Assembly: GCA_023512255.1 (NCBI GenBank)
Contig: JAILZY010000006.1
Coordinates: 1 to 64,000, forward strand
Source of the DNA: a bacterium
GTDB lineage: Bacteria; SZUA-182; DTGQ01
Direction: 5' to 3'
Length of the DNA: 64,000 bases
Both the position numbers and the translations under genes were made by a program. Of the stretch, positions 1 through 64,000 are shown piece by piece. Within the stretch, counting starts at the first letter, position 1. Each line of letters opens with the position of its first letter. The notes under the pieces were generated by a model, which ran no database searches, had not been told where the DNA came from, and worked only from the letters and a program-made list of their open reading frames with translations.

Positions 1-94
1 GTAACTTTCTTCTCTCTTTATTTTCTCTCCTCCCCTTTATATTTTCAACATTATTTTTTCAACATGGGGAACATCTGATGAGGAATTAAAATGG

Positions 95-123
95 TTGACA
101 AATTTTTGGCTATTTGGTAATAT
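95..123 (+). promoter_or_regulatory. Sigma-70-type promoter of the ArsR operon
   Basis: TTGACA at 95-100 and TAATAT at 118-123 are separated by exactly 17 bases, close to the sigma-70 consensus. An inverted repeat TTGGC (106-110) / GCCAA (125-129) brackets the -10 element and could be part of an operator. The only gene downstream on this strand is the ArsR-type regulator at 203. Confidence 0.7.
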
Positions 124-158
124 TGCCAACTATAAGATGATTTTTCAAATATAAAAAA

Positions 159-178
159 ATGATTTCATTTATAATCAT
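159..178. promoter_or_regulatory. Candidate ArsR operator (inverted repeat)
   Basis: ATGATT (159-164) and AATCAT (173-178) form a 6-8-6 inverted repeat between the promoter and the regulator start. ArsR/SmtB repressors typically bind imperfect inverted repeats of this spacing, so autoregulation is likely. The assignment rests only on position and symmetry. Confidence 0.4.
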
Positions 179-202
179 GTATGATCTTGAAGGGGGTTTT
201 CA

Positions 203-553
203 GTGGACGCCAAGATGAAAGCGCGATACGAAGCCAGGGCCAGGGTGATCAAGGCCTTAGCTCATCCAAGCCGACTTTTTATTGTGGATGAGCTCTCACG
301 TGGAGAAAAATGTGTATGCGAGCTGACTGAAAAAATCGGCTCGGATATATCTACGGTCTCAAAACACCTGTCTGTATTGAAAGCTGCGGGTTTGATTCAG
401 GACAAAAAATGCGGCACTCAGATATATTATCGACTAAGGAAACCATGTATTATGGAATTTTTTGCCTGCATAGAGTTGGTGATCGAATCTACTGCCAGGG
501 AACAACTGGAGCTGGTGGAGCTAGAAGTATCCGACCAGAATAAAGTATTATAA
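203..553 (+). CDS. ArsR/SmtB-family metal(loid)-responsive repressor
   Basis: This 116-residue winged-helix repressor is predicted to bind operator DNA and release it on binding a soft metal or metalloid. The family core is visible: ALAHPSRL near residues 18-25, then the recognition helix in DISTVSKHLSVLKAAGLI (about 48-65). A CVC pair at 37-39 sits at the alpha-3 position where ArsR/SmtB proteins coordinate ligands, and further cysteines lie at 70, 82 and 89. The GTG start at 203 has an AGGGGG ribosome site 7 bases upstream; an in-frame ATG at 215 is the alternative. As first gene of the operon it probably controls the thioredoxin, DGC, ArsF/ArsG and permease genes that follow. The actual inducer cannot be read from sequence. 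Confidence 0.9.
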   Translation: MDAKMKARYEARARVIKALAHPSRLFIVDELSRGEKCVCELTEKIGSDISTVSKHLSVLKAAGLIQDKKCGTQIYYRLRKPCIMEFFACIELVIESTAREQLELVELEVSDQNKVL

Positions 554-594
554 TCTTTAGATTAACCCTTATATTAATGAGGAGGCAAACAGAG

Positions 595-834
595 ATGAGC
601 GTGAAAAAGATTCAGATCCTGGGCACGGGTTGTCCAAAGTGCAAAAAGCTGGCCGAGAGTGCCGAAGTGGCCGCCAAAGAGCTTGGTCTTGAGTATGAAC
701 TTGAAAAAGTTACTGATATTGCAGCTATTATGGGCTTTGGGGTAATGATGACCCCTGCTTTGGCCGTAAATGGCCAGGTTAAAGTAGCTGGCCGGGTGCC
801 CTCGGTTGATGAGATTAAAAAAATGCTGGCTTAA
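595..834 (+). CDS. Small thioredoxin-like CxxC redox protein
   Basis: This 79-residue thioredoxin fold resembles the minimal 'redox-active disulfide protein 2' (MTH895-like) family. CPKC at residues 13-16 is the redox pair, followed by the cis-Pro region in MMTPALAVNGQVK, where NGQVKVAGRVPS is typical of the group. The ATG at 595 is chosen because GAGGAGG lies just upstream; an upstream in-frame ATG at 577 would overlap that ribosome site. Such proteins often sit beside ArsR regulators and permeases of the ArsP type. It likely supplies or accepts electrons in thiol exchange, possibly with the ArsF/ArsG-like pair downstream, but its partner is not known. Confidence 0.85.
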   Translation: MSVKKIQILGTGCPKCKKLAESAEVAAKELGLEYELEKVTDIAAIMGFGVMMTPALAVNGQVKVAGRVPSVDEIKKMLA

Positions 835-906
835 GCTTTACTCCTCAAGGAATTAATCTGCGAGTAAATCGCTACTAAGTCTTTAGAAGATAAGGATTAA
901 TAAACT

Positions 907-1125
907 ATGCCGATGTTAGAAATTACCCGGAAAGTATTAACCTTGGAGCCTGAGGATGTGATAGAACTAGAGCGGATCATAACCGATGAGGACAAGGAGG
1001 GTGCGTATCTATTCCTAAAAAAGTGTATTGAGCGAAAGCTTCTCTCATCCCAGGAGAATAAACTGAAGTGCCACCTTGATGGAGAAGTCGATCCGCAGGG
1101 CTCATTTGCCGCCAAGCAAAAGTAA
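907..1125 (+). CDS. Small conserved-looking protein of unknown function
   Basis: A 72-residue acidic then basic protein with no signal peptide or membrane segment and a single cysteine. I do not recognise the family. It starts MPMLEITRKVLTLEPEDVIE, has a predicted helical middle, and ends in a polar tail. It is co-directional with the thioredoxin (72 bases upstream) and the DGC protein (83 bases downstream), so it probably belongs to the operon. No strong ribosome site precedes it (only GATAAGGATTA). An antisense frame of equal length over the same bases looks like a shadow, because it has no operon context. Confidence 0.55.
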   Translation: MPMLEITRKVLTLEPEDVIELERIITDEDKEGAYLFLKKCIERKLLSSQENKLKCHLDGEVDPQGSFAAKQK

Positions 1126-1129
1126 AAAG

Positions 1130-1176
1130 AGAGTAACTGTGATGATTAAGCTAAGAGTAACCATGATGATCAAGCT
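1130..1176 (+). repeat. Imperfect 23-bp direct repeat after a stop codon
   Basis: Copies at 1130-1152 and 1154-1176 match at 20 of 23 positions. The pair lies just after the stop at 1123-1125 and before the DGC gene. It is one example of the stop-proximal duplications seen through the window. Confidence 0.75.
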
Positions 1177-1208
1177 ATAAAAATGATCACAAGGAGGAGG
1201 ATATATCT

Positions 1209-1592
1209 ATGGCTAACGATAACAATTCTTCCTGTGCTTGTAGCTCTGCACCGAAGCTGATTTTCCCCTGCTCAGGGGCTTCTGATACTGGTGAGATTAC
1301 TGACCGGGCTGCCCGCAAATTGACTAAGGAGGGGGCGGGCAAGATGTTCTGTCTGGCGGGGATAGGAGGCCGGGTGAGTGGAATCATGGCCTCAACTCAA
1401 TCTGCAGCTAAGATTTTAGTCATTGACGGCTGCCCGCTCCATTGTGCTCGAAAAACGCTTGAGGAGGCTGGCTTTATGGAATTTGAGCACCTTCGCCTTG
1501 CAGACCTTGGCCTTGAAAAAGGCAAATCGCCTGTCTGTGATGAGTGGATTGAGAAGGTCGCGGCCCAAGGACGCTCCTTTCTTAATGGCTAA
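1209..1592 (+). CDS. DGC-domain protein, predicted zinc binding (copy 1)
   Basis: A 127-residue protein of the DGC family (PF08859, named for its Asp-Gly-Cys motif), annotated in databases as putative zinc-binding. The diagnostic cysteines are present: PCSG (Cys21), Cys48, and IDGCPLHCA (Cys75, Cys79). An extra N-terminal CAC pair (9, 11) is unique to this copy. A strong AAGGAGGAGG ribosome site supports the ATG. Three more DGC domains lie on the opposite strand at 6363-8111, which links the two halves of the locus. No catalytic role has been established for the family; metal or persulfide handling is plausible from the cysteine set but is inference. Confidence 0.85.
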   Translation: MANDNNSSCACSSAPKLIFPCSGASDTGEITDRAARKLTKEGAGKMFCLAGIGGRVSGIMASTQSAAKILVIDGCPLHCARKTLEEAGFMEFEHLRLADLGLEKGKSPVCDEWIEKVAAQGRSFLNG

Positions 1593-1686
1593 TCAGTTAA
1601 TGACTAACTGACTAATCTAAATTGAAACATTCAAGAATTGAAACATCCAAAAGAAAAATATTGCAAGATCTTCAAGGGAGAGAATT

Positions 1687-2292
1687 ATGAAACCGAAATT
1701 GACTATTTTGATTACTTTTTTTATTACCTTGAGTTTGGTTGCTTTGAGTGTGATTTTTAATGTTTCGAGGCTGTCTGCGGCCCAAGGGGCATCTCGGGTG
1801 CAGGCTGGAGCAAAACAATCGGTTTCGTCTCAGGCAGCCAAGGCAGCGGCAAGTCGGCCAATCGCATCAAAAGAACAGCAATCGAAAGAACAGCGGACGA
1901 CCGCTGGCCCCAAAGAGCGCAGCTTGGCAGAGACTCCGTCCAAATTATCTCACAAGGTCATAGCCTACTATTTTCACGGGAAATTTCGCTGCCCATCCTG
2001 CAAGAAGATTGAGGCTTACGCCAAGGAGGCAATTGAGGGCCAGGGTGGTTTTGCCGATCTCATCAAAAGTGGCCATCTGGAGTGGCGGATAGTCAATGTG
2101 GAAGAGCCTGGCAATGAGCACTTTATCAAAGACTTTCAGCTCTATACTAGATCATTGGTCATCGTTGATATTCGAGGTGGAGAGCAGAAACAGTGGAAGA
2201 ATCTAGCCAAGGTCTGGGAGCTTTTCTACGATAAGGAAGCCTTTATCAACTATGTTCGTGATGAAATTAAAGCTTACCTGGGGAGGAGCTGA
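1687..2292 (+). CDS. ArsF-like exported thioredoxin-fold protein
   Basis: This 201-residue protein resembles the family annotated as 'nitrophenyl compound nitroreductase subunit ArsF'. It has an N-terminal signal or anchor (about residues 5-27), a low-complexity Ala/Ser/Gln/Lys linker to about 88, and a thioredoxin-like domain starting VIAYYFHGKF with CPSC at 102-105. It overlaps the ArsG-like gene by one base (TGATG), implying translational coupling. In the ArsEFG system described for aromatic arsenicals, ArsF and ArsG act together, and the same gene pair recurs beside ArsR and ArsP-type permeases. The linker places the redox domain outside the membrane. The substrate in this organism is unproven. 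Confidence 0.75.
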   Translation: MKPKLTILITFFITLSLVALSVIFNVSRLSAAQGASRVQAGAKQSVSSQAAKAAASRPIASKEQQSKEQRTTAGPKERSLAETPSKLSHKVIAYYFHGKFRCPSCKKIEAYAKEAIEGQGGFADLIKSGHLEWRIVNVEEPGNEHFIKDFQLYTRSLVIVDIRGGEQKQWKNLAKVWELFYDKEAFINYVRDEIKAYLGRS

Positions 2293-2984
2293 TGAAAGAG
2301 CTTCTTTTTGGAGCAATTTCAGCCCTCTGGCTTGGGATTCTGACCTCAATTAGTCCCTGCCCTTTGGCCACGAATATTGCCGCTATCTCTTTTATTGGCA
2401 ATCGGCTAAGTAGCGGCCGGCGGGTGATCTGGTCAGGGTTTTTGTATACTGTTGGCAGGATGATCGCCTATCTTGCTTTGGGGATCGTCACTGTGGCTGG
2501 CATCATGTCTATTCCTGGCGTAGCCAATTTTTTGCAGCAGTATATGAACAAGCTTCTTGGGCCGATCCTGATTATCGTCGGCCTGATTTTACTTGAGCTA
2601 ATCAGGATCAACCTCACAGGATGGTCATCATCGACTGAGAGGGCACAAAAGACTGCCGAAAGAGGCGGCATTTTGGGTGCAGGATTGCTTGGAATGTTCT
2701 TTGCTCTCTCTTTTTGCCCCATCTCGGCAGCTCTCTTCTTTGGAAGCCTAATTCCGCTTTCGGTGAGGCATAATTCGATGATGATCCTACCCTCGCTCTA
2801 TGGGCTTGGAACCGGCATTCCGGTCATGCTATTTGCCATCCTGATTGCTGTGGGCACTAGGGCTGTGGGCAAGGCCTTCAACATGTTGACCAAAATCGAG
2901 TGGTGGGCACGGCGAATCACCGGCATCATTTTCATCGCGGTTGGGATATATTATTCCCTGGTATACCTATTTGGGGTATTGTAG
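2292..2984 (+). CDS. ArsG-like / CcdA-type transmembrane protein
   Basis: A 230-residue polytopic membrane protein of the DsbD/CcdA-like superfamily, closest to the 'aromatic aminobenzylarsenical efflux permease ArsG' group. About six hydrophobic segments are visible. Two cysteine-proline motifs in membrane-flanking positions, ISPCP (near residue 22) and SFCP (near 140), are the hallmark pair that shuttles electrons across the membrane in CcdA proteins. It is coupled by a one-base overlap to the ArsF-like gene. I infer that it passes reducing power to the exported CPSC domain of that protein. A role as an exporter, as the database name implies, is the alternative. Confidence 0.75.
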   Translation: MKELLFGAISALWLGILTSISPCPLATNIAAISFIGNRLSSGRRVIWSGFLYTVGRMIAYLALGIVTVAGIMSIPGVANFLQQYMNKLLGPILIIVGLILLELIRINLTGWSSSTERAQKTAERGGILGAGLLGMFFALSFCPISAALFFGSLIPLSVRHNSMMILPSLYGLGTGIPVMLFAILIAVGTRAVGKAFNMLTKIEWWARRITGIIFIAVGIYYSLVYLFGVL

Positions 2985-3005
2985 AAGAAGGAGTAGGATA
3001 AAGAT

Positions 3006-4295
3006 ATGGACTGGAGAAAGGAATGGAAACCTCTTGTTCTAATAGTAGCTTTATTTCTTGGTTTTTTCTATCTTCCAGTAGGAGCAGAGCGGTTTGATCG
3101 GGCGATCATGGAAGCGCTCTATCTGGCTAAATGGTATGCCAGAGAGCATGTATTGTTATGTCTTGTGCCGGCTTTTTTTATCGCTGGAGCGATAGGAGTT
3201 TTTGTCAGTCAAGCCTCGGTCATGAAATATTTAGGGGCCAGGGCCAATAAGGTGCTAGCCTACGGGGTTGCCTCTATTTCTGGAACTGTTTTGGCTGTCT
3301 GCTCCTGTACGGTACTGCCTCTGTTTGCAGGGATATACAATATGGGAGCAGGGATTGGTCCGGCCACGGCTTTTCTATATTCAGGGCCAGCCATCAATGT
3401 GTTGGCTATTATCTTGACAGCCCGGGTTCTTGGCCTTGAGCTTGGAATAGCCCGAGCCGTTGGAGCTGTTCTATTTAGTGTGGTTATTGGTCTTTGCATG
3501 CATTTTATTTTCCGCAAAGAAGAGCTGGCTAAGGCTAGTGCCCAGGCCGCTATGCCTGATCCTGAGGTGTCAAGACCCCTTTGGCAAAACACCGCCTGGT
3601 TTGCCAGTATGGTGGCTATTTTGGTCTTTGCCAACTGGGGCAAGCCAGCCGTGGCCAGCGGCCTGTGGCAGACTATCTATTCGCTCAAATGGACCATCAC
3701 CTCTATCTGTGCTCTCATCTTTAGTCTGATGCTTATCGGCTGGTTCCATATGGACTGGCTAAAGGTATTGTTAGCTTCAGCCGCGGTGGTTATCTTGGCC
3801 TTTGTTTTCCCCACCGAGCCGATGATTCCCTTTGCTGCTGGAGCCATTGGATTATCAGCCATTACCAGTACTGATCATGGTGAGATGGGTGAATGGTTCA
3901 GTGCAACCTGGGGATTTGCCAAGCAGATCTTGCCTCTTCTTCTATTTGGGGTCCTGATTGCCGGTGTTTTGCTCGGCCGGCCAGGCCAGGAAGGTTTTAT
4001 TCCTTCCACCTGGATCAGCAGATCTGTAGGGGGAAATTCGCTATGGGCTAATTTCTTTGCCTCTATAGTAGGAGCATTTATGTACTTCGCTACCCTAACT
4101 GAGGTTCCGATCCTACAAGGCCTTATCGGCAGTGGGATGGGTAAGGGACCGGCTCTGGCTCTTCTTCTGGCTGGACCAGCCCTATCGCTTCCCTCTATGC
4201 TGGTCATCCGAAGCATTATGGGAACTAAGAAAACAGTGGTTTTTGTTTCCCTGGTGGTCATTATGGCTACAATCACCGGAATGATCTATGGATAA
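3006..4295 (+). CDS. ArsP-type polytopic permease
   Basis: A 429-residue permease of the ArsP / SO_0444-like family (DUF318), with about ten transmembrane segments. The characteristic cysteine cluster VCSCTVLPLF is near residues 98-107, followed by GAGIGPATAFLYSGPAINVLA, a signature of the family. A second inverted half has LLAGPALSLPSMLVIRSIMG near the C-terminus. ArsP members export trivalent organoarsenicals, and SO_0444-type members have been linked to metal efflux. AGGAGTAGGATAAAG precedes the ATG, 21 bases after the ArsG-like gene. With ArsR at the head of the operon, efflux of an organometalloid or thiophilic metal is the likeliest role. Confidence 0.85.
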   Translation: MDWRKEWKPLVLIVALFLGFFYLPVGAERFDRAIMEALYLAKWYAREHVLLCLVPAFFIAGAIGVFVSQASVMKYLGARANKVLAYGVASISGTVLAVCSCTVLPLFAGIYNMGAGIGPATAFLYSGPAINVLAIILTARVLGLELGIARAVGAVLFSVVIGLCMHFIFRKEELAKASAQAAMPDPEVSRPLWQNTAWFASMVAILVFANWGKPAVASGLWQTIYSLKWTITSICALIFSLMLIGWFHMDWLKVLLASAAVVILAFVFPTEPMIPFAAGAIGLSAITSTDHGEMGEWFSATWGFAKQILPLLLFGVLIAGVLLGRPGQEGFIPSTWISRSVGGNSLWANFFASIVGAFMYFATLTEVPILQGLIGSGMGKGPALALLLAGPALSLPSMLVIRSIMGTKKTVVFVSLVVIMATITGMIYG

Positions 4296-4394
4296 ATTTT
4301 TGGCTGAAGCGGGGCGAATTACAAGCTATTAAGATTCTTGGGGAAATGCTTGCTCAAAACCAGAAGGTCATAATTGGGAGGGGTGAGAAAAAGC

Positions 4395-5483
4395 ATGCAA
4401 GAGCATCAGGGTGCTAATCAAGGTATTGCTCAGAGTATTTATCAAAGTCATAGCAAAAAGCTACAATGGCAAAACTTAACCTTAAATATTCTGGGAGGTC
4501 AGGCGATCCTAATTGCTTATATTGGGTTGAAGGCCGGGCTGTTTCAGGCCATTGACCAAGCCTATCCATCTGGAATTGATGAGCTTTCTTTGGCTAAAAA
4601 ACTTGGATTTGCGCCACGATATGTTCAAGTATGGTGTCAAGCTGCCTACGCTTTTAAACTCCTTGAGTTAGATGAGTACGGTAACTATCGGCTTGTGCCT
4701 AATATGGCCTCTTTGCTCTTAGATACTGACGATCCTTTGTATATGGGCAGTCGTATTAGATTTTTTGCCTCTCTCTATGAAGATTATCAGTTCTTTCTCC
4801 AGCATCTTCAATCAGGTAGTATCGTTCCAAGGGAGAGCAGTAAATCTTCTTTAGACGTTATTTACGAAATGACTAGACTTGATTTTAAAATGATTACCGA
4901 GATGGTTTTGCCGCAAGCTGATAAAATTGTCTCTAGGCTGGATGAGCACGGGGGCGTCATACTAGATATCGGAGTGGGGGTAGGATGTTCTTTAATCCAT
5001 TATGCAAGACGATTTCCAAAGGCTCATATCGTCGGTATTGATATTGACCCTTCGGCAGTGAAACAGAGTCAGCAAGCCATTGCCGAAGCCGGCCTTGCCA
5101 ACCAAATTACTGTCCGTCAGGATGATGCCAATTTGTTAAAAGAAGAATGTGTCTATGATTTGATTATCATGAATCTTGTCTTACATGAGACAGGCGGCTC
5201 GTCATCAGAATATCGCAACGTATTACGCCGGGTTCGTCAGGCTCTCAAGCCTGGAGGAGTAGTGGTTGTCTGTGAGCTGCCCTATCCTGACTCAGTGACT
5301 GAATACCGCAATAAGCCATTATTTCAAATGTTGGCTGGCTTGCAGATCCACGAGGTTTTGTCAGGCGGCGGCAAAATCACCATGGGAGAGCTGCGCAATC
5401 TGCTTGAGAGCACAGGTTTTTCTAATATGCGGATCGCTGATCAGCCGATTCCCTATCGATTTGTAATGATGGCGGAAAAGTAG
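4395..5483 (+). CDS. SAM-dependent methyltransferase with winged-helix dimerisation domain
   Basis: A protein of about 362 residues with the architecture of acetylserotonin/hydroxyneurosporene O-methyltransferases: an N-terminal winged-helix dimerisation region (roughly 20-110) and a class I Rossmann domain from about 185. The SAM site reads ILDIGVGVGCSLIH, followed by GIDIDPSAV. The ATG at 4395 is preferred because GGGAGGGGTG lies 7 bases upstream; a TTG at 4374 would overlap that ribosome site. It lies 79 bases after the permease stop. No substrate can be assigned. The context (ArsP-type permease, DGC proteins, lipoyl carrier) leaves open methylation of a metalloid or of a sulfur compound. 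It lacks the Cys arrangement of ArsM. Confidence 0.8.
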   Translation: MQEHQGANQGIAQSIYQSHSKKLQWQNLTLNILGGQAILIAYIGLKAGLFQAIDQAYPSGIDELSLAKKLGFAPRYVQVWCQAAYAFKLLELDEYGNYRLVPNMASLLLDTDDPLYMGSRIRFFASLYEDYQFFLQHLQSGSIVPRESSKSSLDVIYEMTRLDFKMITEMVLPQADKIVSRLDEHGGVILDIGVGVGCSLIHYARRFPKAHIVGIDIDPSAVKQSQQAIAEAGLANQITVRQDDANLLKEECVYDLIIMNLVLHETGGSSSEYRNVLRRVRQALKPGGVVVVCELPYPDSVTEYRNKPLFQMLAGLQIHEVLSGGGKITMGELRNLLESTGFSNMRIADQPIPYRFVMMAEK

Positions 5484-5501
5484 GATTTAGGGATTATCCC
5501 G

Positions 5502-5530
5502 AAAGTTTGCACGATTAAAGTTTGCACGAT
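5502..5530 (+). repeat. 14-bp direct repeat before the lipoate ligase
   Basis: AAAGTTTGCACGAT occurs at 5502-5515 and again at 5517-5530, perfectly matched and one base apart. The second copy sits immediately upstream of the ribosome-binding region of the lipoate ligase gene, so the duplication may have altered its 5' end. Confidence 0.85.
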
Positions 5531-6295
5531 CGAGGTGTTTGTGAGATTCTGATCTTTATTATTCATAATGATAATATCAATCCCTATTTCAACCTATCGC
5601 TTGAGGAATACCTTTTTCGACAGTTTAATAATGACTGCTTTATGCTCTGGCAAAACTCCCGCTGTGTAGTAGTGGGGAGGAATCAGTATACTCTGGCTGA
5701 GATTAATCTTGACTACATAAAAGCGCATGATATTCCGGTAGTAAGAAGACTTTCAGGCGGGGGGGCGGTTTTTCATGACCTTGGAAACCTTAACTATACC
5801 TTTATTGTTACTGTTCATGATTGGCAGAAGAGCTCCAGCTTTGAAAAATTCACGACTCCTATCCTCAATGTGCTGCACAGGCTCTCCATAAGAGCAGAGA
5901 GATCAAAAAGAAATGACTTAACGATTGATGGGAAAAAGTTTTCAGGCACTGCCCAATATCGACATAGAAATAGGCTACTTCACCACGGAACCCTGCTTTT
6001 TTCATCGAATCTAGTTGACCTCTCTTCTACCTTGACAGCCGATCCGTCGCGGTTTCAGGGAAGAGGTATAAGGTCAACTATCAGCCAGGTAACCAATATT
6101 AGGGATTATATTCCAGGGGAGTTAACGCTTGCTCAATTCCGCGACCTGATTATGGAGCAGGTCAGGGAAGTATATAAAGATTCATGCCTCTATACCCTAA
6201 CGGATCATGACCTTAGCCAGATTCATAAACTGATGGAAGAAAAGTATTCCACTTGGGAATGGAATTTCGGCATATCACCGCTGGTGGGTGGGTAG
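5522..6295 (+). CDS. lplA: Lipoate-protein ligase A family, unusual 5' end
   Basis: This ligase activates lipoate with ATP and attaches it to a lysine of a lipoyl domain. The family motifs are clear: RRLSGGGAVFHDLGNLNYTF (about residues 76-95) and the catalytic lysine in NDLTIDGKKFSGTAQ. The 5' end is odd. The long frame can open only at a TTG (5522) lacking a ribosome site. GAGGTG at 5532-5537 instead points to a GTG at 5541 that reads Met-Arg-Phe and then hits TGA. Removing the two bases 5550-5551 would join Met-Arg-Phe to IFIIHNDN, giving a normal LplA N-terminus. An ATT or CTG start at 5546/5549 is the alternative. The body of the gene is intact. Its likely substrate is the lipoyl domain encoded at 7239-8111. 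Confidence 0.85.
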   Translation: MHDRGVCEILIFIIHNDNINPYFNLSLEEYLFRQFNNDCFMLWQNSRCVVVGRNQYTLAEINLDYIKAHDIPVVRRLSGGGAVFHDLGNLNYTFIVTVHDWQKSSSFEKFTTPILNVLHRLSIRAERSKRNDLTIDGKKFSGTAQYRHRNRLLHHGTLLFSSNLVDLSSTLTADPSRFQGRGIRSTISQVTNIRDYIPGELTLAQFRDLIMEQVREVYKDSCLYTLTDHDLSQIHKLMEEKYSTWEWNFGISPLVGG

Positions 6296-6362
6296 GGGGA
6301 TCAGAAGGTCAGGGAAAATATCAAGCTCCTTAAATTCTGCCCCCTTTTTTGCTAATTCAAGC

Positions 6363-6839
6363 TCAGCCTCCACATTGGCAGCCGCAGCCGCTAGCCGGTG
6401 TCTTCCCTGATTTTATCAGAGTATTTACATAATCCGTAAATACCTTTTCAAATTTTGTCTTTATTTCCTGAGCGACTTTGGTAATCATCTCTCGCTGTTC
6501 ATCGGTTAGATTTCTGGTCGAGAGAGCTGGCGATTCGGCTATTTCCTTTCCTATGATCTCAGAAACATCGAGAGCATCGCTCACCTGGCCGCTATATTTT
6601 TCAGTTGCTCTCTTTGCACAAAGCTTATCGCAGCCATCTACGGTTATGGTTGGGTAGGCATTGGCAAACATCCGCTCCTGCTCTCCACCTGCTAAAAAGA
6701 GCGGCAAGCAAATAGTAACTGTTTTGTCAGGATAAATTTCATCAATCATTTTTCTGGTAGCGAGCCGTGATATGGTCCCGCCAAGACAATTTTCTCCACT
6801 GCATGAGACAACACCTATCTTGATCACTCCCTCTGGCAT
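6363..6839 (-). CDS. DGC-domain protein with Cys-rich tail (copy 4)
   Basis: A 158-residue DGC-family protein (PF08859). Conserved cysteines are VSCSG (13), VTICLP (44) and VDGCDKLCAKR (70, 74). It differs from the other copies by a longer C-terminal half ending SGCGCQCGG, a Cys-rich tail that could bind or deliver a metal. It is the last gene of the leftward operon, with the start only two bases from the stop of the upstream DGC gene. Function is unknown; the domain name reflects a predicted zinc site. The adjacent convergent lipoate ligase ends 67 bases away. Confidence 0.85.
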   Translation of the reverse strand: MPEGVIKIGVVSCSGENCLGGTISRLATRKMIDEIYPDKTVTICLPLFLAGGEQERMFANAYPTITVDGCDKLCAKRATEKYSGQVSDALDVSEIIGKEIAESPALSTRNLTDEQREMITKVAQEIKTKFEKVFTDYVNTLIKSGKTPASGCGCQCGG

Positions 6840-6841
6840 AG

Positions 6842-7246
6842 TTATTCTTCCTCCTTAGCCAGTTTTTTAACTTTGGCTGCAATCCGTTCAGCTATCTCAT
6901 CCACAATCTGCCATCCTTCTTCGGTTAGCTCGGTTGCTGTACCTGGTTTTGCCCCTTTGTACTCTTTCATGATATCAATCATTTTCATCTTGTCTACCAC
7001 TATTCCTCCTGCCATTTCAACATTTTTAGCCGCACACATAGCTGGGCAGCCATCAAGGGTTATGCAGTTTTTCCCTTCTATCTTCTCCCTGGCCTCCTGA
7101 TCTCCAGTAACCAGATAAGCAAGACACATAGTTTCGCACTCTTGTGGACGTAAGTTTTGAGTAACTCTCAATGCACTCTCTCTGGCCAAAAGCCCATAGA
7201 CCTTACCCATCCCACTGCAGGGAATAACTTTAATTTTACTAAACAT
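6842..7246 (-). CDS. DGC-domain protein (copy 3)
   Basis: A 134-residue DGC-family protein with IPCSG (Cys10), Cys37, Cys41, Cys61 and LDGCPAMCAAK (Cys67, Cys71). Its start overlaps the 3' end of the DGC-GcvH fusion gene by eight bases, so translation is probably coupled and the proteins may form a complex. No signal peptide or membrane segment is seen, so it should be cytoplasmic. Its divergence from the flanking copies suggests distinct subunits and not a recent gene duplication. Confidence 0.85.
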   Translation of the reverse strand: MFSKIKVIPCSGMGKVYGLLARESALRVTQNLRPQECETMCLAYLVTGDQEAREKIEGKNCITLDGCPAMCAAKNVEMAGGIVVDKMKMIDIMKEYKGAKPGTATELTEEGWQIVDEIAERIAAKVKKLAKEEE

Positions 7247-8111
7247 GAAATGAATCCACCTTTCGTTTTAAGATATTAAAATAACTCTTAAAATCTAAAA
7301 GTAATTCTCTATCGTTTTCGAAATTCGTAAGTTCAAGCTCGGCAATCCACCCCTTTTCATAAGGGTTGTCATTTATTCGCTCAGGGGATGATACTAACTC
7401 ATCGTTAACCGCAACCACTTTTCCAGATACTGGTGAAACTATCTCAAAAACCGCCTTCCCTGATTCGATATTGCCTAATTCACCAAACTGCTCCACCTCG
7501 GCTCCAATGGTGGGAGGGGTGAAAAACATAATATCTGATAGACTTTGTTGAACAAAATCGGTAACGCCCACTCTAGCTCGGTGGCCGATCACATAAGCCC
7601 AACAATCATTCTCGTTAAAGAAGAATTGCTCCCCTTTTGGTACCCTGAAAATGAACTTATCTTTGGTATAGATTTCGTATTCGTATTTTTCAGGGAAAGC
7701 CACTACCTCCTCCCCTGCCCTTTTTACCTCTTTTTCCTTTTTGCTTTCTTCAGCCAGTAATTGTTGGGCTATCGCCTCTGCCAGGGCAAGCTCATTTGAG
7801 CCCAATCTTAAAGATGCTCCTATCTGTTGGCCTCGTTTTTTGGCTTCCTCAGTAACGGTGATTTTTTCAGCGATCTTGAGATTTTTTTCAGCAGCCAGCT
7901 TGCTGGCGCATCTTGTCTGACAACCATCAATTACTACTAATGGTCTGTCTTGCGTGCTCTGACGATATTTGGCCTCAGCCACCCGAAAGAAAACCGGACA
8001 GATAATTTCACTTTCTGATCTTTCCTCGACCTTGAGAGCGATTTCTCTGGAAATGCAGCCGGCAGTCTTATCCAATCCATTGCAAGGCAAAAGAGCATAT
8101 CGTTTACTCAT
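7239..8111 (-). CDS. DGC domain fused to a GcvH-like lipoyl carrier domain
   Basis: A 290-residue two-domain protein. Residues 1-120 are a DGC domain (LPCNG, Cys10; IICP, Cys38; IDGCQTRCASK, Cys64 and Cys68). After a charged linker (121-140), residues 141-290 match glycine cleavage H protein: GHRARVGVTDFVQQSLSDI, then GNIESGKAVFE with the lipoyl lysine at 219, then SPVSGKVVAVND and NPYEKGWIAELEL. The lipoylation lysine and its ESxKA context are kept, so the domain should be modified. No gcvT or gcvP lies nearby; instead a lipoate ligase and a dihydrolipoamide dehydrogenase flank the locus. The lipoyl arm probably carries a substrate or electrons between the DGC thiols and Lpd. I know of no characterised protein of this architecture. 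Confidence 0.85.
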   Translation of the reverse strand: MSKRYALLPCNGLDKTAGCISREIALKVEERSESEIICPVFFRVAEAKYRQSTQDRPLVVIDGCQTRCASKLAAEKNLKIAEKITVTEEAKKRGQQIGASLRLGSNELALAEAIAQQLLAEESKKEKEVKRAGEEVVAFPEKYEYEIYTKDKFIFRVPKGEQFFFNENDCWAYVIGHRARVGVTDFVQQSLSDIMFFTPPTIGAEVEQFGELGNIESGKAVFEIVSPVSGKVVAVNDELVSSPERINDNPYEKGWIAELELTNFENDRELLLDFKSYFNILKRKVDSFHV

Positions 8112-8138
8112 TATCTTTAATCTCCATTATTCTTATTC

Positions 8139-8423
8139 TCATTTCATCTCCTCTCTCAGCTCTTTTATCTTTCTAGTAACCTCTCCTTTATCGGGAAAGG
8201 AAAGTGCATCCGGTCCACAGGTTTTACTACAAGCTCTACAAAAAACTATGCAATTTTGCGGATTTTTGACAATAAGCTTTTTCTCCTCATGTTCTCTTAC
8301 TTCAAACACCTGGTGAGGACAAAACTTAACACACTCCATACAGTAGTTACATTTGCTGTAATCTATCCTTGGACTCCAATCTATTTTTTCTCTCGGCACT
8401 CCCATGAAGGTATCTTCACTCAT
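8139..8423 (-). CDS. 2[4Fe-4S] ferredoxin-type protein
   Basis: A 94-residue electron carrier with two cluster motifs. The first is Cys25, 28, 31 and 35 (CxxCxxCxxxC, then Pro). The second is Cys58, 62, 65 and 69, with three residues between its first two cysteines where two are usual, as in some HdrA and ferredoxin subunits. The start lies four bases after the HdrA-like gene stop, so the two are co-translated. It likely links the HdrA-like protein and the lipoyl carrier or Lpd to a low-potential electron pool. Confidence 0.88.
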   Translation of the reverse strand: MSEDTFMGVPREKIDWSPRIDYSKCNYCMECVKFCPHQVFEVREHEEKKLIVKNPQNCIVFCRACSKTCGPDALSFPDKGEVTRKIKELREEMK

Positions 8424-8427
8424 AATA

Positions 8428-8814
8428 TCAGGCCTCCTTTTTTTCTCTTTCTTTCAGGTTTTCCAATGCCTTCTCCACCTTTTGATAGGCTTCCTCTGTG
8501 GTCATGTCTCTGATATCGATCATGATCGCGTCCTTTTCAAGAGAAAGGCCGGCATCCTGGAAGGCCTGCTGAAACATTTTTTTTTGCATATTCGGGGCAC
8601 AGGCGCCGATAATAACCTTTCGGTGAGCTTTAAGATAATCAGCTAGGAATCTATCTCCATCTACCTCGCAAAGCTGGGGATGAATAAAAGCATATTCCAC
8701 AGGGAGTTCAACCCTGACCTGATTGATGAAATCCCATATATCCATCTTTTGGAATCCTGGGCATTTCCCCGTACATACACACATTATAAAACCGGGTAAT
8801 TGTTCATTTGCCAT
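8428..8814 (-). CDS. HdrA N-terminal-domain-like protein
   Basis: A 128-residue protein resembling the N-terminal region of heterodisulfide reductase subunit A without the flavin domain. The pattern CVCTGKC (Cys12, 14, 18), then Cys49, then VIIGACAPNMQKKMFQQAF with Cys72 parallels HdrA, where ACSPxxHExxFR is conserved. Such Cys-rich modules bind an iron-sulfur cluster or interact with HdrB/C-like partners. AGGAGA lies 9 bases before the ATG. It is followed four bases later by the ferredoxin. No HdrB, HdrC or hydrogenase subunit is present here, so the partner must be elsewhere or the module works with the ferredoxin and Lpd. Confidence 0.65.
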   Translation of the reverse strand: MANEQLPGFIMCVCTGKCPGFQKMDIWDFINQVRVELPVEYAFIHPQLCEVDGDRFLADYLKAHRKVIIGACAPNMQKKMFQQAFQDAGLSLEKDAIMIDIRDMTTEEAYQKVEKALENLKEREKKEA

Positions 8815-8905
8815 CTGTCTTAATCTCCTATGATCATCTTTTTTAAAGTTTAGATCTTAATTAATAATTAATAATAATAATTAGTTAAAGTTTTAGGAAA
8901 AGGGT

Positions 8906-10357
8906 TTAAGGGGAAAACCCTTTTTCAAAAGGGTTTTCCCCTTTTTTATAGATATCCCATACTGCATCGACACAGGCTTCCATGATAGCCTCACCCAGAG
9001 TTGGATGCGGATGGATCATATCAGCGAGCTCTTTGGCTTTTATCTCCAAGCCAGTCGCCAGTGCAACCTCCAAAATCAGTTCTGAAGCATAGGGGCCTAT
9101 GATTTGCCCCCCCAGAATTGTGCCGCTATTTTTATCCGTGATAATCTTTACCAGTCCATCTCTTTCCCCCAGGCATAGTGCTCGGCCATTTTTTCTAAAA
9201 TCAAATCGGCCGACCTTTGGTATAAATCCCCTTTTTTTGGCCTCATCTTCAGTTAAACCGACAGAGGCCATCTCTGGATTGGTATAAATACAGGAGGGAA
9301 CGGCATCATAATTGAGCTTGCTTTTGATTCCAAGGGCATTTTGTACAGCTATCTTGCCCTCTGCAAAAGCAAGGTGGGCGAGTAACTTGCCACCGATGAC
9401 ATCCCCGGCTGCATATACTCCCCTGATATTGGTTTCCATATGTTCATCTACAGCTATAGCGCCGTTACATATTTTGACGCCAAGAGTAGCCAGCTCAGAA
9501 GCTATGATCTTTGGTTTTCTACCCGTAGCTAGGAGTATCTTTTGAGCATCAATAAAATTTTCTTCTCCCGTCTCGTCAATAATAATTACTCGAAGCCATT
9601 GCTCTTTTTCCTCTATTATTTCCTTGACCTTTGAGGATAGCCTAAATTTGACTCCCTGTCTTTTCAAGATCTTTAAAAGCTCAGAGGCTATTTCCCTATC
9701 CTCTTGGGGAAGGATACTATCTTGTACCTCGACTACGGTAACTTTTGTATTAAGAGAGACGAACAAGGAGGCAAATTCCAGACCTATGGCTCCAGCCCCT
9801 ATGATAAGCAGATGGTGCGGAATATCCTCTAGGTCTAAAGCTTGGTCACTGGTAATTACTCCAGGGAGCTCAACGCCAGGAATAGCGGGAGTTGAGCTTT
9901 CAGATCCAGTAGCGATAATCAGCTTTTCATAGGCTACTTTGATCTTCTCGCCTTCAGAGTTTACTGAAATTATGCCCGGCTGCTGGATTTGTCCTCTGCC
10001 TTTGAGGATATGAACCATATTACTTGTAAGGAGTTGTTCCAAACCCATCCGCAAGTTTTTAACTACCCTATCTTTACGAGCAACTGAAGCCATAAAGTCA
10101 AAAGGGATAGGGGCCAAGGATGAATTTATCCCCAGTTCCCTAGCTCTATGAGTGATCAGATAGGCTGCTTCGGAGGTTCTTAGCAGGGCCTTGGTTGGGA
10201 TACAACCTCGGTTTAAACAGGTGCCTCCTATCTCTCTTTCCTCGATGAGGATAGTGTCAGTGGCTCCTAATTGGGCTGCCCTGAGAGCAGCCATATAACC
10301 GGCAGGTCCTCCGCCAAGGATAGCAATTTGAGTTTTGATTTGTTTTTCAGTGTTCAT
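8906..10357 (-). CDS. lpdA: Dihydrolipoamide dehydrogenase
   Basis: A 483-residue FAD disulfide oxidoreductase that reoxidises dihydrolipoyl groups with NAD+. Visible motifs are GGGPAGY (FAD site, about 15-21), the redox disulfide GGTCLNRGCIPTK (about 44-56), the NAD site GAGAIGLEFAS, the second FAD motif ending AAGDV, and the C-terminal catalytic HPHPTLGEA. Length is normal for the family. Good -35/-10 elements lie upstream (10392-10420) and AAAGGA precedes the ATG, so it is the first gene of the leftward operon. No 2-oxoacid dehydrogenase or gcv gene is near, so the DGC-GcvH fusion is the evident lipoyl partner. The last codons are built from a perfect palindrome. Confidence 0.92.
   Translation of the reverse strand: MNTEKQIKTQIAILGGGPAGYMAALRAAQLGATDTILIEEREIGGTCLNRGCIPTKALLRTSEAAYLITHRARELGINSSLAPIPFDFMASVARKDRVVKNLRMGLEQLLTSNMVHILKGRGQIQQPGIISVNSEGEKIKVAYEKLIIATGSESSTPAIPGVELPGVITSDQALDLEDIPHHLLIIGAGAIGLEFASLFVSLNTKVTVVEVQDSILPQEDREIASELLKILKRQGVKFRLSSKVKEIIEEKEQWLRVIIIDETGEENFIDAQKILLATGRKPKIIASELATLGVKICNGAIAVDEHMETNIRGVYAAGDVIGGKLLAHLAFAEGKIAVQNALGIKSKLNYDAVPSCIYTNPEMASVGLTEDEAKKRGFIPKVGRFDFRKNGRALCLGERDGLVKIITDKNSGTILGGQIIGPYASELILEVALATGLEIKAKELADMIHPHPTLGEAIMEACVDAVWDIYKKGENPFEKGFSP
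8908..8943. repeat. Perfect 17-bp-arm palindrome at the lpdA 3' end
   Basis: Arms 8908-8924 and 8927-8943 are perfectly complementary with a two-base spacer. The palindrome encodes the last residues of Lpd (GENPFEKGF) and reaches into the stop codon. On the plus strand it is followed by a T run and would look like an intrinsic terminator for rightward transcription. On the lpdA strand no T run follows, so it could instead attenuate or stabilise the downstream message. Confidence 0.8.
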
Positions 10358-10391
10358 CTCGATCCTTTCTCTTCATTGTTGGCTAGTTGGT

Positions 10392-10420
10392 AAAATATCA
10401 AAATATTCAGCAATAGTCAA
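10392..10420 (-). promoter_or_regulatory. Promoter of the lpdA-DGC operon
   Basis: On the minus strand TTGACT (10420-10415) and TATTTT (10397-10392) are separated by 17 bases, 35 bases upstream of the lpdA ATG. Both this promoter and the ArsR-operon promoter are followed closely by CCAACTA, which may be chance or a shared site. Confidence 0.6.
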
Positions 10421-10472
10421 TACCCTTTTTAATGATTACAATACCTTAAAGATTTTAAAAAGATTTTAGTGT

Positions 10473-13142
10473 CTAATTTGAAGGTGTCGCGGGTACATAC
10501 AGCAGGCAGCCTTCACCTGGCGGCAGGGGATAGGCATCCCCGCAGTTTTGCCCCATGAACCGATAGGCAACGAGCCAGTTGCCCCCTTGCTGGCTGTAGC
10601 GCTGAAGGCTTGAAACATTACCGGTTTTTAAAAGCTCGGTCAGCAATTGATAGGAGGTCAAGGCAGTCGAAGAAAGGCCTGTCGGGATGCCAAGCAGGCT
10701 CATGCCTGGAGATAGCCGATTGATTATCTGGGAAAGAGAGTATACCTCGATCTGATCAATAGAAAAATCGACCATTTTCCCCCGCTTCATGTAGAGCAGG
10801 CAGGCGCCAGCATCACTTAGTATAAACTCCTTGCCTCGAATTTCACCATTTACCCAGGCTGTGGTTTGAAATTTTTGGCTCACCGGATCATACCCCTGGA
10901 CCGACTTGGCATAATCCTCCTCCAGATAGGCCAAAAGCTCATCAGAGGTGAGGATTCCCTCCTGACCATCAGGGCAAAATAGGATATTGAGGCCTTCGGG
11001 GATGTAGACCAGGCCGCTGATGCCGATCATATCGGTCTGCCAGTCAGCAAGGCCATCGGGATTGGTTACTCGCAAGGTATAGTCCCCGCGGCGAAGGCCG
11101 GGTGGTAAAAAGGCCTGAATCCTGGTTCCGTCACTGCTGACCTCAGCCACTTCCAGGGTCCAGCAGAATGACTGGGCTAAAATCTGTAGCCCAGCTTCTC
11201 CAGCGGCCAGGTATATTTTCCCGTTTTTCAGAAAAACCTCTCTGACTATGCCGGGAACTTCCACATGGGCAATCAGCAGCGGCTTGTGCGGATTACGGAT
11301 ATCGGCTACGGCTAAATCACCTTGGCCATCAGCGATGAAAGCATACCCTCCGCTCACGACAACATCGGAGGCCTCACCAGGGGTATCCACCTGAGCCAGG
11401 AGTGTGGGGTGGGTCTGATCCTGCACATTGATCAAGGCTAGCCCCTCAGTCCCGTCAGCTACATAGGCGATCTCTCCTTCTAGCCACACCCCTTGAGCCT
11501 TGCCAGGCGTATCACAGTAGCCTTTGATTATTGGTGCGCTTGGCGAATCCGCGGCAATGATAACCAGCCCCTGCTCAGCACAGGCCGCGTAGACAGCTTT
11601 TTCTCTAGCCAGCACATCCATGACTACCCCAGGTATGCGTACCCTGCCCAATACCTGTGGGCTGGGTTTAGTGATATCGAGAATAGCTACTCCATCGGTT
11701 CCATCGGCCACGTAGAGCAATGGGTAATTAAGGGATAGTCCATAGGGGATTCCGCGGCTGTAGTAGCTTCCTGCGGGTAAGGGGTGGGTTGGATTTTGAA
11801 TATTGATCACATAGACTCCGGTCCGGCTATCGACCACATAGGCGTAATTGCCAGACACCTCTACCTTGCGGGCCATCCCTTGCAGGTGATAGGTAGTGGC
11901 CAGGGTCGGCTGATTTTCCCTCAAAGCGACGATCTCAAGCCCTCTTTCACCTCCAGCAAGGTAAGCATAATCTTCGCCTATCCACAGTCCCTGGACATCG
12001 CCCGCTGTGTCGCATCCCCCTAGCGAAGGGAAGCGGTGGGTATTGATAACCTGCAATCCTGAAGGTCCATCAGCCATATAGACATAATCATCCTCGACCC
12101 AAAGACCACAAGCCAATCCAGTCGTATCATAGCTTCCGATCAGGCCTGGTTTGGCCGCGTCCCTGACATCTATCATCTGAAGACCAGCATCTGCCGCCGC
12201 GAGATAGACGCGGCCTCCTGCGGCCCAAATTCCTTCTGCATCACCGGCCACATCAAGGCTTGCCACCAGGAGCGGATTTTCTGGATCATTGATATGAATC
12301 ACTTTCAACCCGGCGGCCCCATTGGCCACATAAGCATATTCCCCTACCGTGCACACCCCCTTAGCCAGGCCAGAGGTATCGAAGCTGCAGACCAGTCGCG
12401 GGGAGTTGGGATCTGAGATCTTAATGATACTCACTCCCTTTGACCAGTCAGCCACATAGGCATAATCGCCGGATAGAGAAAGACCACAGGCAGATCCCGG
12501 CGTCTCACAGACAGCTTTCAAACCTGGGTTTAGAGGATCATGAACATCTACAATAGCCAGCCCCTGATCATTGGCCAGATACACCAGGCCATCCCTTCCT
12601 TTGATCTTCCAGGCATATCCACCTAAAGCCAGATGAGCACAAGGCTTAGGATTTTCAGGATCGCTAATATTGATCACCGCAAGGCCCTGATCACCATCAG
12701 CCAGATAAGCATACTCTCCGCTTACCCATACCCCGTGAGCTGTCCCTTCCGTATCACAACTTCCGACCCGGGCAAGCTGCCGCGGATTGCGAATTCGGAT
12801 AACTTCAAGCCCAGCATTATCATCAGCCACATAGGCATATCCATCGGCCACCATGACCTCACGGGCAAAATCCTTTGTGCGAAAGCTTCCAGCCAGGACC
12901 AATCCCTCGCCGTAGATACTGACTATTGCTTGTGGGGAGAAGTTTTCGCCGAGAATGGTAATAGGGGTTGTTCCACCTGCATAGATGACGGACGGGCTAA
13001 TGGAGTTAAGGCGGGGTGCGGCTCCTCCTTCGGCCGGGGATAAGGAATCGGATGAGATGACTAAGGGGAGAAAAACGAAGCTTGTGAAGATCAAGGCAAA
13101 AGTAATACGGTATAGTGCTTCAACTTTGCTTTTTTCAGGCAT
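10473..13142 (-). CDS. Exported LVIVD beta-propeller protein inserted in a TIG domain
   Basis: An 889-residue exported protein. A hydrophobic N-terminal segment (about 10-30) is followed by the first half of an IPT/TIG domain (SPSVIYAGGTTPITILGENF). Then come 14 LVIVD-type repeats of about 42 residues, each with a Y(A/V)Y(V/L)AxG strand and a GLxVIxI(x)DP strand, consistent with two seven-bladed propellers. After them the second half of a TIG domain reappears (SSDGTRIQAFLPPGL, then DYTLRVTNPDG). The C-terminal 200 residues are unrecognised. The gene stands alone and has no catalytic motif. A surface adhesion or binding role is likely from the fold but unproven. Confidence 0.8.
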   Translation of the reverse strand: MPEKSKVEALYRITFALIFTSFVFLPLVISSDSLSPAEGGAAPRLNSISPSVIYAGGTTPITILGENFSPQAIVSIYGEGLVLAGSFRTKDFAREVMVADGYAYVADDNAGLEVIRIRNPRQLARVGSCDTEGTAHGVWVSGEYAYLADGDQGLAVINISDPENPKPCAHLALGGYAWKIKGRDGLVYLANDQGLAIVDVHDPLNPGLKAVCETPGSACGLSLSGDYAYVADWSKGVSIIKISDPNSPRLVCSFDTSGLAKGVCTVGEYAYVANGAAGLKVIHINDPENPLLVASLDVAGDAEGIWAAGGRVYLAAADAGLQMIDVRDAAKPGLIGSYDTTGLACGLWVEDDYVYMADGPSGLQVINTHRFPSLGGCDTAGDVQGLWIGEDYAYLAGGERGLEIVALRENQPTLATTYHLQGMARKVEVSGNYAYVVDSRTGVYVINIQNPTHPLPAGSYYSRGIPYGLSLNYPLLYVADGTDGVAILDITKPSPQVLGRVRIPGVVMDVLAREKAVYAACAEQGLVIIAADSPSAPIIKGYCDTPGKAQGVWLEGEIAYVADGTEGLALINVQDQTHPTLLAQVDTPGEASDVVVSGGYAFIADGQGDLAVADIRNPHKPLLIAHVEVPGIVREVFLKNGKIYLAAGEAGLQILAQSFCWTLEVAEVSSDGTRIQAFLPPGLRRGDYTLRVTNPDGLADWQTDMIGISGLVYIPEGLNILFCPDGQEGILTSDELLAYLEEDYAKSVQGYDPVSQKFQTTAWVNGEIRGKEFILSDAGACLLYMKRGKMVDFSIDQIEVYSLSQIINRLSPGMSLLGIPTGLSSTALTSYQLLTELLKTGNVSSLQRYSQQGGNWLVAYRFMGQNCGDAYPLPPGEGCLLYVPATPSN

Positions 13143-13535
13143 GATTTTTGATTAGTTATTTTGGTGAAAATTTATAGTTTATTTCAATATTATGTTCAAT
13201 TTACCATAAAAATATGGTTTATTATTGTATATATTTATTATTGTGTAACTAAATTCTGCTCTCGAACTTAGCGATAGAATCACCTTAAGGGGATGAGAGC
13301 ATTATGCCTCTCTTATCTTACATCGGCAGCATGAGCTTGGTTATCTGGTCAAGAGGAGCTTCCGCAAAAATAGTGAACCTGCGACTTATTTTGTGTAAAT
13401 TATTACTTTACAAATTATTGCCATATTGATATCATTTACTATTTAGTAAAATTTATAGTCTATATAACCTAAACATAGGTTTCATAGCCTATAACATAGG
13501 CTATGCTATAGGGAATATTTTATGAGAGGGATAAG
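13143..13535. other. AT-rich intergenic region between divergent genes
   Basis: This 393-base spacer separates the LVIVD gene from the Csx10-like gene, so it should hold promoters for both. Apart from the two palindromes at 13466-13505 I see no strong element. A 41-codon open frame at 13304-13429 lacks recognisable features and is not called. Confidence 0.5.
13466..13505. promoter_or_regulatory. Two related palindromes upstream of the Csx10-like gene
   Basis: AACCTA (13466-13471) / TAGGTT (13476-13481) and CATAGCCTAT (13483-13492) / ATAGGCTATG (13496-13505) share the core CCTA-AAC-TAGG arrangement. Their centres are about 20 bases apart, two helical turns, so two dimers could sit on the same DNA face. 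They end 30 bases before the ATG at 13536, a position suited to repression. Confidence 0.5.
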
Positions 13536-14834
13536 ATGAAAAAAATTGGCGTCTTGGTCAAGACTCATTCCCCCATCCTCTTAAAGGATCAGGAATGTTC
13601 CTCAGGAAAAATTCTGAAGACGCGAAGGTATATTCCAGGCATTTATCTGCGGGAAGCGATAACTAACCAGTTGCTTCAGGGACGATCCAGTCTAAATCGC
13701 TGCTTTGATCAACTATTCTGCGACTCTCACCGCTGGGGAATGGAGATTGTCTTTCCTAATTGCTATCCCAATCTCAATGCCTATACCTTTCCTATGCTCC
13801 TTCCAGCCACAGCCAAAAGCTGCCGATGGAAGCCTGGCTTCATTGAAGATAGCAGTGTAGATGAGCAGCACGGAGTCTTTGATACCCTGCTGAATCAGAT
13901 CATATTTCAGCAGGTGCTGGCTTCCTCTATTAAAAGTGGCCGCCCCTCCAGAAGCCTTACCCTTATTCAGGATGCCTACCACAGGCTCATCGAGCAAGGA
14001 ACCCTCTATTGCAACATTTGCCATGAGGTCGCCAATGCCTACCAGGTTGAATATGCCAAACCTCACGGCAATTTCAGACAGATTCCTATCCGAACCTACT
14101 GGCAGCAGCCAGAATCGGCCCTCTCGAGCAGTCGCATAACTGCCGCCGCCTCTTTCGCTCATCATCGAAAGCAGCAGCAGGGGCGATGTATTGAATTTAT
14201 CAGTGAGCGGACCTGGTTTCTTGGCTTTTCCTTTCTTCCCACTTCTCTGGTTGATCTGTATAAGGAGTCCCTTGAGAGTATCACCCATCTTGGGGAAGGG
14301 AGCGGACAGAGAATAGGGAGGGTTGAGATTACAGTGCGCGAAATTGAAGATCATGAGTTATCCTTACGGCAGAGGGCCTTAAAGCTTAACCAGAAATACC
14401 ACAGGATTCAGAAGGAATACTCGCTTGGCCGAACGGATGCGTTGATCACGGTTAACATCCAGTCTGAAACCATTCTAAGAGACCAAAATGGCAGACCGCT
14501 CACCAAGCTAAGCTCATCTTTCCTGGCAGAAACCATACAGCGGATTTACCGCCAGATTGCAGGTGAGGATCTTTCTGCCGAGGAGGCAGCCTGTCAGGAG
14601 GTAGTCTCTTTTTCGCGGCCTGTGTACACAGGTGGATGGAAATCAAGCCGTGAGGCCACAATAGCCATAGCCAGAGGAAGCGTATTTGTTTTTTCTTTCC
14701 CTAACTTGAGCCCAAAACTTTTCCTGGCTCTCGATCATCTTGAAAAACATGGCCTCGGTGAAAAACGGGGTGAGGGGTATGGCCAGATTCTAATTTGCGA
14801 TCCCTTCCACCTAGAAGTAGGCGGCGTGGTGTAA
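13536..14834 (+). CDS. Csx10-like RAMP protein, no CRISPR locus nearby
   Basis: A 432-residue protein with RAMP features resembling type III-D Csx10. An N-terminal ferredoxin-like start (MKKIGVLVKTHSPILLKDQE) is followed by RRYIPGIYLREAI, matching the 'xIPGSxLRGA' motif of RAMPs. A zinc-knuckle-like CNICHE lies near residue 155. The C-terminal glycine-rich loop GLGEKRGEGYGQILIC is diagnostic of the superfamily. Csx10 normally belongs to a multi-subunit crRNA effector, but no cas10, other RAMP, cas6, adaptation gene or repeat array is within the window. GAGAGGGATAAG precedes the ATG. It may be a relic, a stand-alone RNA-binding protein, or a subunit recruited by an effector encoded elsewhere. 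Confidence 0.75.
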   Translation: MKKIGVLVKTHSPILLKDQECSSGKILKTRRYIPGIYLREAITNQLLQGRSSLNRCFDQLFCDSHRWGMEIVFPNCYPNLNAYTFPMLLPATAKSCRWKPGFIEDSSVDEQHGVFDTLLNQIIFQQVLASSIKSGRPSRSLTLIQDAYHRLIEQGTLYCNICHEVANAYQVEYAKPHGNFRQIPIRTYWQQPESALSSSRITAAASFAHHRKQQQGRCIEFISERTWFLGFSFLPTSLVDLYKESLESITHLGEGSGQRIGRVEITVREIEDHELSLRQRALKLNQKYHRIQKEYSLGRTDALITVNIQSETILRDQNGRPLTKLSSSFLAETIQRIYRQIAGEDLSAEEAACQEVVSFSRPVYTGGWKSSREATIAIARGSVFVFSFPNLSPKLFLALDHLEKHGLGEKRGEGYGQILICDPFHLEVGGVV

Positions 14835-14841
14835 CCACTGA

Positions 14842-15067
14842 TGAGGTTTTTGGAGGCTTGCGGTGCCAGCTTTTCTCCTCCTACCTTTTCTCCTCCACAA
14901 AAAGCAAGGCAGGCAAATCCAGCCACCTGCTTTAGACCTGCTTTACTTTCTTCTTGTTTCCTTGCTACTTCGTTTTGAGGTTTTTAGAGGCTTGTGGTGC
15001 CAGCTTTTCTCCTCCTACCTTTTCTCCTCCACAAAAAGCAAGGCAGGCAAATCCAGCCACCTGCTTT
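14842..15067. repeat. 92-bp duplication of the MEMO-family gene 3' end
   Basis: Copies at 14842-14933 and 14976-15067 match at 90 of 92 positions. The second copy is the 3' coding end of the MEMO-like gene (residues QVAGFACLAFCGG to SKNL); the first is a non-functional remnant beyond its stop. The event was recent, as only two differences have accumulated, and it left a truncated copy between two convergent genes. Confidence 0.9.
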
Positions 15068-15978
15068 CTCGCTCTGGTGGTGTAGCCTGAATTTTGGTAC
15101 TCAATGAGCTGAGGAGACCATTGTTTCTGTCTAGCTATCTCCATAAGAGTGGCTATGGAAGCTCTGCCGCAGGCCTCTGATGAGGACAAGGTTTTGAAAT
15201 CAAATGAGGTTATGGCTTTGATGGTTTTTTGATCCACAGAAGATGCCTGATCAAAAGGGTAGCCTTCGGATAGATCCGAGCTAGCGATAATTAGGCATTC
15301 TTCAGTCAGGTATGGCAAAATCTGCCTAGCTAAAGTTGTCGGCTCAACCTTTTGGCCAACCAGGATGGGAACAAGCTCAAAACTCTTTACGGTCTGCTGG
15401 AGAAACGGAAGTTGCATCTCAATGGAGCGATCGGTAGCCTCGCCCTTAGGAGGAGCAACAAACCCAGGCTGTTGGCTTAGTTTGGCAGCTATGGATGAGA
15501 GCGGTATTTCTCCGAGGGGAGTCCGGTATGACTTTATGGCTGGGATAAAGGCACCAGAGACCTTACCCTTTTGGTGGACCGGACCGAGGATAAAAACCCT
15601 CTTAATCGGCAAAGTTAATTGCTTGTAGCCTGCCGCGGCCACGATACCAGAGGAGAGGTATCCGTGATGGGGACAGATGAGGCCAAAGATTCTTCCCCGA
15701 ACCTTGGCTCCTGAGGCCGCGGACAAAAGTCGCTGGATTATGAGTCGAAGGGTAAGCGGATCAGGAGGATAAAAACGGCTAGAAGCTTCTGGGCTGGCTT
15801 TGGAAGTGGTGGTGGATTGAGCTACAGCAGCTTTTCCTACTGCTCCGCCTGCTGCTGCCCTAGACTCTTTGGCCGCAGCTTGCCTGTTGTTTAAGGCTAG
15901 CGGAGAGGTGAAATTTGCCGCCCTGAGAAGCAAAAATCCTGCTAATGATAAAATAATCACCTGCCATCGATGGATCAT
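14965..15978 (-). CDS. Exported MEMO-family protein (AmmeMemoRadiSam protein B-like)
   Basis: A 337-residue protein with an N-terminal hydrophobic signal (about 5-22), an Ala/Ser-rich linker, and a MEMO1/AmmeMemoRadiSam system protein B domain. Landmarks are ICPHHGYLSSG, FILGPVHQKG, RSIEMQLPFLQ and IASSDLSEGYPFDQA, which carry the His/Asp/Glu residues conserved in the family. Most MEMO proteins are cytoplasmic and sit beside AMMECR1 and radical SAM genes; neither is present here. The last 30 codons were duplicated downstream (14842-14933). The function of the bacterial family is not settled. Confidence 0.82.
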   Translation of the reverse strand: MIHRWQVIILSLAGFLLLRAANFTSPLALNNRQAAAKESRAAAGGAVGKAAVAQSTTTSKASPEASSRFYPPDPLTLRLIIQRLLSAASGAKVRGRIFGLICPHHGYLSSGIVAAAGYKQLTLPIKRVFILGPVHQKGKVSGAFIPAIKSYRTPLGEIPLSSIAAKLSQQPGFVAPPKGEATDRSIEMQLPFLQQTVKSFELVPILVGQKVEPTTLARQILPYLTEECLIIASSDLSEGYPFDQASSVDQKTIKAITSFDFKTLSSSEACGRASIATLMEIARQKQWSPQLIEYQNSGYTTRARKQVAGFACLAFCGGEKVGGEKLAPQASKNLKTK

Positions 15979-16142
15979 TTTCTTACTCCTTCAAAAGCCA
16001 CTATACTCGTTCAAGTTAGGTTTTGATTGGCATGAATATTGATAATCACGCCGAGAACATATTTTTTAGGTTTTAAAAAGCCACTAGGTTTTATTAAATG
16101 GGAGGCTCTTTCTCTGGCTATGATAGGGGGATCATCCCTTAT

Positions 16143-16226
16143 TTATTGCGCCGCGGCTTGGTAAGTCAGAGCTAGTTGTCGCCTGGCCTACTGCCGCGGG
16201 ATTTTCACTTATTGCGCCGCGGCTTG
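16143..16226. repeat. 18-bp direct repeat at the 3' end of the OB-fold-like gene
   Basis: The 18-base word TTATTGCGCCGCGGCTTG occurs at 16143-16160 and 16209-16226. The second copy contains the stop codon and last codons of the gene at 16205-16738; the first lies 48 bases downstream of it. Confidence 0.85.
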
Positions 16227-16738
16227 AGTCTTTTCCGATAGACGTATAGCCCCATGATGAGAAGGGTGCATGAAAATAAGGACATTGCCAGGTACAGCTT
16301 GGATATCATGACTGGATGAGGCCGCCTTGCTCCAGGCCGAATTATTTTTAATGCCTCAGCGTGAATATCCAGCTCTCCCCCATGTTGGGGACATGCCCGG
16401 TGGAAGGTGCCGATAATTTCAACCATGTCCCCGCTATATCTATAGTCTCCGACATATCGGATGGATTTGACGAGCTCGGTCGGGCAATAGACTCCAAGGG
16501 CCTGAGAGCCGTCATTGACATTGATCCAACAATGCGTGCCACGGAGCATGATATCTCCAATCACTTCTCCACGAAATCGAACAAGTTGCCGATCCCATTG
16601 TTTGCTCTGGCGAAGGAGAGTGTCGCTGGACAGAAGCCTTGCTGTTGCCTGAGCAGGGCAGGAGGAAAGGGTGATGATCGAAAGAGCGATCAGGGCTGTG
16701 ATGAGAAAAAGAATCGGTTTGTGCCTACTCACATTCAT
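16205..16738 (-). CDS. Membrane-anchored OB-fold-like protein, unknown function
   Basis: A 177-residue protein with an N-terminal signal segment (about 10-31), a central beta-rich region (about 45-135) and a C-terminal hydrophobic helix (about 143-167) followed by a basic RKRLKPRRNK tail. The centre (QLVRFRGEVIGDIM, WINVNDGSQALGVYC, GDMVEIIGTFH) reads like a periplasmic OB fold with three cysteines and a CPQHGGELDIHAE segment. Topology predicts the OB domain outside and the basic tail inside. The ATG overlaps the trkH stop by four bases, so it is translationally coupled to the potassium channel and may be an accessory subunit. I do not recognise a named family. Confidence 0.7.
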   Translation of the reverse strand: MNVSRHKPILFLITALIALSIITLSSCPAQATARLLSSDTLLRQSKQWDRQLVRFRGEVIGDIMLRGTHCWINVNDGSQALGVYCPTELVKSIRYVGDYRYSGDMVEIIGTFHRACPQHGGELDIHAEALKIIRPGARRPHPVMISKLYLAMSLFSCTLLIMGLYVYRKRLKPRRNK

Positions 16739-18237
16739 CGCCCCTTTGCCTGAGCCCAGATAAAGCCTAGCAGAGCAAAAATCGACATAAATTCAAGCCT
16801 TCCGGCCCACATCATGAAGATATAGACCATCTTCATCACTGAGGGCATGGCTGCGCAGGTCAAGCCGCAAGAGAGGCCGCTATTGCTGCCCGCAGAGATA
16901 GAATCAAAGAGTGAAGGCAAAAGGGGATATCCATAGAAGAGCCCAACTACAGCCCCAAGGAGATATATACCCATGTAAGAGATAGTGATCAGGCTTGCGG
17001 CCCGCACATGGCGGTCTTCTAGGACCACATCCCGAATGTGGTGGAATTTATGGATGATTATTGCCGAATCAGGGGAAAAGATTCGATGGATATCGTTGAT
17101 TAAGGCCTTAAAGAGAATACCCACCCGCAGGCCCTTGATCCCGCCAGCCGTGGAGCAGGCGCTGCCGCCAATAGACATGGCGATCATAATGCCTATAGCC
17201 GCCAGGAGGTTCCAATGATTGACAAATTGCACAGCATAGACAGTCATGTTGCCAGTCGTGGTGTGAGCTGAAACTATCTGATATAAGCAGCGGCGAAGCA
17301 AAGCGAAAACATTAGGATAGGCGAAGGCTTGCATCAAGCCGAGAAAGCTGAGGATACAGGTGATGGTAACCGTAGTTGAAAAGGAAACCGTTTCGATGTT
17401 ACGGCGCACCTCATGGTAATTCCCCTGCCAGATCGAATAATGGAGAGCGAAATTGTAGGAGCCAATAACAAAGATAATAATGGTGATAAATTCGACCAGA
17501 GGACTATGATAGTAGAGGAGATTTTGGGTTTGGGGAGCAAATCCTCCAGTGCTCCAAGAACCCATGAAGATCCACAGTCCATGCAGCAGGGATCTGATCG
17601 GCGACATTCCAGCCAGCATATTAGCCACAAACAGCATAGCTCCGCCCACAGCCAGATAGGTCAGGCTGATCATCCAGATAGCCCTGGCTGTTTGGATGAC
17701 ATTGGGCATAAGGCGCTCGTCTTTGCCCTCTCCCACATACAGACGGTAAGCCCCGGCTGTTCCCTTGAACAAAAAGGTAATGGCCACTACGATCATGCCC
17801 TGGCCACCAAGGTAGGTTAAGAGATGCCGCCACATGTTCAGACCATGAGAGACATGATCTAGGTCTTGAATCAAGACCAGCCCAGTAGTGGTGTAGCCAC
17901 TCATAATATCAAAACAGGCATCTAGGTAGGAGAGAAAGTGCCCGCTCAGATAATGGGGAATAGCTCCCAGTAGGGTAGCCAATACCCAGGAAAAGGCAGC
18001 AGTAACCATGCCGTGCATCCAGAGCAGATCACGGTCAGTCTCACAGAGCATTATCAAACCAAGGCCAGTGATAAAGCAAGCGCAGATGCCAATGACAAAG
18101 TCGAGGGCCGGACCCCATTCGGCAAACAGGAGTGAGGTCAGCAGGGGCACGACCATGACCAGTCCTACGCCAATGATGATCTTTCCCGTATAGTAGCCGA
18201 TTATTTTATAATCGTTCTTGTGAGGTCGAAGTAGCAT
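16735..18237 (-). CDS. trkH: Trk-type potassium uptake channel protein
   Basis: A 500-residue polytopic protein of the TrkH/KtrB family that moves K+ (with Na+ or H+) into the cell. The four pore-loop repeats are visible: SGYTTTGLVLIQD, GSWSTGGFAPQT, SAHTTTGNMTVY and SAGSNSGLSCGL. Each has the selectivity-filter glycine, and the SIGGSACSTAGGIKGLRV region is typical. Length and topology are normal. It is coupled upstream to TrkA-type regulatory genes and downstream to the OB-fold-like protein. Confidence 0.93.
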   Translation of the reverse strand: MLLRPHKNDYKIIGYYTGKIIIGVGLVMVVPLLTSLLFAEWGPALDFVIGICACFITGLGLIMLCETDRDLLWMHGMVTAAFSWVLATLLGAIPHYLSGHFLSYLDACFDIMSGYTTTGLVLIQDLDHVSHGLNMWRHLLTYLGGQGMIVVAITFLFKGTAGAYRLYVGEGKDERLMPNVIQTARAIWMISLTYLAVGGAMLFVANMLAGMSPIRSLLHGLWIFMGSWSTGGFAPQTQNLLYYHSPLVEFITIIIFVIGSYNFALHYSIWQGNYHEVRRNIETVSFSTTVTITCILSFLGLMQAFAYPNVFALLRRCLYQIVSAHTTTGNMTVYAVQFVNHWNLLAAIGIMIAMSIGGSACSTAGGIKGLRVGILFKALINDIHRIFSPDSAIIIHKFHHIRDVVLEDRHVRAASLITISYMGIYLLGAVVGLFYGYPLLPSLFDSISAGSNSGLSCGLTCAAMPSVMKMVYIFMMWAGRLEFMSIFALLGFIWAQAKGR

Positions 18238-18273
18238 CAGGGTTAAAAGCCTCTTGCTGGGATAAAGAGGTCT

Positions 18274-18414
18274 TTAGAAGAATAGAAGTTTTAAGGCTAA
18301 AGCAATGATTGATGATATCAATACCAAAGCCAGGGGAAGGGATGACTCGATGAGCATTCCCCATATCGACAGCATAATCTTTCGCCCTAAGGCTTGCGAA
18401 TTAGTTTGGTCCAT
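18274..18414 (-). CDS. 46-residue predicted membrane peptide between trkA and trkH
   Basis: A short open frame starting at ATG 18414, overlapped upstream by GGAGGATTAAG formed from the 3' end of the preceding trkA. It encodes a polar N-terminus (MDQTNSQALGRK) followed by one hydrophobic helix (about residues 14-46) ending KLLFF. It fills the 185-base gap between trkA and trkH, ending 36 bases before the trkH start. Its position recalls small single-span accessory subunits of K+ transporters such as KdpF, but no sequence relationship is claimed. The spacing of the ribosome site (about 13 bases) is long. Confidence 0.5.
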   Translation of the reverse strand: MDQTNSQALGRKIMLSIWGMLIESSLPLALVLISSIIALALKLLFF

Positions 18415-18422
18415 AAGCAATC

Positions 18423-19091
18423 TTAATCCTCCAGCTTTCCTACCAGGATACTAAAGGCCTCCCGTTCATTTTCAATTGTAGTCAAGGCCACTACTTCATC
18501 TCCTTCCATCAGCAGGGTATCACCACTTGGAATGAGCAGATCTTCGCCCCGCAGAATGGATACCAGCACACAGTCTTTGGGCAGCTTAATGTCTCGCAAT
18601 TTCTTATTCGTAACCGGCGAGGTGGGTGGAAGATCAACCCTCACAATGGCTAACTTGCCTTTTTTAAAGGTAAATAAGGGCAGGATATCCTCCAGGGTAG
18701 TTTCCTCCGCAATAATTTTGGCGATGATCGAGGTGCTGTTGACCGGAACATCAATTCCTAACTGGCTAAATGAAGACTCATTCAGGGGATCATTGACTCT
18801 GGCCACTGTCCTCCTGATAGCAAAAGACCTTTGAGCCACCTGGCAGGCGATGAGATTATCCTCATCACTGCCGGTTACCGCAGCCAGAACATCAGCCCGC
18901 TCAATTCCAGCCTCCCGAAGATATCTTTTTTCACAGCCATTGCCATTGATCACCAGAACATTAAGCCGCTCAGCGATATATTGACAGCGGTCCTCATCCT
19001 TTTCAATAACCACTACCGTATGGTTATCCGCAGCTAGGGATTTGGCCAGATGATAGCCTACCTTTCCACCTCCTACCAGAATAATATACAT
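18423..19091 (-). CDS. trkA: TrkA-type NAD-binding regulatory subunit (proximal copy)
   Basis: A 222-residue single-unit TrkA/KtrA: an RCK_N Rossmann domain (MYIILVGGGKVGYHLAKSLA, nucleotide site GGGKVG) followed by an RCK_C (TrkA_C) domain from about 140. It would form the cytoplasmic gating ring of the TrkH channel, responding to NAD(H) or ATP. The E. coli TrkA is a double-length fusion; here each gene encodes one half-size unit, and two lie in tandem. It precedes the small membrane peptide and trkH. Confidence 0.9.
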   Translation of the reverse strand: MYIILVGGGKVGYHLAKSLAADNHTVVVIEKDEDRCQYIAERLNVLVINGNGCEKRYLREAGIERADVLAAVTGSDEDNLIACQVAQRSFAIRRTVARVNDPLNESSFSQLGIDVPVNSTSIIAKIIAEETTLEDILPLFTFKKGKLAIVRVDLPPTSPVTNKKLRDIKLPKDCVLVSILRGEDLLIPSGDTLLMEGDEVVALTTIENEREAFSILVGKLED

Positions 19092-19247
19092 TCGATCCAG
19101 TGCCTCTTAATACTAAGATTTTAATTTTTTAATATAATTTTCTAATTTGTTGAATTTATTTTCCATTCAGTTATAGATTATAGATATAGAGCTTGCATAG
19201 AGCTTGCATATTGGTACATCATTCAAGGGGATCATGGCCATTGCAAA

Positions 19248-19916
19248 CTAAAGTTTCGGTTGATTAAAGGCAGGACCAAGGAGGTCAAGAACTTCATTCC
19301 GCTTAGCCTGATTCAAGAGGCACAAAAGCGTGTCCTCTTTTCGCACCACCATATCTGGAGTGGGCATGAGCAGGTTTGAGCCATTTTTGCAAGTAATGAT
19401 GGTAAACACGCCTGGAACATTTAAGTTGCCATATTTTTTGCCGATAATTTTCTCATGCGATGGAACTTCCACTAACTCAAGCCGCCCTTCATATCCCCGA
19501 TAACAAACGCGCAGGGAATCCTCAATAAAGCGGTCCCTGACTAACTGTGAAATCAGCACTGTAGTACTGATAATATCGAACCCAAAGTCCCGCAGGGTAT
19601 CAGCCAGCTCCGGATCGTAGATTTTAGCTATGACCCGCTTTACCTGGTAAATCTTTTTGGCTATTTGAGCCATCATGGCGTTGCTGGTATCCGAATTGGT
19701 CATCAGGGCAATCCCATGAGCCTTTTGAATTCCAGCCTCTTCAAGCAGATTGCGGTCAGTACCGTTGCCTTGATAAGTGAGCCCGTTGAACAGAGAACCA
19801 AGGCGCTGAAAGGCCTGTTTATCCTTATCAATAACTACGATATCATGTCCTTCTTCGGACAATTGGTTGGCTAGCCTTGATCCTGATCTGCCGCAGCCGA
19901 CAATAATGATGTACAT
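19248..19916 (-). CDS. trkA: TrkA-type NAD-binding regulatory subunit (distal copy)
   Basis: The second half-size TrkA, also 222 residues when started at the ATG at 19916 (AGGGGAG upstream), beginning MYIIIVGCGRSGSRLANQL. The frame extends upstream to 19955, but those 13 residues lack the family's start and overlap the ribosome site. RCK_N spans about 1-130 and TrkA_C about 140-220. The two tandem copies differ enough to suggest a hetero-octameric ring as opposed to recent duplication. The 156-base spacer to the next gene holds a short direct repeat near 19187-19210. Confidence 0.88.
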   Translation of the reverse strand: MYIIIVGCGRSGSRLANQLSEEGHDIVVIDKDKQAFQRLGSLFNGLTYQGNGTDRNLLEEAGIQKAHGIALMTNSDTSNAMMAQIAKKIYQVKRVIAKIYDPELADTLRDFGFDIISTTVLISQLVRDRFIEDSLRVCYRGYEGRLELVEVPSHEKIIGKKYGNLNVPGVFTIITCKNGSNLLMPTPDMVVRKEDTLLCLLNQAKRNEVLDLLGPAFNQPKL

Positions 19917-20184
19917 TGCAAGACTCCCCTTTTTGCTGCCCTCATCTTTCGGCATCTGGCATTTTCTGCCTTGCCTACGAGGGTAAAATAATAAAATGAA
20001 TTATAAGCCTTGCAATTTAAAAAATCAATAGATGTTGTTTTCTGAAAGATGTCTTTTCTGTCTTGAACAGAGGGTCTTTTTGTTTTATTATTTATGACTA
20101 TTATATTTTATCTTATGGTTGCTGGTTTTTCTCCTCGAATTGCGGACCAAAGATTCGGGGAAAGAGATGGTAAGGAGAATGATG

Positions 20185-22359
20185 ATGCCAAGAATTGGTG
20201 GAATTTTTGTTACCGGCACCGACACCGGAGTGGGGAAAACCATTGTCGCGGCTGGTCTAGCCTTGGGTATGAAACGCCGCGGGTGGCAGGTAGGGGTTAT
20301 GAAGCCCATTCAGACCGGTGCTGCCGAGCGCGGCGGGGAAAGAGGAGAGCTGTATTCGCCCGATGCCGAATTTATCCAAGCAGCTTTGGCAGGTGGAGGT
20401 AAATTGAAAGATAGCCCTGGCGAGCCTGAAGCCGGCGTTGCCCACTCCCCATTCCCCTTCAATCCTCACACTCCCTATGTGTTGAGGGAGCCTCTGGCAC
20501 CTCTTGTTTGCGCCCGACTGGAAGGGTTAGAAATAGAGCCTGAGCGAATCATCAAGGCCAGCCAGTGGATGGAAGAGCACTACTCTTACCTGGTGATTGA
20601 GGGAGCAGGAGGGGTGCTGGTGCCTATCTGCCGAAATTATTTTATGATTGACCTGATTAAAGAGCTTGGCTTCCCAGTGGTTGTAGTAGCCAGGGCCTCC
20701 CTTGGCACTATCAACCATACGCTCCTTACCCTTGAGGCCCTGCGTAGTCGACAAATTAAGGTCCTTGGAGTGGTTCTCAATCAGCCGACTCCATCCCAGT
20801 CAGGTATCTGTGAGCAGACTAATCCCGAGGTCATCCAATCCCTTGGGCAGGTCGATCTTCTGGGAGTTTTGCCCCACTCGCCAGCCATAAGTCTGGAGAA
20901 GGGAGAGGTCGGCAATCTGGAAGAGCTGGTCCAAAAGCACCTTGATCTTGAGCCTCTTATCAGAGCGCTGGAGAGACCTTCCTCTCCCCTACCCTATTTA
21001 CAGCGTCGTCGCTCCGCTTTGCTCAAGGAACTTGACAGGCGATACCTTTGGCATCCTTTTACCCAGATGCAGGAGTGGACCAGGGGAGAAGATCTGCTGG
21101 TAATTGAGCGGGGGGATGGAGTATACCTAGAGGATTCTGACGGCAGGCGATATATTGATGGAGTGGCTAGCCTTTGGACTAACGTCCACGGCCATCGCAA
21201 GAGAGAAATCGATCAGGCCATCGAGGATCAGCTGACCCGAATTGGGCACTCTACTCTGCTTGGCCTAACCCATGCTCCGGCCATAGAGCTAGCCGAGCGT
21301 CTTATCAAAATCGCGCCGGCAGGCTTGAGCCGGGTTTTCTACTCAGATAACGGGGCCACAGCCTGCGAAATCGCTCTGAAGATGGCCTTTCAGTACTGGC
21401 AGCAGCAGGGTGAGGTTGAAAGAGCTAGTTTTGTCTACTTTGAAAACAGCTATCATGGCGATACTCTCGGAGCGGTCAGTGTCGGCGGCATTGACCTATT
21501 CCATCGGCTGTATAAGCCACTGCTTTTTCAAGCCGTTCGCTCGCCTTCTCCCTACTGCTATCGCTGCCCCCACCAGCTTGATCCCTTATCGTGCGGGCTT
21601 CGCTGTCTGGATGATCTTGAGCGTATTTTTAAGAAGCAGGCCGATAGAATCTGCGCCCTGATCATCGAGCCCTGCGTGCAGGGTGCCGGCGGCATGTTGG
21701 TTGCCCCATCCGGTTTTTTACGCCGAGTGCGGGATCTGTGCGACCAATACCAAGTGCTGATGATCGCCGATGAAGTCGCGGTCGGCTTTGGCCGCACTGG
21801 CAAGATGTTTGCCTGCGAGCATGAAGATGTCCAGCCAGATATCTTGTGTCTAGCCAAGGGGATCACCGGCGGATACCTTCCCTTGGCTGCTACCCTGACC
21901 ACAGAGAGAATCTATGCTGGCTTTTTGGGAGACTACAGCCAGAAGCGGACCTTTTTCCATGGCCATACCTATACAGGAAACCCACTAGCCTGTCGGGCTG
22001 CCTTGGCCAATCTAGATATCTTTGACCGAGAGCGGGTGATCGAGCGGGTTCAGGAAAGATCAAGGCAGCTAGCCGAAGGGCTTGGCCGCTTGTGGGAACT
22101 TGAGCACGTCGGAGATATACGGCAAAAGGGCCTCTTGGCCGGCATTGAGCTAGTCAGAGACAAATCGAGCCGCGATGCTTATAAATTTGAAGAGAAGATC
22201 GGCATCAGGGTCATTCAAAAGGCTCGCACCATGGGGGTGATTCTCCGTCCCTTGGGTGATGTGATTGTGCTCATGCCCCCCTTGTCCATCAGCGCCAGAG
22301 AACTCGATGAGCTTGTGTCAGTTACCTTCGAGGCTATCAGGCAGGTTACGGAAGGGTAA
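20185..22359 (+). CDS. bioDA: Fused dethiobiotin synthetase - DAPA aminotransferase
   Basis: A bifunctional biotin enzyme of about 724 residues. The N-terminal BioD (1-220) has the P-loop GTDTGVGKT and catalytic GVMKPIQTG, and forms dethiobiotin from 7,8-diaminopelargonate, CO2 and ATP. The C-terminal BioA (from about 285, RYLWHPFTQMQEW) is a PLP aminotransferase with ADEVAVGFGRTG and the PLP lysine in LAKGITGGYLP. The bacterial genes are usually separate, so the fusion channels two consecutive steps. Three successive ATGs (20179, 20182, 20185) occur; AAGGAG at 20172-20177 best fits 20185. No other bio gene is nearby. The 3' end is duplicated (see 22342-22380). Confidence 0.92.
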   Translation: MPRIGGIFVTGTDTGVGKTIVAAGLALGMKRRGWQVGVMKPIQTGAAERGGERGELYSPDAEFIQAALAGGGKLKDSPGEPEAGVAHSPFPFNPHTPYVLREPLAPLVCARLEGLEIEPERIIKASQWMEEHYSYLVIEGAGGVLVPICRNYFMIDLIKELGFPVVVVARASLGTINHTLLTLEALRSRQIKVLGVVLNQPTPSQSGICEQTNPEVIQSLGQVDLLGVLPHSPAISLEKGEVGNLEELVQKHLDLEPLIRALERPSSPLPYLQRRRSALLKELDRRYLWHPFTQMQEWTRGEDLLVIERGDGVYLEDSDGRRYIDGVASLWTNVHGHRKREIDQAIEDQLTRIGHSTLLGLTHAPAIELAERLIKIAPAGLSRVFYSDNGATACEIALKMAFQYWQQQGEVERASFVYFENSYHGDTLGAVSVGGIDLFHRLYKPLLFQAVRSPSPYCYRCPHQLDPLSCGLRCLDDLERIFKKQADRICALIIEPCVQGAGGMLVAPSGFLRRVRDLCDQYQVLMIADEVAVGFGRTGKMFACEHEDVQPDILCLAKGITGGYLPLAATLTTERIYAGFLGDYSQKRTFFHGHTYTGNPLACRAALANLDIFDRERVIERVQERSRQLAEGLGRLWELEHVGDIRQKGLLAGIELVRDKSSRDAYKFEEKIGIRVIQKARTMGVILRPLGDVIVLMPPLSISARELDELVSVTFEAIRQVTEG

Positions 22360-22380
22360 ATCAGGTTATGGAAGGATAAA
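22342..22380 (+). repeat. 19-bp direct repeat spanning the bioDA stop
   Basis: Copies at 22342-22360 and 22362-22380 match at 17 of 19 positions. The first contains the functional stop codon at 22357-22359; the second carries a further in-register TAA. Confidence 0.85.
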
Positions 22381-22547
22381 ATTACGGGAGAATAAATAAA
22401 GCTTTTAATGCTTCCGATGGCCAGACCCTTATGAGGCGAAAAAATAAGTATAGTGCCTCAAAAACGGTAAGTGTCCTATTCATAAAGGCTTATAATTTGA
22501 CAGAGCATTTTCCATCGAATTAGAAAAAGTTTGAGGAGGATAAGGGT

Positions 22548-22928
22548 ATGGCTGCCTTGAAGGTATTGATTGTTGATGACTCTCTGGTAATGAGAAAACT
22601 AATTGTTAAGAGTCTCAAAGAGGTTGGCTTTGAGGTAGATCCGATCGAGGCCTCTGATGGGAAAGATGCCTTGCGGAAACTTGATCCCAAAACAGTCAAT
22701 TTGATTATCAGTGATTGGAATATGCCCCAAATGGATGGCCTCTCCTTCGTCAAAAAGGTTAGAGAAAACAAGGATACCAAGCGCATTCCAATTATCATGC
22801 TCACAACCGAAGGGAGTATGGCCAAATTTGAGGAGGCGCTAAACTCTGGAGTCGATGATTACATTACCAAGCCGTTTACTCCTGACAAGCTGAAGAAGAA
22901 ACTGGAAAAGGTGATGGGGAAGAGCTGA
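22548..22928 (+). CDS. cheY: CheY-like single-domain response regulator
   Basis: A 126-residue receiver domain. Acidic residues Asp10-Asp11, phosphoacceptor Asp56 (IISDWNMPQMDG), the Thr in MLTTEG and Lys in ITKPFTP are all present. FEEALNSGVDDYI resembles chemotaxis CheY proteins that bind FliM. GAGGAGGATAAG precedes the ATG. It is followed 30 bases later by the CheX phosphatase, which would dephosphorylate it. A flagellar cluster with an intact FliM N-terminal motif lies downstream. Confidence 0.9.
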   Translation: MAALKVLIVDDSLVMRKLIVKSLKEVGFEVDPIEASDGKDALRKLDPKTVNLIISDWNMPQMDGLSFVKKVRENKDTKRIPIIMLTTEGSMAKFEEALNSGVDDYITKPFTPDKLKKKLEKVMGKS

Positions 22929-22958
22929 TTTAGAATCTGGAATAAGGAGATGAGGTTT

Positions 22959-23444
22959 ATGAATGAGAGATTATTCCAAAATATCATCCAGGCCCTAATT
23001 CATTCTGCTCATGATGTTTTCCAGACAATGATTTTTATGGATATCCAGCCTAAGGAGCCTTTTGACAGAAAGGGGCTCGATTGTCTATCGGATATTACCG
23101 GTGTCATCTCGCTGACGGGAAGCGTTGTCGGCTCTATCATTCTCAGCATGGATACCCAATTTGCTCGGAAAGCGGTCTCGAACATGCTCGGCGATCAAAT
23201 CGAGTCTGAGCAGGAAGTCGTTGATGGGGTAGGAGAAATCACCAACATGGTAGTCGGCATGGCTAAAACGGAGCTCGCTAACCTCTCCTGTGATTTTGAA
23301 ATTTCCGTACCGGTCATGATTGTTGGCAAAGGGTCAACGATCAAACATCTCTCCCTTGAGGGGAGCTCGCTGACTACTATCCCCTTTATGGCTGATGGTC
23401 AAACCATTTTTCATCTGGAACTGTATGCCAAGGATGCTCCCTGA
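22959..23444 (+). CDS. cheX: CheX-type CheY-P phosphatase
   Basis: A 161-residue protein of the CheC/CheX/FliY phosphatase family. The catalytic signature ExxN is present as VGEITNMVVG (about residues 98-107), and a preceding Met-Asp sheet region (TGSVVGSIILSM) fits CheX, which has a single active site. ATG 22959 is chosen because AAGGAG at 22944-22949 is 9 bases away; an ATG at 22950 abuts that site. It lies directly after cheY, so together they form a response and reset pair. Confidence 0.85.
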   Translation: MNERLFQNIIQALIHSAHDVFQTMIFMDIQPKEPFDRKGLDCLSDITGVISLTGSVVGSIILSMDTQFARKAVSNMLGDQIESEQEVVDGVGEITNMVVGMAKTELANLSCDFEISVPVMIVGKGSTIKHLSLEGSSLTTIPFMADGQTIFHLELYAKDAP

Positions 23445-23458
23445 AGAGGCTAATCTTT

Positions 23459-23565
23459 CGCTCTTATTTATTAGCTACCATTGAGAGACATAATAAGAGC
23501 TAAGCCCCTTCGAGGGTTTATGGTTGTTCTGATATAGGGTTTATGGTGTCTGATATATAAGAGCG
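23459..23565 (+). mobile_element. MITE-like element, copy 1
   Basis: A 107-base non-coding element starting CGCTCTTAT and ending ATAAGAGCG (perfect 9-base terminal inverted repeats). Near the right end, two tandem stretches beginning AGGGTTTATGG are present. Related copies are at 27637-27715 and 63121-63233. The 8-base flanks (TAATCTTT and AACCCTTT) match at five positions, possibly an eroded target duplication. It lies 14 bases after cheX. Confidence 0.85.
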
Positions 23566-24019
23566 AACCCTTTTTAAGCCTAACTTTCTTTTTCTTTTTT
23601 CTCTCCCTTAGGAGAGAATTTGATTGCTCAAAATAGAGTTAATAGAGTTAGAGAAAAAATAAAAAATCTTATTGACTCATCAGCACTCTTAATGCTACTA
23701 TTATAAAAATTACCTAACAAGGTATTTTCTCTTCGAAACGTCTATCTCTCAAAGCAATTCAAGGCGAATAGTAACTAACCATGGCTGTCTTGGGTATTTT
23801 ACTCAAGGGGCGATGGTATTCTTCTGAAAGCAGAAAGTGTGGAAAGACAAGTGGTTTTGTGGTCTAATCTATATGGTTTTAATCTATAAGCAGTACCATG
23901 TATAAGCAGTACAATGAGGGAAAAGGGATAAGAGATAAGAGTTATCGCTACTGAGTTAGTCATTATGATTATCTGGGTAGTCAGGATGATTATTTCAACA
24001 GCATCTCGATAGTAAGGAG
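23566..24019. other. Intergenic region before the PilZ gene
   Basis: About 450 bases with no convincing gene. It contains a 12-base direct repeat, TATAAGCAGTAC, in the 23880-23915 area and AT-rich sequence. A promoter for the PilZ gene must be here, but no clear -35/-10 or -24/-12 pair stands out. Confidence 0.5.
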
Positions 24020-24706
24020 ATGAGATCTGAACTAATGGCGGAAAGCATCTCTGCTCAAATTAAGGAAAGAGAGACAATTCTGGATGTTGGTCTGGTAATT
24101 TTTATTCAACCGAAAGGAAGCCCCAAAAACATTCGCTATAAAACCGCAGTGGTAGGCTGGAAGACCGATTATCTTGTTATTATTGATATGCCCATATTAA
24201 ATGGAACATATGTCAACCTGGTTGAGGGATCAAGCTGCATTGTTCGCTACATTCGCTGCGGTGATGCTTATGGATTTGAAACCAAAGTGATAAAAAATAT
24301 CAATGACGCCAGACTCCCATTGATTTATCTTAGCTACCCAAAATCCGTGGAAAAGATTTCCCTTCGACAACACCCCAGAATTCAAACCCGAATACCGGTA
24401 CAGATTGAGGTAGCGGTTGAGGAGGAGAAAAGGCGGGAAGTGAGGGGGAATATCTTGGACTTGAGCGTCGGAGGCTGCCTTCTGGAGATTGAAGGCGCTG
24501 CTTCTCAAAAAGTTGACCTGGATATTAACCAGAGACTAAAGCTTGTTTTTACCCTCAAAAACAGTGCAGAGTGCGTTGTAGAGATTTTCGCCATGATCAA
24601 AAGGGTTCAGAAAACGCCGAATAATATCATGGCTGGTGCGCAATTTGTTGATTTATCTCCAGATAATTTTGAAAAAATTCGCCATTTCTGTGAATCACTG
24701 ACTTAA
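24020..24706 (+). CDS. YcgR-like PilZ-domain protein, predicted c-di-GMP receptor
   Basis: A 228-residue protein with an N-terminal YcgR-type (PilZN-like) domain (about 15-110) and a C-terminal PilZ domain (about 115-225). The c-di-GMP site is intact: RQHPR within LRQHPRIQTR (RxxxR) and DLSVGG (D/NxSxxG). YcgR proteins slow the flagellar motor when c-di-GMP is high, by contacting MotA and FliG; both are encoded in the flagellar cluster downstream. The start is uncertain: AAGGAG abuts ATG 24020, while ATG 24035 is 15 bases away. Confidence 0.85.
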   Translation: MRSELMAESISAQIKERETILDVGLVIFIQPKGSPKNIRYKTAVVGWKTDYLVIIDMPILNGTYVNLVEGSSCIVRYIRCGDAYGFETKVIKNINDARLPLIYLSYPKSVEKISLRQHPRIQTRIPVQIEVAVEEEKRREVRGNILDLSVGGCLLEIEGAASQKVDLDINQRLKLVFTLKNSAECVVEIFAMIKRVQKTPNNIMAGAQFVDLSPDNFEKIRHFCESLT

Positions 24707-24964
24707 AAGTGATGATAAGAGCCTACAGATTAAATAGCCTATCCAAGCCTCTGTCCGGGAGGATAATTCTGCTCTCACTTTGGGGGAGGTAGGGATGGTC
24801 GTTTATAAACTTCGCGATTTATGATAAAAATTGTGCTTACTTAGCTTGCTGAAATATATTTAGAGCACATTAATTTTGTGTATTAATTACGTATTGAATT
24901 GATTATGGTGATGGTTGTCCACAGTGGCTAAAAACAGGCTTCTCAACCCCCAGCAGGAACTTGT

Positions 24965-26347
24965 ATGGCCAGAAAAAACGTAAAGAATGTTCTGTTAGTT
25001 GATGACGAAAAAAAGATTCACGAGGCTCTCGCTGAATATTTTGATAGCAAATCCTACCGACTAATCAGTGTCTTTGATGGATATGAGGCTCTGAAGAAAG
25101 TCGAGGAGGAGAAGGTTGATATAGTTCTTCTCGATATCAACCTGCCCGGCATGAGCGGTCTTGAGACCCTGCGAGAGCTTAAAAAGATCGACTCTCAGCT
25201 CATTGTCATCATCATAACCGGATACGGAACAGCAGACACAGCTATCGATGCCATGAAGTGCGGCTGCTACGATTACGTTACCAAACCCTTCCGACTGATG
25301 GAGATCAAAAATGTAATCGAAGCTGCCCTAATTGACCGAGCCTACCATAAAAAAAATAGGATTACTACCTCTCTCCTTCCCTCTCAGGCCGGTAGCATAC
25401 CGATTATTGGGCGAAGCAAAAAGATGCAGGAGGTGTATCGGCTCATTGCCAGAGTAATCAATACCGACTCAACGGTCCTGATTCAGGGCGAGAGCGGCAC
25501 TGGCAAGGATTTGGTAGCTCGAATTCTCCACTTTAATGGACCGCGGGCCAACAAACCATTTGTTACTGTCAACTGTGCGGCTATTCCAGAAAATCTCCTC
25601 GAGAGCGAGCTCTTCGGACATGAAAAAGGGGTCTATACCGGCGCCCATATCGCCAGAAGAGGAAAATTCGAGCAGGCTGATGGAGGGACCATATTCCTAG
25701 ATGAAATCGGCGATATGAGTCTAAATACTCAGGCTAAAATTCTGCGGGTCATGCAGAGTAAAACCTTTACCCGAATTGGAGGGGAGAAAAATATTTACGC
25801 CGATGTTCGGTTGATTGCCGCCACAAATAAAGAGCTACGAAAGGCTATGAAAGAGGGGCTCTTTCGTGAGGACCTCTTCTATCGGCTCGATGTCCTTCCA
25901 CTGACCCTGCCCTCGCTGAGAGAGAGGAAGGAGGACATTCCTGATCTGATCAACTATTTTATCGCCCGCTACAATGAGAGTATTAACAAAAAGGTCTCCT
26001 TTGTATCACCTGAGGCTATGGATTTGCTTATGCGGCATGACTGGCCGGGAAATGTCCGAGAGCTGGAGCATGCTATCGAGCATGCTATTGTTCTGGCCAA
26101 CGGATATGTGTTGCTGCCCGAACACCTGCCTGACAGCATTAAGGTTCAGGCTCAGAAAAACACCTCTATTTCTTTGGAACTTGGTCTTTCCCTTGAAGAA
26201 GTGGAAAAATTTTATATTCAAGAGACCCTGAAGATGGTGAGTGGAAATCAAACCAAGGCAGCTAATATCCTGCGTATTCATCGAAATACCCTGCATCGCC
26301 TGATGGAAAAGATGAACATCAAGCCTACGAAGGATGACTACGCCTAA
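24965..26347 (+). CDS. NtrC-family sigma-54-dependent response regulator
   Basis: A 460-residue activator: receiver domain (1-125, phosphoacceptor Asp57 in VLLDINLPG), AAA+ domain (about 145-385, Walker A GESGTGKD, Walker B GGTIFLDEIG) and Fis-type helix-turn-helix (VSGNQTKAANILRIHRNTLHRLM). The sigma-54 contact loop reads GVYTGA at 222-227 in place of GAFTGA. No sensor kinase is adjacent, so its input is unknown; proximity to cheY, PilZ and the flagellar genes suggests flagellar control (FlrC/FlgR-like). A candidate sigma-54 promoter lies before the first motB. Confidence 0.88.
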   Translation: MARKNVKNVLLVDDEKKIHEALAEYFDSKSYRLISVFDGYEALKKVEEEKVDIVLLDINLPGMSGLETLRELKKIDSQLIVIIITGYGTADTAIDAMKCGCYDYVTKPFRLMEIKNVIEAALIDRAYHKKNRITTSLLPSQAGSIPIIGRSKKMQEVYRLIARVINTDSTVLIQGESGTGKDLVARILHFNGPRANKPFVTVNCAAIPENLLESELFGHEKGVYTGAHIARRGKFEQADGGTIFLDEIGDMSLNTQAKILRVMQSKTFTRIGGEKNIYADVRLIAATNKELRKAMKEGLFREDLFYRLDVLPLTLPSLRERKEDIPDLINYFIARYNESINKKVSFVSPEAMDLLMRHDWPGNVRELEHAIEHAIVLANGYVLLPEHLPDSIKVQAQKNTSISLELGLSLEEVEKFYIQETLKMVSGNQTKAANILRIHRNTLHRLMEKMNIKPTKDDYA

Positions 26348-26387
26348 TCTGCCTTTTCTTTCTCCTTATTTCCTCTGCCGCTGAAAA

Positions 26388-26473
26388 GACTTTCAGCCTC
26401 GAAGAGAAGTTCAAGAGGGTGTCATGATCAGACTTTCAGCCTCGAAGAGAAGTTCAAGAGGGTGTCATGATCA
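26388..26473 (+). repeat. 43-bp perfect tandem duplication
   Basis: Two identical, directly abutting 43-base units at 26388-26430 and 26431-26473, beginning GACTTTCAGCCTCG. They sit 40 bases after the NtrC-type gene. The remaining spacer up to 26658 holds nothing recognisable and separates it from a convergent flavoprotein gene. Confidence 0.9.
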
Positions 26474-26658
26474 GCCGCCCCCTATTTCCCCAAAAAAACA
26501 TTGCCTACCTACTACAGATAAGTGCCCGACCATAAAAGGTTTATAACTTGAGATAATGACGTAGCAGTGGACAAGTGAAATAATTATCCTGGCCAGTAGG
26601 TTATAACTCATTATGGTTGGTCGCTTATGATTTTTATTTTCAGAAGCCTATCGAAAAC

Positions 26659-27618
26659 CTATCGAAGCCAGTAAGGTTTTTTTATTTCTTCAAAAGCATG
26701 GATCGCAGCGATAATACCCTCGGCGCAGGCAGTGGCTATCAGCTTTATCTCTCCGGTAACATCCCCGGCTGCAAATACTCCCTCGATATTGGTCTGAAGG
26801 TTTTGATCAACCCTGATTGAACCATCCTCCCTGACGATAAATCCGTTATTTTCAAGAAATCGTCTGATCGGCTCAAACCCTATGGCTATGAAAAGCTCAT
26901 CAGCCTTTATACTCTCTGTTTTGCCTGTTTCAAGATCTACCACCTGGACGCCCTGAAGCAGGCCGGAAGCTTTTTTGGAAATTTTCACTGGGCTAGTGTG
27001 GTATAGCACTTTTACGCCCATCTGCTGGGCAAGCTTGACGCTGCTTTCCTTTGCCTTGGCATAAGCCTCCCTAACCAGAACGGTGGTTTTGGCTGCAACC
27101 TCGCTCAACTGGATAGCGGTGTCAAAGGCGTGGTCTCCACCACCCACAATCACTACCTCTTTTCCCTTGAACCTGGATGGAACTTCCACTCGATAGTGGA
27201 CATTGGGACCGGTATAATTCTTCAATATCTCAAGCTTTTTGGGAACATTATAGGATCCGGTGCAGAGGATAACCCTTTTGGCCTGATACTCTCCCAGGCT
27301 GGTTTTTACCACGAGGGGTGGCGTTTCATCCTCTCTGCTGCTGGCTGATCTTTCAATTCTTACAACCTCTTCATCGCAGCGGATCTGCGCTCCGGCATTC
27401 TGAGCCTGAATGACCAGCATCCTGCTCAGCTCTTTGCCCAAGATACCCACCGGAAAACCAGGGTGATCCCTGATGATCTTGTCAGGATAGACAAGTGTAG
27501 GCAACCCACCCGGAAAGCTCTGCTTTTCGATTACCAGACTCTTTAACCCTCGGTGAGCCGTATTGGCCGCAGCCGTTAAACCAGCAGGCCCTGCACCCAC
27601 TATAAGCACGTCATACAT
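26659..27618 (-). CDS. Thioredoxin-reductase-like FAD/NAD(P) oxidoreductase lacking CxxC
   Basis: A 319-residue flavoprotein of the TrxR-like family. FAD site GAGPAGLTAAANTAHRG (about 8-24), NAD(P) site VGGGDHAFDTAIQL (about 159-172) and the C-terminal FAD motif VFAAGDVTGE are present. The redox CxxC of true thioredoxin reductase is absent, so it more likely resembles ferredoxin-NADP reductases of the TrxR type or another two-electron carrier. No partner ferredoxin is adjacent. A MITE copy sits 18 bases upstream of its start and may have replaced or modified its promoter. Confidence 0.82.
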   Translation of the reverse strand: MYDVLIVGAGPAGLTAAANTAHRGLKSLVIEKQSFPGGLPTLVYPDKIIRDHPGFPVGILGKELSRMLVIQAQNAGAQIRCDEEVVRIERSASSREDETPPLVVKTSLGEYQAKRVILCTGSYNVPKKLEILKNYTGPNVHYRVEVPSRFKGKEVVIVGGGDHAFDTAIQLSEVAAKTTVLVREAYAKAKESSVKLAQQMGVKVLYHTSPVKISKKASGLLQGVQVVDLETGKTESIKADELFIAIGFEPIRRFLENNGFIVREDGSIRVDQNLQTNIEGVFAAGDVTGEIKLIATACAEGIIAAIHAFEEIKKPYWLR

Positions 27619-27636
27619 ACTGTGGATAATCCATTA

Positions 27637-27715
27637 CGCTCTCATATATCAGACACCATAAACCCTCAAAGGAGCTTAGCTCTTATTAGGGAATGGTAGC
27701 TAATAAATAAGAGCG
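27637..27715 (-). mobile_element. MITE-like element, copy 2 (short form)
   Basis: A 79-base copy in reverse orientation, flanked by perfect 8-base target duplications ATCCATTA at 27629-27636 and 27716-27723. It has only one AGGGTTTATGG unit, where copies 1 and 3 have two, and lacks part of the middle. One terminal base has changed (CTCTCAT in place of CTCTTAT). Confidence 0.9.
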
Positions 27716-27864
27716 ATCCATTAATGTAATGGTTAACTTTATCTTAATGGTTAATTTTCAATAATTCCCATAATTTTCCCATATTTCCGTAATTTTTCTG
27801 TTTCGCAATCCGTTTCAGCATAATCATAATCTATATATATTTCACCATAAATATATTTCACCAT

Positions 27865-27918
27865 AAGAAAAAGAAAGGCCGCGGCGAATGCTGTCTCGCA
27901 CACGGCCTTCTTTTTCTT
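27865..27918. terminator. Long-stem terminator after the DUF11 gene
   Basis: AAGAAAAAGAAAGGCCG (27865-27881) pairs with CGGCCTTCTTTTTCTT (27903-27918), a 16-pair stem with one bulged A. A GCGA/TCGC pair in the loop can extend it. The arms are A- or T-rich, so the structure can act in both directions. It lies about 110 bases beyond the stop of the leftward 1956-residue gene. The rest of 27724-28027 is AT-rich with no gene. Confidence 0.75.
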
Positions 27919-28027
27919 CGACAAAATTCAAAATTTCCCTGACTATCCCTACTGGCTATCCCTATCTTTCAGCTATCCTCATATGGACAGCTATCCTTAA
28001 TATGGGATAGTTTTATGTAGGATACTT

Positions 28028-31000
28028 TTATGGCGTATACTTTCCACAGTTATAATCCTCAAGCTCCTTGAGCCACTTTTTGATCTGGGTCTTCTGGCCC
28101 TTGGTCAATCTTGGGTACCATTGCCGAGAGCTATAGACAGCCAGAAAAGAATCGATCTCGCTGAGTAGCTCTTCGAGACTAGCCGAGTCGTTTATTTGAA
28201 CGCTAGCCTCTGCGCCGCTTGCCAGATTTAATTTGCAGGCAAGCACCTGAGCATAGAGATTAGCCAGGTTGCTCATCCTGCTAATCTGCTTCGGGGCAAG
28301 AATATCATAGACTTGATCGCAGGTGCTGATCTTGATACTCTGCTGGCCGCCTGGAGTCCCAAGCCAGATAGGCAGCAGGGATTTGAGATAGTCGGAGTCA
28401 GCATAAGCATCATCTTTCCATGAGGATAGGCTCCGTGGCCGAGGAGAGGGAGCGGCGGTTGCGGTTTGCGGTGCGCTGCTGGCCGCGGCTGTCAGGGTAA
28501 TGGGCAGCGGCGTAGTTATGGCTGAGCAGCGATCCCAAGGAAGTTGATCCCACTGGCCGACACTGCCAGCGCAGCTTATCTCCTCTCCATTGGTTAGCCG
28601 CACAGCTTCAACCTTGGCGCTCAGACCTTCATTGGTGGTAACCTTGGCGCTGCCAGTATTGGTATCTTGACCATTGTAGAAGATCGTCTGCGGTGCGCTG
28701 GTCGGCTCAAGCTTTTCTGCGGGGTTAAACTCTGTCCCAACCTTGATCAACAGGGTTCGACTCTCCAGAGCTGGGATGCTGCCCACCGTCCAGGTCAGCT
28801 TTTCCTTCTCAAATCCGCCGGGGCTTGGCGGAGGGGCAATGATTACATGGGTGGGGTCGCTGGTTTCAAAGGGATAGGCTTCATTGTTGAAGGTGTCGGT
28901 AACCACTACGCCAGTTAGGGGAGTATCATTGCAGTTTTCCACTGTGATCTCAACCAAAAAGTAGAACACCGGGCTACCTTGAGCTATCTCCTCTTTGACC
29001 GCGACCGGAATGATCCGGTCAGTGAGAAACAGGTTGTCCGAGGTGCGATAGGGGCCATTGATGGTCTTGGTCAGCTTCAGGCAGGGCTTTGCTGGCGACA
29101 CTCCGAAGTAGCAGCTTGGATCTTTGGCTGTGAGCTCATTGCCAAGCGGATCAAGAGCAGTAGCAGTGCCAGTATTCTTATACTGTCCGGCCTGGGCTGT
29201 GCCAGTGGCCGTGCAGGTCATGGATTCACCTTGATCTAGGGTAGTTTTTGGACAGGTGATGAGACCTAGCTTATCATCAGATACAGTAATGCCGGTAAGT
29301 TTAGTATTGCCGGTATTTTTAACTTCATAGGTCCAAGTAATCTGATTACCCACCGGAATTTCAGGACATGGAGTGGTATTGGCATCCTGCCCATTGGTGA
29401 GTTTCTTGAGGCTGAGGCCGCTGGCTACGCCAAAGTAGCAGCTTGGATCTTCAGCCGTGAGCTCATTGCCGGATGGATCAAGAGCAGTAGCTGTGCCGTT
29501 ATTCTTATACTGTCCGGCCTGGGCTATGCCTGTGGCCGTGCAGATCATGGACTCACCCACCCCTAGGCTGTCATTCGGGCAGTCGATTTCGCCTAGCTTA
29601 TCATCGACTACCTTAATGTCGGAGAGGGTAGTATTGCCAGTATTTTTAACTTCATAGGTCCAGGTAACCTGATCGCCAACTTGGATCAGTGGACCAGGGG
29701 AAGTATTGGCATCCTGCCCATTGGTGAGTTTCTTGAAGCTGAGGCCGCTGGCTACACCGAAATAATAGCTGGTGTCGGTGAAGATAAGCTTTTCCCCTCC
29801 TGGGCCTGTGGCTGTAGCGGTGCCGGTATTTTTATACTGTCCGGCCTGGGCTGTGCCTTCAGCTTCGCAGGTCATAGATTCGTTCGGCTCCAGGGTGGTT
29901 TTTGGGCAGGTAACCGTAGACCCCTCACTGTCCGTCACGGTTACATTCGATATGGTGACATTGCTGGTATTGGTAACCTCATATTTCCAGTAAACCGGAT
30001 TGCCAACCGGAATCGAGGGGCCGGGTGGTGAATCAACATGCTGGTCATTGGTAAACTTCTTGATAGTAATTCCACAGGTGCAGCCAAAGTAATGGCTGGG
30101 ATCTGAGTCCATAAACTCTCTCCCAAGCGTATCCAAGGCCTTGACGATCCCTACATTTTTATACTGGCCAGCTGTGGCTGTACCAGTGGCTTCGCAGGTC
30201 ATGTACTCACCCACCGCTAGGCTATTCTTCGGACAGGCGATGGGACCTAGTTTATCATCATATACAGTAATGCCAGAGAGCGGGGTATTACCAGTATTGG
30301 TAACTTTATAGCTCCAGGTAACCAGACCACCAACTGGTATTGAGGGGCCGGGCGGTGAGTTAGCATCCTCACCATTGGTGCTCTTCTTGATGCTGACCCC
30401 GGCACTGACTCCAAAGTAATGGCTAGGGTCAGTGTCGATAAGCTGATTGCCGGTTGAGTCTTTGGCGGTAACCGTAGCCAGGTTGGCATACTGGCCGAGC
30501 GCGGCTGTACCAGAGGCTTCGCAGGTCATGGACTGACCAGGACCTAGAGTATTCTTCGGGCAGGTGATTAGGCCTAGCTTATCATCAGATACGGTAATGC
30601 CAGTGAGAGTATCATCACCAGTGTTAGTAACTACGTAGCGCCAAGTAACCAGCCCACCAACGGGTATTGAGGGGCCGGGTGGTGAGTCAGCATCCTGGCC
30701 ATTGGTGCTTTTCTTGATGTTGATCCCACTGGTGTAGCCGAAATAGTGACTAGGATCTTCGGCCGTGAGCTGATTTCCGAGAATATCTGTGGCCGTAGCT
30801 GTAGCTATATTTTTATACTGGCCAGCCCGGGCTATACCGCTGGCTGTACAGGTCATGGACTGACCAGGATCTAGCATAGTAGCAGGGCAGGTGATGGCGC
30901 CTATCTGATTGTCGACTACTTTGATATTACTGATCGGGATATTGCCAGTATTAGTTATCCGATAGGTCCAAAAAACCTGACTACCAGTGGGTATTCTGGG

Positions 31001-33898
31001 GCCGGGCGGTGAGTCGGCATCCTGGCCATTGGTGCTCTTCTCGATGCTGATCCCACTGGTGTAGCCAAAATAGTGGCTAGGATCATTGAAGGTGAGCTGC
31101 TGTCCATCAGGAGCTGTGGCCGTGACTGTGCCGGAATTTGTGTACTGTCCAGCCTGAGCAGTGCCGCTGGCTGTGCAGGTCATGGACTGGCCAGCCTCCA
31201 GGGTATCCTGTGGGCAGCTAACAATAACTCCTTGATTATCAACTACTTTTACGTTTGATAAAAGAACATTGCTGAGGTTGCTAACCTCGTATGTCCAGAG
31301 AACCTTAGAGCCAGGCAAAACAAAAGGGCCAGGAGGAGTATCGGCATCCTGACCGTTGGTGAATTTCTTAATTTTGATGCCGCAAGTGCAGCCAAAGTAA
31401 TGGCTTGGGTCTTCAGCCATAAGCTGATTTCCCAAAGGATCCTTAGCCACAACTTTGCCGATGTTGCTATGCTGACCTGGTTGAGAGATCCCCTGGGCTG
31501 TGCAGGTCATGGACTGGCCCGCATCCAGGGTATCCTCGGGGCAGATGACCGCAACTGCCTGATCATCCGATACCCTGATTTCAGAGATAGGCACATCGCT
31601 GATGTTAGTAACCTCATAGCTCCAGTAAACAGGATCGCCGACACTTATGGAGGGGCCGGGAGGAGTATCGGCATCCTGACCGTTGGTGAATTTCTTAATT
31701 TTGATGCCACAGGTGCAGCCAAAGTAATAGCTGGAAGAGCTGGCTGTAATCTGTTTGCCATCTGGATCGGTGGCGATGACACTACCAATGTTTTCGTGTT
31801 GGCCTACTTTGGCCAATCCGCTGGCAGCACAGGTCATGGACTGGCCTGCCTCCAGGGTATCCTTGGGGCAGATGACCGAAACTCCCTGATCATCCGTGAC
31901 CTTGATATTACTTAAGATAACATTGCCGGTATTGGTTACCTTGTAGGTCCAGGTGATCGGATCGCCGACCGTCAGCTTGATGCCTGGTGGCTTGTCGGCA
32001 ATTTGATCGTTGATAAATTTGGTCATGATAAGATTGCTGGCCGAACCAAAGTAATGACTAACATCGCTGGCCATGACTGTATTGCCAGCAGGATCGAAGG
32101 AGATAACAGTGCAGATATTCGTGTACTGACCAGGTTTGGCCTTACCGCTAGCTGTGCAGGTCATGATCTCACCTGGGGCTAGATTATCCTTCGGGCAGCT
32201 AACAGTCACATCCTGATCATCAATTACGCTCACCTGGCTGAGAGGGACCTCGCCAGTATTGGTAACGATATATTTCCAGGTAACTTCACTGTCTACAGGG
32301 ATGAATGGGCCTGGTTTTTCTTTGGCCTCCTGGTCGTTGGTCAATTTCTGAATGGTTATGCTTCCACCAGCTACGCCAAAGTAGTTAGCCGGATCAGAAT
32401 CATAGAGAATCTTTTTAACTTTCTTCAGGCACTTGGCGGTAACTTTGGCCGTATTTGTCTGCTGTCCGCTCTTGGCTGTAACAGGACCAATTATGCACTC
32501 AAATGATGCCCCACCTTTCAGAACTTCCGGCCCCTGGCAGGTTTCTGTGGAATATTGGGAATCGGTCAGCGACACTGAGTAAAGCTTAAAAAGGTTAGGA
32601 TTGGTAACCACAATTTTAAAGTAGAGTTTACTTCCCTCCGCCACCCTGGGACCTGGCGGCGTATCAGCATCAATAAAGGTTTTTCCTTCATCTGTGGAGA
32701 TATACTTTTTGACCGTGATCAGCGGCTGGCAGGGTTTGCAGCACAGGCAGCAGAGCATAAAGAGGCGGCCATCAAGGTATTGGATTCCCTGCGGCCTGCT
32801 CCAGGTTAGATAATCGCAGATCACCCGCTCATCGCTGAGGCCATCATCCCTGCCAAGGACGATAGGCTCGCTTAGATCAATCCCTGATTCCAGCGGACAG
32901 ACTGCTCGAAGCAGCTCCCCTGTGGTAAAGTCAACTATGGCAATTTCATCCTCAGAGTCAGAATAGGCCGTATCTCGACTGAGATAGAGAACCTGCCTCA
33001 TCTCCCCTTCCCAGGGGATGCAGGCATATGAGATGCCCGAATAGGTAGAGGGATAAAGTGACAGGGCAGAGCTTGCCTTATCAATAGTTATCAGCCGACA
33101 TGGTGAGTCTTGAAAATTACCCGCCTCATCGAGAGGGATTTTCCACACGGTGTTGTAGAGAAGATTGCTGGTGATAGCCAGCAGGAAGTTCTCTCCACTA
33201 GCAGGATCAGAGACATAGTCTAGGCCGCCGACAGGCTCGGGCAGAATCACAAATTTACCGCTCAATCCCTGTCGAACCATCCGACCTTCTGAAAAATAAA
33301 ACCTATCCTCTTTCTGCGCTAGGCCACTGATCCGGGTTTTTAGATTCAGGTGCCTGCTCAGTTTCCCGGTCTCAAGGTCAAGTTGAAAGATAGCATTATT
33401 GATTGAAAGATTGCCGCTATTGTTGAGAAGATAGATGAGGGGCTTATCAGATGTTCCCGTACCGCTTATCTCCCAGGTGTTAGCCCCACACTGCCAGGCA
33501 CCACTTGGCTCAAGCAGCCAAAAATTTTGCGGACCCTTGAGCTGAAGGGTTAAGGGATCAAGCTCAACCAGAGCCTGGCCGATGACCTCATGCTGAAGAT
33601 CAGCAGCCCTTAACCATCGACCACTGTCCCTGAATGCAGTTGATTGGCTTGGGGGATTCGAGCCTCTGATTGATCTAGTGGAAGGGTTGACTGAGGTTGG
33701 GGGAGAATACATCAACTGTGGCTCTAGGTTAGTAGCTGTGGGCTCTAGGTTAATAGCTGTGGGACTTAGATTTTTCAGTTTCGAGGGAGGTGTTGATTCG
33801 GCAGCCAAAAAAGCTACCCTACCTGGAGAGGAGTTTAGGCCAATTAAAATGAGTGTAAGCATCATGACGAGCAATCTTTGACTTTGTCTCATGTTCAT
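28028..33898 (-). CDS. Giant exported DUF11-like repeat protein
   Basis: A 1956-residue protein with an N-terminal signal (about 8-33). A 350-residue region reads like a six- or seven-bladed propeller (YFSEGRMV, ILYLSRDT and similar), with a Cys cluster MLCCLCCKPCQP near 385-396. Then come one divergent and ten exact 109-residue repeats (about 513-1602) and another divergent DUF11-like unit. Each repeat runs from (I/L)xxKKxTNGQDA..PPGP through VTNTGN, SMTC(T/E)A and GQYxNxGT to HYFG. DUF11 domains form stacked immunoglobulin-like stalks on cell surfaces. No LPXTG, PEP-CTERM or autotransporter tail was found; the C-terminal 250 residues are unrecognised. It probably forms a long rod or adhesin. 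Confidence 0.8.
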   Translation of the reverse strand: MNMRQSQRLLVMMLTLILIGLNSSPGRVAFLAAESTPPSKLKNLSPTAINLEPTATNLEPQLMYSPPTSVNPSTRSIRGSNPPSQSTAFRDSGRWLRAADLQHEVIGQALVELDPLTLQLKGPQNFWLLEPSGAWQCGANTWEISGTGTSDKPLIYLLNNSGNLSINNAIFQLDLETGKLSRHLNLKTRISGLAQKEDRFYFSEGRMVRQGLSGKFVILPEPVGGLDYVSDPASGENFLLAITSNLLYNTVWKIPLDEAGNFQDSPCRLITIDKASSALSLYPSTYSGISYACIPWEGEMRQVLYLSRDTAYSDSEDEIAIVDFTTGELLRAVCPLESGIDLSEPIVLGRDDGLSDERVICDYLTWSRPQGIQYLDGRLFMLCCLCCKPCQPLITVKKYISTDEGKTFIDADTPPGPRVAEGSKLYFKIVVTNPNLFKLYSVSLTDSQYSTETCQGPEVLKGGASFECIIGPVTAKSGQQTNTAKVTAKCLKKVKKILYDSDPANYFGVAGGSITIQKLTNDQEAKEKPGPFIPVDSEVTWKYIVTNTGEVPLSQVSVIDDQDVTVSCPKDNLAPGEIMTCTASGKAKPGQYTNICTVISFDPAGNTVMASDVSHYFGSASNLIMTKFINDQIADKPPGIKLTVGDPITWTYKVTNTGNVILSNIKVTDDQGVSVICPKDTLEAGQSMTCAASGLAKVGQHENIGSVIATDPDGKQITASSSSYYFGCTCGIKIKKFTNGQDADTPPGPSISVGDPVYWSYEVTNISDVPISEIRVSDDQAVAVICPEDTLDAGQSMTCTAQGISQPGQHSNIGKVVAKDPLGNQLMAEDPSHYFGCTCGIKIKKFTNGQDADTPPGPFVLPGSKVLWTYEVSNLSNVLLSNVKVVDNQGVIVSCPQDTLEAGQSMTCTASGTAQAGQYTNSGTVTATAPDGQQLTFNDPSHYFGYTSGISIEKSTNGQDADSPPGPRIPTGSQVFWTYRITNTGNIPISNIKVVDNQIGAITCPATMLDPGQSMTCTASGIARAGQYKNIATATATDILGNQLTAEDPSHYFGYTSGINIKKSTNGQDADSPPGPSIPVGGLVTWRYVVTNTGDDTLTGITVSDDKLGLITCPKNTLGPGQSMTCEASGTAALGQYANLATVTAKDSTGNQLIDTDPSHYFGVSAGVSIKKSTNGEDANSPPGPSIPVGGLVTWSYKVTNTGNTPLSGITVYDDKLGPIACPKNSLAVGEYMTCEATGTATAGQYKNVGIVKALDTLGREFMDSDPSHYFGCTCGITIKKFTNDQHVDSPPGPSIPVGNPVYWKYEVTNTSNVTISNVTVTDSEGSTVTCPKTTLEPNESMTCEAEGTAQAGQYKNTGTATATGPGGEKLIFTDTSYYFGVASGLSFKKLTNGQDANTSPGPLIQVGDQVTWTYEVKNTGNTTLSDIKVVDDKLGEIDCPNDSLGVGESMICTATGIAQAGQYKNNGTATALDPSGNELTAEDPSCYFGVASGLSLKKLTNGQDANTTPCPEIPVGNQITWTYEVKNTGNTKLTGITVSDDKLGLITCPKTTLDQGESMTCTATGTAQAGQYKNTGTATALDPLGNELTAKDPSCYFGVSPAKPCLKLTKTINGPYRTSDNLFLTDRIIPVAVKEEIAQGSPVFYFLVEITVENCNDTPLTGVVVTDTFNNEAYPFETSDPTHVIIAPPPSPGGFEKEKLTWTVGSIPALESRTLLIKVGTEFNPAEKLEPTSAPQTIFYNGQDTNTGSAKVTTNEGLSAKVEAVRLTNGEEISCAGSVGQWDQLPWDRCSAITTPLPITLTAAASSAPQTATAAPSPRPRSLSSWKDDAYADSDYLKSLLPIWLGTPGGQQSIKISTCDQVYDILAPKQISRMSNLANLYAQVLACKLNLASGAEASVQINDSASLEELLSEIDSFLAVYSSRQWYPRLTKGQKTQIKKWLKELEDYNCGKYTP
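29093..32362 (-). repeat. Ten tandem 327-bp coding repeats
   Basis: The first unit begins at the Ser codon at 32362-32360 (SITIQKLTND) and the tenth ends at 29093. The span is 3270 bases, exactly ten times 327, so no unit has gained or lost a codon. The central units share long stretches of near-identical DNA, while the outer ones diverge more. Confidence 0.85.
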
Positions 33899-34353
33899 TG
33901 CGGCCTCCTTATAATGTGGTGGTGATTATCAATATATTCTATTATTAATGCGATAATACTAATATATCGATCAAAAACGAAAGGATAACTACTCATCTCT
34001 GTTTAAAAATTTATGTTTAAAAAATGGATGAGCTTGAAGCATTGCTGAAGAATAAGGCAAAAAAAGGGATATCCTCCGCCCACTGATTTTCCAATATAAC
34101 AGCAAAACAGCTTATCTTGCGATGGCTTCTCATGAGGAATAAAAATTGCTATCATTACTAGATAAGATAAAATCTCTCTGCTGGATGCTATAAGCCCATT
34201 CTGCTGATGCTATAAGCCCATAATGGTGTGAAGAGCAAAGAAAGCTTTGATATTGCAGGCGACAGCAGGACGACGATGACTGTGATGTGGTTAAAGTGGT
34301 GTGTGGTTTTTGAGCGAGTGCGCAAAGAGTAGTGATAGTGAGCCATCAGTTAA
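33899..34353. other. Divergent intergenic region before the flagellar cluster
   Basis: This 455-base spacer must carry promoters for the giant leftward gene and the rightward flagellar cluster. It contains a direct repeat with core TGCTATAAGCCCAT in the 34180-34222 area. I found no clear sigma-70, sigma-28 or sigma-54 pair and no open frame with support. Confidence 0.5.
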
Positions 34354-36450
34354 ATGCGGAAAAATCGGATGAGCAGAAAAAAATCCAGCCCAACCCTAAC
34401 TAATTCTCGGCCCCAAAAAGGCCTATCGCTTTGCCTCATCTTGCTCTTCTCTTGCCTTACCTTCCTTTTCTTTCCCCTGCACCATGTCGCCGCACCCTTA
34501 TCCTCATTTCTGATTCAATCTGAAGCAGCAAATTCCTCCCCTGCTCCATCGCCATCGCCCTCGTCCTCGTCCTCCTCATCGGCATCTTCCTCATCGGCAT
34601 CATCTTCATCGAAGACCTCGCAGATCTTTGAGCAGGCCGTCAGTGCCTGGCAGAGCAGCCACCTTAAGGCAGCTCAGAAAGGCTTTGAGGAATTGATTTT
34701 CCGCTACCCTGATGCTCCCCAGGTTGCGGACAGCCTCTTCTATCTTGGAGAAATTTACGAAAAGCAAAATCTCCTCTACGAGGCTCAGGCCTTATATCGT
34801 CAATTCGCTGAACGCTATCCCAATCATCAGTCAACTCCTGAGGCTTTGATCAGGCAGGGTGAAATCTCCTATCGCCTCGGAGAGGTGAAGAAGGCGCAAA
34901 AGATTTTCAAACAAATCCTCTTCCACTATCCTAATAGCAGTCTGGCTCCCAAAGTTGCCTTTCGCCTGGGAGACTGCCTCTATGAATCAGGGGATACAGC
35001 CTCCGCTAGGCTCTATTACGATGAGGGAATGAAGCGGCTTCCATCCTATCTGGATGAGCATCCGCAGACGGCTTTCAATATTGGCAGCCTCTACCTCCAG
35101 GATAAGCGGCTCGATCAGGCGCTCTCGGTTTTTCTAGCGCTCGGGAAAAATCACCCGAAATTCGAGGCCGCTGACAAGGTACTCACCTTTTGTGGCGATA
35201 TCTACGCCGAGCAGGGAAAGATTGCCGAAGCTGTCCTTGCCTACCAACGGGTAATCGAGAGCTATCCTGACTCTATCGGAGCCCAAGTCAGCCAGATCAG
35301 AATGGCTGACCTAGGAGTAGAATATCCACAGCTGAAAAATTCCTCTGCTCCTCCTGCCTTCCGTGACCCGATTGCGGCCTATCGGCAGATGATCCAAAGA
35401 AAGAACACCGATCCTGTGCTGGCTCAACTGGCCGAATATAAACTTGCTCTAGCTTTACAAAAAAAGGAAGAGCATAAGGAGGCTATAGGTGTCTTGCGAT
35501 CCCTATTGGCTAAAGCTCCTAAGGAGAGCATTCAGCAAGGTGGCCTTTTTGCTCTCAAGCAGGAGCTGGTCAATTACATCAACCAGTGTTTTCAGAGAAA
35601 GGATTATTTGGGAGTGATCAAATTGTACGAGGAGAATAAAAATCTGGTGGATTCCTTTCTGCAGCAACAAAAAACTCCCCTACCCTATTTCAGGATCGCT
35701 CAAAGTTACCAGAACCTCAGATTCTATCCTCCGGCAATTCAATTGTATCGGCAGGCTAAGACAATGATCGACGGCCAGGAAAAGGCTACAGACTCTCTCT
35801 CCCCTCAGATCAATTTCCAGCTAGGCTGGATTTTCTTTCAGACCGAAGAGTATCAGAAGGCTATCGACTCCCTAAAGCAGGCTGTCAGCCAAGAGGCCGC
35901 ATCTTCCAATTCCACCCCCCCAAGGGTATCCTTTTTCGCCCTCTCCTTAATGGGAGATATCTGCCGAGAGAGGAAAGACTACCCAACAGCCATCAGCTAC
36001 TATCAGGCCAGCCTGAAGCTCAGACCACCCCGCCAGGGGGTGGAACAGCTCCTGAAAATGGGGCAATGCTATCGGAGGCTGGGCAAGATCAGCGAAGCTA
36101 TCGAATCCTTTTCAGAAGCTGTCAATCTTGCCCAGGGGGAAAAAGAACAACAGGTGCTGGCCCAAGGATATCTCTATTTGGCAGACTGCCAATACCAGGC
36201 CGAGAGGTATTCCGAAGCCCTCGTAAACTACCGCAAGGCACAGGGCCTTTCCCTGCCCCCACAGGACCGCGACTGGGTGCTCTATCAGATTGGTAATTGC
36301 CTGCTGAAAGAGGCAAAACCAAAAGCCGCTGGCGAAACCTTTGCTAAGATCAAGGCAGCTACTCAGGACCCTATCTGGCCGATTATTGTTGATTTTAAGG
36401 AATCTGAGATTAATTGGGAATCATCTGACACAAGGAGAAAACCGCTATGA
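34354..36450 (+). CDS. Exported tetratricopeptide-repeat protein heading the flagellar cluster
   Basis: A 698-residue protein with an N-terminal signal (about 24-47), a Pro/Ser-rich low-complexity stretch (about 60-90), and many TPR units (FRYPDAPQVADSLFYLGEIYEKQ, YEAQALYRQFAERYPNHQ and repeats to the C-terminus). The pattern resembles YbgF/BamD-type and PilF-like helical scaffolds in the periplasm. Its stop overlaps the fliE start by four bases (ATGA), so it is co-translated with fliE. A role in flagellar assembly or cell-wall passage is inferred from this coupling. ATG 34369 is a possible alternative start. Confidence 0.8.
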   Translation: MRKNRMSRKKSSPTLTNSRPQKGLSLCLILLFSCLTFLFFPLHHVAAPLSSFLIQSEAANSSPAPSPSPSSSSSSSASSSSASSSSKTSQIFEQAVSAWQSSHLKAAQKGFEELIFRYPDAPQVADSLFYLGEIYEKQNLLYEAQALYRQFAERYPNHQSTPEALIRQGEISYRLGEVKKAQKIFKQILFHYPNSSLAPKVAFRLGDCLYESGDTASARLYYDEGMKRLPSYLDEHPQTAFNIGSLYLQDKRLDQALSVFLALGKNHPKFEAADKVLTFCGDIYAEQGKIAEAVLAYQRVIESYPDSIGAQVSQIRMADLGVEYPQLKNSSAPPAFRDPIAAYRQMIQRKNTDPVLAQLAEYKLALALQKKEEHKEAIGVLRSLLAKAPKESIQQGGLFALKQELVNYINQCFQRKDYLGVIKLYEENKNLVDSFLQQQKTPLPYFRIAQSYQNLRFYPPAIQLYRQAKTMIDGQEKATDSLSPQINFQLGWIFFQTEEYQKAIDSLKQAVSQEAASSNSTPPRVSFFALSLMGDICRERKDYPTAISYYQASLKLRPPRQGVEQLLKMGQCYRRLGKISEAIESFSEAVNLAQGEKEQQVLAQGYLYLADCQYQAERYSEALVNYRKAQGLSLPPQDRDWVLYQIGNCLLKEAKPKAAGETFAKIKAATQDPIWPIIVDFKESEINWESSDTRRKPL

Positions 36451-36755
36451 AACAAATCAGCCTAATTGACCTAAAGCCAGTGCTCGCAAACCAGCTCATT
36501 CTGCCGCCCTCTTCCTCCCCAAAAAAGGATGAAGTGCCTTCATTTGGTGAAGTTATCAGGGAAGCAATTCAGAGGGTTGACGATCTGCAGGCGACGGCAG
36601 ATCAAAACCTGCAGGATTTTATAACCAATAAAAGTAGAGACCTTCATGAAGTAATGATTTCCTGGGAGAAGGCGGATACATCCTTGAGGCTTCTGATGCA
36701 GGTTCGCTCTAAGATTTTGGAGGCTTACCAGGAAATTATGAGAATGCCTGTCTGA
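36447..36755 (+). CDS. fliE: Flagellar hook-basal body adaptor FliE
   Basis: A 102-residue protein that joins the MS ring to the proximal rod. The C-terminal half (DLHEVMISWEKADTSLRLLMQVRSKILEAYQEIMRMPV) is diagnostic for FliE. It usually sits after flgB-flgC; here it is placed upstream of fliF, while flgB and flgC lie 21 kb downstream. It overlaps the TPR gene by four bases. Confidence 0.9.
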   Translation: MKQISLIDLKPVLANQLILPPSSSPKKDEVPSFGEVIREAIQRVDDLQATADQNLQDFITNKSRDLHEVMISWEKADTSLRLLMQVRSKILEAYQEIMRMPV

Positions 36756-36829
36756 TTGCCTGTTTTGATCTGTCTGAATAATATTTATTCGAAGAATATG
36801 GAGGAAAGTTATACCTTACTAAAAAGGAG

Positions 36830-36962
36830 TCAATATTAAGTTAATATTGAGTAAAAATATTCACTTAATAGAAGTAAAATATTTACAGAATTACCATCAT
36901 CTGTAGAGATCACAATATCAGTTGTAGAGATCAATATCGGTCCGATGACTGAAAAGTCATCG
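36830..36962. promoter_or_regulatory. Palindrome and GAAA-loop hairpin in the fliF leader
   Basis: TCAATATTAA (36830-36839) and TTAATATTGA (36841-36850) form a perfect palindrome around one G. Further on, CGATGACT (36943-36950) pairs perfectly with AGTCATCG (36955-36962) across GAAA, a GNRA tetraloop. The hairpin ends 33 bases before the fliF ATG and has no T run, so it is not a terminator. A protein operator and an RNA control element are both possible. Confidence 0.45.
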
Positions 36963-36995
36963 CCATGAGGCCCACACCATACCAGGGAAAATCTC

Positions 36996-38636
36996 ATGCC
37001 AGCTTTTCTTGAGGCCATAAGAAAATTCGCTGACTCATTCCGCAGCCTTCCGCTGAACCGGAAGATTGCGCTCTCTCTAGTATTGGTTATCCTGGTCGGC
37101 GGAGTGGTGGCTCTGATGAGCTGGGCCAACAGAGCCAACTATCAGCCCCTTTACTCACGCCTTGATCCAGAGGATGCCGGAGCTATTCTTACCAGGCTCA
37201 AGGAGAGCAAAATTCCCTACCGGTTGAAAAATGGAGGCACTACGATCCTGGTTCCAGAGGATAAGGTGTATGAGCTTCGACTACAGATGGCCACTGATCG
37301 GGTGTTTCAGAAAGGGATTGTTGGCTTTGAGCTATTTGACCAGACAAACCTTGGAACCACTGAATTTGTTCAGACCGTAAATTACCATCGGGCTCTGGAG
37401 GGTGAGCTTAGCCGCACCATCGGCAGTTTGGCTGAGGTCGAATGGGCTAGGGTTCATCTGGCCATTCCTCAAAAAAGTCTGTTTATCGAGAAAGAGCAGC
37501 CACCGACCGCCTCAGTGGTTATTCGCTTACGTGAGGGGAGCAGCCTACGCAAGGCCCAGATCAACGGTATTGTCCATCTGGTCTCCTGTAGCGTGGAAGG
37601 GCTCATTCCGGAGAATGTCAAGGTTATTGACCATCAGGGAAGGATTCTGAGCGAAAATCCCAATGATTTTTCCAGCCAGCTTATCCAAGCCAACAAGGTA
37701 GAATATCAGATGCAGGTGGAAGAGATTTTGGAGAAGAAGGTTACGGCCATGCTGGAGAAGGCCTTAGGCGAGGGCAAGGTAATTGCCAAGGTTTCGGTCA
37801 GCCTAAATCTGAAGCAGGTTGAGACGACCGAAGAAAAGTACGATCCCGACCGAACAGTAGTCAAGACCGAACAACGAACCCAGGAGGCAGCCCAGGGACA
37901 GACGCCAGTTACTCCAGCTGCCGGCAATAATTCCAATTATCAGAAATCGGATGAAATCATCAAATATGAACTGACCAAGGCAACCAATCACATTATTGAA
38001 TTGCCTGGGCAAATCAACCGCCTGTCGGTTGCGGTGTTGGTGGATGGAAGATATGAGAAGCAGGATAAGGGAGTAAAATATATCCCCAGGACACCTGAAG
38101 AGATAAAGAGTATTAGGACCATTGCCGAAAAGGCTGTCGGCTATGATCCGAGCCGTGGAGATCAGATTGAAGTGGTCAATATCCCCTTTTCCCTCGATTC
38201 AGCTCAAGGACACGGCCAGGCATCGCTTGACATTTTAAAAAATTGGCCGCTCTGGCTTAGCCTGGCTAAATATGGAAGCAAACTGCTGCTGATCTTGATT
38301 ATCCTGCTCTTTATCTTCCGGCCATTGGTAAAATGGCTCTACCACTTCACCCCCCAACCTCTCCCTGAAAACATAACTCCTCCCCTGCCGCCGGAAGATG
38401 AGGCCCGAAAGATTGAAGAGGCGCTGACCGATGAGCAGGCCATGATCAGCGAGCTTCAGCAAAAACTGCCCAGTCGGCTTAGCCAGGTAGAGCAGGCCTT
38501 TCAAATGGCGAATAATGAAGAAAGCCGAGCGCTTGAAGATATGGTCAAGGTAATTCGGGAAATCGCCAAACAGGAGCCAAAGCGAATTTCTCAGTTGACC
38601 CACGAATGGTTACTTGAGGAGAGAAAGCAGTCATGA
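36996..38636 (+). CDS. fliF: Flagellar MS-ring protein FliF
   Basis: A 546-residue protein forming the membrane MS ring. Two transmembrane segments (about 24-44 and 425-450) bracket the large periplasmic ring-building region (YQPLYSRLDPEDAGAILTRLKESKIPYRL). The C-terminal cytoplasmic tail that binds FliG is present (SQLTHEWL). Length is typical. The ATG follows the structured leader and has only a weak ribosome site (CCAGGG). It overlaps fliG by four bases. Confidence 0.95.
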   Translation: MPAFLEAIRKFADSFRSLPLNRKIALSLVLVILVGGVVALMSWANRANYQPLYSRLDPEDAGAILTRLKESKIPYRLKNGGTTILVPEDKVYELRLQMATDRVFQKGIVGFELFDQTNLGTTEFVQTVNYHRALEGELSRTIGSLAEVEWARVHLAIPQKSLFIEKEQPPTASVVIRLREGSSLRKAQINGIVHLVSCSVEGLIPENVKVIDHQGRILSENPNDFSSQLIQANKVEYQMQVEEILEKKVTAMLEKALGEGKVIAKVSVSLNLKQVETTEEKYDPDRTVVKTEQRTQEAAQGQTPVTPAAGNNSNYQKSDEIIKYELTKATNHIIELPGQINRLSVAVLVDGRYEKQDKGVKYIPRTPEEIKSIRTIAEKAVGYDPSRGDQIEVVNIPFSLDSAQGHGQASLDILKNWPLWLSLAKYGSKLLLILIILLFIFRPLVKWLYHFTPQPLPENITPPLPPEDEARKIEEALTDEQAMISELQQKLPSRLSQVEQAFQMANNEESRALEDMVKVIREIAKQEPKRISQLTHEWLLEERKQS

Positions 38637-39640
38637 GTAGGCAACTGACCAATTCGGAAAAAGCAGCTATTCTTTTTTTGGCTCTTGGAGAGGAAATCAC
38701 TGCCGAGGTCTTTCGGGGGCTAGAAGAGTCAGAAATCCAGCTCATCACCCAGTACATTACCAATATGGAAACTCCCACCCTAGATGATATCAAGGCTGTG
38801 CTTCAGGAAACCATGGAGCGAATTTCCTATCGGCACGTTTTGCCGCAGGAGGTAGCCGAGTATATCAATAATGTTCTCATCAAGGCCCTGGGGGAGAAAA
38901 AAGCGGCGGAAATCCTGCGTAAGCTCCAAGCACCGATGATTGGCAAGTCAGCTAATCTTAAGGTGGTCAAGGATCTTGATTCAGAGACCCTGGTCAATCT
39001 AATTCGAGGAGAGCATCCCCAGATCATGGCTTTGGTTCTGGCTCACTTGAATCCGGACAAGGCGGCCGAGGTACTTGCTTTTTTGCCTGAAGATATCAGG
39101 ACTGATGTGGCCCTTCGGATCTGCAATCTGGAGCGGATCAGACCGGGAGTAATGCAAGAGATAAGCGAATTTTTTCGGAATAAGCTTATTAGCATGCAGG
39201 ATTCGGAAAGCCAGACCGTAGGTGGGGTCAGCAAGCTTGCCGAGATCATGAACCATATTGATCGGACTTCAGAAGACAGCATTATGTCGAATATTGAGAA
39301 AATAGATCCATCTTTGTCTGAAAATATTCGTATGCTTATGTTTACTTTTGAGGATCTGGCTGGGATCAGTAATCAGGAGATGCAGACCCTGCTTAAGGAA
39401 ATTCCCAAGGATGAGCTGGTTTTGGCTCTCAAGACTGCCAGTGTCGAGTTGAAGGATCTGATCCTGCGGAATATGTCCGAGCGGGCAGCGCAGATGACCA
39501 TTGAAGATATGGAATCTATGGGTGCGGTAAAGCTTCACGATGTGGAAAAGGCACAGCAGAATATTGTCAAAATCGCCAGACGTCTTGAAGAGGAAGGCAA
39601 GCTCGTTCTCAAGGGCGGCAAGGGCGATATCATGGTTTAA
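38633..39640 (+). CDS. fliG: Flagellar rotor switch protein FliG
   Basis: A 335-residue C-ring protein that contacts MotA and converts stator action to torque. It begins LTNSEKAAILFLALGEE, and contains the armadillo EHPQIMALVLAHL motif and the C-terminal torque domain (MFTFEDLAGISNQEMQTLLKEI, with NMSERAAQMTIEDMESMG). Start overlaps the fliF stop (ATGA). The 3' spacer contains repeated ATAGTCTAAAA words. Confidence 0.95.
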   Translation: MSRQLTNSEKAAILFLALGEEITAEVFRGLEESEIQLITQYITNMETPTLDDIKAVLQETMERISYRHVLPQEVAEYINNVLIKALGEKKAAEILRKLQAPMIGKSANLKVVKDLDSETLVNLIRGEHPQIMALVLAHLNPDKAAEVLAFLPEDIRTDVALRICNLERIRPGVMQEISEFFRNKLISMQDSESQTVGGVSKLAEIMNHIDRTSEDSIMSNIEKIDPSLSENIRMLMFTFEDLAGISNQEMQTLLKEIPKDELVLALKTASVELKDLILRNMSERAAQMTIEDMESMGAVKLHDVEKAQQNIVKIARRLEEEGKLVLKGGKGDIMV

Positions 39641-39685
39641 AATTAAATATAGTCTAAAATTATGATCTAAAATTATAGTCTAAAA

Positions 39686-40582
39686 ATGGATAAGCCGATA
39701 TTTGAACGAGAAGATGTTCAGGGTGAATCTTTTCAGGCCCTGATGGAGCAAAAGCTCCCCTTTTTTCAGGCCTTTCAGCATAATGGGAAGAAAGAGGCTA
39801 GCTTTCAGCCAGCACCTTTCCTTAAAAAGTGGAGGGGCTTTGAGGCCGGATCTCCTGATAAGGCTGCCCACTCAGCGAGCACTCAGAATGATGAGTCTGA
39901 GCAGAGGGCGGAGGAGGAAGAGGAGGAGAAGCAGAAGCAGGAGGCACTCTGCCGGCTCAGAGAGGAGATTATTGCCGCGGCCACTCAGGAAGCTGCTAAG
40001 ATCAAAGAGGATGCCTATCAACAGGGGCTGGCTCAAGGGCTGGCCCAGGGGAGAGAGAAAGGGAAGCGAGAGGCGGCGGAGGAAATCAAAAGTCGACTCC
40101 TTCCTCTTGAAACTACCCTCAAGAATATGATTTGGCAGATTGAGCAGGTTCAGCAGACGATCTTGATCAGGCAAGAGCAGGAAATTCTCCATTTATGCCT
40201 TGAGATGGCCAAAAAGGTTATCTGTACCGAAATCAGCCAAAGCCGAAGCGTCCTTTTGGCCAGCCTTCGTGAAGGGCTCAAATTTGTCGGCCATCATAAG
40301 GTTGTCGCCATAAGACTGAATCCTCACGACCTTGACCTCCTGAAGGAGGTCAAGCAAGAGATTGCTCATAACTTCCTCAACCTGGATGGAGTAAGTGTTG
40401 AAGCCGATCCTGCTGTTGTAGCTGGAGGATGTCTGATTCAGACCGATATGGGGTATGTGGATGCCACAATAGATCGCCGGGTGAGAGAGTTAGAAAAAAT
40501 TTTTATGGCTAATGGCGGATCTTTGGCTGATCACGGGACAGGGGCTATGGGGGGTGATGATGAGGCCAGAAGCTTGTGCTGA
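39686..40582 (+). CDS. fliH: Flagellar export regulator FliH
   Basis: A 298-residue FliH, which binds and regulates the FliI ATPase. A charged Glu/Lys/Gln-rich coiled region (about 65-150) contains the [14 protein letters not shown] glycine-repeat helix typical of FliH. The C-terminal domain has AMKKVI-type sequence ([11 protein letters not shown]), NPHDLDLL and [20 protein letters not shown]. It is longer than average at its N-terminus. Its end overlaps the start of fliI. Confidence 0.92.
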
Positions 40583-41966
40583 CAGCCGCGGAAGAAAGCC
40601 GGTTAATCAGGAGCTTGATCTGGCTAAGTATTACACCGCCCTACAAACCATAAGTCCGGCTATCCTGTGCGGACGAGTAAAGAGGGTTATCGGCCTGGTG
40701 ATCGAGGGCTTTGGTCCGGCTGTGCCGCTTGGAGGCATATGTGAAATAGAATCTCTTAGCCATCAGCCGATCAGGGCTGAGGTAGTGGGTTTTAGAGAGG
40801 ATGGGGTTTTGATGATGCCCCTTGGAGAGCTTCAAGGAATAAAACCAGGGAGCGTCATTCGGGCAGTCAAGCTGAAGGATACGATCAGGGTTGGGCCAAA
40901 ACTTTTAGGTAGGGTGATCGATGCCTTGGGAAGACCGATCGACTGGCAGGGAGAGCTGAGTCTGCCCGAGGAGTATCCCTTCTATGCCAGCCCCTTGCGG
41001 CCAATGGAGCGGGAGAGGATCTGTCAGCCGCTCGATGTCGGCATCCGGGCCATCAATAGCCTTCTTACCATTGGTCGGGGACAGAAAATCGGCATCTTTG
41101 CCGGAAGTGGCGTAGGAAAGAGTGTGCTGATGGGGCAAATAGCTAGAAACACTGAGGCGGATGTCAATGTCATTGCCCTGATCGGAGAGCGGGGCCGGGA
41201 GGTCAAGGAGTTCATTGACAAGGATCTTGGAGAAGAAGGGCTAAGAAGGTCAGTCCTGGTAGTGGTTACTTCGGATGAGCCCCCTCTTTTGCGAAGGCGG
41301 GGAGCCTTTGTGGCTACAGCCATAGCCGAATACTTTCGGGATCAGGGAAAGCAAGTCCTTTTGATGATGGATTCTCTGACCCGCTTTGCTATGGCCCAGC
41401 GGGAAATCGGCCTGGCTGTGGGAGAGCCGCCAACTAGCCGAGGCTATACCCCTTCGGTTTTTGCCCTCCTGCCCGCGCTCTTGGAGCGGGTCGGAGCCTC
41501 ACGGAAAGGCGGAAGCATTACCGGCATCTACACCGTGCTGGTCGAGGGAGATGATCTGAGTGAGCCGGTGGCTGATTCGGCCCGATCCATCCTGGATGGC
41601 CACATTGTCTTATCTCGTGACCTTGCTGCCCGAAACCATTACCCGGCCATTGACATTTTGTCCAGCATCAGCCGGGTTAGGGGTGATATCACCACTGGTG
41701 AGCAAAGGGAGGATGCTCACTATCTGGTTGAACTGCTGGCCACTTTTCGGCGAGTTGAAGACCTGGTGCAAATTGGTGCTTATAAGAAGGGGAGCAATCC
41801 CAAATCCGATCTTGCCCTGAGCATGATTGATTCAATCAACGAATTTCTCAGGCAAAAAATCAACGAAAGACAAGATTTGGCTAGTAGTTTCAAAGCCCTC
41901 CATGAGCTTTTGGCCCCAGTGAAGGACGCTCTCCATCGATCCGATAATAAAAACAGCAGTCATTAA
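40557..41966 (+). CDS. fliI: Flagellum-specific export ATPase FliI
   Basis: A protein of about 469 residues that energises export of flagellar subunits, related to the F1 beta subunit. Walker A is [13 protein letters not shown], followed by [44 protein letters not shown] and the C-terminal helical domain. ATG 40557 has GGGGGG upstream and overlaps the fliH 3' end by 26 bases; an upstream ATG at 40512 lacks a ribosome site. Confidence 0.95.
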
Positions 41967-42061
41967 ATCGCGGTCAAAAGGCTCTCAAAAATCTAGCACA
42001 ATAAACCAACACAGCCACCAAGCCTCGCCTTTATGAGGCGAATTAGGGCTTTGAGACCATA

Positions 42062-42532
42062 GTGAAAACATTTCGCTTACAGTCTGTTCTCGAATATCGA
42101 AAGAGTCTTGAAGAGGAAATTCAGCGGGAATTTTCCGAGCTTCAGGCCAAGCTTTACCAAGAGAGAGAGCTTGGCCTGCGGATCAAAGAGCAGATTTGCG
42201 CTTGGCAGCAGAAATTCCATGATCGACAAAAACAGCCGCAAGGTATTTGCTCCGCTGAGATTGACCTCTACCATAAGTTTTTGCATTTTTTGACCAATGA
42301 GGCCGCAAGGCAGGAAGAGAAAATCCGCTCCCTTGAGTTGGCTGTTGAGCAAAAGCGGCAGGTCCTGCTTGAGGCCAGAAGGGAAAAGAAGATTATGGAG
42401 AGGTTGAGAGAAAAAACCCTTATCCTCTGGAGGAAAGACATGCTGCGGAAAGAGCAAAAGCTCTTGGATGAGAGAGCTGCAAACCGCCGCCGTAGGGGCA
42501 GCCAGGATATGGCACCAGGATATGGCAGATGA
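42062..42532 (+). CDS. fliJ: Flagellar export chaperone FliJ
   Basis: A 156-residue coiled-coil protein that stimulates FliI and connects it to FlhA. It starts FRLQSVLEYRKSLEEEIQRE, the usual FliJ opening, and is nearly all charged helix. The start codon is GTG at 42062 with no strong ribosome site. A small TCGCCT/AGGCGA hairpin lies just upstream at about 42027-42043. It overlaps the next gene by four bases (ATGA). Confidence 0.88.
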   Translation: MKTFRLQSVLEYRKSLEEEIQREFSELQAKLYQERELGLRIKEQICAWQQKFHDRQKQPQGICSAEIDLYHKFLHFLTNEAARQEEKIRSLELAVEQKRQVLLEARREKKIMERLREKTLILWRKDMLRKEQKLLDERAANRRRRGSQDMAPGYGR

Positions 42533-43260
42533 AGAAGGATAGAGGCTTGAGCAAGGGATTGGGACTTCTGCCTGCACCGCAGCCTTCATTGAACAGGGAA
42601 GCAAAGATGATTAGAGCCACAGCCCGCAGTCTTCCTCGAACTCTTCTTGGATCAGCCATAGTGGCTGTGGCTGTTTACGCTGCTTTTCTCAAGGGCTTTT
42701 CGATCAGCCGCCCGCGCTTGGTCCGTGAAAGCCTGGCTGGCCAGTCAAAGGCATCCTCGGCTTCCGCGACCGCGGGTGGAAGCCCTACTTGGGAAAGCCT
42801 GGCTCAGGTTCAACAATCCCTGGCTGAGCGGGAAGCCAAGCTCAGGGAGAGGGAAAAGACACTCGATGAGCAAGAGCAGCGGCTTTCTGCTATCAAGCAG
42901 GAGATTATTCAGAGTCTTGAGCTTATGAAAGCGCTTCAGAGGGAAATTGAGGAAAAAGGCCGAAAGCTGGATGAGCAGCAGGAGAAGCGAATCAAAGAGC
43001 TGTCCAAGATCTTCGAAAGCGCTCCTCCGGAGAAGGCCGGCTCAATCATCGCTCAGACCGATCTTTTGACCGCAGCGGAAATCATCATGCGGATTGATAA
43101 GAGAAAAGCAGGCCGGATCTGGGGATATGTAGACCCAAAATTAGCCGCGAAGATTACCCAACATATAGCCCAGCAAGATGCCTGGAAAAGAGGACTACCC
43201 TCCTCTTCTTCCCTGACTGATGAAGCTTCCGGTCAGGGTGAGGCAGAAAATAAGGAATAA
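42529..43260 (+). CDS. MotE-like flagellar motility protein
   Basis: A 243-residue protein with one transmembrane segment (about 42-62), a long coiled coil (about 85-160) and an MgtE_N-like helical domain (EKAGSIIAQTDLLTAAEIIMRIDKRKAGRIWGYVDPKLAAKITQHI). This matches the MotE family, a periplasmic chaperone described as stabilising MotC. No motC is in the window, so here it may serve a different stator component. The start overlaps the fliJ stop; ATG 42607 is an alternative. Confidence 0.8.
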   Translation: MKKDRGLSKGLGLLPAPQPSLNREAKMIRATARSLPRTLLGSAIVAVAVYAAFLKGFSISRPRLVRESLAGQSKASSASATAGGSPTWESLAQVQQSLAEREAKLREREKTLDEQEQRLSAIKQEIIQSLELMKALQREIEEKGRKLDEQQEKRIKELSKIFESAPPEKAGSIIAQTDLLTAAEIIMRIDKRKAGRIWGYVDPKLAAKITQHIAQQDAWKRGLPSSSSLTDEASGQGEAENKE

Positions 43261-43409
43261 CATGCAGTAGAAAAAAATAATAAGTTATATTTACCTATTT
43301 TCACATTTTAACTTATAATGAAATTAATATAAAATTTTAATATTTTAAATACTTATAAAAAGCAAAAAAGTGTAGTAATAGTAGTAGTAATAAGAGGTGA
43401 ATAAGGTTT

Positions 43410-44174
43410 ATGGATATTGCTACCGTATCTGGAATTGCGTCTGCCTTCGCCCTGGTGGTGATTGCCATATTCATGGGCGGAAGTCTGATGATTTTTGTCG
43501 ATATTCCCTCGGTCATGATTACGGTCGGGGGAACGATCGGAGTTAGCCTCATTCACTATCCCCTGGGGGATATTCTGGGAGTGATGAAGGTAGTGAAAAA
43601 TACCTTCTTTTCAAAAACGCACAATCCTCAGGAGTTGATTAAGAAAATTATCGAAATGGCCAGCCTGGCCCGCAAAGAAGGGCTTCTGGCTTTACAAAAT
43701 ACAGCTAAAAGCCTAGAGGACCCCTTCATACGGGTAGGAATTCAGGGGCTGGTTGACGGCCTGGAGCCTGAAGCCATCAGACAGATCCTGAATACTGATA
43801 TCGAGCAGATGGAAGATCGCCACTCCCACGGAGCCGAGATCCTGACCAGTATGGCTGCCTATGCCCCAGCTATGGGGCTCATCGGCACCCTCATCGGACT
43901 GGTGCAGATGCTGCAAAACCTGAATGACCCCAGCAAGATCGGCCCTGGTATGGCTGTCGCTCTCCTCACCACCTTTTACGGAGCCATTATGGCCAACATG
44001 GTTTTCCTCCCTTTGAGCGGGAAATTGAAAACTCGAAGCTCCGAAGAGGCCCAATATCGGCAGATTGCCCTGGAAGGCATCATTTCTATCTCAACCGGCA
44101 CCAATCCTCGCATTATTGAGCAAAAGCTCCACGCTTTTTTGCCGCCTAAGATGCGAATTTCAAGCTTCAATTAA
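43410..44174 (+). CDS. motA: Flagellar motor stator protein MotA
   Basis: A 254-residue stator subunit with four transmembrane segments and the cytoplasmic loop that pushes FliG. Typical features are VDIPSVMITVGGTIG, SLARKEGLLALQ in the loop, and MAAYAPAMGLIGTLIGLVQMLQNL followed by GPGMAVALLTTFYGAIMANMVFLPL in TM3-TM4. AGAGGTG precedes the ATG. Two MotB-like genes follow after a 231-base spacer that holds a candidate sigma-54 promoter. Confidence 0.93.
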   Translation: MDIATVSGIASAFALVVIAIFMGGSLMIFVDIPSVMITVGGTIGVSLIHYPLGDILGVMKVVKNTFFSKTHNPQELIKKIIEMASLARKEGLLALQNTAKSLEDPFIRVGIQGLVDGLEPEAIRQILNTDIEQMEDRHSHGAEILTSMAAYAPAMGLIGTLIGLVQMLQNLNDPSKIGPGMAVALLTTFYGAIMANMVFLPLSGKLKTRSSEEAQYRQIALEGIISISTGTNPRIIEQKLHAFLPPKMRISSFN

Positions 44175-44310
44175 TTTCATACCCGCATTCATGCACCAAT
44201 ATAATGCGCATCCTGAGACAAGAGGTCTTCATGGCTTGGAGAATGGTTATTGAATATTGATAACTATTTGATTTAATGATTTATTTTTTAGCTTTATTTT
44301 TCGTGTCTGT

Positions 44311-44325
44311 CGGCATTAATCTTGC
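44311..44325 (+). promoter_or_regulatory. Candidate sigma-54 promoter before the first motB-like gene
   Basis: CGGCAT (44311-44316), five bases, then TTGC (44322-44325) match the -24/-12 consensus TGGCAC-N5-TTGC, with the essential GG and GC exactly ten bases apart. The next start is 81 bases downstream. An NtrC-type activator is encoded at 24965-26347. The -24 box is imperfect. Confidence 0.4.
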
Positions 44326-44405
44326 TGGAATATAAATAATGAAAAGCTGCTAACCTCATATATTTCACTCTTAACCATTAGAGTGGGAAAATCTGATCAT
44401 TATTT

Positions 44406-45245
44406 ATGAAAATCAACGCAAAAATTCATCCTATCTATAAGATTTTGCTTGGAGAGTTTTGGCTGTCTGAAGAGGGAGACTCAACAGTCGTGCTCATGTG
44501 TGCCTTGGTTCTCCTGATGATGGCTTTTTTTGCAGTCTTAAATTCCATTTCGGTGAAGGATAAAAAAAGGGAGCGGGCGGCGCTGGGCTCAGTTACAGAA
44601 AGTTTTGGCGCTCTGCCGGGTGGGGTTCTGCCGAATGCAGGCAAACAGTTCCTGCTTGCCTCCCCGCCAATGGTTGATTCGCAGCATGAGCTGGCCAGCA
44701 AGGGAATCAGCCCTGAGACCCTTTATGAGCTGGTGCGGTTAAATTCAGATAAGAAGTGGTATCAGATTATAACCCTTAAAAAATCGCTTGAGGGATTAAG
44801 TATTGCCCTTTCGGATCAGGGTTTTTTCACTCCCGGCAGAGCGGAATTAGCCGCGGAGAAACTGCCCATGCTAAATAAAATCAGTGCGCTTATTCAGGAC
44901 TCATCCTGTGATGTGGTCATTAAAGGGTATACGGATAATACCCCTATTGCCTCAAGTAATTTTGGGTCAAACTGGGAGCTGTCTGCGGCGAGAGCCATGA
45001 ATGTTATGAAATATTTCATCCAGCAGGGGATCTCCCCCTCCCGGCTGGAAGCAGCAGGCTATGGGGAGTATGATCCTCTCTTCCCCAATGATACCGAGGA
45101 GCATCGGGCCCTAAATCGAAGAGTGGAGATTCAATTGGTTCAAAAGGAAAAAAAAGAGCTTCCCTCAAGGGATGACTCAAATGATAAGGATGGAATCATG
45201 GTTCATGGCTTTTGGTTTAAAATGCGAAGCCTCATGCAAAAATAA
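44406..45245 (+). CDS. MotB-like OmpA-domain protein lacking the stator aspartate
   Basis: A 279-residue protein with one N-terminal transmembrane helix (about 27-49) and a C-terminal OmpA peptidoglycan-binding domain (VVIKGYTDNTPIASSNFGSNWELSAARAMNVMKYF, then YGEYDPLFPNDTEEHRALNRRVEI). It follows motA in the MotB position. The essential proton- or sodium-binding Asp is missing: the helix reads VVLMCALVLLMMAFFAVLNS, with Ala33 or a neighbour where Asp should be. It therefore cannot conduct ions alone. It may pair with the second MotB, whose Asp is intact, as a non-equivalent B subunit, or act as a wall anchor. Confidence 0.85.
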   Translation: MKINAKIHPIYKILLGEFWLSEEGDSTVVLMCALVLLMMAFFAVLNSISVKDKKRERAALGSVTESFGALPGGVLPNAGKQFLLASPPMVDSQHELASKGISPETLYELVRLNSDKKWYQIITLKKSLEGLSIALSDQGFFTPGRAELAAEKLPMLNKISALIQDSSCDVVIKGYTDNTPIASSNFGSNWELSAARAMNVMKYFIQQGISPSRLEAAGYGEYDPLFPNDTEEHRALNRRVEIQLVQKEKKELPSRDDSNDKDGIMVHGFWFKMRSLMQK

Positions 45246-45270
45246 AATCCAAAGATAAAATCAGGGTAAT

Positions 45271-45978
45271 ATGGCCAAGAAAAAAGAAAAGAAAGAAATG
45301 GATCCGCAAGCCTGGATGTTCAGCTTTTCAGATCTATTGACCAATATGCTGACCTTCTTTGTGCTGCTCTATTCCATGTCATCTATGAACAACCTGGCCT
45401 TTGAACACTACCTTGCCCCTTCGCTTCGGGGCGCCTTGGGAGTGATTAACCGTGGGGAGCTGACCAGTATTGGAAAGCCCCGCTTTATGCCGGTTTCTCT
45501 ACCGCCGACTGAGGAATTCTCTCTCATTGAGGATGCGTTCATCAAGGCCCTGTTGAGCGATGCCAAAGAGCAAGATGAGGCCGGGCCGGATTCTAAAAAT
45601 TTGCAGACCATAGATATCTATGCCAATCAAAAATTTGCCCAGGTATTATTTCCAGCCAAGGTCCTGTTTGAAAAAAACAGTGCCGAGATTTCTCCTCAGA
45701 TGGCCAAGCACCTTCGGGGAATTGCTGTGATTTTAAACAAATTCGCCCACCCTGTGCGGATCAATGGCTATAGCTACTCAGCAGGGGGGCAAGAGAGTGA
45801 GGTCTTGTCGCTTAAGAGGGCCTCGGCAGTGTTAAATTTTCTCATTACTGAGGGAGGGCTTGCCCCGGAGAGGTGCAGTTTGGCTGGTTATGGAGAGCTG
45901 CGGCCTGAGGGAAGAAGAGTAAAGAGTGAGGATTATGTAGAGATTTACATTATTAAAGCGATCAATTACACCACATAA
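45271..45978 (+). CDS. motB: Flagellar motor stator protein MotB
   Basis: A 235-residue MotB with the canonical transmembrane motif WMFSFSDLLTNMLTFFVLLYSMS and ion-binding Asp21. The C-terminal OmpA domain (VLFEKNSAEISPQMAKHLRGIA, then RINGYS and SLAGYGELRPEG) is present but shorter than in the preceding paralogue. It lies 25 bases after that gene and begins with a Lys-rich cytoplasmic tail. With MotA it should form the torque-generating channel. Confidence 0.92.
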   Translation: MAKKKEKKEMDPQAWMFSFSDLLTNMLTFFVLLYSMSSMNNLAFEHYLAPSLRGALGVINRGELTSIGKPRFMPVSLPPTEEFSLIEDAFIKALLSDAKEQDEAGPDSKNLQTIDIYANQKFAQVLFPAKVLFEKNSAEISPQMAKHLRGIAVILNKFAHPVRINGYSYSAGGQESEVLSLKRASAVLNFLITEGGLAPERCSLAGYGELRPEGRRVKSEDYVEIYIIKAINYTT

Positions 45979-46244
45979 AGACTATTTTTCAACCTCAAAG
46001 ACACCTTGAGAATCTCCATCCTGGTTGCTGTTGAAAGTCAAAAATAGTGCACAACTAGCTTAATGGTTTTCTCGCTAAGTGCGTAACACAAGTGGGCAGC
46101 GGATCAATTAGGCTATCAATTATAGGTTTATAGGTTACGTTATCAATTGTGGCGCGCGGACCTTGTGCCTGAACAGTTTGCTTATTAGTGAGAAGGCCAC
46201 TTAATGCAGGTAGCTAATTTACAAATTTTTGAGGAGAGAAGTTT

Positions 46245-46745
46245 ATGGGTATTCGAAATGAACAAGGCTTTTTATCAACCAAGCTACTGATCATTATCAG
46301 CGCGGTGGTGCTCCTTTTAATCGGAGCAGGCATTTTCATCTACCTGAAATTTCTCTCGTCTCCCAAAAATGCTGCGGCTCAACCTCGCTCTGCCCCACCC
46401 CAGGAGGAGAGCTTGCCTCAGCAGCCTGCCGCGGCTGATATCCAAGGCCCTATTTTTGATTTAAATACCTTCATTGTCAACCTTATGGGAGATTCGGGGA
46501 GGAGATATCTGAAGGTTACCATTAAGCTTGAGTTGAGCAGCGAGCTGCTGAAAGAGGAAATTAGTAAAAAAATGCCGGAGATTCAAGACAATATGCTGGT
46601 TTTGCTATCCAGCAAATCGTACGATGATATCGCCGATGTCTCAGGCAAGATACGGCTTCGGGCTGAAATCATGAATCGGATCAATGCGGTATTGACCTCT
46701 GGTCAGGTTCGCAAGGTCTACTTTACCGAGTTTGTCATTCAGTAA
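46245..46745 (+). CDS. fliL: Flagellar basal body protein FliL
   Basis: A 166-residue single-span protein: N-terminal helix (about 12-34), Pro/Gln-rich linker, and a periplasmic domain with FIVNLMGDSGRRYLKVTIKLE and the C-terminal VRKVYFTEFVIQ ending. FliL surrounds or stabilises the stator. GAGGAGAGAAG precedes the ATG. The 266-base spacer upstream has a weak inverted repeat (ACTATTTTT/AAAAATAGT) but no gene. Confidence 0.92.
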   Translation: MGIRNEQGFLSTKLLIIISAVVLLLIGAGIFIYLKFLSSPKNAAAQPRSAPPQEESLPQQPAAADIQGPIFDLNTFIVNLMGDSGRRYLKVTIKLELSSELLKEEISKKMPEIQDNMLVLLSSKSYDDIADVSGKIRLRAEIMNRINAVLTSGQVRKVYFTEFVIQ

Positions 46746-46786
46746 ATTTTTGGGAATAAGTTTGTCATTTATTAGCTTTTTGGAAA
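46729..46786 (+). repeat. 28-bp imperfect repeat spanning the fliL stop
   Basis: Copies at 46729-46756 and 46759-46786 match at 23 of 28 positions, starting AGTTTGTCATT. The first contains the fliL stop at 46743-46745; the second lies just before fliM. Confidence 0.75.
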
Positions 46787-46794
46787 GATGAACT

Positions 46795-47823
46795 ATGTCA
46801 ACCGAGACCAATATTAACGATATTCTATCTCCTGATGAAATTAAGGCCCTGAGCGAAGCAGTCTTTGACGGAAAGATCGAAACCGAAGGCCAGACTCTCC
46901 CATCCCAGATGGTGACGGAGTTTGATCTGACTGACAAAAAGACGCTGCCCTCAAAAATGGTGGGGCTTGAGATCATCAACAACCGATTCATCCGCAAATT
47001 CAGAGCCACGCTGTCCACTATGCTGCGCAAGGTGGTGGAGGTGGAGATTATTTCCACCAATCACCTGAGCTTTGCTGATGTCTCAAAATCAATCCCTGTT
47101 CCCTCTTGGATCAACCTCCTGCACTTTGATCCTCTGCCTGGCTCTCCTTTTATCGCCTTTGATACCCATCTGGCCACGGTTATCATCGACTATATGTGTG
47201 GAGGAAACGGCCAGATCAGCAAGAGTTTGAAAAAAGAGGAATTTGGGCCCATTGAGCAGCATCTGATGAGCAAGGTTACTCATGAAGTCATTGGCTGTCT
47301 TGAGGAAGTGTGGAAAATCATTTTACCCGTCAGCATAGATGCCGGAGATATAGAGTTTGACAGCCGCTACATTACCAGTGTTTCCCATGACGAAATGTTT
47401 GTGGTTACCTACTTTTCAACCAAGATCGAAGAATCAAGCGGCGTGCTTACCCTGGCCCTACCCTACACTACCCTTGAGCCAATCAAGCAGAAGCTGACCA
47501 GCACGGTCGGCCATGATGAGCAAAAGGCTAACTTTTCATGGATGAGCAGCCTGAAGGAGTACCTTCCTGATATTCGGGCCAATATCACGGTTGAGCTGGG
47601 AAAGAAAAATGTCACTGTTCGGGACCTTTTATCCATGAGAGTTGGAGATGTTATTATTTTGGATCAATTTATCGGGGATGAGCTGATGGTCTATGTAGAG
47701 GGCGTGCCTAAATTTAAAGGCTATCCAGGCCACTATAAGGGCAACAATGCCCTCAATATCACCTCTGTTCTCTACCCGCTCAAAGGAGAAGTGCCTAATG
47801 TCGGGAAAAACATCACCAGTTGA
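46795..47823 (+). CDS. fliM: Flagellar motor switch protein FliM
   Basis: A 342-residue C-ring protein. The N-terminal CheY-P-binding peptide is present (DILSPDEIKALSEAV, residues 9-23), then the CheC-like middle domain and the C-terminal SpoA domain (LGKKNVTVRDLLSMRVGDVIILD). It connects the CheY/CheX system encoded at 22.5-23.4 kb to the rotor. Its 3' end overlaps the fliN start by 26 bases. Confidence 0.95.
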   Translation: MSTETNINDILSPDEIKALSEAVFDGKIETEGQTLPSQMVTEFDLTDKKTLPSKMVGLEIINNRFIRKFRATLSTMLRKVVEVEIISTNHLSFADVSKSIPVPSWINLLHFDPLPGSPFIAFDTHLATVIIDYMCGGNGQISKSLKKEEFGPIEQHLMSKVTHEVIGCLEEVWKIILPVSIDAGDIEFDSRYITSVSHDEMFVVTYFSTKIEESSGVLTLALPYTTLEPIKQKLTSTVGHDEQKANFSWMSSLKEYLPDIRANITVELGKKNVTVRDLLSMRVGDVIILDQFIGDELMVYVEGVPKFKGYPGHYKGNNALNITSVLYPLKGEVPNVGKNITS

Positions 47824-48244
47824 ATCTACCTCTATGAACGAAAAGGGCGATCAAGCAGCTATGTCTCAAGAGGGCTTCACTCCCTCATCTTTCCCGGAAC
47901 CATCGCCGGAGCAGGAGCAATTCATCCCTCGTGGCTCCTTTCCCCAGGCAGGAGAGGTGCTATCGCAGGATCAGCACTCCTTTCCCCGCAACCTAGATTT
48001 TATCCTCGACATCCCCCTGGAAATCTCGGTTGAGCTAGGGAGGACCAAGGTCCGCATCGCCGATATCCTAAAACTTGGACAAGGATCGATAATCGAGCTT
48101 ACCAATCCAGCCGGAAGCGCCCTTGAGGTCTTGGTTAACCACAAACCTATTGCCAAGGGCGAAGTAGTCGTAGTCAACGAAAAATATGGCATTAGACTTA
48201 CCGAAATTCTCAGTGTCATGGAAAGGATTGAAAAACTCAGATGA
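47798..48244 (+). CDS. fliN: Flagellar motor switch protein FliN
   Basis: A 148-residue protein with an acidic/Gln-rich N-terminal extension and a C-terminal SpoA domain (ILDIPLEISVELGRTKVRIADILKLGQGSIIEL, then GEVVVVNEKYGIRLTEIL). ATG 47798 is chosen because AAAGGAG lies 9 bases upstream; an ATG at 47747 has no ribosome site and extends deep into fliM. It overlaps fliO by four bases. Confidence 0.92.
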   Translation: MSGKTSPVESTSMNEKGDQAAMSQEGFTPSSFPEPSPEQEQFIPRGSFPQAGEVLSQDQHSFPRNLDFILDIPLEISVELGRTKVRIADILKLGQGSIIELTNPAGSALEVLVNHKPIAKGEVVVVNEKYGIRLTEILSVMERIEKLR

Positions 48245-49197
48245 AGCCACTCTCTGCTTTCATTATCGACAGGAAAATGAAAAATCTTGGGCTAACCTTG
48301 CGGGAAAAAAGAGGGATGCTTATGCTCTTTCTTCTTCTTGCGCTCTGTCTGTTAGTAAGCCTGATGCTGGTGGAGGCTGAATCATCCTCATCTACTCTGG
48401 GGCTAGATTCTACCCGGCGTCGAATGCTCAGCAGAGAAGGGAAAAAAGGCCCTCAGGCTCAGCCTGGGCAAAAAGCAAGCCAAGAGTTTGAGCATCTGCA
48501 TTTGAGCCAAGAGCCTGGGCAAACAAATCAGTCTGGGCAGGCAAGCCAACCTGAGCAAGCCAGCCAGCAGTCTGAGCAAGCAAGCCAGCAGCCTGGACAA
48601 GTAACCCAGCCTGAGCAAGCAAGCCAACCTGAGCAAGCCAGCCAGCAGCCCCCCGCGGCCGCTGATGAGGAGAGCACCACCTTGTCAGATGATTTTGATC
48701 TCCTGAAGGAGAGACTCAGCGAGAGGCTTCAGCCCAAGCAGCCCCCTTCTTCGTCTGCTATTGTCAATCTTGCCCCTCCCCTGCTGAAGGCCACCCTCTC
48801 CTTGGCCTTGGTTTTAGCGGTCATCTTCGGTTTGAGTTACCTGGTGAAAAAATATTATCTTAAGGGAAATCTGCCGGGCGGGAAATACATACAGCTTCTC
48901 GATACCTGTCCCTTGGGACTTAAAAATTCCCTCATTCTGGTGAGGGTAGAAACCCAGACCCTGCTGCTTGGGCTGAGTGGTCAGCAGATCGTTCTCCTGA
49001 CCCAGGTTAACTCTGCGGCGGGGAAATCAAAGTCTTCCGAGGAAGCTGCCAAAGGCAGACCGAAGGCTTCTGAAAGCTTTGCTGAGCAACTATCAATGAA
49101 TACAATGAAATTGCAGCCGTCTTTACAGGTTTCGGAAAGTGCCACCAATATCGCCGATATCCTGGAGAGCCGACTAAAAGGGCTGAAAAAGGTATGA
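48241..49197 (+). CDS. fliO: Flagellar biosynthesis protein FliO with Gln-rich linker
   Basis: A 318-residue FliO, longer than usual because of a Gln/Ser/Ala/Glu/Pro repeat linker (about 75-140) built on SQPEQA-like units. An N-terminal hydrophobic segment (about 22-40) may be a signal. The FliO domain is at 180-265 (transmembrane LALVLAVIFGLSYLVKKYY, then YIQLLDTCPLGLKNSLILVRVETQTLLLGL). FliO assists assembly of the FliP ring. Start and stop overlap fliN and fliP by four bases each; ATG 48274 is an alternative start. Confidence 0.85.
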   Translation: MKPLSAFIIDRKMKNLGLTLREKRGMLMLFLLLALCLLVSLMLVEAESSSSTLGLDSTRRRMLSREGKKGPQAQPGQKASQEFEHLHLSQEPGQTNQSGQASQPEQASQQSEQASQQPGQVTQPEQASQPEQASQQPPAAADEESTTLSDDFDLLKERLSERLQPKQPPSSSAIVNLAPPLLKATLSLALVLAVIFGLSYLVKKYYLKGNLPGGKYIQLLDTCPLGLKNSLILVRVETQTLLLGLSGQQIVLLTQVNSAAGKSKSSEEAAKGRPKASESFAEQLSMNTMKLQPSLQVSESATNIADILESRLKGLKKV

Positions 49198-49997
49198 TGA
49201 GAAAAAATATTCAAAGGTATATTTTAACCGCATCTGCTTTTCTCTTTTTGATTTCCGCTATCCTTCTGCTGCGGCCTAATCTGGCCGCGGCTCAGCCAGG
49301 GGCGCAGCAGCAGGGCGGGTTATCTATTCCCAAAATCAGTATTAGTATGGATGACTCGAGTCGGCCAAAGGACGTTGGCACTTCGCTCCAGATACTTTTC
49401 CTTTTGACCATTCTCTCCCTGGCTCCGGCTATTCTGATGATGGTTACCTCATTTACTAGGATCGTGGTAGTGCTCTCTTTCTTCCGCCAAGCCCTTGGAA
49501 CCCAGCAGTTGCCAACTAATCAGATCATTATTGGTCTATCCTTATTTTTGACCTTTTTTGTTATGTCTCCTGTACTGAAAAAAATCAATGCCGAGGCCCT
49601 TCAGCCCTATCTCAGCCAGCAGATCAGCCAGGCTGAGGCCTGGGAAAAAACCATTACTCCCTTGCGGGGATTTATGTTTCGTCAAACCAGAGAGAAGGAT
49701 TTGGCCCTGTTTGTTGAGCTGGCTAAGCTAAAGAGGCCGCGAAAGCCGGACGATATTCCCACCTCAGTTCTCATTCCTTCCTTTATTATCAGTGAGCTTA
49801 AGACCGCCTTCCAGATCGGCTTTTTAATATATCTTCCCTTTTTGGTAGTTGATATGGTGGTCTCTTCGGTCCTATTGTCTATGGGTATGATGATGCTGCC
49901 ACCGATTATGATTTCCCTTCCCTTTAAGTTGATTTTCTTTGTCCTGATTGATGGCTGGAATCTGATGGTAGGTTCACTGGTGAAAAGTTTTGCTTAA
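49194..49997 (+). CDS. fliP: Flagellar export gate protein FliP
   Basis: A 267-residue export-gate protein with a cleavable signal (about 8-33). Conserved segments are ILMMVTSFTRIVVVLSFFRQALGTQQLPTNQIIIGLSLFLTFFVM and SVLIPSFIISELKTAFQIGFLIYLPFLVVDMVVSSVL. With FliQ and FliR it forms the helical export channel. Starts within the last codons of fliO. Confidence 0.95.
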   Translation: MMRKNIQRYILTASAFLFLISAILLLRPNLAAAQPGAQQQGGLSIPKISISMDDSSRPKDVGTSLQILFLLTILSLAPAILMMVTSFTRIVVVLSFFRQALGTQQLPTNQIIIGLSLFLTFFVMSPVLKKINAEALQPYLSQQISQAEAWEKTITPLRGFMFRQTREKDLALFVELAKLKRPRKPDDIPTSVLIPSFIISELKTAFQIGFLIYLPFLVVDMVVSSVLLSMGMMMLPPIMISLPFKLIFFVLIDGWNLMVGSLVKSFA

Positions 49998-50012
49998 AGG
50001 AGTAAATAGGCT

Positions 50013-50282
50013 ATGACCACGGAATTAGTGATTCAATACGTCAATGAAACGCTAAAACTTGCCCTGCTCATCTCGGCTCCGATGCTGATTTTCGGGCTAA
50101 TTGGCGGGATAGTGGTGGCTTTATTTCAGGCTGCCACCCAGATTCAGGAGATGACCCTAACCTTTATTCCCAAAATTTTGGCCGTAGCCATCTCCCTACT
50201 GCTGTTTTTCCCTTGGATGATTGCCATGCTAAAAGGGTTTGCCACTCGGATATTTATTAATATCCCTATGTACATCAGGTAA
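50013..50282 (+). CDS. fliQ: Flagellar export gate protein FliQ
   Basis: An 89-residue protein with two transmembrane helices, both diagnostic of FliQ (ETLKLALLISAPMLIFGLIGGIVVALFQAATQIQEMTL...). It follows fliP by 15 bases with AAAGGAG upstream, and precedes fliR by ten bases. Confidence 0.95.
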   Translation: MTTELVIQYVNETLKLALLISAPMLIFGLIGGIVVALFQAATQIQEMTLTFIPKILAVAISLLLFFPWMIAMLKGFATRIFINIPMYIR

Positions 50283-50292
50283 GAGCAAGTTT

Positions 50293-51078
50293 ATGGATAT
50301 ATTCTGGATTACTGAGACACAGCTTATACCCTTCCTTCTGATCTTTATCCGGGTCAGCGGAATCCTCTTTGCCGCTCCGATGTTCGGCGAGCGGGCAATA
50401 CCGGTACAGGTTAGGATCTGTCTTGGGCTTCTGCTTGCCCTCATTCTTGTTCCTGTAGTTCAAAAGGACAGATGGCCGTCATTTTCTGAGACTCCACAGC
50501 CGATTGTTCTGGTCTCTCTGGCCTTGATCGAGCTTATGGTAGGGTTGATCCTCGGTTTTATCAGCCGGCTATTTTTTGATGCGGCTCAACTAGCCGGGCA
50601 TCTTGCCGGCTATCAGATGGGATTGGCTATGGCCAATATAATTGATCCAATGAGCGCCGCGCACGTGTCCTTGCCGGGTCAGCTTCAGACTCTTGTGGCT
50701 GGCCTTATCTTTTTGAATCTCAATGCTCATCATCTGCTGATCAGGGCCCTGGTCAAAAGCTTTGGATTGATTCCTCCCACCAGGTTTCAGCTCCAGGGTG
50801 TGCTGGTGGAAAGGGTTATGGTTCTGGCTGGCAGGATGTTTATCCTGGCCATCCAGATCGCCGCGCCAGTGATTGCGGTCAGCTTGTTTGTCAATCTTTT
50901 CCTGGCGCTCATGGCCAGGACCATACCGCAAATAAATGTTTTTATTGTGGCCATGCCGCTAGGCATAGCTATCGGCCTGTTTATCCTGGCTATGTCCATG
51001 CCCTTGGTGGTTCAGGTACTCGGCCAAGCTTTTCATGATTTAGATAAGACTTTGCTTTTTTTGATGAGGAGGATGTAG
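50293..51078 (+). CDS. fliR: Flagellar export gate protein FliR
   Basis: A 261-residue membrane protein completing the FliPQR channel. Conserved features include FIRVSGILFAAPMFGERAIPVQVR near the N-terminus and AQLAGHLAGYQMGLAMANIIDP. ATG 50293 fits the family start (FWITETQ); the frame extends into fliQ but without a ribosome site. Confidence 0.94.
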   Translation: MDIFWITETQLIPFLLIFIRVSGILFAAPMFGERAIPVQVRICLGLLLALILVPVVQKDRWPSFSETPQPIVLVSLALIELMVGLILGFISRLFFDAAQLAGHLAGYQMGLAMANIIDPMSAAHVSLPGQLQTLVAGLIFLNLNAHHLLIRALVKSFGLIPPTRFQLQGVLVERVMVLAGRMFILAIQIAAPVIAVSLFVNLFLALMARTIPQINVFIVAMPLGIAIGLFILAMSMPLVVQVLGQAFHDLDKTLLFLMRRM

Positions 51079-51081
51079 CCT

Positions 51082-52155
51082 TTGCCTGATATCGACAGAT
51101 CGAAAAGAACCGAGCAGCCGACTCCCAAGCGAAAGCATGAGGCTTGGGCCAAGGGACAGGTGGCCAAATCACGTGAGCTTGGCACTGTCTCTATCCTTCT
51201 GGCCAGCCTGATCGCTTTCCACTTCTTCGGAGCCAGATTTATCCATCATCTGGCTGAACTTGTTCGGTGGTTGATTCGATCGAGTGGGGAGCTGCCCATC
51301 CAGGACAGCAACCTGGTTGGCCTTCTGTTTCAGATCGAGGTGAGGCTATTATACCTCCTTGGGCCAATTATTCTGCTGATGTCTGTCTTTGCTCTTGGGG
51401 CTAACTTTGGCCAGGTCGGCTTTCTGGTTACCACTCAACCCCTGAAGCCTGATTTTAGCAGGCTTGATCCGATCAGGGGATTTTCGGCTCTCTTTTCACT
51501 CAGATCGCTGGTAGAGCTGATAAAGTCTCTGCTCAAGCTGGGGGTTCTTGGCTACATCGCCTATGTTACCATGAGGCAGGAGTTGCCCACTGTCCTTCTG
51601 CTTACGACTATGCCTCTTGGCGGCATCTTCTCCTCTATCTGCTCTGTTTCATTCAGGATACTTCTTCGCTCGACCATTGCTCTTTTGATTATGGCGGCTT
51701 TGGATTACTTCTATCAGCGGTATGAATGGAACAAGAGCCTGATGATGACCAAAGAGGAAGTCAAGGAGGAGCTTCGCCAGGCTGAAGGTGATCCCAAGGT
51801 GCGGGCCCAGATCCGCAAGACTCAGCAGCGGATTGCCCGCCAGCGCATGATGGCCCGTGTCCCTCAGGCCGATGTGGTCATCACTAACCCGCAGCATCTG
51901 GCTGTGGCCCTGCGCTATGAGGTTCAAGAGATGGCCGCCCCGACAGTCATTGCCAAGGGAGCGGGATTCATTGCTGAAAAAATCAAACAGATAGCCAGAG
52001 AGCACGATATTCCCCTAGTGGAGGACAAGCCCCTGGCTCAACTGCTGTATAAAACCGTGGACATTGGACAGACGATCCCACCGCATCTTTACCAAGCAGT
52101 GGCTGAGATCCTAGCCTATGTCTATCGTCTGAAACCGGAAAAGTATAAGAAATAG
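51082..52155 (+). CDS. flhB: Flagellar export switch protein FlhB with NPQH cleavage site
   Basis: A 357-residue protein with four transmembrane segments and a cytoplasmic autocleavage domain. The start is TTG at 51082, supported by GAGGAGG 9 bases upstream. The N-terminus is typical (RTEQPTPKRKHEAWAKGQVAKSRE). The autocleavage tetrapeptide reads Asn269-Pro-Gln-His272 in VVITNPQHLAVALRY, where FlhB and its type III homologues nearly always have NPTH. Asn and Pro, between which the backbone is cut, are retained, so cleavage is likely but its rate or the specificity switch may differ. Confidence 0.93.
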   Translation: MPDIDRSKRTEQPTPKRKHEAWAKGQVAKSRELGTVSILLASLIAFHFFGARFIHHLAELVRWLIRSSGELPIQDSNLVGLLFQIEVRLLYLLGPIILLMSVFALGANFGQVGFLVTTQPLKPDFSRLDPIRGFSALFSLRSLVELIKSLLKLGVLGYIAYVTMRQELPTVLLLTTMPLGGIFSSICSVSFRILLRSTIALLIMAALDYFYQRYEWNKSLMMTKEEVKEELRQAEGDPKVRAQIRKTQQRIARQRMMARVPQADVVITNPQHLAVALRYEVQEMAAPTVIAKGAGFIAEKIKQIAREHDIPLVEDKPLAQLLYKTVDIGQTIPPHLYQAVAEILAYVYRLKPEKYKK

Positions 52156-52165
52156 GTAGTTACTG

Positions 52166-54259
52166 ATGGCCGAGCAATCTCAACTTCAGGTTCCAATCAG
52201 AATCTTGAGTGCAAAGAGCGATCTTTTGATTGCCCTTGGGGTGATCGGCATCGTTGGGGTGATGATCATTCCGCTTCCTCCCCTGATGCTCGATTTTTTG
52301 TTGAGCTTTGATATTGCCCTCTCAGTGGTCATTCTACTCTCTGCTCTCTATACCCTTGATCCTCTTGAGTTCTCGGTTTTCCCCTCACTGCTTCTTTTGG
52401 CCACCCTCTTTCGGCTGTCGCTCAATGTGGCCTCCACCCGGCTTATCCTGTTGCATGGGGAAAATGGAGTGGAAGCTGCTGGTAAAGTGATCATGGCCTT
52501 TGGCAGCTTTGTCATCGGTGGCAACTATGTGGTTGGGCTACTGGTGTTCTTTATCCTGGTCCTGATCAATTTTATCGTAATCACCAGGGGTGCGGAGCGC
52601 ACCGCCGAGGTTTCAGCCCGCTTTACCTTGGATGCTATGCCGGGCAAGCAGATGAGCATTGACGCTGATCTCAATGCTGGCCTCATCAATGAGGAGCAGG
52701 CCAGGCTGCGGCGGCTCAAAATCTCCCAAGAGGCTGAATTCTATGGTTCTATGGATGGTGCTAGCAAATTCGTCAAGGGAGATGCCATTGCTGGCATGGT
52801 TATTACTTTTATCAACATTGTTGGCGGGCTAGTGATCGGCGTGCTGCAAAAGGGAATGTCTGTGAGTGAGGCCGCAACTACCTATATTATCCTGACCGTA
52901 GGAGATGGCCTAGTAAGTCAGATTCCAGCTCTGATCGTCTCCACTGCTTCAGGAATCATTGTTACCCGGGCGATCTCAGAAAGCAATATCGGCCAGGAAA
53001 TGACTAAGCAGCTTCTGATTCACCCAAAGGCCATCGGCTTGACCTCAGCTATTCTGTTCTGCTTTGGGCTTGTGCCCGGCTTGCCGACCTTCTCTTTTCT
53101 CAGCCTATCAGCAGCCAGCGCCATCCTGGCTTATTCGGTCTATAAAGTGCAGATAGGTGAAACCAAAAAGGCCGCAGAAGAATTCACAGCTAAACCCGCC
53201 CCGTCCGAGGCTGAAAGTAAGCTTATCAGCCTGGTTGAGCCCCTGGGGCTTGAGGTTGGCCTTCGCCTTATTCCGCTCATTGACTTGAATCAGCATGGGG
53301 AAATCCTAGATCGGATTACAGCCATCCGCAAGCAGTATGCTTCGGAGATGGGATTTGCCTTTCCGGCGGTCAGAATAAGGGATAATCTGCGGCTTGATCC
53401 CAATTCCTACTCAATTCTAATCAAAGGGGTCTCTGTAGCGCAAGGAAGCCTAATGCCCGGCCACTGCCTGGCCATGAATACGGATGAGCAGGCAGTGCCC
53501 ATCGAAGGTATCCCGACCCGGGATCCGACTTTTGGACTTCCAGCCCTGTGGATTCCCGAAAAAGATACTAATAAGGCTAGAGCCCTTGGATACACTGTCG
53601 TGGACCTATCCACGGTCGTAGCCACTCACTTCAAAGAGATTGTCAGGATGCATTCTCATGAGATCTTGAGCCGGCAAGATGTCCAGACCATGCTCGATAC
53701 TCTGGCTGAAAGCCATCCCAAGGTGGTAGAGGAGGTAACTCCTGCTTTGCTTCCGCTCGGCACTATTCAGAAAGTGCTGCAAAACCTGCTGAAAGAGCAG
53801 ATTCCAGTCCGCGACCTGGTAACTATTATCGAGACTTTGGGAGACTATGGTCGGTCGGTTAAGGATCCAGACCTTCTGACCGAATATGTCCGGGGCAGGC
53901 TGGCCCGCACCATCTCAAGCCTTTATCAGGATGAGGCCGGGATAGTGTCTGCCTTTATTTTGGATCAGAAGATTGAGGATCTGATCAGCCGCTCGGTTCA
54001 GCATACGGATCAGGGGAGCCATCTGGCTATGAATCCGGCGCTGGCGCAGCAGATTATTGCCCGGATCGGCGAGGTGGTCACTCAGAGTGAAGAAGGGGAC
54101 AATTATCCCATTCTCCTCTGCTCTGGTACGGTCAGGCGGTATGTTAGGGGATTGACCGAGAGGTTCGTCCCTAAGTTAGTTGTCTTGGCTTACCATGAAA
54201 TTGCGGATAACGTCAAACTTCAATCACGAGGTGTAGTGGAGTTAGGGGATGCAAATTAA
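52166..54259 (+). CDS. flhA: Flagellar export protein FlhA
   Basis: A 697-residue export-gate protein: eight membrane segments in the first 320 residues, with the FHIPEP region (TRGAERTAEVSARFTLDAMPGKQMSIDADLNAG, about 150-185), and a cytoplasmic domain that docks substrate-chaperone complexes. Length is typical. It overlaps flhF by 11 bases. Confidence 0.95.
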   Translation: MAEQSQLQVPIRILSAKSDLLIALGVIGIVGVMIIPLPPLMLDFLLSFDIALSVVILLSALYTLDPLEFSVFPSLLLLATLFRLSLNVASTRLILLHGENGVEAAGKVIMAFGSFVIGGNYVVGLLVFFILVLINFIVITRGAERTAEVSARFTLDAMPGKQMSIDADLNAGLINEEQARLRRLKISQEAEFYGSMDGASKFVKGDAIAGMVITFINIVGGLVIGVLQKGMSVSEAATTYIILTVGDGLVSQIPALIVSTASGIIVTRAISESNIGQEMTKQLLIHPKAIGLTSAILFCFGLVPGLPTFSFLSLSAASAILAYSVYKVQIGETKKAAEEFTAKPAPSEAESKLISLVEPLGLEVGLRLIPLIDLNQHGEILDRITAIRKQYASEMGFAFPAVRIRDNLRLDPNSYSILIKGVSVAQGSLMPGHCLAMNTDEQAVPIEGIPTRDPTFGLPALWIPEKDTNKARALGYTVVDLSTVVATHFKEIVRMHSHEILSRQDVQTMLDTLAESHPKVVEEVTPALLPLGTIQKVLQNLLKEQIPVRDLVTIIETLGDYGRSVKDPDLLTEYVRGRLARTISSLYQDEAGIVSAFILDQKIEDLISRSVQHTDQGSHLAMNPALAQQIIARIGEVVTQSEEGDNYPILLCSGTVRRYVRGLTERFVPKLVVLAYHEIADNVKLQSRGVVELGDAN

Positions 54260-55574
54260 AAAATATGTAGCCAGCACAATTCAGGAAGCTTTGCGGCAGG
54301 TAAAAAAGGAGCTTGGACCAGAGGCGCTAATATTGTCGGTAAACAATATCGGGGCTAAGGCTGGGCCGCTGGCTCTTTTGTCTCCAGCCCGAGTGGAAGT
54401 AACCGCCGCTATTGACGAGGATGCTCTCGCTGGCCATCCCCCAGCACGATATCCAGCCAGTGTGCTGCCTTCTTCTTCGGTAAACCCATCATCTAATCTG
54501 GATCTTGGGCAGAGGGTTAAATCTTTCAGCCCGGCATCGGCCAAATCTGCTGATCTTGATTTCCCCTCCAATCAGCGGCACTCATCATCCAGCAGGCACT
54601 TGGCCGACGATCTCCAGCGAATGACCCAAGGGGCAATGAAGATGGCCAAGAGCATGAGAGGGGCTCTGATCAGCACCCTGTGCGGAAGGCATTCTGGACC
54701 GCTGGCCCATGCAAACCAAAAGAGTGATTTGGGGCCGATTGCCTCTCTGTGCCAGATTCTCAAAAACATCGGTCTTCAGGAAGATATTGTTGAGCATATA
54801 TTTGATGTTCTGACTATGGAAATACCACAGCCTGAAACCTATACCAGCCTACACCTGGAAGAGCTGGCCAAGGGAATCCTGTCGCGGCTAGTCAAAACCT
54901 CAGGGCCAATTAAGCTAGGAGGGTCGCGAAAGCCAAAATATGTGGCCTTGGTCGGACCTACTGGGACCGGCAAAACTACCACTATTGCCAAACTGTCCGC
55001 TGAACTCCTTCTCAAGAGAAAAAAGAAGGTCGGCCTGATCACTATTGATACCTATCGGATCGGAGCCGTGGAGCAGCTAAATACCTATGCTAGCATCATG
55101 AATATTCCCGTAGTTGCAGCCTGCACCTTCGAGCAGATGCGAAAAGCCCTGCTCCAATACCAGGATCAGGATATAGTTCTTATTGACACTGCCGGCTTCA
55201 GCCATCATGACCAGGAGCACCTGCAGCTTCTTAGCGCCTTCATGTCCCAGCTTGCTGATCCTGAGATTCACCTTGTGCTGAGCATAAATACTAATGAAAA
55301 GGAGTTGATCAATATAAGCCAAAAGTTCAGCCTACTGCGATATGAGCGTCTGCTGTTTACCAAACTTGATGAAAGCTCATATCCAGGCACGATCTTTAAT
55401 CACATGGTTTATACCGGAAAACCCATCTCCTATATAACTACAGGCCAGAGGGTCCCTGAGGATATCGAGGTGGCTACACCAGGTGGCATCATTAATTTGT
55501 TGTTTCGCAAAAGCCACCCTCTGCCTTCAGTTGATCTTTTGGGGCCCAAGGCAAGTGAGCGCACCAGAGAATGA
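54249..55574 (+). CDS. flhF: Flagellar SRP-type GTPase FlhF
   Basis: A 441-residue protein: an N-terminal opening (MQIKKYVASTIQEALRQVKKELGPEALILS), a variable basic/Ser-rich region to about 130, and an NG GTPase domain (G1 GPTGTGKTTT, then ITIDTYRIGAVEQL, and DTAGFSHHD). FlhF directs flagellum placement, usually to the pole, together with FlhG encoded next. It overlaps flhA. Confidence 0.93.
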   Translation: MQIKKYVASTIQEALRQVKKELGPEALILSVNNIGAKAGPLALLSPARVEVTAAIDEDALAGHPPARYPASVLPSSSVNPSSNLDLGQRVKSFSPASAKSADLDFPSNQRHSSSSRHLADDLQRMTQGAMKMAKSMRGALISTLCGRHSGPLAHANQKSDLGPIASLCQILKNIGLQEDIVEHIFDVLTMEIPQPETYTSLHLEELAKGILSRLVKTSGPIKLGGSRKPKYVALVGPTGTGKTTTIAKLSAELLLKRKKKVGLITIDTYRIGAVEQLNTYASIMNIPVVAACTFEQMRKALLQYQDQDIVLIDTAGFSHHDQEHLQLLSAFMSQLADPEIHLVLSINTNEKELINISQKFSLLRYERLLFTKLDESSYPGTIFNHMVYTGKPISYITTGQRVPEDIEVATPGGIINLLFRKSHPLPSVDLLGPKASERTRE

Positions 55575-55586
55575 GGGAAAAAGCAG

Positions 55587-56480
55587 ATGTTTGACCAGGC
55601 AGACAATCTTCGCCAAATAGTAGCCGAAGCCGCTGTCCAACCTGATAAGACAGACTCCCTTCGGCTCATTCGCCGGGCCAGAATATTTTCTATTACCAGC
55701 GGTAAAGGAGGCGTGGGAAAAACTAACATTGCCGTAAATCTGGCCTATGCCCTGCAGCAGTTCAACAAAAGGGTGCTGATCGTCGATGCTGATCTTGGGC
55801 TGGCCAATGTCAACATTCTGCTGGGAATCTCGTCTCAATGGACGCTCCAGCATGTTATCCGGCAGGAAAAAAGCATCTTTGAGGTGATTGCCGAAAGCCC
55901 TGATGGACTTTCGATCTTGCCGGCACCCTCAGGTATTGAAGAGATGACCAATTTAAGTGCAGCTCAAAAGCTTGCCCTGAAATCCCAACTAGATCTGCTG
56001 GATCAGCACTACGATTTCATCTTGATCGACACCGCGGCCGGCATTTCTTCTAACGTCATGGCTTTTAACCAAATGGCACAGGAGGTGATTGTCATTCTCT
56101 CGCCAGACCCAACCTCTTTGGCCGATGCCTATGCCACCATCAAGGTTTTGGCCACAAGGTACGGAGTCAGCGGGTTTCATGTTATTGCTAACCATACCCA
56201 TAATGCCCTCCATGGGAGGGAGCTTTTTCAGAAATTGGAGAAAATCTGCCAGCGCTTTCTCAAAGTTCCTATCCGACACCTGGGGACTCTGTCGGCTGAT
56301 CCCAAACTGACTCAGGCCTCAAGGAACCAGCAGATCGTGGTCAAGCAGTATCCGAAAGCCAAGATCAGCCAGGAGATCCTAAGGATAGCAGAGTCTGTTG
56401 GCGGTATCCCCTATGACCCGTGGTCTAACAGAAGTATTTATTTTTTCTTGAGTAATGTCCTTAATCTAGGACAGGAGTGA
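55587..56480 (+). CDS. flhG: MinD-like flagellar number regulator FlhG
   Basis: A 297-residue ParA/MinD-type ATPase. The deviant Walker A SGKGGVGKTN, VDADLGLANVNILLG and IDTAAGISSNVMAF are conserved. FlhG (FleN) limits flagellar number by stimulating FlhF GTPase activity. It starts 12 bases after flhF and carries a short C-terminal hydrophobic tail (SIYFFLSNVLNLG). Confidence 0.92.
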   Translation: MFDQADNLRQIVAEAAVQPDKTDSLRLIRRARIFSITSGKGGVGKTNIAVNLAYALQQFNKRVLIVDADLGLANVNILLGISSQWTLQHVIRQEKSIFEVIAESPDGLSILPAPSGIEEMTNLSAAQKLALKSQLDLLDQHYDFILIDTAAGISSNVMAFNQMAQEVIVILSPDPTSLADAYATIKVLATRYGVSGFHVIANHTHNALHGRELFQKLEKICQRFLKVPIRHLGTLSADPKLTQASRNQQIVVKQYPKAKISQEILRIAESVGGIPYDPWSNRSIYFFLSNVLNLGQE

Positions 56481-56490
56481 GAGGTACCCG

Positions 56491-57255
56491 ATGAAAAATA
56501 TTCCAAAACCCGAAAAACAGTACGAGACATCCTGGATTGAAACCGAAGAGGAGCGCAATCAGCTTATCCTAGAGCATCTGCCGATGATTAAATTCATCGC
56601 TACCCGCATTGCCAACCGTCTGCCTCCCAATGTCCAGACCGAAGACCTGATTGAAGCAGGCATCATTGGCCTGCTTGATGCGATTGAAAAATTTGACGCC
56701 TCCAAGGATGTCAAATTCAAAACCTATGCCGAATTCCGAATCCGTGGGGCCATTCTCGATGAGCTGCGGGCCCAGGACTGGACCCCCCGCTCCATCCACC
56801 AGAAGATCAAGAAGGTGGAAAAAGCCTACATCGACGTAGAGCAAAGGACAGGCCGAGCTGCTACGGACGAGGAAATCGCCGCCGAAATGAATATCTCCTT
56901 GGAGAAATATCACAAGCTGATCAATCAGGTGCGCAACGTATCCATTATCAGTCTTGAAGATTTAACTAAACTTTTGCCTCTTGATGAGAAGGATAACATT
57001 CTCGAATGCCTGAAGAGCTCGCAGGATGAAACCATCTATGAAAAGGTCAATCTGAAGCAGATTAAAGACCTTCTGGCCAAGGCCATCAATGAGTTGAATG
57101 TCAAGGACCAGATGATTCTCTCACTCTACTACTGGGATGAGTTGACCATGAAAGAGATCGGCAATATCCTGGGGTTGGCCGAATCAACCATTTCCGAGCG
57201 GCATACCAAGGCCATGCTTTTGCTGAAGCAGAAGCTGCGGGAGGTTATTCTGTGA
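56491..57255 (+). CDS. fliA: Flagellar sigma factor FliA (sigma-28)
   Basis: A 254-residue FliA/WhiG sigma factor. Region 2 (LPPNVQTEDLIEAGIIGLLDAIEKFD, FKTYAEFRIRGAILDELRAQDWTPRSIHQK), region 3 (RTGRAATDEEIAAEMNISLEKY) and region 4 (LSLYYWDELTMKEIGNILGLAESTISERHTKA) are complete. It would transcribe late flagellar genes. No FlgM anti-sigma is evident in the window; the small gene that follows is a possible but unsupported candidate. Confidence 0.94.
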   Translation: MKNIPKPEKQYETSWIETEEERNQLILEHLPMIKFIATRIANRLPPNVQTEDLIEAGIIGLLDAIEKFDASKDVKFKTYAEFRIRGAILDELRAQDWTPRSIHQKIKKVEKAYIDVEQRTGRAATDEEIAAEMNISLEKYHKLINQVRNVSIISLEDLTKLLPLDEKDNILECLKSSQDETIYEKVNLKQIKDLLAKAINELNVKDQMILSLYYWDELTMKEIGNILGLAESTISERHTKAMLLLKQKLREVIL

Positions 57256-57322
57256 GCGCAAAGCCGCGCTTTGATCATCAGGAATGATAATGATATGGTG
57301 GGGGATAAAGAAAGGGGGAGAT

Positions 57323-57562
57323 ATGATCAATCCAATCAGCATACAGCCGCCAGTGGCTGGTTCTCCGGCTGTGGGCAAGAAAAATCAGGAGAGGCAAAAG
57401 AGCGGACGCACTCCGCTCAAGGAGTTGGCTCAAGCGGGAGTGAAGAAAAGACCCAAAGAGGCGCCCTCACCACAGGAGCAGCCAAAGCAGGCGCCCCCAA
57501 GGGATGATGTTCCTAGGATTTCACCAAGTGATGATATTCCTAGGATTGATGTATTGATATGA
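57323..57562 (+). CDS. Small basic/proline-rich protein after fliA
   Basis: A 79-residue protein, started at ATG 57323 because AAAGGGGGAG is just upstream. It begins MINPISIQPPVAG, has a Lys/Arg/Gln-rich middle, and ends with a duplicated acidic motif (DDVPRI, then DDIPRI 27 bases apart in DNA). It is likely disordered. FlgM proteins are similarly small and disordered and also begin near MxI, but the FlgM anti-sigma helices are not recognisable. Operon position between fliA and flgB suggests a flagellar role. Confidence 0.55.
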   Translation: MINPISIQPPVAGSPAVGKKNQERQKSGRTPLKELAQAGVKKRPKEAPSPQEQPKQAPPRDDVPRISPSDDIPRIDVLI

Positions 57563-57688
57563 ATTTATTAGTATATAAATTTATTAGTATAAATTTTAGT
57601 ATAAATTTATGAATTTATGTTATGAGGTAATTATTTTCATGGGTAATTGTTTTGCGGATAATTGTATTTTGCAGGGAGAATTATAAAA

Positions 57689-58084
57689 GTGCCAATTAGA
57701 ATAGATAATATGCCTATGAAAGTCGAAACTGAGTCAAGCAGAGAAGCTGGCCAGATTATCCAGAGAAAATTGTTTGATCAACCCTTTCCTGCTCTTGAGA
57801 AGGGGGTGGACTATCGCGTCAGGCGCAATAGCCTGATCTCATCAAATATCGCTAACCTGAATACTCCTAACTACCGGGCATTTGATCTGATTATGAATGA
57901 AAAACTGCAAGAGCCTAAACTGGTGCCAACTTCCACGCCGGTCAAGAATGATGGAAATTCTGTGGATCTGGATCTAGAAATGAGCAAACTGACTGAAAAC
58001 CAGCTCATGTTCACTACTCTGACCCTAATGCTCTCGAAACGGTTCGAGCAACTGCGAACAGTAATCGCCGAAGGGAGAAAATAG
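57689..58084 (+). CDS. flgB: Flagellar proximal rod protein FlgB
   Basis: A 131-residue rod protein. The N-terminal rod motif RRNSLISSNIANLNTPNYRAFDL is diagnostic, and the C-terminal helix (LTENQLMFTTLTLMLSKRFEQLRTVI) is intact. GTG 57689 with AGGGAG ten bases upstream is preferred; ATG 57710 is an alternative. The spacer before it (57563-57688) is AT-rich with repeated TTTATTAGTAT words. Confidence 0.9.
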   Translation: MPIRIDNMPMKVETESSREAGQIIQRKLFDQPFPALEKGVDYRVRRNSLISSNIANLNTPNYRAFDLIMNEKLQEPKLVPTSTPVKNDGNSVDLDLEMSKLTENQLMFTTLTLMLSKRFEQLRTVIAEGRK

Positions 58085-58087
58085 GCC

Positions 58088-58525
58088 ATGAATCTTTTTA
58101 CCTCACTTGATATCAGCTCCTCCGGACTGATGGCCCAGCGCTATCGGATGAATCTTATTTCCAGCAATATTGCCAATGCTACCACCACCAGGACTGCTGA
58201 TGGCGGCGGCCCCTATCGCCGTCAGGACGCCATCTTGGCTCCAGTGGCAGTTCAGCAACCACCCTTTGATGAGCTACTGAGATCATTTGGAGCCAGGCCA
58301 GTGAATAAAGTCGAAGTGATTGGCACCTTTACCGATCCCAGACAGCCAAATCTGGTCTACGATCCTTCGCATCCAGATGCAGATGCCGACGGGATTGTGG
58401 CCATGCCCAATATTAATCCCATCGAGGAGATGGCTAACTTGCTCACTACGGTCCGAGCCTATGAAGCAAATCTGGTGGCGGTGAGTGCGACTAAGGATAT
58501 GATCAAAAATACTCTCAAGATCTAG
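58088..58525 (+). CDS. flgC: Flagellar proximal rod protein FlgC
   Basis: A 145-residue rod protein beginning NLFTSLDISSSGLMAQRYRMNLISSNIANATTTRT and ending MANLLTTVRAYEANLVAVSATKDMIKNTLKI, both typical of FlgC. It starts three bases after flgB. fliE, its usual neighbour, is instead upstream of fliF. Confidence 0.94.
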   Translation: MNLFTSLDISSSGLMAQRYRMNLISSNIANATTTRTADGGGPYRRQDAILAPVAVQQPPFDELLRSFGARPVNKVEVIGTFTDPRQPNLVYDPSHPDADADGIVAMPNINPIEEMANLLTTVRAYEANLVAVSATKDMIKNTLKI

Positions 58526-58591
58526 ACCTTCACGTTTTATAAGAATAAATAAGGAAAAAAATTTAATAAAAACCGCTTGAGGACAAAAAGA

Positions 58592-60244
58592 ATGATTGTG
58601 GCCAACGATATGCAACCATCAGCAGGAGTGGCTATCTGCCGCCCTTATCAGGGTGAAAAAATCAGAGCAGGCAGGCAGCCTAAGGCAAGCTCCCCACAAG
58701 AGAGCAAATTCCAAGCAGCTAACCTTATCTTTGGCCACCTCTTCTTTCAACTCCTGAGCCACTCTCCAGGCTCCTTTGGCCAGACTCAAGCAGAGGATGA
58801 TAGGCGGCAGGCTCCTCATAAGGGGGCAGGAGTAAAAGGCCTTCTGCTCTGCTCAGATCGAGTAAAAGCGCCTCCCTTGTCCCATCCCCCATCCCCTGCT
58901 GAGAGCGAAGTTTCCCGTCTCAGGGGTGAGGAAAAGAGCAAGGAGGTCTTTCCCGGCAAGGGGGGTGAGGGACGGCAGGCCGCTGCCAGAAAATCCAGTG
59001 AGTCAAAAGCTACTCACTACATTCCAGGTGAGACTGCGAGCAAAGAGTTTGGGGAAGGAGCGGCTCTCAAAAGGAGCGGTCTTATCCCCATAAAGATTGG
59101 CCACTCTAACCTCCTCATCCCGCCTCGGCATCTTACCCTAGAGAGGAGATTTTCAGCCAAAGCGGAGAAGAATGAGGCTAGCAGCAGCCTACTCGAAAAG
59201 GAGGTCAGCAGCCTACTAAAGGAGAGAAAAAATCCGATCTTACAACCTTCGGCAGGAGGAGAAAAACTATCGGCAGAAGGACGAGCGGGCGGAGGCAGGC
59301 CTTTATCCAAGGAAATTGACTGGCAGAGCATGAGGCTCTCTGGTGAGTTTAATCCTTTCGAGAGCAAGTCTAGCCAGTCAGCCCCCACCAGGCATGGTCA
59401 GCAGCAGGATAAGCCCAACCCGATGGCATCTTCCCCGCTGGGTGAGAAGAGCAGCCTAAAGCCGCATGGCGGGCAGGAAGAGCGGCAGCCGCAGCAGCAG
59501 CAAGGCCAATCATTTTCTTCCCCGCTTCGGTCTGCATCTTTAGACACTGATTTTTCAGCCATTTTTCGAACCACGGGAGAAGAAAAGCAAGCTTTCTACT
59601 CTCATGAGCAGCCAAAAGCCAACCCTTCTGGTCCCCATGAGGAGAAAGCCCAAAAAGTGGCAGCAGCAGCGGCAGTGGCAGCTTATGGAAAATATGCCGC
59701 CAAGCCATATCCTGCAGAGGGTGTCTCTCTGCCAGCCTCGTGGGCAGCCCACACAGCTTCATCTTCCCCGCTAGAGGAGATCTGGCAGCAGATTGCACCT
59801 CGGCTTAATGCCCGAATTTGGGACCACGGCCATAGTCTGACCGTTGATCTCCATCCAGATCACCTTGGCAGGCTGCACATTAGCCTTGAGCTGAAGGGAG
59901 ATATGTTCAGAGCTCATCTTGCCGCCGAAAGCCCCAAGACGCAGAAAATCCTTGAGGAAAATCTAGCCTCCCTCAAGCTCTCACTGGCCAGACACCTGGC
60001 TGATTGGGGAATCGAGGTAAAGCAATTTTCTGTCTCCATCGGGGGAGGAGGCGGCGCTGGCGGTGAAGGCAGTGGGGTTAATGGCGAGGGGGGGGGATTT
60101 TCTGGATATCCAAAAGGAGGAGAATATCCGCCAAGGAGAGAGCAGAGCATCATCTGGGACAGCTTCTCCGATGAGCTCTTTGTCTCACCCTCTGATCAGA
60201 TGGGAAAGCAGTCTGGAGAGGATGGAATAAATTATTTAGCTTGA
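58592..60244 (+). CDS. fliK: Flagellar hook-length control protein FliK
   Basis: A protein of about 550 residues with a long low-complexity, Ser/Lys/Gln-rich N-terminal region and a C-terminal Flg_hook domain (about 410-490: HSLTVDLHPDHLGRLHISLELKGDMFRAHLAAESPKTQKILEENLASLKLSL), followed by a Gly-rich tail. FliK acts as a molecular ruler and signals FlhB to switch export specificity. The FlhB here has a variant cleavage site. ATG 58592 has GAGG nine bases upstream; a TTG at 58577 is less likely. Confidence 0.87.
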   Translation: MIVANDMQPSAGVAICRPYQGEKIRAGRQPKASSPQESKFQAANLIFGHLFFQLLSHSPGSFGQTQAEDDRRQAPHKGAGVKGLLLCSDRVKAPPLSHPPSPAESEVSRLRGEEKSKEVFPGKGGEGRQAAARKSSESKATHYIPGETASKEFGEGAALKRSGLIPIKIGHSNLLIPPRHLTLERRFSAKAEKNEASSSLLEKEVSSLLKERKNPILQPSAGGEKLSAEGRAGGGRPLSKEIDWQSMRLSGEFNPFESKSSQSAPTRHGQQQDKPNPMASSPLGEKSSLKPHGGQEERQPQQQQGQSFSSPLRSASLDTDFSAIFRTTGEEKQAFYSHEQPKANPSGPHEEKAQKVAAAAAVAAYGKYAAKPYPAEGVSLPASWAAHTASSSPLEEIWQQIAPRLNARIWDHGHSLTVDLHPDHLGRLHISLELKGDMFRAHLAAESPKTQKILEENLASLKLSLARHLADWGIEVKQFSVSIGGGGGAGGEGSGVNGEGGGFSGYPKGGEYPPRREQSIIWDSFSDELFVSPSDQMGKQSGEDGINYLA

Positions 60245-60310
60245 GGTTTTTTGAGATTTACCTTTTTGAGTACCATAATTACCATCTGAATTTACAAGGA
60301 GATAAGAAAC

Positions 60311-60976
60311 ATGCAAGCATCCAGATTAGTTGAGTCAGCGATTTCTCCGCCGGTCAAGGAAATGGTCTCAAAACCAGACAGCCTAAACAAAGACGACTTT
60401 TTAAAGCTTCTCCTGGCTCAGATCCAGCACCAGGACCCTTTAAATCCTCTGAATAATACGGATTTTCTTGCTCAGTTGTCCCAGTTCAGCCAGCTTGAGC
60501 AAATCTACAACCTCAATCAGAGTTTTCAGACCCTAGCTGCGACTCAAAATTCCATTCGCGATTCCCTCCTGGCCAATCTTCTTGGGAAAACAGCCAGGGT
60601 GGAGGCATCAGAAATTTACCTCGACCATCAAAATAGCATCAACCTCAGCTATGAACTGATTGATTGGGCTGATAAGGTAACAATTAATATCTACGATCCA
60701 GATGGTCATCTGGTTAGAACTATCGAAACTTCTAATCAGGATAGCGGAATGCAAAAGATTGTATGGGATGGTACTGATAATAAGGGGGTGAGACTGCCGG
60801 TAGGGAAATATACGGTTGAGATAACCGCCTATAGCCAAGGCGAATCAAGCTGGCTAACTCCCTATCTGATTGATCAGGTCAAGGAGGTTATCTTCTCTCA
60901 AGGGGGTGATCCTCTACTGCTGGTGGCGGATCAGGCTGTGCCTATCTCAAGTCTTGTGCAAATCAGCGGACAGTGA
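60311..60976 (+). CDS. flgD: Flagellar hook cap protein FlgD
   Basis: A 221-residue hook assembly scaffold. The N-terminal LNKDDFLKLLLAQIQHQDPLNPLNNTDFLAQLSQFSQLEQ is diagnostic, followed by the Ig-like domain (VTINIYDPDGHLVRTIE, then IVWDGTDNKGVRLPVGKYTVEI). ACAAGGAG precedes the ATG. A perfect 13-base repeat spans its stop. Confidence 0.94.
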   Translation: MQASRLVESAISPPVKEMVSKPDSLNKDDFLKLLLAQIQHQDPLNPLNNTDFLAQLSQFSQLEQIYNLNQSFQTLAATQNSIRDSLLANLLGKTARVEASEIYLDHQNSINLSYELIDWADKVTINIYDPDGHLVRTIETSNQDSGMQKIVWDGTDNKGVRLPVGKYTVEITAYSQGESSWLTPYLIDQVKEVIFSQGGDPLLLVADQAVPISSLVQISGQ

Positions 60977-60996
60977 TCTTAGAGACAGTGATCTTA
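60969..60996 (+). repeat. 13-bp perfect repeat spanning the flgD stop
   Basis: GACAGTGATCTTA occurs at 60969-60981 and 60984-60996. The first copy contains the flgD stop (TGA at 60974-60976). Confidence 0.85.
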
Positions 60997-61063
60997 CAAG
61001 CAATTAAGCAAGCGGTTAAGCTCAAAGTGACCCTTCGTTAAGAAGCTTTAAGGAGGAAGTGAT

Positions 61064-62260
61064 ATGCTCGGTTGCCTATCAACAGGAGTCAGCGGTTTAA
61101 GCGCCAGTAACAGCGATATGTCCATCATCGCCAACAACATCGCCAATGTCAATACCCCTGGCTATAAAGCCAGGCGGGCGGAATTTGCCGATCTTCTCTC
61201 TCAACAGACCGGAAATATGGAAATTGGAACCGGAGTAGCGATCAGCAATGTCTCTTCGGTCTTAAGTCAGGGGCCACTGACCGCCACCAGCAATATATAC
61301 GATCTGGCTATCGACGGGGCCGGCTTCTTCGTGGTGAAGGACGATCGCGGCCTATTTTATACTAGGGCCGGCCAATTCCATAAGGATAAAGAGGGCAAAC
61401 TAGTTACTCCCAAAGGCCAGGTAGTTCAGGGCTGGATGCTCCAAGAAGGAGGAGGAGGTATGGTCGGCTCTCCCTCGGATATTGTCATTTCCAATGTCTC
61501 GATTCCCCCAAAGGCTACCGAAAATGTTACTATGAGCGTAAATCTTGATTCCAACACGCCGCTTTCGGCTGGAGCAGCTTTTGATCCGCAAGATCCTTCA
61601 AGCACTTCCAGCTACTCCACCTCTTTGTCATTTTTTGATTCTCTCGGCAACAGGCATGATCTCACCTTCTACTTCCGCAAGCAGGCTGAAAATCAATGGG
61701 AATGGCATGCCTTCGAAGGCGGAACTTCGCTTGAGCAAAGCGGCACTTTGAGCTTTACTGCTGAGGGAGTTTTGGATAGTACCACGCCAGGCACCGGCAA
61801 GGTTACTTTCGGCAGGCAGGTGATTAATGTCGATTTTAGGGGATCGACCCAATTTGCCGCTGACTCCTCCACCACTGCTCTTTCCCAGGATGGCTATGAG
61901 GCAGGCTCTTTAAGCCGGATCTCGATCACTAGGGAGGGGATCATTCAAGGGACCTTCACCAATGGCTACTCCAAGGACATAGCCCGCATCGCTCTGGCCG
62001 ATTTTAATAATCCCGATGGTCTGGTGCATATGGGGAATAACCTCTATCAGGCTAGTGCTGAGTCAGGCCAGCCAATCATTAATCCACCAGGGACAGGAGG
62101 GATGGGAAACATTGCCGCCTATAGTCTGGAAAATTCGAATGTTGACCTTGCGGCTGAATTCGTGAAGATGATTGTTACCCAGCGAGCCTTCCAGGCCAAT
62201 GCCCGAACTATCACTACGGCTGATCAACTGCTGGCCGAGCTGGTGAGCCTGAAACGGTAG
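61064..62260 (+). CDS. flgE: Flagellar hook protein FlgE
   Basis: A 398-residue hook subunit. The N-terminal rod/hook motif (GVSGLSASNSDMSIIANNIANVNTPGYKARR) and C-terminal helix (ENSNVDLAAEFVKMIVTQRAFQANARTITTADQLLAELVSLKR) are complete. The middle contains the FlgE D1 region (DLAIDGAGFFVVKDDRGLFYTRAGQF). AAGGAGGAAG precedes the ATG. Confidence 0.95.
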   Translation: MLGCLSTGVSGLSASNSDMSIIANNIANVNTPGYKARRAEFADLLSQQTGNMEIGTGVAISNVSSVLSQGPLTATSNIYDLAIDGAGFFVVKDDRGLFYTRAGQFHKDKEGKLVTPKGQVVQGWMLQEGGGGMVGSPSDIVISNVSIPPKATENVTMSVNLDSNTPLSAGAAFDPQDPSSTSSYSTSLSFFDSLGNRHDLTFYFRKQAENQWEWHAFEGGTSLEQSGTLSFTAEGVLDSTTPGTGKVTFGRQVINVDFRGSTQFAADSSTTALSQDGYEAGSLSRISITREGIIQGTFTNGYSKDIARIALADFNNPDGLVHMGNNLYQASAESGQPIINPPGTGGMGNIAAYSLENSNVDLAAEFVKMIVTQRAFQANARTITTADQLLAELVSLKR

Positions 62261-62338
62261 CCGCTATTCACCCTACTTATCCGCAAAGAGCCAAGCCCAT
62301 GAATAATCAGGCATTAACAATCAGGAGAGAGCAAGCTT

Positions 62339-63031
62339 ATGAATATCGGGATGTATCGGGCCGTAGCTGGCTGCATTGTTCAACAAGAGCGACTTGATGC
62401 CGCTAGCATGAACATGGCCAATAGCAGCACTATCGGCTACAAAGCCATTCGCCTTAGCGTGGGATTCAACAACGATGTCGTCCAGGTGGATAGAAAAAGC
62501 ATCGACTTTACCGAGGGGGGAAGGCAGGATACCAGGAATAAGTTAGATCTTGCCCTCGACGGCGATGGTTTTTTCGTTGTCCAGACCAGCCGAGGGCCTG
62601 CCTACACTAGAAAAGGGAATTTTTCCCTAAATGCCCAAGGTGAGCTGGTTACTCAGGAAGGAATGCCGGTTCTCGGACAAAATGGACCGGTGAAGATCAC
62701 AGGCCATGATATCCACATCAGCGCTGACGGAACGATTCGGGCTGATGGCCGCAGGGTGGATAAATTGCGTTTGGCTACTTTTCGCAGGCCCTATCCCTTT
62801 GATACTAGAAGCGGGAGCCTGTTCTTTCCAGATCCGGCGACAGGAGCACAGGAAGAGCCAGCCAAGGGAGCAGTGGTCCAGCAGGGCCAAATTGAGCTCT
62901 CTAATGTCAACCTGATGAAGGAGATGGTTCGGCTGATCGAGATCTCGACCAGTTATGAGTCATGCCAGAAGGTTATTCAGACTGTGGATGAGATGGACCA
63001 AAAGATAATCAATGAAACCAATAAGATGTAA
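62339..63031 (+). CDS. flgF: Flagellar distal rod protein FlgF
   Basis: A 230-residue rod protein. It begins MYRAVAGCIVQQERLDAASMNMANSSTIGYKA, less canonical than the usual NNLANxxTxGFK, and has LDLALDGDGFFVVQTSRGPAYTRKGNFSLN and a C-terminal ELSNVNLMKEMVRLIEISTSYESCQKVIQTVDEMDQK. Its place before flgG supports FlgF. A transposable element separates the two. Confidence 0.88.
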   Translation: MNIGMYRAVAGCIVQQERLDAASMNMANSSTIGYKAIRLSVGFNNDVVQVDRKSIDFTEGGRQDTRNKLDLALDGDGFFVVQTSRGPAYTRKGNFSLNAQGELVTQEGMPVLGQNGPVKITGHDIHISADGTIRADGRRVDKLRLATFRRPYPFDTRSGSLFFPDPATGAQEEPAKGAVVQQGQIELSNVNLMKEMVRLIEISTSYESCQKVIQTVDEMDQKIINETNKM

Positions 63032-63120
63032 TCATAAGATGAGCTCTATCAGAGCTTGAGGTGAAGGGCAAAAAAAATATTATGACTGACTGAAAAACTG
63101 GCAGATTTCGAATAAATAGT

Positions 63121-63233
63121 CGCTCTTATTTATTAGCTACCATTAAAGAGACATAACCCTAATAAGAGCTAAGCCCCTTTCTAGGGTTTATGGTTGTTCT
63201 AATATAGGGTTTATGGTGTCTGATATAAGAGCG
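63121..63233 (+). mobile_element. MITE-like element, copy 3, between flgF and flgG
   Basis: A 113-base copy with intact ends (CGCTCTTAT ... ATAAGAGCG), flanked by perfect 8-base target duplications TAAATAGT at 63113-63120 and 63234-63241. It has two AGGGTTTATGG units like copy 1. It lies 28 bases before the flgG ATG, inside the rod operon. Confidence 0.92.
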
Positions 63234-63261
63234 TAAATAGTACAAGGAAGGAGCATAAGAT

Positions 63262-64000
63262 ATGATTCGCTCTCTATGGATCTCAGCTTCCGGCATGGAA
63301 GCCCAAACACTCAATATTGATGTCATTTCCAATAATCTAGCTAATGTCAACACTACGGGTTTTAAGCGTAGCCGAGCTGATTTTCAAGATCTTCTCTATC
63401 AAACTCTTCGACCTGCCGGAGCCTCTTCTTCTTTGGGTACCCAGGTCCCTACCGGCATCGAGCTAGGGCAGGGAGCCCGAGCAGTGGCTGTTCAAAAGCT
63501 CTTCCTTCAAGGGGATTACCAGAAAACAGAGAATGAGCTTGATTTGGCTATCGAAGGAGATGGCTTTTTCCAGGTCATCAAACCAAACGGCGAGATGGCC
63601 TATACCCGCTCAGGCGCCTTGAAATTGGACAGCCAGGGCAGGCTGGTAACCTCTGACGGATTCCCAATCGCCCCTGAGATCACCATTCCTGCTGATACGG
63701 AGAAAATCAACATCGGCTCAGATGGTCTGGTTTCAGTTAAACTGGCTGGCCAGGAGAGCTTTACTGAGCTTGGGAGCATCGAGCTGGTGAATTTTCCAAA
63801 CCCATCCGGCCTGAGCAGTATTGGCCGCAATCTCTATGAGAGAACAGGTGCCTCGGGCGATCCGGTTGCCGGCACCCCTGGCCAGGATGGCTTAGGGACC
63901 ATTGCTCAAGGGTATCTTGAGATGTCGAACGTCAGCATCATGGAGGAGATGGTCAATATGATCATTGCCCAGAGGGCCTATGAGGTCAATTCCAAGGCCA
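63262..64000 (+). CDS. flgG: Flagellar distal rod protein FlgG (partial, runs off window)
   Basis: The first 246 codons of FlgG. It begins [50 protein letters not shown], continues with [31 protein letters not shown], and reaches [19 protein letters not shown] at the window edge, so only about 15 residues are missing. AAGGAAGGAG lies upstream of the ATG. The frame is uninterrupted despite the nearby element. Confidence 0.95.

Follow-up and report, generated by a model that had tools for sequence, protein, structure and literature searches.

A five-gene core with a predicted lipoyl carrier and DGC proteins recurs beside arsenic genes in oxygen-avoiding bacteria and archaea

Introduction

Lipoic acid serves the 2-oxoacid dehydrogenases and glycine cleavage, to which sulfur oxidation is a recent addition. 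It is also one of the classic targets in arsenic poisoning, trivalent arsenic being bound very tightly by dihydrolipoyl dithiols. The DGC proteins are currently annotated as putative zinc-binding proteins only. LbpA of the sHdr system, which serves sulfur oxidation, is so far the sole lipoyl protein known to be linked to Hdr; it typically carries two conserved cysteines, which are missing in some archaeal members (PMC6067878). Among arsenic systems, ArsEFG is mentioned in PMC9144182, with reference to Chen, Zhang and Rosen (2019), as serving aromatic arsenical detoxification. Here we describe a locus in which a predicted lipoyl carrier, DGC proteins and a protein related to HdrA lie beside an ars operon; the window is the whole stretch of bacterial DNA that was analysed (64,000 nucleotides).

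Results

Gene content of the locus

A sequence-only reading of the window had proposed a lipoate ligase, a lipoyl domain with its lysine, dihydrolipoyl dehydrogenase (Lpd), a ferredoxin, an HdrA-N-like gene and three DGC domains at a single locus, and all of them were indeed located there. The core comprises five minus-strand genes that encode HdrN, a stand-alone HdrA N-terminal-domain protein (8428-8814, 128 aa); a 2[4Fe-4S] ferredoxin of the Fer4 families with eight conserved cysteines (8139-8423, 94 aa); a DGC-GcvH fusion (7239-8111, 290 aa; PF08859, E 1.3e-18, and PF01597, E 1.3e-29); and two stand-alone DGC proteins, DGC_B (6842-7246, 134 aa; PF08859, E 1.4e-13) and DGC_C (6363-6839, 158 aa; PF08859, E 5.3e-17). 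Two accessory genes flank the core, namely the lipoate ligase gene lplA on the opposite, plus strand and convergent with the core (5522-6295; 315 bits with TIGR00545, above cut-off; the match spans model positions 3-244 of 328, and the C-terminal accessory domain is missing), and lpd on the minus strand (8906-10357; TIGR01350, 503 bits, above cut-off). Between lpd and hdrN, a hairpin with a 16-bp stem (8908-8943, assigned to neither strand) overlaps the lpd stop codon and is terminator-like on the plus strand only, and Lpd may or may not be split off from the core transcript. A search of PLSDB for plasmid carriage of the locus gave 0 matches.

The AlphaFold model of the fusion (pLDDT 92) consists of an N-terminal four-cysteine DGC domain (residues ~1-120) and a C-terminal H-protein lipoyl domain (residues ~155-288), with a low-confidence linker at residues ~126-133. 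Residues 155-288 superpose on H-protein 1htp with a Z score of 22.6 and an rmsd of 1.0, and alignment to solved H-proteins matches their lipoyl lysine to the predicted lipoyl acceptor K219 (codon 7455-7457, minus strand), which is probably the lipoate attachment site. K219 and the DGC-domain cysteines C10, C38, C64 and C68 are invariant across the fusion family, and the family alignment contains no invariant cysteine in residues 140-290. A gene for LipA is present in the window's genome. In the tree of fusion sequences the window protein groups with those of Clostridia (support 100/99), a placement consistent with transfer. A search of close relatives, including a genome of the same genus, gave GcvH matches only and no fusion, so the locus is accessory in the window's lineage.

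All four DGC proteins of the window, the only ones encoded in its genome, score above the PF08859 cut-off (51-108 bits vs 27). Cysteines C10, C67 and C71 of DGC_B are invariant and C41 nearly so; in DGC_C, C13, C44, C70 and C74 are all invariant. No solved relative of the DGC proteins was found by sequence, and the structural search gave only generic Rossmann or flavodoxin-like matches (best 3pu6, Z 8.9, rmsd 3.2 over 114 residues); the DGC cysteines might alternatively bind zinc or an Fe-S cluster. HdrN has no Pfam match and was assigned by phmmer against the PDB, which finds HdrA (E 5.5e-4), and by Foldseek with its AlphaFold model (pLDDT 88), which matches the HdrA N-terminal domain (E 3.6e-5 to 8.9e-5). 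Its invariant cysteines are C12, C14, C18, C49 and C72, and the eight of the ferredoxin are C25, C28, C31, C35, C58, C62, C65 and C69. HdrN and the DGC proteins are alike in that their cysteines follow successive strands of an alpha/beta fold; homology of the two is not claimed, because the profile comparison was not significant (E about 0.1).

To the left of the locus, a plus-strand operon encodes, by NCBIfam, the series ArsR-ArsE-DGC-ArsF-ArsG-permease. It consists of an ArsR/SmtB-family repressor (203-553; NF033788, above cut-off), an ArsE/MTH895-family thioredoxin-like protein (577-834; TIGR00412, 112 bits, above cut-off), the fourth DGC protein (1209-1592; PF08859, E 2.4e-31), an ArsF-family protein (1687-2292; NF040494, 109 bits, above cut-off), a DsbD/CcdA-like ArsG-family permease (2292-2984; NF040495, 295 bits, above cut-off) and a relative of ArsP/SO_0444/SaoE-type permeases (3006-4295). 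Thus, of the ArsR/ArsP/methyltransferase operon with a fourth DGC gene that had been proposed, ArsR and the DGC gene were confirmed; "ArsP" became a relative that lies below all cut-offs (NF033936 and NF040736 matches included), and the methyltransferase (4374-5483) is not ArsM (34.8 bits with the ArsM model vs a cut-off of 263). The permease is 65-70% identical to permeases of three HdrN-bearing loci (L062, L065 and L068).

The core is conserved and separate from known lipoyl systems

When about 85,000 prokaryote species were scanned, 39 DGC-GcvH fusion loci were obtained. Their hosts, bacteria as well as archaea, avoid oxygen and are only distantly related; they belong to Clostridia, Acidobacteriota, Actinomycetota, Lokiarchaeota and Desulfovibrio. 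Nearly all loci carry the five-gene core, which is complete in 35; one locus (L089) has the set in permuted order. Gene order and strand are common to several phyla, one of them archaeal, and the genes mostly overlap or lie a few bases apart. Chance clustering is ruled out by this recurrence, and the lack of conservation across genomes that would have spoken against the proposed system was not observed. DGC_C lies near the fusion in all 39 loci, DGC_B adjoins it in the related loci, and HdrN is 63-83% identical among the module loci that hold its gene. The expected co-occurrence of DGC-GcvH, HdrA-like, ferredoxin, Lpd and LplA genes held in part, since the first three belong to the core, but Lpd (11/39) and LplA (16/39) homologues are accessories.

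Neither gcvT nor gcvP occurs in any of the 39 loci, and the same is true of HdrB or any other CCG-motif protein, which three module genomes lack entirely. The neighbours that would have tied the fusion to glycine cleavage or to an sHdr complex are thus missing, and the proposal of a lipoyl-carrier system distinct from these and from the 2-oxoacid dehydrogenases was supported. Among the annotated neighbours there was no 2-oxoacid dehydrogenase E1 or E2, and among the annotated recurrent neighbour clusters no DsrE, TusA or rhodanese. GcvP (GDC-P) was searched for in the window's genome and is absent, and a GDC-P above cut-off is missing in 10 of 37 module genomes.

Arsenic genes accompany the core

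Of the 39 fusion loci, 26 have arsenic-specific genes (ArsM, Acr3, ArsA or ArsC-like, the ArsC-like matches in Acetobacterium and Desulfovibrio lying below NCBIfam cut-offs) at a distance of up to 10 kb, vs 0 of 20 ordinary GcvH loci, with a p value (2e-7) that overstates independence because the 39 loci represent about seven lineages. For ArsR the counts were 30/39 vs 0/20. ArsM, Acr3 or ArsA scored above the NCBIfam cut-off in six of the seven lineages, and the arsenic partners of the core differ by lineage: an ArsM-ArsE fusion lies directly upstream of HdrN in four Acidobacteriota loci, and Acetobacterium-type loci contain ArsA. A homologue of the window ArsE immediately precedes HdrN in many loci. 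The HdrN-ferredoxin pair also occurs where no lipoyl gene is adjacent, together with ArsR, with a DGC gene, or with ArsA (in G382, ArsA adjoins the pair and ArsD is nearby). Arsenic genes are missing from some loci, most of which lie on short contigs; one (L095) has neither an arsenic gene nor ArsR within 20 kb, and in another (L091) ArsR is the sole arsenic-related gene. The arsenic link of the core is well supported by this gene context. Of the thiophilic substrates that had been considered (arsenic, selenium or sulfane sulfur), the substrate is very probably arsenic, the other two being less likely.

Discussion

We give a probability of about 0.5 to the core being an anaerobic arsenic-handling module built around a lipoyl arm, most likely a ferredoxin-fed relay of lipoyl and cysteine thiols that binds arsenic in its trivalent form, holds it in the reduced state and passes it to methylation or efflux proteins. 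Lipoate would be joined to K219 by LplA, or by the cell-wide machinery where LplA is missing. In the presence of arsenic the module would be turned on by ArsR, and arsenite or methylarsenite would bind to the DGC cysteines and to the dithiol of the arm; it may then move from one DGC protein to another before it reaches ArsM, Acr3, ArsA or ArsP/ArsG. The thiols would be kept reduced by ferredoxin electrons via HdrN, plus NADH via Lpd where present, and the same electrons may reduce pentavalent or thiol-bound arsenic. This chemistry, the lipoylation and the direction of the electrons are what we infer.

The sequence-only reading had sent electrons from the substrate to NAD or ferredoxin. For arsenic this is thermodynamically doubtful, because the arsenate/arsenite potential lies far above that of ferredoxin and electrons should run to arsenic; the reverse flow, from ferredoxin and NADH to the lipoyl and cysteine relay, seems likelier. 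As(V) reduction by itself needs no ferredoxin, and simple arsenate reduction thus leaves the role of HdrN and ferredoxin unexplained. A more tentative possibility is an enzyme system that depends on lipoyl groups but differs from the known systems of this kind: low-potential electrons would pass from ferredoxin through HdrN to the lipoyl arm, which would shuttle arsenic from one DGC active site to another and reduce it, an undescribed oxygen-independent conversion in anaerobes. Within this arsenic-reducing reading, products might arise, for example, from methyl- or aromatic arsenicals or reach down to arsine-level species, and an ATP-using hydantoinase-like protein in a few relatives perhaps boosts the electrons.

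It is unlikely that the lipoylated fusion is just a sacrificial sponge or repair device that soaks up As(III) threatening essential lipoyl enzymes, with ferredoxin and HdrN only keeping the fusion reduced and no conversion taking place. Arsenic is a classic poison of lipoyl enzymes, the proteins are thiol-rich in an arsenic context, and LplA in 16 of 39 loci would secure lipoylation, but a set of five tightly conserved genes that includes an Fe-S electron chain is elaborate for this purpose, GcvP is missing in some module genomes including that of the window, and HdrN-ferredoxin adjoins ArsA where no lipoyl gene is adjacent.

Somewhat less probable still is a sulfur or selenium transfer like that of sHdr/LbpA, with sulfane sulfur or selenium on the arm and the ars genes nearby through thioarsenic or selenium chemistry. 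The unique precedent of LbpA as an Hdr-linked lipoyl protein (PMC6067878), a cysteine desulfurase-family gene near the core in 10 loci and a window permease nearest to the SaoE/SO_0444 models would agree with it. However, the desulfurase gene is restricted to clostridial loci, HdrB/CCG proteins are missing from all 39 loci and the LbpA-typical cysteine pair from the fusion, and the ArsR, ArsM, Acr3 and ArsA neighbours indicate arsenic.

We consider it quite improbable that the substrate is a different metal(loid) or organometal of thiophilic character (antimony, mercury or tellurium) and arsenic only a co-selected neighbour. ArsR, ArsA and Acr3-type proteins respond to antimony too, and the window permease is akin to SaoE, a component of SAO, a putative organometallic system (SAO is mentioned in PMC10418091); nevertheless, ArsM lies within the operon of four Acidobacteriota loci and the arsenic genes that accompany the core vary between lineages. 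An orphan H-protein of glycine cleavage or one-carbon metabolism, with redox partners and beside ars genes by coincidence, would fit the H-protein fold and the ordinary GcvH in a folD-metV-metF cluster of the window's genome, where lipoyl chemistry without GcvP may thus exist, but it is already largely refuted by the lack of gcvT/gcvP in all loci, the sub-equivalog scores of the fusion, the conserved arsenic context and the case of Acididesulfobacillus, where a complete gcv operon that includes a separate GcvH lies 1.4 Mb from the fusion.

The open-access literature searched (DGC with arsenic, lipoate with arsenic resistance, SAO and arsEFG) gave no description of the cassette, most subscription journals being outside the scope of the search; our data suggest an undescribed cellular route of arsenic handling. 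If the arsenic-handling reading is true, the lipoyl target of arsenic becomes a tool in an arsenic system, the DGC proteins gain a likely role, and candidate genes become available for anaerobic arsenic transformations without known enzymes. The module is open to testing in cultured strains of Acetobacterium, Sinanaerobacter and Acididesulfobacillus.

When compared with known systems, the fusion shares with GcvH the H-protein fold and the position of the lipoyl lysine (residues 155-288), but it adds a DGC domain, scores below the equivalog cut-offs (TIGR00527, 94.3 vs 115.85 bits; PRK01202, 107.9 vs 117) and stands apart from gcvT/gcvP in 39 loci. HdrN has the fold and cysteine pattern of the HdrA N-terminal domain; in contrast to HdrA, it ends after this domain (128 aa), without further Fe-S domains or the FAD-containing thioredoxin-reductase-like domain that is the HdrA bifurcation site, and has one extra invariant cysteine, C18. 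Like sHdr/LbpA, the module has a GcvH-like carrier that lies outside central metabolism and is accompanied by a protein related to HdrA, in many cases by a ligase dedicated to it and in some by Lpd. Unlike sHdr/LbpA, it has only the N-domain of HdrA and no HdrB-type protein in its loci, its lipoyl domain is devoid of the LbpA cysteine pair, and its gene neighbours are those of arsenic rather than of sulfur oxidation. To our knowledge, ArsEFG is known without a lipoyl, DGC, ferredoxin or Hdr-like protein; the left operon of the window holds the ArsE, ArsF and ArsG families, and ArsE-type thioredoxins occur in 19 of 39 module loci. Finally, both the ArsA/ArsD arsenite pump with its metallochaperone and the module place cysteine-rich carriers beside an arsenite exporter, but in the module these carriers are of the lipoyl, DGC and Fe-S types and come with a source of electrons.

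A recurrent five-gene core

All seven genes that the sequence-only reading had named in this region were found where it had placed them. On the minus strand, Lpd, HdrN (a 128-amino acid protein resembling the HdrA N-domain), a ferredoxin (Fd), the 290-amino acid DGC–GcvH fusion, DGC_B and DGC_C run in that order from 10357 down to 6363, and the convergent LplA gene (5522-6295) is on the plus strand, where an ars operon (203-5483) ends. NCBIfam models above cut-off name an ArsR/SmtB repressor, an ArsE-family thioredoxin, an ArsF-family protein and an ArsG-family permease in this operon, which also encodes a fourth DGC protein; its ArsP/SO_0444/SaoE-type permease scored below all cut-offs. The operon's methyltransferase was considered as ArsM and rejected on its profile score. 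A genome search revealed that the four DGC genes of the window are the whole complement of the genome. Short tandem duplications of 15 and 24 bp lie directly before LplA (5502-5530) and the ars-operon DGC gene (1130-1177), respectively.

A search for HdrN in 386 relatives led to a distant acidobacterial genome, in which ArsR–ArsE–HdrN–Fd–DGC-GcvH–DGC_B–DGC_C–LplA follow one another beside ArsC, ArsM and Acr3. When about 85,000 species were scanned with an alignment of the DGC part, 39 fusion loci were obtained, a lower bound because the scan was pattern-based. They belong to Sinanaerobacter and other Clostridia, Peptococcaceae CEB3, Acididesulfobacillus, Acetobacterium and a related Eubacteriaceae bacterium, as well as to Acidobacteriota, Actinomycetota, Lokiarchaeota and one Desulfovibrio. 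The complete core (HdrN, Fd, DGC–GcvH, DGC_B and DGC_C) was present in 35 of the 39; one or two core genes are missing from the other four loci, of which three have contigs only 3-10 kb long. At L119, the ferredoxin that entered the count is located elsewhere on the contig. Gene order and strand are constant and the genes mostly overlap or lie a few bases apart, except at L089, which keeps the genes together but in permuted order (DGC_B-DGC_C-HdrN-Fd-DGC-GcvH). The core genes are a system. In the fusion tree the loci group largely by phylum and the window falls inside a clostridial branch (100/99); no DGC–GcvH fusion was found in close relatives of the host, and transfer appears likely. We found no description of this cassette in the open-access literature, most subscription journals being outside the search.

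Homologues of LplA and Lpd occur at only 16 and 11 of the 39 loci, respectively, and are therefore regarded as helpers of the module; where they are absent from the locus, the host's own enzymes may serve instead. At one actinomycetotal locus (L108), two further GcvH-like genes flank the core (6249-6827 and 12389-12772), one of them directly after LplA.

Arsenic genes around the core

Neighbors were counted by a single BLAST procedure over up to 20 kb per locus, with 20 loci around ordinary gcvH genes as controls. At least one of ArsC, ArsM, Acr3 and ArsA was present at 26/39 module loci and 0/20 controls (Fisher p 2e-7), and ArsR at 30/39 and 0/20 (p 4e-9). Because the module loci are not independent, the lineages weigh more than these p values. 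In six of the seven lineages, arsenic genes scored above cut-off: Acidobacteriota, Acididesulfobacillus and Actinomycetota have both ArsM and Acr3, Clostridia and Lokiarchaeota have Acr3, and Acetobacterium has ArsA; the ArsC-like matches of Acetobacterium and Desulfovibrio were below cut-off. At L094, L100, L115 and L117, an ArsM–ArsE-type thioredoxin fusion directly upstream of HdrN occupies the slot of the free ArsE in other Acidobacteriota loci. HdrN–Fd pairs without an adjacent lipoyl gene also accompany ArsR in the genomes G054, G330, G201 and G086, and ArsR plus ArsA in G382, with ArsD nearby; in G086 a DGC gene is present as well. We consider the cassette to be linked to arsenic with a probability of about 0.8.

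At L096, L097, L101 and L113 (Lokiarchaeota), an additional, divergent DGC-like gene encoding about 158 amino acids lies beside the ArsR gene upstream of the core. Downstream of the core, the lokiarchaeal loci encode a DUF166 (DfsP-related) protein.

A hydantoinase/oxoprolinase-type (ASKHA) protein follows Fd–HdrN in G054 (L060:9701-11602, annotated) and, assigned by size and position, in G330 (L061:7390-9294, unannotated); at L115 (7115-9712) such a protein is fused to a ferredoxin and lies between HdrN and Fd. Speculatively, some module variants might use ATP-assisted low-potential chemistry or an ATP-linked electron donor.

Protein anatomy and proposed mechanism

Across the 37-40 aligned fusions, four cysteines in the DGC part (C10, C38, C64 and C68) never vary, and neither does K219 in the lipoyl part. 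The AlphaFold model of DGC–GcvH (pLDDT 92) has an H-protein fold at residues 155-288 (Z 22.6, rmsd 1.0 to 1htp), a weakly predicted linker, and a Rossmann/flavodoxin-like DGC domain with no clear relative. By secondary-structure prediction, successive beta strands are followed by C10, C38 and C64/C68, so these cysteines probably converge at one edge of the DGC sheet. The ferredoxin retains its eight cysteines. LipA is present in the genome. K219 is very probably lipoylated.

Composition, conservation and arsenic neighborhood are the directly supported features of the module. In the mechanism that we propose, and to which we give even odds as a whole, the lipoyl dithiol and the DGC cysteines would bind As(III) or methyl-As(III), the arsenic would be handed between DGC proteins, and it would be delivered to whichever partner the host has available, ArsM, Acr3, ArsA or ArsP/ArsG; As(III) is favored as ligand because it is their common node. 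Ferredoxin, via HdrN, or NADH, via Lpd, would supply the lipoyl arm with electrons. The opposite flow, to Lpd/NAD or to ferredoxin, had been suggested by the sequence-only reading; the arsenate/arsenite potential lies far above those of lipoamide, NAD and ferredoxin, which makes that direction unlikely for arsenic.

Other features of the window

Directly upstream of Lpd, an 889-amino acid secreted-looking protein (10473-13142) with many similar repeats is by eye beta-propeller/LVIVD-like. A 432-amino acid protein without Pfam match (13536-14834) resembles by eye CRISPR RAMP proteins (Csx10-like). The gene at 28028-33898 contains several tandem 327-bp arrays and encodes a 1956-amino acid protein, probably located at the surface, whose repeats include ten DUF7507 stretches. 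A flagellar region (36996-57255) includes FliF and FlhA (FHIPEP).

Comparison with glycine cleavage and sHdr

The ordinary GcvH of the window's own genome (C153:42669-43019; L071, about 3689-9983) lies in a folD-gcvH-metV-metF-Hdr-like cluster, and a same-genus genome also shows folD-gcvH-metV (L034). It is possibly another use of an orphan H-protein, one that may draw on the same LplA and Lpd as the arsenic module.

GcvP was not found in the window's genome (96.6% complete), nor above cut-off in 10 of the 37 module genomes, and in Acididesulfobacillus an entire gcv operon with its own GcvH lies 1.4 Mb away from the module. None of the module loci carries gcvT, gcvP or an HdrB-type CCG protein, the last being absent genome-wide from three module genomes. 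With this and the conserved gene set, the central idea of the sequence-only reading, a new arsenic-linked lipoyl system, withstood the tests that it had set for itself. LbpA, the lipoate-binding protein of sHdr sulfur oxidation, has a conserved cysteine pair (PMC6067878), which the lipoyl domain of DGC–GcvH lacks. Both identities were rejected on the missing partner genes and the missing cysteine pair; the module is neither glycine cleavage nor sHdr. HdrN, for its part, corresponds to only the N-domain of HdrA; in alignments its C12, C14, C49 and C72 seem to line up with cysteines of HdrA, and C18 is an extra of HdrN.
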